A stretch of DNA of 28,395 nucleotides, taken from a virus. Of this stretch, positions 1 to 28,395 are shown one piece after another. Each line of letters starts with the position of its first letter. The first letter of the stretch is position 1. The notes under the pieces are model-generated. The model was given only the letters and a program-made list of their open reading frames with translations. It ran no database searches and was not told the origin of the DNA. The stretch covers positions 1 to 28,395 of IMG/VR virus record IMGVR_UViG_3300050821_016371. One strand, given 5' to 3'. Made by a program: the position numbers and the translations under genes.

Positions 1-143
1 ACGGTTTCGTAAAGGATCGAAGCGGAGTTGTAGTTGTCAAAGCCGTCGCAGAACTGGTAGAGGCGCGGGTTCTCGCGGCGACGCACGGCCGCACAGAGCG
101 CGTTGGCGTCGCGGACGGCTCGATCCCAGGAAGGAGTTCTCAT
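1..143 (-). CDS. Partial gene, N-terminal 47 codons, unknown product (tail-module position)
   Basis: An open minus-strand frame begins with ATG at 143-141 and continues to the left edge without a stop; the C-terminal part is outside the window. The visible product starts MRTPSWDRAVRDANAL and is rich in Arg, Asn and Ala. There is no other usable start: the frame upstream is closed by a TAG at about 190 with no ATG, GTG or TTG between. The ribosome binding site is weak. The gene is the next minus-strand gene after the tape measure gene, separated by the plus-strand moron, so by phage gene order it could be a distal-tail or baseplate gene, but I recognise no family. Confidence 0.5.
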   Translation of the reverse strand, partial: MRTPSWDRAVRDANALCAAVRRRENPRLYQFCDGFDNYNSASILYET

Positions 144-147
144 ATTG

Positions 148-174
148 CGAAAGTGGTAAATGGCTCGAAAGTGG
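148..174. repeat. Pair of CGAAAGTGG direct repeats upstream of the moron promoter
   Basis: The 9-mer CGAAAGTGG occurs at 148-156 and again at 166-174, an 18-bp offset (just under two helical turns), ending 2 bp before the -35 box at 177. The arrangement would fit a dimeric or tandem regulator binding site controlling the plus-strand moron. That role is inferred from position only. Confidence 0.4.
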
Positions 175-176
175 CT

Positions 177-205
177 TTGACAGCGGTTCTAGCGCGTGGC
201 ATCAT
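177..205 (+). promoter_or_regulatory. Sigma70-like promoter for the moron genes
   Basis: A perfect -35 box TTGACA lies at 177-182, followed by a 17-bp spacer and a -10-like CATCAT at 200-205 (4 of 6 matches to TATAAT). It sits 21 bp before the first plus-strand ATG and points the right way. A strong Shine-Dalgarno sequence GGAGGTGA follows at 216-223. An own promoter on the strand opposite to the late genes is the hallmark of a moron expressed independently of the late operon. Confidence 0.6.
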
Positions 206-226
206 GTTCGGCGCCGGAGGTGAACT

Positions 227-700
227 ATGGGTCGCATCTCTCGTGTCCTCTTCGCAGCTCCGTTGTTGGTATGTTCCATCGGCGCCCTAGGACAAGGGCC
301 GAACGTCTTCATCGACGGGAACGGATCCGAGCAGGAAGCCGCTCGCATGACCAAGACCGTGCGCCGCGACGACCAAACGATGGAACTTGCACGGGACCTA
401 CTTAAGGCGTGCCATGACATCTCGATCACGCGAGAGGAAACGTCTTCACCCGACTACTTCCTGCTCTTGAACCGGGGCCGGGAGTCTGCCCTTAATCTCG
501 CCGCTTCCCAGGTAATGCTGCTCGATGGCCAGAAGAACGTGATCTATTCCTCGAAGGAGGGCACGGTCGCGCATGCCGCCCGCGATGGATGTAAAGCAAT
601 CCTAGCCGACTGGAAAAAGAGGCGAGCCGCTGTTTCGCCAAAATCCGAACCACCGAAGAACTGGTGGCAGACGAGTGCGCCACAGGAGAAAAAACAATGA
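227..700 (+). CDS. Secreted protein of unknown function, first gene of a moron
   Basis: The 157-residue product opens with a Sec signal peptide: positive n-region (GRISR), hydrophobic core (VLFAAPLLVCSIGAL) and a likely cleavage ALG|QGP near residue 23. The mature part has a conserved-looking pattern: KACHDISITREE near residue 61-72, then SPDYFLLLNRG, a strand with VIYSSKEGTV and finally ARDGCKAILADWKK. This resembles a family of small exported proteins I associate with Acidobacteriota, in which a DY.(I/V).L strand and a terminal DAC.AI..DW motif recur; the resemblance is from memory. The start is set by GGAGGTGA six bases upstream. It is on the opposite strand to the tail genes and is coupled to the next gene by ATGA. 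Confidence 0.75.
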   Translation: MGRISRVLFAAPLLVCSIGALGQGPNVFIDGNGSEQEAARMTKTVRRDDQTMELARDLLKACHDISITREETSSPDYFLLLNRGRESALNLAASQVMLLDGQKNVIYSSKEGTVAHAARDGCKAILADWKKRRAAVSPKSEPPKNWWQTSAPQEKKQ

Positions 701-1008
701 GCACCGCAAACGATCACGACCTGCTCGACTATTGTCCGAATTGCGGCTCTGTGGGCTATCCTCGGCTCCGCAAGCTCGGCTCGACGTGGGTCGAAGTGCT
801 GCTCTGGCTTTCGTTCCTGCTTCCCGGAATTGTGTACTCGATCTGGCGCGCTTCGTCGAAGCAGTTGGTGTGCCCGAAGTGTGAGTACCCGGGAACAATC
901 CCGCTGGACTCTCCGATCGCGAAGGCCGCCCTGGGCAAGATGCAAAAAACTAGCCCCGTTGCAGGGATCGCTTCTGGACCTCGCTCGACGCCGCAACTGC
1001 TCGCATGA
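697..1008 (+). CDS. Small zinc-ribbon membrane protein, second gene of the moron
   Basis: The 103-residue protein begins at ATG 697, overlapping the upstream stop as ATGA with AGGAGAA just before it; a longer frame from 664 is less likely. Residues 13-16 are CPNC and residues 63-66 are CPKC, so two CxxC knuckles probably bind one zinc ion. Between them lies a transmembrane or hairpin segment (WVEVLLWLSFLLPGIVYSIW). The layout (CxxC, hydrophobic segment ending in YSIWR, CPKC, proline-rich end) matches small bacterial zinc-ribbon membrane proteins known by sequence but without an assigned role. Its last 59 bp overlap the tail-to-tail end of the tape measure gene. A membrane-linked moron such as a superinfection-exclusion factor is possible but unproven. 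Confidence 0.75.
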   Translation: MSTANDHDLLDYCPNCGSVGYPRLRKLGSTWVEVLLWLSFLLPGIVYSIWRASSKQLVCPKCEYPGTIPLDSPIAKAALGKMQKTSPVAGIASGPRSTPQLLA

Positions 1009-3289
1009 TCATTTGCGGCGCGCTCGCTTGTAGGGCGCGCGAAATCTTTTCTTCCACTCCAATTTCCGATCCCTTAGCGTCGATGTGGAAAACGTTGTTC
1101 ACTTGCCCCATGCGCAGCTGCGAGTTTGGAGTCACCGAACTGCCCGTAGGTAGGTTCAGCAACTCTGGGCCTTCTTCGCCCACCAGCGTCATGCCTCCCG
1201 GGGTGTAGTCGCTGCCGGCGGCATCCTCACCGTATCCACCGGTGTCTGCGACGTCATTAACTCCGCCTCCGCCGCCCCCGCCGCCAATGCCAAAAAATCC
1301 GCCACTCCCGCTACCGCCACTTTTCAGCATGAGCTGTGCCGCTGCCATTTGCTGGTTCGCTGCGGTCTGCATGAGGGTAGCTGCGGCCTGCTGGGTCGAT
1401 GCGGCGGCCTGCGCAGTCCCACCCCCGAGTAACTTCCCCAGGCCCAGGCTTTGCCCCATGCTGGTGCCTGACAAATCCTTCAGCCCCTGCATGATCTCTT
1501 TGTTGAGAAAGAACTTGAGCGCCGACTGCTCGAGGCTCAGAAAATATTCACGCCAGTTGGCCTTCCCGGTCGTGATGAGCTTCACGACCTGATCCTCGAA
1601 GCCCTTCATGCCCTGGCTGAGAATGTCGAATGTGAATTTTCCGGTGTTTGTCTCCTGCTGCATCTCTGCGAAGAACGAGCGTAGCCCGTCCTTCGCGTGG
1701 ACGATTTTCTTCTCCGCCTGCTCCAATGCATCGCCCGCGTGTTGCACCGCGGCCGTGTAGGCAGCCTGATCGATCAGGCCTTTCTGCAGCAGCGTGTTCA
1801 GTTCGCCGACGGCTACTTTGTAGTGGTCGGCAGGCGACATTGCTTCCTGGAAAGCTTGCGCCGCGAGTTTCAGTTGCGCGCCCTGGTCGTCATTAAACAC
1901 GGAGAGTTGCGCGCCAGCCGTTCCGCCGCTGCCGAGTTGCGGCGCGATCGGAGTGGCTGAAGGTCCCATGCCCGGCGCGGTCGTGTTCAGCAGTTGAGAG
2001 AGGTTGGGTGGTCCGGCCTGACGAGTGGGCAGTTTAGCTGTGGCTTCAGCTACGTCGGCTTCTCGCTTAGCCTTGGCCAGCACCTGATCGAGCCGCTTGT
2101 CGTATGCGTCGAGCGCCGTCATGGCTGCGCGCATGCCCAGGGCCGATTCCGTTGTTTCACCGAGCGCACGGAAATCGGTGTCGGCTTGTTGCTTCATTAG
2201 CCGGATCTCGTTCGCTAGCTTCTTTATTGGATCCGTTTCCACCTGAAACTTGCCGAGCGAACTGCCCATTTCTTTGTAGAGGGCGTTGAGCTTTTCCTGT
2301 GCGGTCGCTTGCTCTTTGATTGCTCGTTCGCGGGCCTGGGCAGCTTCGAGGCCCTCGCGGTCGCCCTCGATCGCCTTCGCTTCCTTCAGCAGGTTGATCC
2401 ACTCTTGCACTGCGGCCAGTTGCTCAGGCGTGACCACGCTTTGCCCTTGCTGCTTGATCGTTTGGCCATGCGGTCCGAATCCGACGATCTGAGTGCTCTC
2501 CTCGCGCTCTTTTTGCTGTTGCAGTTCGCGAAGCTTCTGCGTGGCCATGTCCAGGTCGGCCTCGAAAATCTTCATGGCCTCGTGCGTGCCGTTCCGAGCG
2601 TCGAGAGCGAATGCCTGGTCGATGGCCACCTTCAGAGTTGCAAATTGCTTTTGCAGTTCCTCAGTGTTGAGTCCCGCGTTCGAGGTGAAAATGTTATGAG
2701 CCGCGTCGCCGATGAAGGCTTTGATCTGGGTCCACGTCCCTGCTGCCTCTTCCGCCTTTTTGTTTTCGTTCTCGATTGCAGCTGCGACCTGGTCGAATGC
2801 GCGCTTCGCCTCGTCGGCCCCCTCCATCGCCGCTTTCATCGCCGGGCTGAGCCCGTTGGCCTCGGCGATCTTCCGCGCATAGGAATCGGCGACCGATTGA
2901 ATTACGTCTTCGGTCTTCGTGATTGAGTCTTTCCACTCGTCCTGGGCGTGCATCGCCTTCTCGATGCTCTTTGAGATTTTCTCAAACGATTCGAACGCGA
3001 CAACGCTGATCGCAGAGAACGCGCCCACGCCGAGCACAGACTGTAGAGCCGTGGCCAGGGCAGGGAACTCCTGCGTCAGCAGTCGCGTCAGCGGCCGCGA
3101 CAAGTGGATCCCGAGCGCTTCATCGATCAGCCGCAAGCTCTCGGCGCCCTCGCGCGAGGCGCGCTTCATCTCGGCCGACATGCCGAGAGTCTGGCTGTTG
3201 ACCAGGCGAAACGCTTCCGGAGCGCCCTTCTCGAGTGCGGAAAGGTCGTAGCCGAGACCGACGAGAATTGTTCCGAGGTTTGCGGACAT
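950..3289 (-). CDS. Tail tape measure protein
   Basis: The 779-residue protein is the largest in the tail module and lies directly after the chaperone and gp10-like genes, the normal place of the tape measure in siphoviruses. It starts MSANLGTILVGLGYDLSALE, has long helical, Glu/Lys/Gln-rich stretches (about residues 130-420), one hydrophobic stretch near 75-105, and a Gly-rich linker near residue 680 (GIGGGGGGGG). The C-terminal region has the signature VGEEGPELLNLPTGSSVTP, the 'GE.GPEL...P.G..V.P' motif typical of lambda H-like tape measures. Tail length scales with this protein; at roughly 1.5 angstrom per residue the tail would be about 110-120 nm, an extrapolation. The 3' end overlaps the oppositely oriented moron gene by 59 bp. 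Confidence 0.93.
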   Translation of the reverse strand: MSANLGTILVGLGYDLSALEKGAPEAFRLVNSQTLGMSAEMKRASREGAESLRLIDEALGIHLSRPLTRLLTQEFPALATALQSVLGVGAFSAISVVAFESFEKISKSIEKAMHAQDEWKDSITKTEDVIQSVADSYARKIAEANGLSPAMKAAMEGADEAKRAFDQVAAAIENENKKAEEAAGTWTQIKAFIGDAAHNIFTSNAGLNTEELQKQFATLKVAIDQAFALDARNGTHEAMKIFEADLDMATQKLRELQQQKEREESTQIVGFGPHGQTIKQQGQSVVTPEQLAAVQEWINLLKEAKAIEGDREGLEAAQARERAIKEQATAQEKLNALYKEMGSSLGKFQVETDPIKKLANEIRLMKQQADTDFRALGETTESALGMRAAMTALDAYDKRLDQVLAKAKREADVAEATAKLPTRQAGPPNLSQLLNTTAPGMGPSATPIAPQLGSGGTAGAQLSVFNDDQGAQLKLAAQAFQEAMSPADHYKVAVGELNTLLQKGLIDQAAYTAAVQHAGDALEQAEKKIVHAKDGLRSFFAEMQQETNTGKFTFDILSQGMKGFEDQVVKLITTGKANWREYFLSLEQSALKFFLNKEIMQGLKDLSGTSMGQSLGLGKLLGGGTAQAAASTQQAAATLMQTAANQQMAAAQLMLKSGGSGSGGFFGIGGGGGGGGVNDVADTGGYGEDAAGSDYTPGGMTLVGEEGPELLNLPTGSSVTPNSQLRMGQVNNVFHIDAKGSEIGVEEKISRALQASAPQMIMRAVAASSEVQKRSLQRG

Positions 3290-3293
3290 GTTG

Positions 3294-3851
3294 TTAACGA
3301 ACTAACTGGTCGATGCGATCGAGCGCGTCGCGCGTGCGATCTATCAGCACCTGTGTTGCCTCCGCCGACGAAGCATCGAACGCGGGCTTCAGCCAGGGAT
3401 GCGGCGGCACATCGTGCGAGCCGAATTCAATTTGCCGGCCGGTGCGCCGGCGCTGCTTTGCCGAGCCGAAGCGCGACTTCCAGCTATAGCCGGCCATGCC
3501 GTGGCCGCGCTCCACGAATCCGCCGTAGATGCCCGGAGACGTCGAGGAATCCTGTTTACCGGCATAGCGGCCGCGCTTGCGGGTTTTTACGGCGCTGCCA
3601 TCGTAGCCAGGCCCGACGACGACGCGGTTATTGCGGAAATCCCCGGAGACGCGCACCTGGACGACGATGTCTTCAGCCAGTTCGCCGGTCTTTCGTGGCG
3701 CGCTGGCTTCCGCGGCCGCCTGGATGATTTCGCCAGCTTCCTGCAGAGCATCGCGGGCCACCTCGCGCGAGAGCGCCAGCGGGATCTGGTCGAGCCGGCG
3801 GAGGACGTCCTCGAGGCCTGAAATTCCCGTGATAGTGATTCCGTCGCCCAT
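3294..3851 (-). CDS. HK97 gp10-like neck/tail completion protein
   Basis: The 185-residue protein shows the pattern of the HK97 gp10-like family: an N-terminal GLEDVLRRLDQIP, then REVARDALQEAGEIIQAAAEASAPRKTGELAEDI (helix followed by AP..TG.L), a VGPGYDG strand with an aromatic GIYGGFVERG, and a C-terminal HPWLKPAFDA. The 'Y..F.E.G' and 'P.PWL.PAF' elements are diagnostic. Family members act at the head-tail joint or tail completion. In HK97 this gene lies before the tail tube genes; here it sits after the tail chaperones, next to the tape measure. The ribosome binding site is weak and the stop lies 4 bp from the tape measure start codon. Confidence 0.85.
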   Translation of the reverse strand: MGDGITITGISGLEDVLRRLDQIPLALSREVARDALQEAGEIIQAAAEASAPRKTGELAEDIVVQVRVSGDFRNNRVVVGPGYDGSAVKTRKRGRYAGKQDSSTSPGIYGGFVERGHGMAGYSWKSRFGSAKQRRRTGRQIEFGSHDVPPHPWLKPAFDASSAEATQVLIDRTRDALDRIDQLVR

Positions 3852-3915
3852 GTTGCCGTTTTAGGTGGCCTAGCGTTCGATTACAGCGATCTTTTCCCCG
3901 CGGGCGACCCGTTGC

Positions 3916-4170
3916 CTATTCGAAAACGGAAACCTGCACTTCGTCGCCGTCCTGCTCGCTTTTGGGGCCATCGGGCGGAGTCTCGAAGGCCGTCAGCTCT
4001 GAATCGGCCACCAGGCCGCCCAGCACTTCGTCGTGCTTACAGCCCACGGCGATCGCCAGCTCAGAATTCATCACGCGGAGGACGACGCCTTCGTTCGAGA
4101 TCTTCGTCACCTCGCAGAGCAGCTGCGACAGCTTGCCTTCCTCGAGCGGTTGGCCGTTGATGTCGAGCAT
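3916..4170 (-). CDS. Small acidic protein of unknown function between the tail chaperone and gp10-like genes
   Basis: The 84-residue acidic product begins at ATG 4170, which shares one base with the stop of the frameshifted chaperone (TGATG), a translation-coupling arrangement. The sequence has a MLDINGQPLEEGKL start, a predicted beta segment (GVVLRVMNSELAIAVGC) and an acidic tail ending EVQVSVFE. It has no signal peptide or recognised motif. Position inside the tail cassette suggests a tail-assembly or minor virion role, but this is only context. A 64-bp gap separates it from the next gene. Confidence 0.7.
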   Translation of the reverse strand: MLDINGQPLEEGKLSQLLCEVTKISNEGVVLRVMNSELAIAVGCKHDEVLGGLVADSELTAFETPPDGPKSEQDGDEVQVSVFE

Positions 4171-4673
4171 CAGACCAACCCGCGGCGGGGCGGCTCGCCT
4201 GCGATCGCATTCGTGAAAACTTCCCTTTTTCCTCCCTCAATTGAGGGAGAAGAATGGATAGTTCCCGGTTTCAGGTTGCCGAAGGTTGCGGCCATGGTGC
4301 GGCGGAAGGCTGCAGCCTCTTCCGGATCCACTTCGAAGCTCTCGCCGCGCTGCACCTTCTCCACAAACTCGCGCATTTCGTCTTCTTCGCTCTTCGCGCC
4401 AGGCATGAAGTCGGCGGCCGTGAATGGCTCCGGTTTGCGATCGGTGTCGCGGTTGACGTTCGCGATCACCGCGCAGATCAGCGCCGCGGGCCAGAAGCCC
4501 TCGCGCGTGATCTGGGTGTCGCACTCGAATAGCAGGTCCAGCTCGCGCGGCGAGATGGCCAGGAACTCATCGCGGCTTAAACCAAGCTTGCGCTGAGCAC
4601 GGATCCAAATTCGGACGAGCTCGTCGCCGCGGTCTCTTTCTTGATCGGCGCCAGCTCGCCTGGCGCCGGAGCG
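4170..4673 (-). CDS. Tail assembly chaperone, T-like extension made by -1 frameshift (G-T fusion)
   Basis: This frame has no plausible start of its own; it is read when ribosomes slip at 4673-4679 from the upstream chaperone gene. The first 125 codons of the upstream gene plus 167 codons here give a 292-residue fusion. The extension contains DELVRIWIRAQRKLGLSRDEF, then SPRELDLLFECD, then AALICAVIANVNRD, ending a conserved block with FTAADFMPG. This is the layout of T domains in siphovirus and GTA-type tail chaperones: a short helix, an L-x-L block, 'A...AN.NR' and 'DFMPG'. The fusion should bind the tape measure while the G domain recruits tail-tube subunits. The far C-terminus, past an 18-bp DNA palindrome, looks unrelated to the family. 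Confidence 0.8.
   Translation of the reverse strand, partial: RSGARRAGADQERDRGDELVRIWIRAQRKLGLSRDEFLAISPRELDLLFECDTQITREGFWPAALICAVIANVNRDTDRKPEPFTAADFMPGAKSEEDEMREFVEKVQRGESFEVDPEEAAAFRRTMAATFGNLKPGTIHSSPSIEGGKREVFTNAIAGEPPRRGLV
4232..4249. repeat. 18-bp perfect palindrome inside the T-frame
   Basis: The sequence CTCCCTCAATTGAGGGAG reads identically on both strands and lies in the last 27 codons of the T-like frame, past the conserved FMPG block. On the plus strand a pyrimidine run (4221-4231) precedes it. No terminator-like U-run follows on the minus strand. It may be a protein-binding site, an mRNA hairpin, or the relic of a small palindromic insertion that extended the C-terminus. Confidence 0.5.
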
Positions 4674-5047
4674 TTTGGGATATCGGCCTCCACGGGCTTC
4701 GGCTTCGGCATATACACAGACAGAGCTTTGCCGATCTGCACCGTGATCGCGGTGGTCTCGGCGAAGTCGAAGTTGATGAGGCCGGCGAGCTCGTCGAGCG
4801 TGAATGGAGCCTTCCAGCTTTTGTCGGGCTGCTGCTGATGCAGCCCGGCCCACAGGCAGGCCATCCAGCGTTCGGGATCCGCCTGCAGGTCGATCTTCGA
4901 CCAGCTCTTCGGATCGAAGAGCGAGTCGCCGGTCTTCTGCTTGTAGAGAATCACGGCGTGCATCTGGAAAGCGATCGGCCGCTCCGTGCCGCGGATCGCC
5001 ACTGTGACCGGCTCGCCGGTGATTTCTTTTTCTAGGACGTCTTTCAT
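4577..5047 (-). CDS. Tail assembly chaperone, G-like (short product)
   Basis: The 156-residue protein starts at ATG 5047 behind AAGGAAACC, 12 bp after the tail-tube-like gene. It begins MKDVLEKEITGEPVTVAIRG and has the compact mixed alpha/beta N-terminal domain seen in G-type chaperones (PERWMACLWAGLHQ near residue 60, then FTLDELAGLINFDF). The position between tail tube and tape measure, and the overlapping -1 frame, identify it as the short partner of the lambda G/GT pair. The last 31 codons, beyond the slippery site, are low-complexity (ETAATSSSEF) and are replaced by the T domain in the frameshifted product. Confidence 0.85.
   Translation of the reverse strand: MKDVLEKEITGEPVTVAIRGTERPIAFQMHAVILYKQKTGDSLFDPKSWSKIDLQADPERWMACLWAGLHQQQPDKSWKAPFTLDELAGLINFDFAETTAITVQIGKALSVYMPKPKPVEADIPNAPAPGELAPIKKETAATSSSEFGSVLSASLV
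4646..4679 (-). promoter_or_regulatory. Programmed -1 ribosomal frameshift signal: slippery CCCAAAC plus hairpin
   Basis: On the minus strand the heptamer CCCAAAC (4679-4673) is in the correct phase, C CCA AAC, so both tRNAs can re-pair one base back as CCC AAA. Four bases further on comes a perfect inverted repeat: CGGCGCCAG (4668-4660), 5-base loop GCGAG, and CTGGCGCCG (4654-4646). A heptamer of the X XXY YYZ type followed by a stable 9-bp GC-rich stem is the classic stimulatory arrangement. The frame offset between the G and T frames is exactly -1. Confidence 0.88.
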
Positions 5048-5059
5048 TCGGTTTCCTTC

Positions 5060-5623
5060 TTACGACCAGGTCGCGGTGATGTTGCCCACGATCTTGATGG
5101 CGCCCGAGAACGTGATCGCCTTGTTGTATTCCGCGCCCATTTTGAAATCCTGCACATAGCCGGTGAAGACCAGCGTGGTGCCGTCGGTGGTGGTGATCTT
5201 CCAGTAGTTGAGCGCCGCGGATCCGGCCGTCGCGATGTTGGTGAGCAGCCCCTGGGTGATCGGGTCGGTCGGATTGAGCACGCCGTCATATTGCACGGTG
5301 TCGCCGTCGACGACGGTCTTCAGCCACTCTTTGAAGATCGAGGGCGAGTCGAGGTTGGTAATGTCGTCGAACTCAGCCTTGAACCCCGAGAAGCTGAACT
5401 TCTTCAGCTGCGCGATGTTGGTGTAGGCAGCGCCGGTAGTGCCTCCGTTGGCTAGCTTCGAGCCGTAGCCAGGGTAGGCGATGGTTGTGCCGAACAGCGC
5501 GGCGCTGGCCGCGGCGGCCAGCCAGAGCACAAACGTTTTGAGCTTCAGCGCGCCGAGCAGCAGGACCGCGGCGATCAGGATGCCGGCGGGATGGAAAGCA
5601 GCGATCAACAGAAAAGCGAGCAT
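5060..5623 (-). CDS. Major tail (tube) protein paralogue with a hydrophobic N-terminal leader
   Basis: The 187-residue protein has two parts. Residues about 1-48 are strongly hydrophobic (MLAFLLIAAFHPAGILIAA, LLLGAL, TFVLWLAAAASAAL), enough for two membrane-spanning segments. From AYPGYGSKL at about residue 49 it resembles the neighbouring tube-like protein: NIAQLKKFSFSGFKAEFDDI, then GDTVQYDGVLNP, then TLVFTGYVQDFKMGAEYNKAI and a closing IVGNITATW. This strand order fits the tail-tube fold of siphovirus major tail proteins. AAGGAG stands upstream of ATG 5623 and no other normal start lies between it and the tube domain, so the leader should be translated. The leader resembles that of the gene at 15636-16193. 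Such a leader is not expected on a cytoplasmically assembled tube subunit. Confidence 0.72.
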   Translation of the reverse strand: MLAFLLIAAFHPAGILIAAVLLLGALKLKTFVLWLAAAASAALFGTTIAYPGYGSKLANGGTTGAAYTNIAQLKKFSFSGFKAEFDDITNLDSPSIFKEWLKTVVDGDTVQYDGVLNPTDPITQGLLTNIATAGSAALNYWKITTTDGTTLVFTGYVQDFKMGAEYNKAITFSGAIKIVGNITATWS

Positions 5624-5658
5624 GGGATTTTCTCCTTGGGAAAAACTAAAGAACGAAA

Positions 5659-6090
5659 TCAGGCGGCGCCGGCTGGACCGGTCATGGCTCCGACGACGGT
5701 GAGCTTTGCGCTGAACCCGAGAGCTTTCGAAAGCTGCACGGTGAAGGGCACGTATTCCGCGACATAAGCGTTGAACTGATAAACGGTGATGCCATCGGAA
5801 AGCAGAATGCGCCAGGTGCCCAGCGTGAGATTCGCGTGCAGCGTGCCGAGTTCGAGCTGGCTGCCGTTCGCGGGATCGAGCACGCCGGCGATATCGATTT
5901 GGCCGCCATCGATCTGCACCGCCAGCGGCCGCTCGAAATTGTCGGGCGTGAGGAGGTTTGTCTGGTCGGTGGTGGTGTGCTTCGAGCCCGAGGGCAGGAC
6001 TTTCTGCAGCTGCGCGATCGAGAAGTAATCCGTCCCGTCGGTGGTGAGTAGCAGCTTCGAGCCGTAACCGGGATAAGCTTTGGTGATCAG
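5659..6090 (-). CDS. Major tail (tube) protein paralogue, probable CTG start
   Basis: In the frame ending at 5659, the AYPGYGSKL motif at residues 5-13 aligns with residues 49-57 of the next gene, followed by YFSIAQLQKVLPSG. Later come VLDPANGSQLELGTLHANL, then WRILLSDG and FNAYVAEYVPFTVQLSKAL. No ATG, GTG or TTG precedes the conserved start. A CTG at 6090-6088 overlaps the upstream stop as CTGA and has GGAG five bases before it, giving 143 residues. A GTG at 5919 would cut off the conserved N-terminus. I infer that the two adjacent paralogues form or decorate the tail tube; which is the major subunit is not clear from sequence. Confidence 0.72.
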   Translation of the reverse strand: MITKAYPGYGSKLLLTTDGTDYFSIAQLQKVLPSGSKHTTTDQTNLLTPDNFERPLAVQIDGGQIDIAGVLDPANGSQLELGTLHANLTLGTWRILLSDGITVYQFNAYVAEYVPFTVQLSKALGFSAKLTVVGAMTGPAGAA

Positions 6091-6575
6091 AACTGCTCCG
6101 CTGGGCCCATGGCGATGGGCGGGTTCAGCGCCGGGTTGAGACTCTGGCTCTGCACCGTGTAGCTATCCGTGTAGAGCGCCTTCAGGCGCAGCACTGAGCG
6201 GAAGACATAACCACCTCCGCCGAGTTCGTAGGGATCATCGAAGTCGGCGATTACTTCAGCGAACTGCAAAATTGTGCCGTCTGGCAGCGGCCCAGTGAAA
6301 TCGACGAGCAGGTCGCGAATGGTTTGCGAGAGCCTCCGCGCCATGAGCTGACTGTCGGCATAGGAATCGAACTGCAGCTCGCCATCGATGAGCGCACTAG
6401 AGCCGTCCTGCGTCTTCTCAGCCGGTACGGCGTTCACCACATGCAGCACCACGTAAGGCCGGGTCGCCTGCTTCTGCGCCAGGCTGAAGAACACACTGTT
6501 GTTAGCCGGCGCCGCGAGCAGGGAACTGAGCGGCGTTGTCGTCGTGAGCAGCTCATAGAGTCCATTCGAAATCAC
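6087..6575 (-). CDS. Tail terminator / tail completion protein (DUF3168-like)
   Basis: The 162-residue protein starts at GTG 6575, which overlaps the upstream stop as GTGA; a longer frame exists but would run inside the upstream gene. It begins VISNGLYELLTTTTPLSSLL (Val read as Met), then has a strand with PYVVLHVVNAVPAEK, then LIDGELQFDSYAD, then helix QLMARRLSQTIRDLL and a C-terminal FRSVLRLKALYTDS. The order 'P.(I/V)V...(I/V)...P......G......(V/L)Q.D.YA......A..L...IR..L' is that of DUF3168 tail-terminator proteins (SPP1 gp17-like), which cap the tail at the neck. Its position just before the tail-tube genes supports this. Confidence 0.78.
   Translation of the reverse strand: MISNGLYELLTTTTPLSSLLAAPANNSVFFSLAQKQATRPYVVLHVVNAVPAEKTQDGSSALIDGELQFDSYADSQLMARRLSQTIRDLLVDFTGPLPDGTILQFAEVIADFDDPYELGGGGYVFRSVLRLKALYTDSYTVQSQSLNPALNPPIAMGPAEQF
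6096..6099 (-). promoter_or_regulatory. Ribosome binding site supporting the CTG start at 6090
   Basis: GGAG on the minus strand lies five bases upstream of CTG 6090-6088, which itself overlaps the previous gene's TGA. Because the frame offers no ATG, GTG or TTG before the conserved AYPGYG motif, this site decides the start. Confidence 0.5.
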
Positions 6576-8422
6576 GGCGTCACCGTCGCCGACAGCCCCG
6601 AGGGCGCACCAGGAGCCCCGGCGAAAGCATATGGATAGGCGCCCACGTCCCAAGCTCCGCTGGACGGACGCGCAAGGCACCCAGCTCCACAACTACCAGT
6701 GATTCCAAAAAATTGCGGAGCCCCCGTGGTCAGAGGTGAAAAACTTCCAGTGGCTAAACTCGCGAGATTAGCACCGCTCTGGTAGGCCGATGAACTCGCA
6801 TTGGGAATGAGATAGGAACTGGTGAGGCTGGGGTTGGTGGTTGTGCTGTGAGCGTCGAATCCGAAGCCTTGCCAGGTCGCCCATGATGCGGTATTCCCGT
6901 TGGCCTGGCTTCCCCAAAATTTCCCGCTTACGACTGGCGCCCAGATGTTGTGGTCGAAATTGCCGAACACTGCCGCCGTCGCCGCCACCGTGGTGATGTA
7001 GGTGTTGATATCGTACGAAAACGATCCGGTGTTCCCTACGCAGATGTTGTTTCGATAGTCCGAACCGCCGGCATTCGTGAGGTTGAAATTCGCGCAGGAG
7101 TCCTGCGAGTTTCCCGAAACAGTCGTGTTGTTCCAGACCTGCATATACTTCCCGTAAGGGTGGGGGTCGCCGCCGCCCTGTCCCAGCCACATGACCCCGA
7201 ACTCATTGTGGCCGGACGCGCTGTTGGTGGTCACCAGGACGTTATTAAAAATCGCTGCGATCATGGAGTCCGCTGCGTAGATGAAGCCCGTTGGGCAGGT
7301 GTTCGTAAGGTCGCCATGGATGTAATTGTTATAGATCACCGCATTGAAAGGACCTGCCGATCCCCCATAGTTGAACCCTATGACCCCGTCCTGGTGGAAT
7401 GGACTGGAGCAACCGCCACTGCTCTGCCAGTTCGACCAATTCGTGATGTCGTTGTCGTGGATTAAGAGGTTTCCGCAAGTTTCGGAAGATGCACTCCCGC
7501 CGAAGTTTATGCCCCAATCGTGGTCCGCCAGCGTGTTGTAGGCGATCTCGGCGTTCGTGCAGTCGCCACTAGGGTCAAGCGAATAAACGACATTCGCTTT
7601 ACACTGGCCCGAGATAACGTGGTTAACCGAAGTGCTGGTGACGTTGTTGTTGACGACAAGGCATTGCGAACCAGCGCCCGCTGTGTCCCCTGAAACCTGG
7701 ACGTAGATGTTCTGGATCGTGAGGTTCCGAATGACGCTATAGGTTAGGTTGGTGAACGACATGCCCAGCGAGGCCTTTGTGTTCGCCTTTCCAGTGCCGT
7801 TCGCGGTGTTCTGGATCACAAGATTCGTCGCTGCGAATGCAGCTCCCGTCGCAGTCCCCGGAGTTGTTGTCAGTTGCAGCAAGGTGGAACTAATAACCGA
7901 ACTGACCTGGTACAGGGTGCAGCCCGGCCCCGAAGTGACGATGCAGATCGCGACCAGTCCTGTGGGGAAGGTTGAACCGGAAACCCACGACACACAATTT
8001 GACGTGCAGCTGCTCACGGCTGAATTCGTTGTATTGACCGCCCCGCTGTACAGTCCTCCGTCGATCAGGACATAACTCCGCCCGCTGCCCGTGATCGCGC
8101 CGCTCGACGTGGAGAGATAGGGAGCCTGCAAAATGACAGGTCCCTGGTCGAACAAGAATGCGGCCATGTTTCCGGAAGTTCCCGAACCCAGGACGGACAG
8201 CAACGATCCATTCGCGCTGGCGGTGTAGGTTCCAGGACAGACGTGATTGTTCTTTCCCGGTCCGTCATCACTGGAGGCGTGCGAAGTCAACGCTCTCGCG
8301 TTCGAGCAACTGGTAAGCCCCGTGCCACTGCCTTGCGCCGTCGGAGCGAAGTAGGCGTCCGACGCAAAGGCCGAAACGCTCAGCAGCGCAATTCCCAGCA
8401 GAAATTTTAGTTGTGCTTGAAT
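6572..8422 (-). CDS. Secreted right-handed beta-helix protein (polysaccharide-lyase-like), probable ATT start
   Basis: The 616-residue product reads from ATT 8422-8420 with GGAGG six bases upstream; no ATG, GTG or TTG is available near the conserved start. It then begins with a good signal peptide (QAQLKFLLGIALLSVSAFA|SD). The mature start, DAYFAPTAQGSG, is followed by many short turns typical of parallel beta-helices (SYVLIDGGLY, NLVIQNTANG, SVIRNLTIQNIYV, NAVIYNNYIHGD, MQVWNNTTVSGN), ending in GAWDVGAYPY. Such secreted beta-helices bind or cleave polysaccharide, but catalytic residues cannot be assigned. The sequence then enters a proline-rich FN3-like start (APGAPSGLSATVTP) and stops abruptly at the GTGA junction. 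It could be a tailspike-like or exported surface protein. Confidence 0.75.
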   Translation of the reverse strand: MQAQLKFLLGIALLSVSAFASDAYFAPTAQGSGTGLTSCSNARALTSHASSDDGPGKNNHVCPGTYTASANGSLLSVLGSGTSGNMAAFLFDQGPVILQAPYLSTSSGAITGSGRSYVLIDGGLYSGAVNTTNSAVSSCTSNCVSWVSGSTFPTGLVAICIVTSGPGCTLYQVSSVISSTLLQLTTTPGTATGAAFAATNLVIQNTANGTGKANTKASLGMSFTNLTYSVIRNLTIQNIYVQVSGDTAGAGSQCLVVNNNVTSTSVNHVISGQCKANVVYSLDPSGDCTNAEIAYNTLADHDWGINFGGSASSETCGNLLIHDNDITNWSNWQSSGGCSSPFHQDGVIGFNYGGSAGPFNAVIYNNYIHGDLTNTCPTGFIYAADSMIAAIFNNVLVTTNSASGHNEFGVMWLGQGGGDPHPYGKYMQVWNNTTVSGNSQDSCANFNLTNAGGSDYRNNICVGNTGSFSYDINTYITTVAATAAVFGNFDHNIWAPVVSGKFWGSQANGNTASWATWQGFGFDAHSTTTNPSLTSSYLIPNASSSAYQSGANLASLATGSFSPLTTGAPQFFGITGSCGAGCLARPSSGAWDVGAYPYAFAGAPGAPSGLSATVTP

Positions 8423-9225
8423 GCCGCGCCTCCGCAGACCCAGTTCGAACTTCCAGACATCGTGAATGAGTAAGTTGCCGTGCCCGTGCCGCTGCTCAGG
8501 TTGTAGGCCGCGTTGATTTGGTTGCTCCCGTTCGCGCGTTTTCCGTTGGGATCGTTGGTAGTAAGGGAACCGGTCGGAGTCCAAGTCACCGCTGCCCCCT
8601 GCAGTCCCATGCCGACCAGCAACTCGGTTGAGCCCGCTACCGAGCCGGACGCGCCGCTCGTGCAAGTCGTATTGAAGGCGCTGTTCCCGTTGCTCACGAC
8701 GGAAACGTCATAAGGCGAACCAGGAATTCCGGCGCTGTGCTTCCACTCCTGAATCACAACTCCGATCTGGCCCCCGGAAGTCGTTGAGCTCACCGTGACC
8801 GTGTCAGCTCCAGAACTGCCGGCCACAGCCCACCACCCGCACCACCAGCCCATGTTCGTGGAGCTGGTGTCGTGAATGCAGCCGTTGACATCTGTGTTCG
8901 CGTTTCCCGTGCAGGAAGAGTTTCCGTTCGGGCACAGCGCCGTCCAGGTATTCGTCTTGCTGTCGGCAACGGTGAGGGTCGTTCCGCCATTGGTCTCGTT
9001 AGCAAACGCCAGAAGCAGGTGGCCGCTTCCTATGCTGGAAGGATAAGCAACAGCTTCACTCGTGCCCGCACCGCCGTTAGAACCATTGGCGCTGTTTTGG
9101 GCTAGAGAGAATCCCGTGATGGCGGCGCTGGGACTCAAAACCCCGCCGCCAACGATCGGAGGAGACTGCGCGAGACCTATGCTCGATAACAACAGGAAGA
9201 GAAAAAATGGCTTATTGCTGAACAT
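8407..9225 (-). CDS. Secreted beta-sandwich protein of unknown function
   Basis: The 272-residue product starts at ATG 9225; a GTG at 9237 is an alternative. It opens with a signal peptide (MFSNKPFFLFLLLSSIGLA|QS). The mature part has a repeated beta-rich pattern: SSIGSGHLLLAFANE, then LTVADSKTNTWTAL, then MGWWCGWWAVAGSSGADTV, then VVIQEWKHS and TELLVGMGLQG. The 'SGHLLLAF.......VADS..NTWTAL....I..W...AG' arrangement occurs in extracellular Ig-like modules of environmental bacteria and in phage proteins. Four to eight cysteines, uncommon in cytoplasmic phage proteins, could form disulfides after export. It overlaps the genes on both sides, so it is translated within the virion operon. Function unknown. 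Confidence 0.72.
   Translation of the reverse strand: MFSNKPFFLFLLLSSIGLAQSPPIVGGGVLSPSAAITGFSLAQNSANGSNGGAGTSEAVAYPSSIGSGHLLLAFANETNGGTTLTVADSKTNTWTALCPNGNSSCTGNANTDVNGCIHDTSSTNMGWWCGWWAVAGSSGADTVTVSSTTSGGQIGVVIQEWKHSAGIPGSPYDVSVVSNGNSAFNTTCTSGASGSVAGSTELLVGMGLQGAAVTWTPTGSLTTNDPNGKRANGSNQINAAYNLSSGTGTATYSFTMSGSSNWVCGGAAFKHN
8429..8433 (-). promoter_or_regulatory. Ribosome binding site supporting the ATT start at 8422
   Basis: GGAGG on the minus strand lies six bases before ATT 8422. It is also made by the Gly-Gly codons of the upstream gene, so it could be coincidental. The resulting protein starts exactly at a canonical signal peptide. Confidence 0.4.
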
Positions 9226-10861
9226 AGCGGATCTCACCCGAGGTCTGGCCCGTGCTCGAGAGCAGCAGGCAGATGTTGTCGGCCGCGGTGGCCGTTTTGT
9301 AGACCCAGTTGCCGCCCGTTCCCTTCACCAGGCCGCCGTTCGCTGCGAAATTCCAGCCGGTGGCTGCCGTGGATCCGCCGGCCATGCCGGCGATGCTCGT
9401 AGCGCACGTCGTGCCCGTGCCTTCGACCAGTGCGATGTTTTGCGCGGTCGCGGTGACAACGTCGATTGCGCAAATGTAGGTCTGCTTCGACGACGTGCCG
9501 GCGATGACCTGGCCGCTGGCGGTGAGGTTGATCACTGTCTGCGAGCCGGCGTTCCCTCCGCATGGATCGAGCACCGGAGCGGTGCCCCCGACTTGCGCGA
9601 CATTGACCGATTGATTCGCGGCCAGCGCTACGTTCAGCGCGGTTGTAAGGTTTGGCTGGTTGGGGTTGATCTGCACGACAAGCGACTTGTCGGCTGCTGC
9701 CGCCTGCGTCGATGCAGCTTTCACCGCTGCTGGCCCATTCGTTCCGTCGGCGATCGCGGTGTAGAGGGGATTGGTCGCACCCGTGGCAGCGCCAGCGACC
9801 TGGTTAATGTTCGTGCTTTGGTTGGCCGCGAGTGAGCTGTCATTTGAGATGGTCACGCGCGGAATTCCAGCTCCGCTCGCGCCCGTGCCGGTGCTAACAG
9901 CCGTGCCACCCACATAGTTCAGGTCGACCAGTTGCTGGCCTTTCACGTCGAGCTGCTCTGCCGAGCTGTTGCCGCTGGTGATGGTGGGCAACGTGGAATT
10001 GTAAGTGCCTCCCACGTTCAGGTTGTTCGCCGGCGCGGCCGCATTTTGCGCCGCATCGAAGATTCCGCCGGCGTTGCCGATGGTGCGCACGTTCCACGTG
10101 CCCGATTGCGACACTGCGGGCGTGTTCGTCACGAAAGCATTCATGCCGGCGACGGCGACCGCGCCTGGCGAGGTGCCATAGTTCGAAGGTGCCCCGAGCG
10201 AAGTGCCGGCCAGTTTGTAGAGGTTGATGAAGAGGCTGCGATCGTTGGTGAGCTGCGCGATGCCGGCCTGCCCGCTGGTGAGGGGGGTGATGCTCGAGCT
10301 ATAAAGGCCGCCGATCGGGTTGAAGCTGGTGGTGCCTTGCGTGAACGCGCCTTCATCCGCCAGCGAGGATCCGCCGGAACTGCTGCAACCGGTTTTGCAA
10401 TTGATCTCCACATAGCCGCTGCCATCGACCGGGCTTGTCACCGAAACATTGCCCCCTCCGGAACTGGAGCCGCCGCTGGCGCTGAGCAGTGTGGTGTTGA
10501 CGGTGATAGTGACGCTTGTGCCTCCGGTCCAGCTGGGCACGATGGTGAACGAGTCGTAGGCTTTTGAAATCGATGGAGCCCGGATGACGTTCGACGTGCT
10601 GGTGTAGGTATCTAGCGAGTCGCAAGAGCCGCCCTGCTTGCAGCCCGAGACCACGATCGAGACCGTTGCAGGCGAGCCCGTGATCACGTATTCGAACGAT
10701 GCCGTCATGGCTCCGGCCCCGTTCAGCTCGGTGAGTGTGAGGCCGCTCGAGGTGACAGTCTTGCTGTCGACGCTGCGTACCTGCGCCTGCGCGCCTGGCA
10801 CCAGGCACAGCGCGAAGAACAGCAGCATGCCGATCGGCAGAAGATAGCGATTTGGTTTCAT
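9212..10861 (-). CDS. Secreted virion-like fiber/decoration protein
   Basis: The 549-residue protein starts at ATG 10861 behind AAAGGAAAC; a longer frame reaches 10930 but overlaps the upstream gene. A signal peptide (MKPNRYLLPIGMLLFFALCL, cleavage AQA|QV) is followed by a beta-sandwich region (YVITGSPATVSIVVSGC), a Ser/Gly linker near residue 130, and a module with FTQGTTSFNPIGGLY and AQLTNDRSLFINLY. That motif and the last about 110 residues (VINLTASGQVIAGTS, then ALVEGTGTTC, then GTGGNWVYKTATA) resemble domains of phage surface proteins. It lies between the head-closure gene and other secreted genes. The combination of virion-type modules with a signal peptide is the odd feature. Confidence 0.74.
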   Translation of the reverse strand: MKPNRYLLPIGMLLFFALCLVPGAQAQVRSVDSKTVTSSGLTLTELNGAGAMTASFEYVITGSPATVSIVVSGCKQGGSCDSLDTYTSTSNVIRAPSISKAYDSFTIVPSWTGGTSVTITVNTTLLSASGGSSSGGGNVSVTSPVDGSGYVEINCKTGCSSSGGSSLADEGAFTQGTTSFNPIGGLYSSSITPLTSGQAGIAQLTNDRSLFINLYKLAGTSLGAPSNYGTSPGAVAVAGMNAFVTNTPAVSQSGTWNVRTIGNAGGIFDAAQNAAAPANNLNVGGTYNSTLPTITSGNSSAEQLDVKGQQLVDLNYVGGTAVSTGTGASGAGIPRVTISNDSSLAANQSTNINQVAGAATGATNPLYTAIADGTNGPAAVKAASTQAAAADKSLVVQINPNQPNLTTALNVALAANQSVNVAQVGGTAPVLDPCGGNAGSQTVINLTASGQVIAGTSSKQTYICAIDVVTATAQNIALVEGTGTTCATSIAGMAGGSTAATGWNFAANGGLVKGTGGNWVYKTATAADNICLLLSSTGQTSGEIRYVQQ

Positions 10862-10890
10862 GGAAGTTGTTTCCTTTCGAGAGGAAGCGA

Positions 10891-11283
10891 TCAACTGGCG
10901 CCGCCCGCGTTCTGGTTGATCTCGAAGCAATAAATCTTCAGCTGCCAGTGCAGCTCGTCGATGTCTTCGATCGCGGCGATTTGAAAGACGCGCGTTTGCC
11001 CAGCCTCATTGAGCTGGATAGTCATGTTCTCTTCGACGCCGAGCTGATAAGTGATGACCGCCAGGTGCGAGACGCGCTGCGCGATCTGCTGCGCTTTGTC
11101 GAGTTCGTCGCCGGCTAGCGCATAGAGCGCTGCCCACGAAGTGAACTGCGCGCTGGGCTGCCCGCTTGAGCCATCGGTGTTGCGCGAACCCGGCGAGCAG
11201 AACGTGATCATCCGGTTCATGGCTCCCGGAGTCACATAGCGGCCCTGGCGTGGCAGACCAGCACTCAGTCGAGGCAGCGGCAT
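10891..11283 (-). CDS. Head-tail adaptor / head closure protein (Phage_H_T_join-like)
   Basis: The 130-residue protein shows the family pattern: an N-terminal GAMNRMITFCSPGSRN (compare 'L.rRIti.....'), a WAALYALAGDELDKAQQ segment (compare 'W..i.p..g.E...a.q'), then VSHLAVITYQLGVEENMTI and a terminal IAAIEDIDELHWQLKIYC strand ('I.gv.d.d....l.l.c'). HK97 gp7/SPP1 gp16-type proteins close the capsid vertex and dock the tail. ATG 11283 follows the previous TAG directly; an internal ATG at the NRMITF position would give a shorter protein. It is two genes downstream of the connector, as in other phages except for one inserted secreted gene. Confidence 0.83.
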   Translation of the reverse strand: MPLPRLSAGLPRQGRYVTPGAMNRMITFCSPGSRNTDGSSGQPSAQFTSWAALYALAGDELDKAQQIAQRVSHLAVITYQLGVEENMTIQLNEAGQTRVFQIAAIEDIDELHWQLKIYCFEINQNAGGAS

Positions 11284-11730
11284 CTAGTTCGTCTGAAGAA
11301 CGGCGTATTTCACGGCCGCGTTGCTGCAGGCCAGGTAGACGTTCTGCGTGCCTGACTGCACCCAGCCGGTGAGGAACTTCATCTGGATCCCGGTGATGAC
11401 GCCCGCAGCCACGGAGTAGGTGGTGAGCGATGTGTCGGTTCGACCGAGATTGTCGGCCACGCTGGTGACCGTGAAGGTGTAGGTGCTGCCTCCGGTGTTG
11501 TCGACCAGCAAAACCTCGCGGCCGGTGGCGGCGAACGAGTTTCCGTTCGAGGCGTCGCACGCGGTGAAGGTGATCGTGAGTTGGCCGGCCGTGACGGCCG
11601 CGTTGTTCTGCACCAGCACGACAGTGGTGAGCGGCGTCTGCGCGGCGAACGCGCTGAGGCTCGCAAAGGTGACCATCAGCGCAATGGCGATGATTCGGGT
11701 GAAGAGCGAAGGCTTATTTTTTTGCGACAT
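11284..11730 (-). CDS. Secreted small virion-like beta protein
   Basis: The 148-residue product begins with a long signal peptide (QKNKPSLFTRIIAIALMVTF then ASLSAFA|AQ) behind AAGGAG at 11 bases from ATG 11730. The mature 115 residues read LTITFTACDASNGNSFAATG, REVLLVDNTGGSTYTFTVTSV, then a C-terminal YLACSNAAVKYAVLQ. The sequence 'D..NGN.F...GR..L.V.NTGGS..T.TV.S..D..GR......Y.V..G' matches a small beta-sandwich family commonly coded near phage capsid genes and often called head or minor virion protein. Those relatives, as I recall, have no signal peptide. It sits between connector and head-closure genes. Confidence 0.72.
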   Translation of the reverse strand: MSQKNKPSLFTRIIAIALMVTFASLSAFAAQTPLTTVVLVQNNAAVTAGQLTITFTACDASNGNSFAATGREVLLVDNTGGSTYTFTVTSVADNLGRTDTSLTTYSVAAGVITGIQMKFLTGWVQSGTQNVYLACSNAAVKYAVLQTN

Positions 11731-11743
11731 GGGTGAGTTCTCC

Positions 11744-12646
11744 TTAGCCGCGGGTAGCGGCCTTGATGTGAATTTTCCAGCGATAGAGCAGGCGCTGCAG
11801 GCGCGGGTTCTCCGAAATCGATCCGGAGACCGACAGCTCGCGGTTGTAGTAGCCCTCGGAAATCAGAGTGCGCATAGCCGAGCGCAGCGTGGCCGGCACT
11901 GCGGTGCCATCGTTGCCGTAGCCGGCGATGTAGTGAATGGAAACCGCGTTTGGAACGTAGAGCACGGGCGGCCAGCTCTGCCCCGGCATCGGGAAGATGC
12001 GGCCCGGGCAGGTGATGTTGTCGTAGAGGAAATCGCCCGCGGGCGCCAGGCCCTGATTCGTCCAGGTCAGCCCAGCGTCAGTGGTGGCGCCGTCCTCGGT
12101 AATACTCCATGCCGGCGTGGAGGCCCCGGAGCTGACCGTGCCATCTTCGTTGGCCTGAGTCTCATCCACTGCAGTTACTTCCTGCAGGTTGCCGTTTGAG
12201 TCCTGGATCTCGTCGCCGATCGCGAATTTTATATTCGGAGCCCAGGGCGCCGGCGCCGGCAGCAGCGAGAGAGTCTGAGTGGTGACGGAGTCGACATAGT
12301 CGATGCGCGTGACCTCGCGCAGCGGCGAGCGCAACAGCTTGAGCATCTGCGAGTAGTTCCACAGAGTGGTCGAATACCGCGGCAGCGAATAGTAGCTGGG
12401 CGGGTAGGCCATCTGGCTCATCACGGAGTCGACGAAATAGGGGAAGCTGTCGAGCACCTGGTTGTAGCCCTTGTTCACCAGCGAGCGCCCGGTATAGCCC
12501 TCCACCTCTTCGCGAGCGGCCTGAATCAGTTCCGCGATGAACGTGTCGTCGGCCGTGACGCCGACCGGCACCTTCAGATGGTTCTTGACGTCGGCCAGCA
12601 GCAACGGCTCGGCCAGCGGCGCGATCTCTTCGGTTATATAAGCCAT
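11744..12646 (-). CDS. Head-tail connector protein (gp6-like) with an internal insertion
   Basis: The 300-residue protein starts LAEPLLLADVKNHLKV and continues DDTFIAELIQAAREEVEGYTGRSL, the classic N-terminal signature of gp6-like/YqbG connectors that form the ring beneath the portal. The family end is also present: VPNAVSIHYIAGYGN, VPATLRSAMRTLISEGYYNR. Between them, about residues 148-208 hold an extra beta-rich insertion with AIGDEIQDSNGNLQEV and PAWSITEDGATTDAGLTWTN, a 'PAW...G.TT.DG..TW.N.G' module that turns up in phage surface proteins. Ordinary members are nearer 100-200 residues. The insertion might project outward from the neck. Confidence 0.85.
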   Translation of the reverse strand: MAYITEEIAPLAEPLLLADVKNHLKVPVGVTADDTFIAELIQAAREEVEGYTGRSLVNKGYNQVLDSFPYFVDSVMSQMAYPPSYYSLPRYSTTLWNYSQMLKLLRSPLREVTRIDYVDSVTTQTLSLLPAPAPWAPNIKFAIGDEIQDSNGNLQEVTAVDETQANEDGTVSSGASTPAWSITEDGATTDAGLTWTNQGLAPAGDFLYDNITCPGRIFPMPGQSWPPVLYVPNAVSIHYIAGYGNDGTAVPATLRSAMRTLISEGYYNRELSVSGSISENPRLQRLLYRWKIHIKAATRG

Positions 12647-12656
12647 CAGTTAGAGC

Positions 12657-14732
12657 TCACGGGATCGTGGTGACGACTTCGTTCGAATAGCCGCTCTGCT
12701 GCGCGCCGACGAACGCAGCCACGACGTAGTAGTAAGTTTGGCCGGCGATCGCCGTGGGATCCTGAGCGGTCTGCGTGTTGGGGGCGAGCGTTTGAATCGC
12801 CGTGTAAGGACCGCCGCTGGTCTGCGACTGATAAACAATTTGCGAAGTCACGCCGACAGTTTCGGAGTGACGCCAGATCAGCCTGGCACCGCTTTGCGTC
12901 GCTGTCACCCGCAGCGCGTAGGGTGCCGCGACTCCAGCTTGCGTTGTGGTCTGGACGACATTCGAGTAGGCGCTTTCGATCGTGCCGACCAGCGCGGTCA
13001 CCGCGTAGAAATAAGTTTGTCCTGGAGCAACGGTGACGTCGGTGAAAGTTTGCGCCTGCGGCGAGAGCTCCGCGATCACGCTGAACCCGGAGCCGCCGTC
13101 GCGGTAGAGATTCTGCGACGTCACCAGCACGCTGGGCGAATAGCGCCAGACCAGGACGGAGGCGCCCGCTGTTTGCGTGACTCTTAGCCAGATTGGCGCT
13201 GCGGCGAACGGAGTGGTCGCCAGGGTCAGACTGTCGGGCGTGTTCAGCGCCTCGCCCAGACTTACAAACGAGTTCTGCTGGCTGTGTGGCACCGCGGCCA
13301 GCGCGGCGCTGGTGCTCAGACTTTCGCTGAGTGGCTGGAACCAGGCTGTGTGCTCCGTCAGCGAATCGCTGAGGCTCAGCGTTTCGCCGAGCGCCTGTGC
13401 GTGCCCGTACTGTCGCGCGAGGGAATCGCTGGTGGTGAGATCTTCGGTGAGGTCGATCTGGGTGATGGAAGCCAGGCTCAGAGCCGCGCTGGTGCTCAGA
13501 GACTCGCTGAGTGTCTGGGACCAGGCCACCTGCCGCGCCAGCGAGTCGCTGGTCGTCAAGGTTTCGCTGAGCGCATAAACATGGCCATCCACTCGTGAGA
13601 GGTAATCGCTGGTGGTCAGGCTCTCGCTCGGTGACTGAACCCACCCGACCTGCCGCGCCAGCGAGTCGCCGGTGGTCAACGTTTCGCTGAGTGACTGGAT
13701 CCAGGCAACCTTGCGCGCCAGCGAGTCGCTCGTGCTCAGGCTCTCGGTGAGTCCGACGTTTCCCTGGAAGTTGGTGGAGAGCGCATCGCTGGTGGTCAGA
13801 CTTTCGCCGAGCGCTTGCGTCCAGCCGACCTGGCGCGTCAGCGAGTCGCTGGTCGTCAACGTTTCGCTGAGCGACTCGGGCCAGCCCGCCTTGCGTGCAA
13901 TCGAGTCGCTCGTGCTCAGACCCTCGATGAGGTTTGGGCCAAGCAATGCCGTCACGCTCATCGAGTCGCTGGTAGTGAGTGATTCGCTGAGCGACTCGGG
14001 CCAGCCTGCCTGGCGCGCAATCGAGTCGCTCGTGTTCAGGCTTTCGGTGAGCCCGATATTCCCCTGGAAGTTGGTGGAGAGCGCATCGGCTGTGATGAGG
14101 CTTTCGCTGAGCGATTCCGGCCAGCCCGCCTGTCGCGCAATCGAGTCGCTCGTGCTCAGAGTTTCGCTGAGAACCTGCGCGTGAGAATACTGCCGCGCCA
14201 GGGAATCGTTGCTGCTCAGGCTCTCGCTCAACCCGGTCCCGTGCTGGGCATTGCTCGAGAGCGCGGCGCTTGTGCTCAACGTCTCGCTCGGCTGCCGAGA
14301 GCCGGCAAACTGCCGCACCAAATTGTCGCTGGTGGTGAGCGACTCGGAGAGAGACCCCAGATACGTCAGAGGAATGTAGGCCGTGCCCTGGTTGGAGTTG
14401 CTGCTCTCTACTCCGTTGAGCTGCCAGACGGCCGTGGTCACGTAGTAGTACGTTTGCCCGCTGATCGCCGTGGCATCGGTGTAGGAAAGCCCGCTGACGC
14501 AGTCGGCGATCCGCGTGTACGGACCACCGCTCGCGACGCCGCGATAAACCCGATACCATACGGGGCTGGAGCTGGAGGCTGTCCAGTTCAGCACCACCTC
14601 GTAAGGGTTCGTGGGTTCCGGCGCAACGGCGATGGAGTCGGTTGTGCACAGGTATTCCGACGGCGCTGCGGATCCGCTTTGCGCGGCAGCCGAAGCGCCC
14701 AGCAGGGCAAAGATGAAGGCGACTCGCCACAC
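12657..14732 (-). CDS. Secreted FN3-repeat fiber: FN3, nineteen 20-residue repeats, two FN3 domains
   Basis: The 691-residue product starts at GTG 14732, three bases after the upstream TAG. A signal peptide (WRVAFIFALLGASAAA|QS) leads to an FN3-like domain at about 40-121 (VLNWTASSSSPVWYRVYRG, then TYYYVTTAVW). Residues 127-510 are nineteen copies of a unit like LSESLTTSDSLARQVGWVQS, almost all exactly 20 residues. Two FN3-like domains follow, about 511-600 and 601-691, each with VW.YS/IWRHSE, QTYFYAV/QTYYYVV and AYSN/GYSN. The rod-with-caps layout suggests an elongated fiber or adhesin. It lies between capsid and connector genes. Similar LS.SDSL repeats occur in environmental phage and archaeal proteins as I recall. 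Confidence 0.8.
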   Translation of the reverse strand: MWRVAFIFALLGASAAAQSGSAAPSEYLCTTDSIAVAPEPTNPYEVVLNWTASSSSPVWYRVYRGVASGGPYTRIADCVSGLSYTDATAISGQTYYYVTTAVWQLNGVESSNSNQGTAYIPLTYLGSLSESLTTSDNLVRQFAGSRQPSETLSTSAALSSNAQHGTGLSESLSSNDSLARQYSHAQVLSETLSTSDSIARQAGWPESLSESLITADALSTNFQGNIGLTESLNTSDSIARQAGWPESLSESLTTSDSMSVTALLGPNLIEGLSTSDSIARKAGWPESLSETLTTSDSLTRQVGWTQALGESLTTSDALSTNFQGNVGLTESLSTSDSLARKVAWIQSLSETLTTGDSLARQVGWVQSPSESLTTSDYLSRVDGHVYALSETLTTSDSLARQVAWSQTLSESLSTSAALSLASITQIDLTEDLTTSDSLARQYGHAQALGETLSLSDSLTEHTAWFQPLSESLSTSAALAAVPHSQQNSFVSLGEALNTPDSLTLATTPFAAAPIWLRVTQTAGASVLVWRYSPSVLVTSQNLYRDGGSGFSVIAELSPQAQTFTDVTVAPGQTYFYAVTALVGTIESAYSNVVQTTTQAGVAAPYALRVTATQSGARLIWRHSETVGVTSQIVYQSQTSGGPYTAIQTLAPNTQTAQDPTAIAGQTYYYVVAAFVGAQQSGYSNEVVTTIP
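13203..14354 (-). repeat. Tandem 60-bp coding repeat, 19 imperfect copies
   Basis: The repeats encode residues 127-510 of the secreted fiber. The 60-bp periodicity is visible in the DNA (for example CGCGCCAGCGAGTCGCTGGT recurs every 60 bp), and it is always in frame; one unit, number 18, is 24 residues long. Some pairs are nearly identical, such as units ending in NFQGNIG and NFQGNVG, which suggests duplication of multi-unit blocks. Confidence 0.85.
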
Positions 14733-14735
14733 GCA

Positions 14736-15278
14736 CTAGATGGAGACGGTCCAGGTGATCGTGAGGGTGTCGGTGTTCGCCAGGTTGACCTGGGTGAAGG
14801 CGGCCTCAAACACCATGGTGCCCGAGCTGGAGGCATTGAACATGCCGGCCTTCTGCACCGATTGCGAAGCGGTCGCTGTCCAAGTGTGGGCGAGCGTCCA
14901 CGTGGAAGTGCCACTCGAGTGGGCATAGGTGCCTTGAGCCCGCGCGCAGCCGTTGGTGGTGATTTCGCTCGGCAGTGTGCAGCTCGAGGACCCTGCAGCG
15001 CAATCGCCGGCCGCGGGCGCCGTCGCGTCGTTGGTGAGAGCGATGTAGTTCACCGTAGCCGGCGGCGCGGAGGTGTTGCCCATTGCGCTTGCCTGCCAGT
15101 CGGCTCCGCCGGTGGTGCGCAGGTTGTGAATCTCGTTGTCGTAGAAGATCGTTCCATCCGCATGGCGCGCCACAATGTGGACGTTGACCTCGCGCGTGGG
15201 ATGGACCTCGACTTGAGAAAAAGCGCTGGCGGCGACTAATAGCGCGACCAGCAGGCTGAGGAATTTGCGTGTTTTCAT
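14736..15278 (-). CDS. Secreted virion-like beta protein (fiber-associated family)
   Basis: The 180-residue product starts at ATG 15278 with AAAGGA six bases upstream. The signal peptide is MKTRKFLSLLVALLVAASAF then S|QV. The mature part runs EIHNLRTTGGADWQASAMGN, then NYIALTNDATAPAAGDC, then TNGCARAQGTYAHSSGTSTW, LAHTWTATASQSVQKAGMFN, and TDTLTITWTVSI. This order ('HN..T..G..W.A..MG', 'YIAL.ND...PAAGD', 'G..RA.GTYAH', 'QKAG.FN...GTMVFE') is a phage virion family I have seen in metagenomic siphoviruses, there without a signal peptide. It could form fiber or surface knobs. It may be functionally paired with the next gene, the repeat fiber. Confidence 0.74.
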   Translation of the reverse strand: MKTRKFLSLLVALLVAASAFSQVEVHPTREVNVHIVARHADGTIFYDNEIHNLRTTGGADWQASAMGNTSAPPATVNYIALTNDATAPAAGDCAAGSSSCTLPSEITTNGCARAQGTYAHSSGTSTWTLAHTWTATASQSVQKAGMFNASSSGTMVFEAAFTQVNLANTDTLTITWTVSI

Positions 15279-15331
15279 AACTATCCTTTCGTGGTTTTCG
15301 AGGAACTCGGTGATTTTGAAAAGTCGGGGAT

Positions 15332-15541
15332 CTATGCGCGGCGTTTGCCGAACAGGGCCTTCTTTGCCGCCTGCTGCGCGGGCGCGACTGCGCGCTCGGA
15401 GATGGCCGCGACGGCCATCGATTCAACATCCTGCGGCTTCGCTTCTTCTGCGGTGCCGCCGGCGATCATGCGTTTGGCGACGTCGGGCACCATGTCGAGA
15501 ACCTGGTGGGTGGCTTTGATGCGAACACGAATCATCTGCAT
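15332..15541 (-). CDS. Small head-region protein of unknown function
   Basis: The 69-residue protein starts at ATG 15541 behind AAAAGG. It begins MQMIRVRIKATHQVLDMVPD, then VAKRMIAGGTAEEAKP, and ends in a Lys/Ala-rich tail (KKALFGKRRA). Phages often have a small gene after the capsid gene with 'V.AL......V.GEVV.V....A..LI..G.AE.' in its product; the AKRMIAGGTAEEA segment matches that style. Members have no established function. The translated region upstream of the ATG in this frame (to 15568) is not needed. Confidence 0.65.
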   Translation of the reverse strand: MQMIRVRIKATHQVLDMVPDVAKRMIAGGTAEEAKPQDVESMAVAAISERAVAPAQQAAKKALFGKRRA

Positions 15542-15561
15542 AGGGAAATCCTTTTGTCGCG

Positions 15562-15619
15562 AAAACAAAGCCTGCTGGCCGGGCCAATAAAGGAGCCGGT
15601 TCCACTTACCGCAGCAGGC
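15562..15619 (-). terminator. Possible terminator or processing hairpin between two late genes
   Basis: On the minus strand GCCTGCTG (15619-15612) can pair with CAGCAGGC (15577-15570), and the right arm is followed by TTTGTTTTC. The loop is long (about 34 bases) and contains its own short GC pairs, so it is a weak candidate. Confidence 0.3.
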
Positions 15620-15635
15620 CTTTAAGTCAGCTGGT

Positions 15636-16193
15636 TTAGCTGATGGTGACGCCGCTCGACTGCACCGGGATCCACTTGCCGTTCCGGGCGACGAAGGTGA
15701 CGAAGCTACCTTGAGTGCCGTTGAACGTGGCCAGGTGATGCGACGGTGTGATCACGTTGGCACTCGCAGTCACGGTATGTGCGTGGCCACTGTTGTCGAT
15801 GATCGTGATCTCGAGCCCGTCGTTGCCGCCGGCCGAAGGCGCGCCCGCGACTGGAGTTGCCAGCGTGGTTGCGTTGACGCCTGCAGTCTCGATGAAGCTG
15901 GTGCCGCAGATCGGCACGATAGTGGTCGTCGAGAGGCCGGGAGGCAGATTGAGCGAGCCGCCGCCGCCCGTGATGACGTCGGTGGTGCCGGTGAGAACTT
16001 CGAACTGGAAGGGCAGATTGCTGCTCTGCCCCACGACAGTGTCGTAGTCCGGCGAAAGCGGACCGACCATGGGGCCGGGGCTTTGCGCGGTGATGAACGT
16101 GCCGAAGAGGCCCGCAGCGGTCAGCGTGGCGACAACAGTCTTCCAGCCGAGCGCGTGCAGGAACAAGAGAGCGAAAAGCGCAGCGTGTGTCAT
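15636..16193 (-). CDS. Decoration-like protein with hydrophobic N-terminal leader
   Basis: The 185-residue protein starts at ATG 16193 behind AGGAG. Its first 35 residues are hydrophobic (MTHAALFALLFLHALGWKTV then VATLTAAGLFGTFIT). The rest is beta-rich: SGHAHTVTASANVIT and SFVTFVARNGKWIPVQSSGVT match a widespread phage decoration/fiber-tip pattern ('G...V........F..F.A.NGKW.....NGVT'). It directly follows the capsid gene, separated by a strong hairpin. The leader resembles that of the tail-tube paralogue at 5060-5623, with AL, KT, V and AA.LFGT.I in the same order. A capsid decoration role is plausible, but the leader argues for membrane targeting at some stage. Confidence 0.7.
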   Translation of the reverse strand: MTHAALFALLFLHALGWKTVVATLTAAGLFGTFITAQSPGPMVGPLSPDYDTVVGQSSNLPFQFEVLTGTTDVITGGGGSLNLPPGLSTTTIVPICGTSFIETAGVNATTLATPVAGAPSAGGNDGLEITIIDNSGHAHTVTASANVITPSHHLATFNGTQGSFVTFVARNGKWIPVQSSGVTIS

Positions 16194-16234
16194 GGTGAGT
16201 TCTTCTCCTGAATCGGAATTTGTGGCGGGATCCG

Positions 16235-16265
16235 AAAAACCCGGCCGCCGCACGGGCGGCCGGGT
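16235..16265 (-). terminator. Intrinsic terminator-like hairpin after the capsid gene
   Basis: On the minus strand ACCCGGCCGCC (16265-16255) is followed by a 5-base loop CGTGC and the perfect complement GGCGGCCGGGT (16249-16239), then TTTT (16238-16235). The 11-bp GC-rich stem with U-run fits a rho-independent terminator, so capsid mRNA may be made in excess of the downstream genes. Confidence 0.7.
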
Positions 16266-16289
16266 CTTCTGGTTTCCGCGTTCTCGCTA

Positions 16290-17888
16290 CTAGCTGGTTG
16301 CCTGCTGCAGGTAGCAGATGGGGTGCGTGCCGGCGTCGAGCAACTGGCCGTCGGCGCGGCTGAAGCCGATGAGCGCCAGCTGACCGTAGTCGGCGAAGCG
16401 TTCACGCAGCGTGATGATGCCCAGCTCTTTGACGCGTCGAATCACGTATTTATCGAGCTGGCCGAAGAGCACCGTGTTCTGGTTCGTGGTTGCGGTGGCC
16501 GGAACCGGTGTCATGTCGTTGTTGATGTGGTACTCGTAGCTGTTGATCTGGTCCGGCTCACTCGAAGCCATGCTCGGCTTCCACAGCGGACGACCGTATT
16601 TGTCGAGCAGGATCTTGATGCGCCGCAGGGTTTGATCGTGGAACATATAGGCGGCGCCGCGGCGGTAGAGCGGATCGACGGTGTGCTCGAGGTTGTCGAG
16701 ATCCGCAGAGCCGATCGAAGTGCCGCCGGTTTCAGCTCCACCATCGTTGCCAGAAGCGCCGGCAGCGATCAGTGGAATTCCGTAGCCGTTGTTCGCGCCG
16801 GTCCACGGGGTGGTGGAAGGCGTGCCGCATGCCGCGATCACGGCTGTGACGATTCCGTTGGGCGCGTTGGTTCCCGTGCCCACCGTGAACTGGTTGTTGT
16901 AGATACGGCCGATGCGGATGGCGAGCTTCTTTTTGAGATAGCTCTCTATGTCGAAGGCCGAGTCCTGCATCAGTTCGAGCGAGATCTTCACCATCTTCGA
17001 GCTGAACTTCCAGGCGCCGAACAGCACCTGGCCGATGGTGACGTCTTTCTCGGTGACTTGCTGGCCTTCGCCCAGGAGCTCGCCCATGATCGTGGTGTCG
17101 TTGTCGGTCGGGTAGGGCAGTGGCTGGCCGGTGGCGGTGTCCATGATCTCTGAGGTCAGGAGCATGGGGCCGTAGTACTTCAGGGCTTCTTCGACGTCGT
17201 AGACGAAGCCCTTGGGCACGAAATAGCCGCCCAGAGTGAGTGAGCCGATGCCCATGTCACGCTTTTCCTGGTCGTTGACTTCAGGGCCGCCCAGCAGGAA
17301 GCCGCGGAAGTCGGCGTGACGGCCGAAGACGATTTCGCGATCGTCGTTCGCAGCCCGCGCCGGGTCGCCGGTGGAGACGGCGCACAGGTAGCGCTTGAAC
17401 GCCTCGAAGAAGCGTTGGTTGAGGCCTTCGATGGTGGAACGCACGTCGGAGTGAACAGCCTCGAGCGCCAGATTCTTGAACTGCAGCTGGCCCCCGCGCT
17501 TGCTCACTACAACGCCGTGGCGACGCAGAGCTGCGTCGTAGATGGCGATGTGGCTTGAGCGATCGCTGCCAGCTCCGGAGCCAGGCTGCCCGGAAGGCGG
17601 CCGCGTGCTCGAGCCCAGCTCGCGATCGAGGTTGCCCATGCGCAGTTCGCGCTCGTTGTCGGCGGTGATCTGGTCGCGTTCGGCGATCAGGCCGCAGATG
17701 CTGGTGGGCGCAGGTGCGTCCACGCTGTAGCCGTCGCCTCCGAAGTCGATCTTGTCGAAGGACGCGCGAGCCTCTTTGACTTCTTGCGTTGTGGTCTTTT
17801 TGTCGGCGATCTTTTTGCGGAACTCCTGCGCCTGTTCATTCAGCCGCTGCAGTTCCTGGCGGATCGCGCTCAGTCTGGATTGACTCAT
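16290..17888 (-). CDS. Major capsid protein (HK97 fold) with N-terminal scaffold-like region
   Basis: The 532-residue protein begins with an Arg/Glu/Gln-rich coiled coil (SAIRQELQRLNEQAQEFRKK), the delta-domain of HK97-type capsids, removed by the prohead protease in relatives. The coat part begins near residue 190-220 with SLTLGGYFVPKGF and shows VTIGQVLFGAWKFSSKMVKI, SLELMQDSAFDIESYLKKK, and IGRIYNNQFTVGTGTN followed by GI. The C-terminal region has RRVKELGIITLRERFADYGQ. These are standard features of HK97 gp5-type capsids. AAGGAAAATTCCG precedes ATG 17888. The spacing and the terminator downstream suggest a highly expressed gene. Confidence 0.96.
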   Translation of the reverse strand: MSQSRLSAIRQELQRLNEQAQEFRKKIADKKTTTQEVKEARASFDKIDFGGDGYSVDAPAPTSICGLIAERDQITADNERELRMGNLDRELGSSTRPPSGQPGSGAGSDRSSHIAIYDAALRRHGVVVSKRGGQLQFKNLALEAVHSDVRSTIEGLNQRFFEAFKRYLCAVSTGDPARAANDDREIVFGRHADFRGFLLGGPEVNDQEKRDMGIGSLTLGGYFVPKGFVYDVEEALKYYGPMLLTSEIMDTATGQPLPYPTDNDTTIMGELLGEGQQVTEKDVTIGQVLFGAWKFSSKMVKISLELMQDSAFDIESYLKKKLAIRIGRIYNNQFTVGTGTNAPNGIVTAVIAACGTPSTTPWTGANNGYGIPLIAAGASGNDGGAETGGTSIGSADLDNLEHTVDPLYRRGAAYMFHDQTLRRIKILLDKYGRPLWKPSMASSEPDQINSYEYHINNDMTPVPATATTNQNTVLFGQLDKYVIRRVKELGIITLRERFADYGQLALIGFSRADGQLLDAGTHPICYLQQATS

Positions 17889-17918
17889 CGGAATTTTCCT
17901 TGGTTGAATTCGGCCCGC

Positions 17919-17937
17919 CCTACCTCACCGAGGCAGG
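17919..17937 (-). other. mRNA hairpin in the capsid gene leader
   Basis: On the minus strand CCTGCCTC, loop GGT, GAGGTAGG forms an 8-bp stem with one G-U pair, about 30 bases before the capsid start. The 135-bp gap 17889-18023 that contains it is otherwise without a gene. It could stabilise the capsid mRNA or mark a processing point; no U-run follows, so it is not a terminator. Confidence 0.4.
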
Positions 17938-18023
17938 GTTGCGCGTTGCGGGGAGCCACGCTTCAGCTGTCACGCCGAGCCGCATCCGGCGCGTGTTCCC
18001 CGGCGGAACTTGAGTTGTGTTGG

Positions 18024-18950
18024 CTAAACTTTGGCGATCAGGCGAATGCCCGAACTCAGCAGGCGTGAATCGACGGCGGCCAGTGCCGCGGCGCGATCGT
18101 CATCTTCGCCCGTGTGATCGCAATCTTTGTCGTCGCAGCTGGGGTCGCTGCAGTTTTCGCAGTCGCCCACCTGGCACTCGGGGCAACTGCACTGGCAATC
18201 TTTTCCTGCGCCAACAGAGGCGCGGGCTGCAGCGGCGGCCGCGCTGCGGGTGTCTTTGCAGCGGCAGTTCTTTTCATCGCCGCAATCGACCATGTGATCG
18301 GCGCAGTTGTCGCATTTCGAATCGCGGGCGCAGGCCACGCAGCGACAGTCACACTCGGCCTCTTTCTTCTTTCCGCGCTCGATGGCGGCGCGCACTTCGG
18401 CGGGCAGTCCGTCGATGGCGAGCACCTGCGAGCGCATCTCGGAACGCGCTCCAACGCTCGTTCCCGTATAGGCCGGGTAGGTGACCGGACCAACATCGTA
18501 GAGATCCACGTCTTCGATCTCGCGAGTGCTGATGGTCTTTCCGTCTTTGCTCTCGTCGCGCCAGGTCTGCTTGGTCACGTTGAAGGCGAAGCTGCAGCCG
18601 TCCAGATCGCCGCGGTCGATGGAGGTGTGCACATCGCGGCCCAGCTGGGTGTCAGGCATGTCATTGATGAAGGTCAAACCCTTGTCGTCCTGCTTCATGC
18701 GCAAGGTGCCGCCAGCGGAGCGCCCGAGCAGATGATTCGGGTCGTGATTGAAGAGGCAGCGCACGTCTTGCTTTTCCTTAAGGGCGCGCGTGAATGTTCC
18801 GGGCTTGACGATCTCGACGACGCGATAGGAAGGACTGTCCCAGAGGACATACTCTTCGTCAAAGACCGCCGCATATCCCTCGATGCCAGGCTTGTCTTGC
18901 GCTTTTGTGGCGCGGACCTCTGCACCTTTTGTGAAACGGCGTTCGATCAT
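18024..18950 (-). CDS. HK97-family prohead protease with a 17-cysteine C-terminal region
   Basis: The 308-residue protein has a normal U35-type protease domain in residues 1-170: IEGYAAVFDE, LFNHDPNHLLGRSAGGTL with catalytic His69, DRGDLDGCSFAFNV with catalytic Ser120, and EDVDLYDVGPVTYPAY holding the third catalytic residue. Ordinary members end soon after. Here residues 200-277 carry 17 cysteines in two blocks, 9 at 200-231 (CDCRCVACARDSKCDNC...) and 8 at 252-277 (CQCSCPECQVGDCENC...). The spacing suggests clustered zinc sites. A helical tail follows, acidic then hydrophobic. The start overlaps the portal stop as ATGA. The protease cleaves the capsid delta-domain and scaffold in proheads; the metal-binding part may dock it to another component. 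Confidence 0.95.
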   Translation of the reverse strand: MIERRFTKGAEVRATKAQDKPGIEGYAAVFDEEYVLWDSPSYRVVEIVKPGTFTRALKEKQDVRCLFNHDPNHLLGRSAGGTLRMKQDDKGLTFINDMPDTQLGRDVHTSIDRGDLDGCSFAFNVTKQTWRDESKDGKTISTREIEDVDLYDVGPVTYPAYTGTSVGARSEMRSQVLAIDGLPAEVRAAIERGKKKEAECDCRCVACARDSKCDNCADHMVDCGDEKNCRCKDTRSAAAAAARASVGAGKDCQCSCPECQVGDCENCSDPSCDDKDCDHTGEDDDRAAALAAVDSRLLSSGIRLIAKV

Positions 18951-20773
18951 GATTTCACCTCGATATCGGTTTCTTCTTTTGCTGCGGACGTGGCCGCGGT
19001 GCGATACGCTTCGACAGCCAGGGCCCGGACGGCGCGCACCAGTTCACGCTGCGCGATCGCATCGGCCGATCCGTTGGCTGTGCCCCAGGACTCGTTGTTT
19101 GAACGGTGCTGCATGGTTTCCAGGTAGCCGGCGAGGAAGCGCGAGCTTTCGAGTCCGTCAGGACTCGGGGCGGCGCCAAACATCGCAGCCGCGTGGCGCT
19201 CGAGCTCCTCACCGATGCTTACCAGGACCGGCATAAAAACCTGCCGGAATGTCTTCAAATCACACTGAGAACGCGCGGTAACACGCCCGAAAGCGTCGCG
19301 AAAAAGCCGCGAATAGGCGCTGGAAACGCGCTGAATCAGCAGCCGGCCGCGGTTACCTTTGGACTTGCCCTTTTTCCCGGGCTTGTCGTCACTTTCGTTA
19401 CCCTGCTGCTCGTTGTCTTGGTCGTCATCTCCGCCGGCGCCGGGCAGTGCGGGCGTGGCGAAGAGCTGGTCGACCGGAGCCATGTTGATCTGCATCCAGG
19501 TGGTGTCGGCCGCGGGCGTGGGCAGGGGATTGTCGTTGAGGCGGGCGCGCGCATCGTTCGGCTGCCACACGCCCCACTGCACCATAGCCTGGATGAATGC
19601 GCGAAGATCTGCAGCCGCGGGCGTGACCAGCGGCCAGGTATCGAAGAACACTCCAAACTTGCGGCCGGCACCGCGGCCGGTGGCAGGCCGCGGGAAAAGT
19701 TTGCGCTTCGCCTCCTGCTCCCAGCAGATGAGATCTGGGCGCAGCGAGAAGGTGAGGAACTCCTGGCCGATCTGCTCGACATTGGCGCGGCTGGTTTTTT
19801 CGGTGACGCCCACCATGTGCGGCGGCACGTTGCCCATGACTCTACAGATCTCCGAAATCTGAAAAGCGCGGCTCTCGATGAACTGACCTTCGTTCGGCTT
19901 GGTCGAGGTCGGCGTGTATTCTTCGCCACCCTCGAGCACCAGCGGTCGCTGCATGTTCTCTCCGCCCCAGGCTTCCTGCACTTCGCGAACAAAGTTGGCC
20001 TTATCTTCGGGTGAGAGGGTGCCGGGCAGCTTGAAGATCCCGTAGCCGAGCGCGCCGTTGCCGAAAAACTTTCCGCCGAACTTTTCCGTGGCCAGCGCCA
20101 GGCCCACGGCGTTGCGCGCGAGCTGGATGACGTCTTGCCCGATGCGGCCGTCGAGAGCCAGGCCCGGCATGTGCATCATGTCGGCCGCGAGAATTCCGCG
20201 CTCGGCCGTGTGGCCTTCGTTCATGCCTTCTTCGGTGTCGATCGGCGAAGTCTCGACGCCTTCTGTCGTGGCATAGAAAAGATCCCCTGGCCGCACCAGC
20301 TCGCCGCGGATGATCATCTTCTCGGACGCGCGGCGCACTTTCATACGCGCGGGGTTGCGGGGCCAGAGCGCTACCGGCCGTTCGCCGCCGTCGCGCTGGA
20401 TCTCGATGTAGCCATTGCCCCAGAGCATGCGGTGCGCCTGCACCGTCTTGCGCAGGGTGAAGCTCGACATTTCATCGTTAGGCTCGTGATCGAGCAGATC
20501 CCAGAGGCTGTGATCGTGGGCGATGCGCCGGTTGATGCGGCCGTCTTCGTTGACGATCTTCTCGAAGATCTTGAGATCGAGCGCGGCGACGGCGCCGGCC
20601 TTCAGTTCGACACAGCAATAGACCGTGGAAACCTGCAGCGCCGTCAGCTCGGAGACGCGGATCCCGGAGTCGGTACGGCCGCCGTTGTAAATGTCGAGCA
20701 GCCACTCCGCAGGGAACGAGAGCGGTGTCTGCGGATTCTCAAGCGAGCTGCGGAACTCAGAGATTAGGCCCAT
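18947..20773 (-). CDS. Portal protein (HK97 type)
   Basis: The 608-residue protein matches HK97-type portals: RVSELTALQVSTVYCCVELK, AHDHSLWDLLDHEPNDEMSS, RKTVQAHRMLWGNGYIEI, ARNAVGLALATEKFGGKFFG, then RAFQISEICRVMGNVPPHMV and SRANVEQIGQEFLTFSLRP, the conserved core ending in NDNPLP. The portal forms the dodecameric ring for DNA entry. The C-terminal 170 residues, past an acidic/Gln linker (GGDDDQDNEQQG), are a non-core extension that may reach inside the capsid. ATG 20773 directly follows the TAA of the upstream small gene. The stop overlaps the protease start. Confidence 0.96.
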   Translation of the reverse strand: MGLISEFRSSLENPQTPLSFPAEWLLDIYNGGRTDSGIRVSELTALQVSTVYCCVELKAGAVAALDLKIFEKIVNEDGRINRRIAHDHSLWDLLDHEPNDEMSSFTLRKTVQAHRMLWGNGYIEIQRDGGERPVALWPRNPARMKVRRASEKMIIRGELVRPGDLFYATTEGVETSPIDTEEGMNEGHTAERGILAADMMHMPGLALDGRIGQDVIQLARNAVGLALATEKFGGKFFGNGALGYGIFKLPGTLSPEDKANFVREVQEAWGGENMQRPLVLEGGEEYTPTSTKPNEGQFIESRAFQISEICRVMGNVPPHMVGVTEKTSRANVEQIGQEFLTFSLRPDLICWEQEAKRKLFPRPATGRGAGRKFGVFFDTWPLVTPAAADLRAFIQAMVQWGVWQPNDARARLNDNPLPTPAADTTWMQINMAPVDQLFATPALPGAGGDDDQDNEQQGNESDDKPGKKGKSKGNRGRLLIQRVSSAYSRLFRDAFGRVTARSQCDLKTFRQVFMPVLVSIGEELERHAAAMFGAAPSPDGLESSRFLAGYLETMQHRSNNESWGTANGSADAIAQRELVRAVRALAVEAYRTAATSAAKEETDIEVKS

Positions 20774-21001
20774 TTACTTTTTTCGCAAACCGCGGATGAA
20801 GCTGCTGGTTAGCTCGAGCACAGGAAGCAGAAGACAGAAGCCGCCGGCAGCGATCAGTCCGAACTCGACCTTCACTAGGCCAACGCCGGCGGAGACCATC
20901 GCAGCGCCGCAAACGTAGAGCGCATCGGCACGCCAGGAAGCACGTGCGCGCGCTTGTTGCTCTCGTGTATGCCGATCGATCGGAAGCGGGTTGCTGCTCA
21001 T
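20774..21001 (-). CDS. Small membrane protein between terminase and portal
   Basis: The 75-residue protein starts at ATG 21001, overlapping the large terminase stop as ATGA, with GGAG upstream; another ATG at 21016 is possible. The first 25 residues are Arg/Gln-rich (TREQQARARASWRADA), then come two hydrophobic segments (LYVCGAAMVSAGVGLV and FGLIAAGGFCLLLPVLEL) and a basic end (RGLRKK). It has no family I recognise. Position inside the packaging cassette suggests a packaging-linked membrane protein, though a holin-like role cannot be excluded. Confidence 0.75.
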   Translation of the reverse strand: MSSNPLPIDRHTREQQARARASWRADALYVCGAAMVSAGVGLVKVEFGLIAAGGFCLLLPVLELTSSFIRGLRKK

Positions 21002-22755
21002 AGCGGAATTCTCCAAAGCCGCGGGCGCGTGGTGACTGGTGTCGCCATCGAGCGGCTGATCGCCATGACCAGCGCCACGATGCCGTCGATCTTTTCTCGC
21101 ACCTTCGACTTATCAGGTTTCAGATTGCCCGCGGGATCCGTGGACACGACCAGGTTGTCGGCCATCCAGGTGAGCACGGGATTATTGCCGTGATCGAACT
21201 CGGCCGCGACGATCATTTTCAGAAGCTCTTTCGTCGGGGCGCTCATCGACTGATAGCCCTGCCGGCATTCAACCATCTGGAATCCGTCGGCGATCAGCTG
21301 AGTGGAAAGCTGCGTCGCGTTCCAGGGATCGAAGGCGGTTTCGACGATGTGGAATTCGCGCGCCAGCTTGCGGTGCTGCTCGCGGATGAAGTCGTAGTCG
21401 ATGACATCGCCGGGCGTTGCGGTGATGAAGCCCTGCCGCACCCAGACGTCGTAAGGAACGCGATCGCGCTTGGAGCGCTGCTCGATCGAGTTCTGAGGCA
21501 CGAAGAAAAACGGCAACACGCGCGCACGCTCGAGGCCGGATTGTTTCGGGAAGAAAAGAACGGGAGCGGCGGCGATGTCGATCGTGTTGGCCAGATCATC
21601 GCCGCCAAAACAAGTCTTGCCTTTAAGTTCCTGTATCCAGCGCTGGCGCGTCTCGACGGGATCGGCCGCGGCGGAACATGCGGCCCACTTGTGCGGGGCG
21701 ATGGCGCGCTCGTCCTGCTGCGTCCAGACGTTGAGGTGCAGCCGGAGGAAAGAGTTCAGCGCTGTCGGTTCGTTCTTGGCGCGCTGGGCCTGCTCGCGCA
21801 GATACTCGATCTTCACCGATTTGCCGAAATTCGGATTGCACTTCTGCCACTCGAGTTCGCTCTCCCAGTCAGCGCCGTCGTCGAGCATGGCGACGAAAGC
21901 GAAGAAAGTGTCGTCTTGGAGCACGCCCTCGAGGATCTTGCGGGCATACTCGTATTGCGCGTAGCAGAACGAATGGCGATCGTAGCCGTGCGTGGTGATG
22001 CCGATCATGAGCGGCTGCCGGCGAGCGGCCTGGGACGTCGCCAGGACGTCCCAGAGATCGCGGCTGGCATGGACGTGGACCTCGTCGGCGAGGCCTGCGG
22101 AGGCGTTGAGGCCGTGGTGGGTTTCATCGTCGGCCGAGAGTGGCATGAAGCGGGAATTCGTGGCCAGGACGTGCAGGTTGTTCTTCACGTGCCCGACGCG
22201 CTTCGAGAGTGCCGGCGAGGCGTTGCGCATCTGCACGGCTTCGTCGAAGATCAGCTTCGCCTGGTCCTTGGTCGACGCGAATGTGTAGACCTCGGCGCCA
22301 GGCTCACCGTCGGCGACCAGGAGATAGAGACCCAGTCCGGAGACCTCAGTGGTCTTGCCGTTTTTCCGCGGCACGGCGATGTAGGCGATTCGAAAGCGCC
22401 TGGTACCGTCAGCGCGCTTCCAGCCGAAGATCATGGCGACCTGGAAGGCCTGGAAGAGCTCGAGCTGGAACGGCTGCCCGGCCCACTCACCTTTCGAGTG
22501 ATGCAAGAAGGCGAAGAAGTCGATCGCGCGCCGCGCGGCGTCCACGTCGAAGCGCAGGCCGCGCTTCGGGCCGTCGACGAGATCCCGCAGGTGCCGCTCG
22601 CAAGCGAGACGGATCAACTGGTTGACAGGGATCTCGCCCGACAGCACTCCCTCGATGTACAGATCCCAGGGAGCGCTAGTTCGGTTTGCTGCTGCTGGTT
22701 TGTCGCGGCGCGTTGAGGAACGTTTCGAACGGGTCGGCATCGTCGCTGTCGGCAT
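20998..22755 (-). CDS. Terminase large subunit
   Basis: The 585-residue protein has a Terminase_1-type ATPase: Q-motif region near GEWAGQPFQLELFQAFQVAM, Walker A VPRKNGKTTEVSG (about 129-136), coupling TFASTKDQAKLIF, Walker B GLADEVHVH (about 221-229), and the IGITTHG motif. The nuclease half has FGGDDLANTIDIAA, an aspartate-containing first motif, and ends in REKIDGIVALVMAISR with the last catalytic Asp. It cuts and pumps DNA into the prohead through the portal. The start at 22755 overlaps the small terminase by 80 bp; an internal ATG at 22740 would also do. Confidence 0.96.
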   Translation of the reverse strand: MPTATMPTRSKRSSTRRDKPAAANRTSAPWDLYIEGVLSGEIPVNQLIRLACERHLRDLVDGPKRGLRFDVDAARRAIDFFAFLHHSKGEWAGQPFQLELFQAFQVAMIFGWKRADGTRRFRIAYIAVPRKNGKTTEVSGLGLYLLVADGEPGAEVYTFASTKDQAKLIFDEAVQMRNASPALSKRVGHVKNNLHVLATNSRFMPLSADDETHHGLNASAGLADEVHVHASRDLWDVLATSQAARRQPLMIGITTHGYDRHSFCYAQYEYARKILEGVLQDDTFFAFVAMLDDGADWESELEWQKCNPNFGKSVKIEYLREQAQRAKNEPTALNSFLRLHLNVWTQQDERAIAPHKWAACSAAADPVETRQRWIQELKGKTCFGGDDLANTIDIAAAPVLFFPKQSGLERARVLPFFFVPQNSIEQRSKRDRVPYDVWVRQGFITATPGDVIDYDFIREQHRKLAREFHIVETAFDPWNATQLSTQLIADGFQMVECRQGYQSMSAPTKELLKMIVAAEFDHGNNPVLTWMADNLVVSTDPAGNLKPDKSKVREKIDGIVALVMAISRSMATPVTTRPRLWRIPL

Positions 22756-23206
22756 TGATTTGGAGTTTGGATCGCGAGGCCGGCGTGAGACCGAACTCGC
22801 TTTCGAAGCTGCGCATGTGCTTGAGTGCGTCAGACTTAACGCGTACCGCGGGATTTGTTTTCAGAGTGGTGGTGACGGTGTCACCGCCGCGGCTCTGGAC
22901 AACTTCAGCGATCAGAATTCCGTGCTTCGCGATCGCGGCTTCGGCCATGGCCCACTGTGCGATCGCTGAGCAGTAGCCGCCGAGGGCATCGCCGTCGGCG
23001 ACGGTGAGAATCTTCATCGCCTCGATGATCGGAATCAGGCGTTTCCACGCCAGGACTGCGATCTTCGATAGGTGCGGCGGCATCTCGGGGATGCCGAGCT
23101 TCGGCTTCGGCTCGCGGTGGTTCAACTTTCGCTTGCCGGCATTGCCCTGAAGCTTTCGGACGGCTGTTGGCTTACGATTGCGGCCGCCGGATCCTTTACC
23201 GCCCAC
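22676..23206 (-). CDS. Terminase small subunit (P27-like)
   Basis: The 176-residue protein starts with a basic, Gly-rich region (GGKGSGGRNRKPTAVRKLQG), then PPHLSKIAVLAWKRLIPIIE, TVADGDALGGYCSAIAQWAM and the C-terminal KSDALKHMRSFESEFGLTPA SR motif typical of P27/P22-like small terminase subunits. It recognises phage DNA and recruits the large subunit. The start codon is GTG 23206, overlapping the HNH gene by 11 bp. HNH, small terminase, large terminase and portal in this order is standard for cos-packaging HK97-like phages. Confidence 0.92.
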   Translation of the reverse strand: MGGKGSGGRNRKPTAVRKLQGNAGKRKLNHREPKPKLGIPEMPPHLSKIAVLAWKRLIPIIEAMKILTVADGDALGGYCSAIAQWAMAEAAIAKHGILIAEVVQSRGGDTVTTTLKTNPAVRVKSDALKHMRSFESEFGLTPASRSKLQINADSDDADPFETFLNAPRQTSSSKPN

Positions 23207-23621
23207 TTTTCACCGAAAATTCTTTTGCTGCGGCCGCGTGTGTGGTGTTTGAAGCCGGTCGTAGGCCACCGCTGCGGCGAAACTCGCCCCCCCTCCCCCC
23301 CGCCGCGGTCTTGCCGGTGTGATCAGCATGGCAGGCTCCCTGTAAATTGTTGAGATCAAAGAAGAACCGCCAGTCGCCGTTGTGTTGCGCGACGTACTTC
23401 TCAGCCGGCACGATGTGGTCGACGTCGGTGCTGAGAGCGTTGCCGCCGCACAGTTTCGCGATCTTGCAGAACGGATCGCGCGCCAGGACGAACGGCCGCG
23501 TGCGTTGTCGCCACTGCACTGAATCGTAGAGTCGTCCAATACCTTCGCGCCGGCGTCGTAGCCGATCACGATCGGCGTGTGGGTCGACGTTGCCTTGCGC
23601 GATCGGCGCTCGATGCGGCAT
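23196..23621 (-). CDS. HNH endonuclease linked to packaging
   Basis: The 141-residue protein (start ATG 23621; a GTG at 23693 is possible but runs through another gene) has the HNH core: YDSVQWRQRTRPFVLARDPF and C, then the KLCGG turn, STDVDHIVPAE with the first catalytic His, then FFDLNNLQGACHADHTGKT supplying Asn and second His. Such HNH proteins flank the terminase in many HK97-like phages and aid cos cleavage and packaging. The C-terminal part is basic and Gly-rich and contains a G7-A-G7 run in the coding strand (23287-23301), a site at which reading or sequencing slippage could change the frame. Confidence 0.86.
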   Translation of the reverse strand: MPHRAPIAQGNVDPHADRDRLRRRREGIGRLYDSVQWRQRTRPFVLARDPFCKIAKLCGGNALSTDVDHIVPAEKYVAQHNGDWRFFFDLNNLQGACHADHTGKTAAGGRGGEFRRSGGLRPASNTTHAAAAKEFSVKSGR

Positions 23622-23625
23622 GCGT

Positions 23626-23742
23626 TCATCGCTCGATGTTTGCTTCGCGAAACCACGTCGTGAACAACGCTGGCACGATCCCCAGCGAACCACACCAACG
23701 AACGTAGAGTTTGTAGCGCTGCTCAGGTGTCAAAGACTTCAT
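23626..23742 (-). CDS. Very small protein upstream of the HNH gene
   Basis: The minus-strand frame begins with ATG 23742, overlapping the preceding gene's stop as ATGA, and ends with TGA 23628-23626, four bases before the HNH ATG. The product is 38 residues: MKSLTPEQRYKLYVRWCGSL... ending FREANIER. It is basic and aromatic-rich with a helical look. The coupling at both ends supports a real gene. No function is recognised; small proteins of this type occur near terminases. Confidence 0.55.
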   Translation of the reverse strand: MKSLTPEQRYKLYVRWCGSLGIVPALFTTWFREANIER

Positions 23743-24143
23743 CGCAGCAACCTTTCCACCAACGCCACTATCTCCGGCGCGCGAGCAATCATCGCGGTGA
23801 TAGCGGCGACGACGACGGCGTTGCGCAGTTTCAAGTTCATCAACTGACGTTGCATCCGGTCCTGGTTTGCCTGCGATGTACGGACGTGGGTTCCCAGCGC
23901 ATTGATCGCGTGGCGCAGTTTTTCGGGAGCCAGATACTCAGGAGAATCGTATTGCGAGCTGCGATCCGGCTTGTTTAGAGTGCCGCAGCGAGTCGCTTTC
24001 TCGATGCCAGTCACAGACTTATCGCCCATGAAGTAGGCGAGGATGAGAACGGTTTCTGGAGAAAGCTTGTCGCCACCTGGTGACGATCGAATTTCCGCGA
24101 CGTCGACGGCCGCATGGAACCATTCAAGTGAAAATCTGGGCAC
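23739..24143 (-). CDS. Unknown protein with hydrophobic C-terminal segment
   Basis: The 134-residue protein likely starts at GTG 24143. It begins FSLEWFHAAVDVAEIRSSPG, continues LSPETVLILAYFMGDKSVTG, and ends with a helix containing NAVVVAAITAMIARAPEIV. The middle is polar (SQYDSPEYLAP) with a heptad-like QANQDRMQRQLMNLKLRNAV preceding the hydrophobic segment, so coiled coil plus membrane or amphipathic helix is possible. No family is recognised. It overlaps the small gene at 23626-23742 by ATGA. Confidence 0.6.
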   Translation of the reverse strand: MPRFSLEWFHAAVDVAEIRSSPGGDKLSPETVLILAYFMGDKSVTGIEKATRCGTLNKPDRSSQYDSPEYLAPEKLRHAINALGTHVRTSQANQDRMQRQLMNLKLRNAVVVAAITAMIARAPEIVALVERLLR

Positions 24144-24150
24144 GGGCAGG

Positions 24151-24513
24151 TCACGAGGTCTGAGTGTGTTGCTGAGGTGCAGTCTGTTGCCACGCTTTAA
24201 AAGTCAGCATCGCTCGCGTTTGCAGCGAGCGCGTAGCCATCAGGTGTTCTTCTCGCCACATCGAATCCATCGGAAGCTGGAAGCGGACGCCGTGCATTTC
24301 AGCGGCGATAGACATTTTGGAAGGCTGAGGCTCGCGCGGAGTGAGGTTGAGGAGGCGAAATGGAGAATCAGGCGCGAACGCGCGAATCAGCTTGCTCGAG
24401 ATCCGCTCGGCAGCCATCTTGGTGACGAGCCAGTCAGCGTCGTCTTTGGAGACGAAGGTTTTGGCCTTGGTGAATTGAGACTGATCGTGGGCTAGGAAAC
24501 CGACTGAGCGCAT
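24151..24513 (-). CDS. Unknown 120-residue protein
   Basis: The frame from ATG 24513 gives 120 residues (a TTG at 24543 would add ten). It contains HDQSQFTKAKTFVSKDDADW, ERISSKLIRAFAPDSPFRLL, then PLNLTPRE-like and MHGVRFQLPMDSMWREEHLM. The polar N-terminus and the hydrophobic-polar alternation are consistent with a folded cytoplasmic protein. I recognise no domain. It is seven bp upstream of the next gene's GTG and follows a gene-free stretch of 154 bp. Confidence 0.5.
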   Translation of the reverse strand: MRSVGFLAHDQSQFTKAKTFVSKDDADWLVTKMAAERISSKLIRAFAPDSPFRLLNLTPREPQPSKMSIAAEMHGVRFQLPMDSMWREEHLMATRSLQTRAMLTFKAWQQTAPQQHTQTS

Positions 24514-24574
24514 GTGGGTTGGAGACACGTTTAGCAGGGGCAAAAACGGGGATCACCGGGCATGGCGCCGGGAT

Positions 24575-24607
24575 GCCTCGAAACAAGACCTTTGGGCAGG
24601 TCGAGGC
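24575..24607. other. Structured intergenic element (nested inverted repeat)
   Basis: In the gene-free stretch 24514-24667 the plus strand has GCCTC (24575), GACCT (24587), AGGTC (24598) and GAGGC (24603-24607), giving a 10-bp hairpin with a 7-base bulge and a 6-base loop. Further small inverted repeats flank it: AGTAC/GTACT at 24639-24657 and GCTAG/CTAGC near 24659-24672. It may be a terminator-like or regulatory RNA element, or part of a packaging site; I see no clear promoter. Confidence 0.35.
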
Positions 24608-24667
24608 CTCAGTGTAGGGCCATTTCGGGAAGGGAAGTACGTTACCGAGGTACTATGCCGCTAGGAG

Positions 24668-24823
24668 CTAGCTCCGTTTCGAAGCCAGAAACGCCCCGAC
24701 GCACGACAAAATCATATTTGGCGGAGTTACCCAAGAAGGAACAGCGTGAGCCATAGCCAGTCCCGCCAACAATCCACTTGCATAGACCATCATCAGGCCC
24801 GTCAAATTGTGGAATCTCTTCAT
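24668..24823 (-). CDS. Small membrane protein (51 aa)
   Basis: The frame begins with ATG 24823, overlapping the upstream stop as ATGA, and ends in TAG 24670-24668. The 51 residues start MKRFHNLTGLMMVYASG and contain two hydrophobic segments (LTGLMMVYASGLLAGLAMA and MILSCVGAFLA) separated by SWVTPPN, then a basic end KRS. Two short helices with a proline turn and charged ends resemble small holin-like or membrane regulator proteins, but no family can be named. Confidence 0.6.
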   Translation of the reverse strand: MKRFHNLTGLMMVYASGLLAGLAMAHAVPSWVTPPNMILSCVGAFLASKRS

Positions 24824-24930
24824 TGATGCGCCAGGAAGACGTAGACGGCCATACTGGCGAAGAAACCGACTCCGATGCCGACGATCACTGCAATGAAGAT
24901 ATCGTCAAGCGTGTAGCCTTTATGCCGCAT
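24820..24930 (-). CDS. Small single-pass membrane protein (36 aa)
   Basis: The frame starts at ATG 24930, inside the 3' end of the gene at 24920-25135, and ends with TGA 24822-24820 shared with the next ATG. The product MRHKGYTLDDIFIAVIVGIG... has one 22-25 residue hydrophobic span after a charged N-terminus and ends AHQ. It forms a coupled trio with the genes on both sides, which also code small membrane proteins. No function is known. Confidence 0.55.
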   Translation of the reverse strand: MRHKGYTLDDIFIAVIVGIGVGFFASMAVYVFLAHQ

Positions 24931-25135
24931 CGCCACGCTGATTCATCCCTTCTTCTCGCCAGATCTGTTGCCGCGCTTGGTCGACTTCGCACCCCAACTT
25001 TGCCCAGGCTTCTTCCGCGTCTTTGCGGCCGCGCTCGTAGCCTTCCTTGTAGGACCAGATCAGGATGTCGCGAATAAAGAGCGCGAGAGCTAGCGCGGCG
25101 CCCGCGGATACGACAACGATGATCGCGGTGTTCAT
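24920..25135 (-). CDS. Membrane-anchored small coiled protein (71 aa)
   Basis: Start ATG 25135 overlaps the upstream stop as ATGA. The protein begins NTAIIVVVSAGAALALALFI, one transmembrane segment, followed by a highly charged helix (SYKEGYERGRKDAEEAWAKL) and RQQIWREEG. One N-terminal membrane anchor with a charged helix is the layout of i-spanins (Rz-like) and of some holin partners, but the length is short. No lysin is visible in this window, so a lysis role is only a guess. Confidence 0.6.
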   Translation of the reverse strand: MNTAIIVVVSAGAALALALFIRDILIWSYKEGYERGRKDAEEAWAKLGCEVDQARQQIWREEGMNQRGDAA

Positions 25136-25518
25136 GCCGGCACTTCCAGTTCGCAACGGCAGTAGCGTCCGCCGCCGATGAGCACGCCACACTCGCCGTC
25201 GCCTTCGTGGACGTGTCCGCAACGCGGGCAGGTCGCATCTTCGTAACGACGCTGAGGAGCCGGCGGAAGCACTTTCGGCCCTGTCCCGTTTCCCGCAGCA
25301 GTTGAGACTTCCGTGCTTCGTTGAAAATGCGACGGCCCTGGAATCTTCGCTTCTTCCGCGAGCTCGCGCAGAAAGGCTTTGAAGTCGCTCGCGTCGCGGA
25401 GTTGCTGGCCAGTGGCAAGCTTGGCTTCGTAGGTGTGCTCGGCCAGGTAGTTGAAAATCACGTGTCCATCGAGCGTTCCGAGGGACCGAAGGTTTGCGAT
25501 CAGCTCTTTGGCGGTCAT
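25132..25518 (-). CDS. Small protein with C-terminal zinc-ribbon
   Basis: Start ATG 25518 overlaps the upstream stop as ATGA and has GAGGAGG upstream; a longer frame to 25722 runs through other genes. The 128-residue product begins TAKELIANLRSLGTLDGHVI, a helical domain, and continues LRELAEEAKIPGPSHF; the tail holds CPRCGHVHEGDGECGVLIGG then YCRC, four or more cysteines suited to bind zinc. It belongs to the chain of small, Cys-rich genes in this region. The role is unknown; DNA or RNA binding is possible. Confidence 0.65.
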   Translation of the reverse strand: MTAKELIANLRSLGTLDGHVIFNYLAEHTYEAKLATGQQLRDASDFKAFLRELAEEAKIPGPSHFQRSTEVSTAAGNGTGPKVLPPAPQRRYEDATCPRCGHVHEGDGECGVLIGGGRYCRCELEVPA

Positions 25519-25760
25519 GCGACCAGTTCCTCCTCGAGAAGAAGTATTTCGATCAGCGCGCAGCGTTCCTGGTAGCCGCGCGTGACGCAGGTTGGAGCCG
25601 AACAGACGTGTGGCGCGATCCAGTGGCAGGAAAGCGTGAACTGTGAGAGTTGACCAGGCGACGCGATCATCGGATATTCCGGATCGAACGGCGTGGGGCC
25701 AGTCATCATGGCGATGGCGCACGGCTGGTCGTCAGTGCACCCGCAGAAGTTGCATTTCAT
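25515..25760 (-). CDS. Small Cys-rich zinc-binding protein
   Basis: The 81-residue product starts MKCNFCGCTDDQPC, a CxxCxC motif, and has more Cys at LSCHWIAPHVCSAPTCV and ERCAL. The 'CxxCGCT....C' head is shared by small phage zinc proteins of unknown role. ATG 25760 and the upstream stop share ATGA, and its own stop overlaps the next ATG, so it is translated in series. Confidence 0.65.
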   Translation of the reverse strand: MKCNFCGCTDDQPCAIAMMTGPTPFDPEYPMIASPGQLSQFTLSCHWIAPHVCSAPTCVTRGYQERCALIEILLLEEELVA

Positions 25761-26056
25761 GCTGCGTCCTCAAACAGCGATCGCTGTTCATCGATCGAGA
25801 ATTTTCGGTCGTCCGGATGCTCGCGCCGCCAGCGGTCGTAGAGCTGCTGGTGCAGCGGGCAGAGATGTTTGCCAGGGGCAACCTGCTTGGCGTGTCGCGC
25901 GCAGATCGGCCGATCGCACGTGCCCGATTTGTGAGCCGCGACTTTCCAGTCACAAAGAAGGGTGGCTTGCCGGCCGCAGGCGCAGAACTTGCGGAATGCG
26001 CGCAGTCCGCAGAGCAGCAGGGAAGAGCCGTCGGAGAGTTTGATCTCGTCACACAT
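25757..26056 (-). CDS. Small zinc-binding protein (CDRP-type)
   Basis: The 99-residue product carries CACGRQATLLCDWKV, then GTCDRPICARHAKQVAPGKH, then LCPLHQQLYDRWRRE. The pattern C.CG..A..LCD....GTCDRP.C..HA......LCP.H is found in phage and prophage proteins and probably holds two zinc sites of Cys/His ligands. It has a DEQRSLFEDAA tail. The partner genes on both sides overlap its start and stop. Role unknown. Confidence 0.65.
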   Translation of the reverse strand: MCDEIKLSDGSSLLLCGLRAFRKFCACGRQATLLCDWKVAAHKSGTCDRPICARHAKQVAPGKHLCPLHQQLYDRWRREHPDDRKFSIDEQRSLFEDAA

Positions 26057-26246
26057 CGGCTTTTGTCGCCAGTGTTTTCGCTAGTTCGACATGTGGCCGC
26101 AGAAACCGAGTGAGAACATCGACGAGGCGGTCGCTGTCCTTCGCATCCTCAACGACGACGTCGAGGAGATCCTGTCGATTGACTTCAATTGAATAGCCGC
26201 TCTCATCCGGCTTCGTCTCGAAATATTCCAACTTGAGTCTCAGCAT
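26049..26246 (-). CDS. Small unknown protein (65 aa)
   Basis: The product starts MLRLKLEYFETKPDESGYSI, continues DLLDVVVEDAKDSDRLVDVL and ends KTLATKADV. It is acidic and helical, without cysteines, and lies in the coupled chain of small genes. The start overlaps the upstream gene's end by 7 bp. No family recognised. Confidence 0.55.
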   Translation of the reverse strand: MLRLKLEYFETKPDESGYSIEVNRQDLLDVVVEDAKDSDRLVDVLTRFLRPHVELAKTLATKADV

Positions 26247-26449
26247 GTGAACAACTCCCTCTGCTCTGGCGTTCGCAACTTCCGCCGCAACTCATCGATG
26301 TCGATCACCTGGTGCTGCGCTTCGAGTCGCGCGATGCACTCGAGACACGGACCTCGTCGGCGATCGTCGATTCTGTGCTGTGTGCGCTTCTGGCACTTGC
26401 CACACCAGAACTCGGCGGAGATCGTGTTGCGGGTGAAGTGTTCGCTCAT
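26240..26449 (-). CDS. Small zinc-finger protein (69 aa)
   Basis: The product has FWCGKCQKRTQHRIDDRRRG then PCLECIARLE, two CxxC pairs about 20 residues apart, a treble-clef or zinc-ribbon layout, followed by a helix (QHQVIDIDELRRKLRTPEQR). ATG 26449 overlaps the upstream stop as ATGA. It could bind nucleic acid or a host protein; no member of a named family is recognised. Confidence 0.6.
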   Translation of the reverse strand: MSEHFTRNTISAEFWCGKCQKRTQHRIDDRRRGPCLECIARLEAQHQVIDIDELRRKLRTPEQRELFTC

Positions 26450-26667
26450 CGCACAGGCTCTTTTGCGCCGAGTCGTGCGATTTCCGCGGCGATTTCATCT
26501 ACAGAGTCGTTAGTGATGAGGATTCCACCATCCGGCAACCAGGGCGTGCGGATCAGAAGCGTGATCTTCGGCTGCTTGTGCGGCCACATTTTGTCAAGGC
26601 GATTCTCGAGGGGCAAGAGATGCCTCACGCAGATTTCATCTTTAAAATTCCGAAACTTGTCGCTCAT
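26446..26667 (-). CDS. Small unknown protein (73 aa)
   Basis: Start ATG 26667 overlaps the upstream stop as ATGA; a longer frame to 26727 is not needed. The product includes KFRNFKDEICVRHLLPLENR, then KITLLIRTPWLPDGGILITN and DSVDEIAAEIARLG. The segment 'P.ITL.IR.P......(I/V)...D....I......' appears in several phage small proteins of unknown function. Contiguous with the coupled chain. Confidence 0.55.
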   Translation of the reverse strand: MSDKFRNFKDEICVRHLLPLENRLDKMWPHKQPKITLLIRTPWLPDGGILITNDSVDEIAAEIARLGAKEPVR

Positions 26668-26930
26668 GCGTGCCTCGATCTGGTCGGCAACGCTATGTCT
26701 TTTCTGTCCTTCGTGAGTTCCGCCCACTCAAGGTCCGTGCATTCCGGTCCGCGAATCCGCATGCTTCGAAGAACCTTTTGTTCGCTGCCCTCGTGACAGG
26801 CAGGGCTCGCTACATCGTGAGCAACCAGCAACCGTTGGATTGCCCCATAGACGTCCTGCACTGGATCGAGCCGGACCGCGCCTTCGATCTGGCAGGTCTC
26901 GCAGTACCACAACTGAATCTTTTCGCTCAC
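26664..26930 (-). CDS. Small unknown protein with CxxC (88 aa)
   Basis: Start GTG 26930 overlaps the upstream stop as GTGA. The product begins SEKIQLWYCETCQIEGAVRL, continues GAIQRLLVAHDVASPACHEG and has MRIRGPECTDLEWAELT. YCETC with the later CHEG could bind zinc. No named family recognised; the gene belongs to the coupled small-gene chain. Confidence 0.55.
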   Translation of the reverse strand: MSEKIQLWYCETCQIEGAVRLDPVQDVYGAIQRLLVAHDVASPACHEGSEQKVLRSMRIRGPECTDLEWAELTKDRKDIALPTRSRHA

Positions 26931-27415
26931 GCTCTCCTCCTCACTTTCCGGGGCGGGCTTGTTGCCCGGCGCTGCAACGGAATTACACCTTCGTGGGCTA
27001 ACTGCCCGCCCCCGGAAACTTGTTCAAGCAAAATCGGCACCCACTTGGCGGCGCGCCACGACACTTCGAGCAGCACACCTTCGCGCACGCGGACAAACTC
27101 GTGATCACCGAAGTGGAAGTCTTCGCGGATGCACTCTGGGAACGCGCAGCGGTTCTTCACACGAGGCGTCGGCCGCATCGGATCGGTCACGCGGACGAAC
27201 GCGATGTCTCGGTTCACACGCTCGACTTCACCGACGAAGTCGCCCGTGTGATAGCCCTCGACGCGATAGAGATTGCCGATCGCGATCGGACAATAAAACT
27301 TCGCCCCCATCGAGCGCAGCCAGGCGCAGAGGAAGAACGGCCCGATGCCGGTCATGCACGCGGTCTTCGCGATCGCGCGGGCGAAGAGCCACAGGTTGAG
27401 GAGTTCGGAGTTCAT
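26927..27415 (-). CDS. Unknown protein with hydrophobic N-terminal region
   Basis: The 162-residue product starts MNSELLNLWLFARAIAKTAC then MTGIGPFFLCAWLRSMGAKF, which may be membrane-associated, followed by a soluble part with a barrel-like pattern (YRVEGYHTGDFVGEVERVNR, DIAFVRVTDPMR, VRVREGVLLEVSW) and a basic end. ATG 27415 overlaps the upstream stop as ATGA. No function recognised. Confidence 0.6.
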   Translation of the reverse strand: MNSELLNLWLFARAIAKTACMTGIGPFFLCAWLRSMGAKFYCPIAIGNLYRVEGYHTGDFVGEVERVNRDIAFVRVTDPMRPTPRVKNRCAFPECIREDFHFGDHEFVRVREGVLLEVSWRAAKWVPILLEQVSGGGQLAHEGVIPLQRRATSPPRKVRRRA

Positions 27416-28071
27416 CGCGTCGCTCCTCGCGTTGCTGCCGGCGGCGTGGAAGTGCTCGGCGCGCTAGCGGCGAGCACTTCCAGAAATATTTCGGCGAGAT
27501 CGGCGCGATCGGCGCGATCGGCGAGATAGGCGAGATAGGCGAGATCGGCGAGATCGGCGCGATCGGCGAGATAGGCGAGATCGGCGAGATCGGCGCGATC
27601 GGCGAGATCCTTTAGAAGGGCTGGCGGAAGCGTCGGCGATGGCTCAGCTATTCCTTGTTTCAAGAATTCGACGAGCTCGAGCGCCAACTTCTTCGTCTCT
27701 TCGTTTCGAATGCGCGGGACCAAGCCGCGCGTCTCATCGGTAAGCCACGCCAGCACCAGGCGTTTGTTGATGTGCGTTGCGCGCAGATCGACACCCACCG
27801 GAATCGCCCGCAGAAAACGTTCAGGCCACAACATAGCTTTACCGTTCGAGAGGTTCTCGAAGATGGTGTCTTCGAGGTAGGCCAACTCGACCGGGATCCC
27901 GAGCTCGGTCTCGTAGGCCCGGTGGTCGCTGCTGTGGATGGTGCAGCCAACGGCGCAGCCCTTGCCGTCTTGCCAGTACTGACCTTTCACCAGTTGATCG
28001 GCGAGGCGATGGGCGCGCACCTGAGCGATGCGCTCGTCTTTAAGTTCCTGTTTCCCATGGAAGGTCAACAT
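27412..28071 (-). CDS. Conserved phage-type protein with a DLA/DRA/YLA repeat tail
   Basis: Start ATG 28071 overlaps the upstream gene's stop by 7 bp; longer readings would overlap another gene. The 219-residue protein has TFHGKQELKDERIAQVRAHR, then QYWQDGKGCAVGCTIHSSDH, then LGIPVELAYLEDTIFENLSN and WPERFLRAIPVGVDL. The 'W..GKGCAVGCT......Y...LGIP..LA.LED.IFE.L...A..WP..FL.AIP.G' core is a family I have seen in phages and bacterial genomes, of unknown function. Residues 155-193 are thirteen perfect three-residue units (DLA, DRA or YLA), coded by a 9-bp minisatellite; the tail is Ala/Ser/Thr/Pro-rich. Confidence 0.72.
   Translation of the reverse strand: MLTFHGKQELKDERIAQVRAHRLADQLVKGQYWQDGKGCAVGCTIHSSDHRAYETELGIPVELAYLEDTIFENLSNGKAMLWPERFLRAIPVGVDLRATHINKRLVLAWLTDETRGLVPRIRNEETKKLALELVEFLKQGIAEPSPTLPPALLKDLADRADLADLAYLADRADLADLAYLAYLADRADRADLAEIFLEVLAASAPSTSTPPAATRGATR
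27492..27608. repeat. 9-bp minisatellite, 13 perfect in-register units
   Basis: Thirteen uninterrupted 9-bp units (CGGCGAGAT, CGGCGCGAT or AGGCGAGAT on the plus strand) run from 27492 to 27608 without any indel; only two positions vary. Each unit keeps the reading frame and codes one tri-residue DLA, DRA or YLA. Gain or loss of units would not disrupt the frame. Confidence 0.9.
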
Positions 28072-28301
28072 AGGCGAAGTTGCTCCAATCTCGCCTCGCA
28101 CGGAGGCGCGGAAGTTGGCTGCTTCCGCGCCGTGAGCACGGAAGGTTTCATCTGAGACAAAAAACAGGTTGAGCAAAGCGGCTTGCGAACGCCGCTCGCA
28201 AGCGTGAGAAATCCGGGCGTGAGCGTCGAGCAGTTCACACACTTCCGCTCACGCACTCGCGACGAGAAAGTCCACTCGAAATTGAAAGGCCGCTTCTTCA
28301 T
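28065..28301 (-). CDS. Small Cys-rich protein (78 aa)
   Basis: Start ATG 28301 has GGAGG five bases upstream and overlaps the previous stop as ATGA. The product includes RPFNFEWTFSSRVRERKCVN, then CSTLTPGF, then PLCSTCFLSQMKPSVLTARK. Two CxxC pairs about 25 residues apart (KCVNC, LCSTC) suggest a zinc knuckle. No named family recognised. Confidence 0.6.
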   Translation of the reverse strand: MKKRPFNFEWTFSSRVRERKCVNCSTLTPGFLTLASGVRKPLCSTCFLSQMKPSVLTARKQPTSAPPCEARLEQLRLC

Positions 28302-28395
28302 GCGACCTCCGAATTCATCCGCGTGAACGGCAGCACGCGCTCGTCGCCACATGTGGAGCAGCAGCCCACGAGCCCGAGATCGCAGATCCAGCCGG
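28298..28395 (-). CDS. Partial gene, C-terminus only, zinc-binding style
   Basis: The minus-strand frame entering from the right edge ends with TGA 28300-28298, overlapping the next ATG as ATGA. Its visible end includes WICDLGLVGCCSTCGDERVL then PFTRMNSEVA. Cys pairs (CCSTC) agree with the Cys-rich small-gene cluster. The start lies outside the window. Confidence 0.55.
   Translation of the reverse strand, partial: GWICDLGLVGCCSTCGDERVLPFTRMNSEVA

Follow-up and report, generated by a model that had tools for sequence, protein, structure and literature searches.

Predicted export leaders on virion-type accessory proteins in the head-tail module of an uncultivated siphophage group

The structural module and its accessory genes

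The window, the whole stretch of 28,395 nucleotides analysed here (positions 1 to 28,395 of IMG/VR virus record IMGVR_UViG_3300050821_016371), carries an HK97-type siphophage module, in which PHROG and Pfam matches identify TerL, portal, protease, HK97-type capsid, Ad1, Hc1, tail terminator, tube and tape measure in the usual siphophage order, those to the tail terminator (6.5e-5) and tape measure (8.9e-5) being weak. The features that concern us, from the capsid-proximal end, are:

15636..16193, minus strand: sp1, fibre-anchor/decoration-type protein 3' of the capsid gene; leader of 31 aa at 16101-16193, ending ...GLFG
14736..15278, minus strand: sp2, virion-type protein of phrog_5417 (function not assigned there); signal peptide 15216-15278
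12657..14732, minus strand: sp3, repeat protein; signal peptide 14682-14732; GTG start without a clear Shine-Dalgarno sequence
11744..12646, minus strand: Ad1 head-tail adaptor; leaderless core control
11284..11730, minus strand: sp4, a small phage protein rich in beta structure, encoded between Ad1 and Hc1; signal peptide 11644-11730
10891..11283, minus strand: Hc1 head closure; leaderless core control
9212..10861, minus strand: sp5, fibre-like by eye; conserved signal region 10784-10861, ending ...LCLVPGAQA before Q
8407..9225, minus strand: sp6, 272 aa with six Cys; signal peptide 9169-9225; weak Shine-Dalgarno sequence; overlaps sp5 and sp7
6572..8422, minus strand: sp7, 616 aa, beta-helix-like by eye only; signal peptide 8363-8422; ATT start behind GGAGG
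6087..6575, minus strand: tail terminator; likely GTG start overlaps the sp7 stop; leaderless
5659..6090, minus strand: tube1, first tail-tube paralogue, leaderless; likely CTG start overlaps the terminator stop
5060..5623, minus strand: tube2, second tail-tube paralogue; 45-aa hydrophobic leader 5489-5623, ending ...ALFG before TT
950..3289, minus strand: tape measure protein, leaderless; module boundary

The eight open reading frames to which a sequence-only reading had ascribed export signals (sp1 to sp7 and tube2) lie where it placed them, all on the minus strand, and the overlapping stops and starts that it described are borne out at sp5/sp6, sp6/sp7 and sp7/terminator. Its start for sp7 at position 8422 stands in modified form: ATG, GTG and TTG are absent there, and an ATT sits behind GGAGG. 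The list of open reading frames begins sp7 at TTG 8665, within sp6, and the sequences supporting the ATT start are the window and the one contig overlapping it, which is identical across 17,009 b. The leaderless tube1 gene had been overlooked.

Among the less conserved products, residues 553-616 of sp3 match phrog_10304, a virion structural protein (E 8.8e-9), and a leaderless profile match to sp2 occurs in the locus L138. Matches to phrog_16194 ('tail protein') are weak, covering 12 of 25 members with a best E of 1.4e-5, and Pfam yielded nothing above cut-off when queried with two genes from the window and six of the relatives' accessory proteins. A 45-residue fragment was left out of the sp5 identity comparison. 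From homology, fold and gene order together, we infer that the accessory proteins are particle components.

Leader calls and their distribution across relatives

Signal peptides were called by a home-made rule (basic n-region, hydrophobic core, AXA-like site) and not by SignalP or DeepTMHMM. By this rule the export leaders are real, with Sec-type signal peptides on sp2 to sp7, six of the eight; sp1 and tube2 bear hydrophobic leaders that fail it. The treatment of all eight as one class therefore holds for the six canonical signal peptides, while sp1 and tube2 form a different leader class of 31-45 residues, with their own Shine-Dalgarno sequence (AGGAG) and ATG and with peak 9-residue hydropathies of 2.9 (sp1) and 3.6 (tube2). 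None of the 12 other (core) window genes passes, the terminator having been entered from a start that precedes its likely GTG. As error rates, the rule let through 3 of 465 proteins drawn from nine core families and, of 1540 shuffles, 48; this family control excludes the terminator, the tube and one small family, whose own passes are 5/45, 0/38 and 3/57, and four of the terminator passes prove by eye to be fibre proteins that the terminator profile mislabelled. Three leaderless sp4 proteins pass falsely. A lipobox-like motif, as expected of lipoproteins (SPase II), was found in three of 77 signal-bearing proteins, none of them in the window, and the twin-arginine motif of Tat substrates in none of the 77.

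Of the accessory genes lying between capsid and tape measure, 79 of 102 pass the rule in the clade versus 4 of 62 in outgroups, in a tally of 24 clade and 24 outgroup contigs that were hand-chosen, partly for leadered sp4, with redundancy kept. Because of this choice the counts were repeated without sp1 and sp4 (48/59 versus 1/54) and with loci grouped by capsid identity alone (71/98 in 29 loci versus 15/122 in 56 loci). L048 and L058 were left out of the clade tally, and near-identical and second contig views were left out of the tables. Failing clade genes include 11 of the 22 sp1 copies and, among accessory genes without an assignment, 11 of 37. Within the interval the rule is passed by 5 of 101 core genes, four being the mislabelled fibre type, and beyond the interval the outgroup rate exceeds that of the clade (13/96 versus 12/166). 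By these counts, leader presence on accessory proteins is a clade trait. That it is a general trait of Acidobacteriota phages finds no support in the cultured siphophage Tunturi 4, where none of 20 genes from the terminase through the tail region passes; the one pass there is the 21st gene examined, which by eye encodes a small membrane protein.

Shine-Dalgarno-led ATGs stand at leader starts in many loci, and in seven leader comparisons pN/pS was 0.24-0.64, pointing to purifying selection. At the sequence level, the leaders are shown to be open, coupled to starts, under purifying selection and concentrated on accessory proteins.

Leadered and leaderless homologues

The clearest comparison is that of sp4, for which the best 80 of 168 relatives, together with loci assembled earlier, gave 65 distinct proteins, or 64 without L202, which lies at a contig edge. 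Counting as leadered any copy with at least 12 residues before the conserved start, independently of the rule, 41 are leadered and 23 leaderless. A cysteine pair is present in 32 of the 41 leadered copies versus none of the 23 leaderless ones; of the leadered exceptions, two end before the second Cys position and seven are without the pair. On the sp4 tree the leadered/leaderless label needs 10 changes, at least three of them forced, and at one locus, L211, leadered and leaderless copies stand in tandem. The leaderless homologues share the place in the gene order between Ad1 and Hc1, and the neighbourhoods differ: 69 of 118 accessory genes near leadered sp4 pass the rule versus 4 of 61 near leaderless sp4. 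Against PDB folds sp4 gave nothing below 1e-3 (best Z 7.6), and against BFVD 11 matches at E <= 1e-3, the ten best being viral proteins of 89-119 aa, which may point to a phage virion-type fold, more weakly than for sp1. The sensory rhodopsin transducer and collagenase domains heading the VIA rows were taken as common beta arrangements.

In sp1 the leader sits where leaderless relatives have their Met. The mature domain resembles the T4 gp9/tailspike connector type (Foldseek E 1.2e-4 to 7rej; Z 11.3 to 24qj, 10.4 to 7rej and 8.1 to 1qex), its likenesses comprising T4 gp9 (Z 8.1), the T4 baseplate (8.0), CBA120 TSP4 (10.4) and the Pa223 capsid-spike connector (7.3); 6o38, a non-phage chaperone-substrate complex, also matches (Z 8.7). 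The T4 gp9, T4 baseplate, CBA120 TSP4 and Pa223 connector proteins are not known to have a leader. An (F/L)G-T junction ends the leader in 16 of 20 leadered sp1 proteins of the window type, the four without it (L263, L269, L275, L297) being counted within the 20, and it is absent from six further hydrophobic-start relatives (L279, L281, L282, L300, L303, L314). The junction is present in all 10 tube2 proteins, for which the search patterns themselves included it. Neither sp1 nor tube2 has a Cys signature. Taken together, these comparisons show, as far as sequences can, that sp1, sp4 and tube2 acquired their leaders as additions to phage proteins which in other loci lack one.

In two contigs, G002 (short by 20 of its 40,020 bases) and G005, the leadered tube is the only tube found, which weakens the idea that tube2 is a surplus copy meant for export only, with tube1 serving in the cytoplasm, and makes export of the tail tube hard to reconcile unless the protein is cut or handled otherwise. 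Strict co-occurrence of the sp1 and tube2 leaders was likewise discarded, four contigs (G003, G004, G008, G009) having leadered sp1 without a leadered tube. Internal reinitiation at the sp1 and tube2 junctions was set aside, neither ATG nor Shine-Dalgarno sequence being seen there by eye in the window; L006 and L007 retain an internal ATG at the junction.

Proposed export and assembly, and the likely host

Standard accounts place the whole of tailed-phage assembly in the cytoplasm and give no reason to expect export signals on these proteins. On the two points at which the export proposal could have failed, six of the eight leaders score as signals and leaderless homologues exist. Its membrane-targeting part is well supported by this comparison of virion-type accessory proteins; the destination (host surface, periplasm or virion) is what we infer. 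Among signal-bearing proteins with at least two Cys, sp4 excluded, 30 of 36 have an even number of cysteines, compared with 88 of 158 genes without a signal on ten clade contigs and 83 of 138 genes of outgroups, six incomplete proteins being left out of the comparison.

We consider it reasonably probable that Sec exports the peripheral virion-type proteins and that the core parts remain in the cytoplasm, the former acting on the particle or the envelope at or after lysis. The peripheral set would consist of decoration, fibre-anchor and fibre-like proteins and one tail-tube paralogue, each with a membrane-targeting leader. Late in infection the six canonical products would very probably leave the cytoplasm via Sec, lose their signals to signal peptidase I and form disulphides as they fold beyond the reducing cytoplasm; portal, capsid, connectors, terminator and tape measure would in all likelihood assemble within it. 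Less certainly, a periplasmic pool might wait until lysis and there meet finished particles, or envelope and debris, such that a second set of surface proteins joins in trans or host material becomes coated. sp1 and tube2 would be inserted into the membrane through their hydrophobic leaders, with release possible by a cut between (F/L)G and T, after which their N-terminus would again match that of leaderless relatives. Tentatively, and with rather more doubt than belief, one may go further to a two-compartment virion, in which decoration, fibre and even tail-tube subunits are exported, processed (fibres by signal peptidase I, sp1 and tube2 by the (F/L)G-T cut), oxidised and added outside the cytoplasm to a core assembled within it; if true, this would be an extracytoplasmic second assembly phase in Caudoviricetes.

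The same exports could instead be late-made adhesins, depolymerases or exclusion factors secreted for the envelope, neighbours or matrix and never entering the particle, which we judge unlikely. Such cargo would fit the large, variable and Cys-rich nature of several products, the scarcity of relatives (a search of 50,697 phage records gave a single match each for sp3 and sp5 and none for sp6 and sp7) and the presence of signals on such proteins where sp4 is leaderless (L209, L197). It sits poorly with the leaderless phage homologues of sp1, sp2 and sp4, those of sp4 also between Ad1 and Hc1, with the virion connector/tailspike-type domain of sp1 and with three contigs that, by eye, have no obvious other fibre genes 3' of the tape measure.

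It is improbable, in our estimate, that the leaders, chiefly the pair on sp1 and tube2, serve as inner-membrane anchors, cleaved late or never, which keep abundant self-polymerising proteins at the membrane until needed, with assembly proceeding there. The shared hydrophobic build and (F/L)G-T junction of sp1 and tube2, and the two contigs with a leadered tube only, agree with tethering, whereas the six sp1 relatives lacking the junction, the ordinary signal peptides of sp2 to sp7, the leaderless tape measure and terminator, and the cysteine pairing and even counts, which point to an oxidising compartment, do not. Misannotation, with hydrophobic N-termini read from non-coding DNA through wrong start codons, can be given hardly any credence. 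The unusual starts of sp7 (ATT), tube1 (CTG) and sp3, and the fact that sp1 and tube2, compared over all relatives, are conserved only past the leader, would suit it; the Shine-Dalgarno-led starts, purifying selection, leaders staying in frame though their length varies, the identical overlapping contig and the rarity of core-family passes tell against it, and for leaders present in several loci we hold it refuted.

Gene families and order are common to the window and HK97-type modules such as those of roseophage R4C and lambda-like phages; unlike these, the window has accessory genes interleaved whose products bear Sec signals or hydrophobic leaders. The coat proteins pIII and pVIII of filamentous phages are virion proteins with signal peptides that are inserted into the inner membrane. 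Those phages are single-stranded DNA filaments extruded through the membrane, whereas the window belongs to a tailed phage, as its terminase, portal and tail genes show; searches with its structural genes gave tailed-phage families, with no inovirus coat and extrusion set. Phages also export non-virion proteins such as SAR endolysins and superinfection-exclusion lipoproteins. These and XepA of PBSX, which is among the insignificant fold matches of sp4 (E about 0.1), are signal-bearing proteins made in infection, as here, but are single lysis or exclusion genes, whereas the window has a whole virion-type set. In the literature searched, including passages of PMC11924767 and PMC3338817, no listed work describes a whole set of tailed-phage virion proteins bearing signal peptides. 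Repeated gain of leaders with paired cysteines on ordinary virion-type proteins would break the rule of cytoplasm-only assembly. Leadered and leaderless homologues, side by side in L211, amount to a natural experiment, making it testable whether particles are finished or coated outside the cytoplasm or the host envelope is armed with phage surface proteins.

The source phages probably form an uncultivated group infecting Acidobacteriota, a host suggested by portal relatives and by a Gln habit. Of six portal relatives, only 40-47% identical, three lie in Acidobacteriota MAGs and three in archaeal records; a capsid search of genome contigs gave no match. The Gln noted earlier beside the predicted cut is there by eye, at +1 in sp2, sp3, sp5 and sp6 and at +2 in sp4. 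In an Acidobacteriaceae MAG 60 of 245 proteins pass the rule, and Gln near +1 marks 29 of these 60 host-like signals versus 39 of 68 phage signals; being common in the host-like MAG too, it looks like a habit of the host signal peptidase.

Gene layout and leaders of the window

The window record (28,395 bases) carries its head-tail module on the minus strand in the order terminase small subunit, terminase large subunit, portal, protease, HK97-type capsid, sp1, a small gene, sp2, sp3, the adaptor Ad1, sp4, the head closure Hc1, sp5, sp6, sp7, tail terminator, tube1, tube2, chaperone-position genes, tail completion and tape measure. All eight open reading frames to which the sequence-only reading had ascribed a Sec signal peptide or hydrophobic leader were found; tube1, a leaderless tube2 paralogue, was absent from that reading and probably starts at a CTG overlapping the terminator stop.

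15636-16193, minus: sp1, hydrophobic leader
14736-15278, minus: sp2, Sec-type signal
12657-14732, minus: sp3, Sec-type signal
11284-11730, minus: sp4, Sec-type signal
9212-10861, minus: sp5, Sec-type signal
8407-9225, minus: sp6, Sec-type signal
6572-8422, minus: sp7, Sec-type signal
5659-6090, minus: tube1, leaderless tail-tube paralogue
5060-5623, minus: tube2, tail-tube paralogue with hydrophobic leader

Leaders were scored with a home-made rule combining a basic n-region, a nine-residue hydrophobic core and an AXA-like site. The claimed Sec signals held for sp2 to sp7; sp1 and tube2 fail the rule, yet are strongly hydrophobic at their starts. None of the 12 core genes of the window passes, and the error rate is 3/465 for proteins of nine core families and 48/1540 for shuffles; in 320 kb of an Acidobacteriaceae MAG, 60 of 245 proteins pass. 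The starts of sp1, sp2, sp4, sp5 and tube2 are SD-led ATGs, that of sp6 has a weak SD, sp3 begins with GTG and lacks a clear SD, and sp7 begins with an ATT (8422) preceded by GGAGG. Between close relatives the leaders show pN/pS of 0.24-0.64 (seven comparisons; bodies 0.11-0.23) and are therefore constrained as protein. We conclude that the leaders of the eight products are real.

An overlapping contig, which may come from the same sample and virus, shows 100% identity across 17,009 bases and in another view differs at 2 of 20,900, and apart from these differences has the same non-standard starts (sp7 ATT 8422, tube1 CTG 6090). The tube paralogues stand in tandem at 5060-6090, as in nine of 11 window-clade contigs whose tube region matched one or both queries (pair: window, L003, G010, G001, G003, G004, L022, G009, G006, G007; single: G008, G005, G002). 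Elsewhere, the gene at 27412-28242 (minus) has pentapeptide-like C-terminal repeats with a ADLADRADLAYLA-type run. Two plus-strand genes (227-700 and 697-1008), convergent with the tape measure, are possible exclusion or conversion genes: one encodes a protein of 157 residues whose N-terminus looks like a signal and for which Pfam gave no hit, the other a protein of 103 residues with zinc-ribbon hits below threshold and a hydrophobic stretch. By eye, G002 has minus-strand genes of like build in the same place, and G010 a signal-bearing one.

Export signals as a trait of the clade

Capsid and adaptor proteins served as queries for gathering relatives, and ten longer clade contigs were gene-called. 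Among accessory genes of at least 100 residues between capsid and tape measure, 79/102 pass in 24 clade contigs as against 4/62 in 24 outgroup contigs. Three of the four outgroup passes are leaderless sp4 homologues and, by eye, false positives. Since clade contigs were selected partly by their leadered sp4, the count was repeated without sp1 and sp4 (48/59 versus 1/54) and with groups defined only by capsid identity of at least 50% across 500 residues (71/98 in 29 loci versus 15/122 in 56; 40/50 versus 8/101 without sp1 and sp4). These recounts strengthen the observation and have no bearing on the destination of the proteins. Core genes of the clade in this interval pass in 5/101 cases, four being fibre proteins that a profile wrongly labelled terminator. 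Other plus-strand genes pass at 12/166 in the ten clade contigs and 13/96 in six outgroup contigs; hence the trait is confined to the capsid-tape measure interval, where signal-bearing proteins, mostly Cys-rich, occur at several points amid conserved core genes. Leadered accessory proteins are thus a trait of the clade. In some relatives and outgroups (L048, L136, L077, G015), glycosyltransferase look-alikes, recognized by eye, occupy the interval where the window has signal-bearing proteins.

Addition of leaders to phage proteins

The proteins that received the leaders are phage proteins. The 64 distinct sp4 homologues comprise 41 with a leader and 23 starting directly at the mature sequence, the latter in several relatives at the same spot between adaptor and head closure. 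The tree of the mature part requires ten changes of leader label, at least three of them forced, and so the leader was gained or lost repeatedly; one locus (L211) has tandem sp4 genes, 57.5% identical, one leadered and one leaderless. Accessory genes pass in 69/118 cases near leadered sp4 versus 4/61 near leaderless sp4. In sp1 the leader sits where Met was (leaderless MTQITAQ... versus leadered ...LFGTFITAQ...), with 19 of 67 distinct sp1-like proteins passing a strict leader test, and tube2 shows a like pattern (MTTTAYPG... versus ...ALFGTTIAYPG...). For sp2, L138 and G019 each hold one leaderless profile match, and there are weak hits in phage records. The sp5 signal region has a mean pairwise identity of 0.54 (14 proteins) versus 0.39 in the next 100 residues, the reverse of sp4 (0.32 versus 0.58); judged from these identities, sp5 proteins have a constant export front on exchangeable bodies. 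A conserved LCLVP motif lies within the N-terminal signal region of sp5 relatives. By eye, many leaders of the unrelated sp1 and tube2 (L245-L282, L325-L334) have a His that separates two hydrophobic stretches some 10-15 residues from the start, the next residue often being Pro, Gly, Ala or Ser; perhaps they are a shared leader module.

Destination, precedent and host

A Cys pair is present in 32/41 leadered versus 0/23 leaderless sp4 rows (Fisher 4e-10, a value inflated by relatedness); of the other nine leadered rows, two end before the second Cys position and seven are without the pair, Met/Thr standing there in four of the seven as in leaderless sp4. Leaving sp4 out, 30/36 complete signal-bearing proteins with at least two Cys have an even count, as compared with 88/158 genes without a signal in ten clade contigs (p 0.002) and 83/138 outgroup genes; with one protein per cluster (at least one Cys), 20/25 signal-bearing proteins do. 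The mean number of Cys per 100 residues is 1.73 for signal-bearing proteins (n = 66), versus 0.58 for core proteins (n = 125) and 1.12 for outgroup accessory proteins (n = 42). The sp4 pair and the even counts are sequence-level evidence for a predicted oxidising destination.

Signals are absent from the core parts that have to contact DNA or polymerise along the tape measure, and present on peripheral proteins. On the simplest account, the latter would be exported by Sec late in infection, fold with disulphides and act once the cell lyses or later, their target being either the particle set free or the envelope and debris of the host. We lean to the particle because of the sp1 connector fold, the gene-order position of sp4 and the absence, judged by eye in three contigs, of other obvious fibre genes. 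The mature sp1 model resembles phage connector and tailspike domains: CBA120 TSP4 (Foldseek E 1.2e-4; Z 10.4), an Acinetobacter phage tailspike (Z 11.3), a Klebsiella phage baseplate (9.3), T4 gp9 (8.1), the T4 baseplate (8.0) and the Pa223 capsid spike (7.3), and also a non-phage chaperone-substrate complex (8.7). In BFVD, the mature part of sp4 is similar to viral proteins 89-119 residues long that are uncharacterised; PDB searches gave no convincing match. The weak point of the export account is that in G002 and G005 the sole tube found carries a leader. This leader may be removed at a conserved (F/L)G-T junction, or tails may be made in some other, unfamiliar way; the junction occurs in 16/20 sp1 rows of the window's type and 10/10 tube2 rows from a biased search, and is missing in six further hydrophobic-start sp1 relatives.

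Signal-bearing phage proteins are known singly, in lysis, exclusion and filamentous coats. The literature searched contained no report of signal peptides borne by an entire set of virion-type proteins of tailed phages, and within it such a set appears undescribed. It represents a variant of the siphophage module and, should the proteins prove to be exported onto particles, may amount to a new principle of assembly.

When bacterial and archaeal genomes were searched with the portal, six distant relatives (40-47% identity) turned up. Three lie in Acidobacteriota MAGs; of the others, two belong to a single methanogen MAG and one to the assembly of an uncultured archaeon, the archaeal records being taken for mis-binning. 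The trait is missing from Tunturi 4, a cultured siphophage of Acidobacteriota (0/20 structural-region genes pass). The Acidobacteriaceae MAG and the phages have Gln at +1 equally often (29/60 and 39/68).
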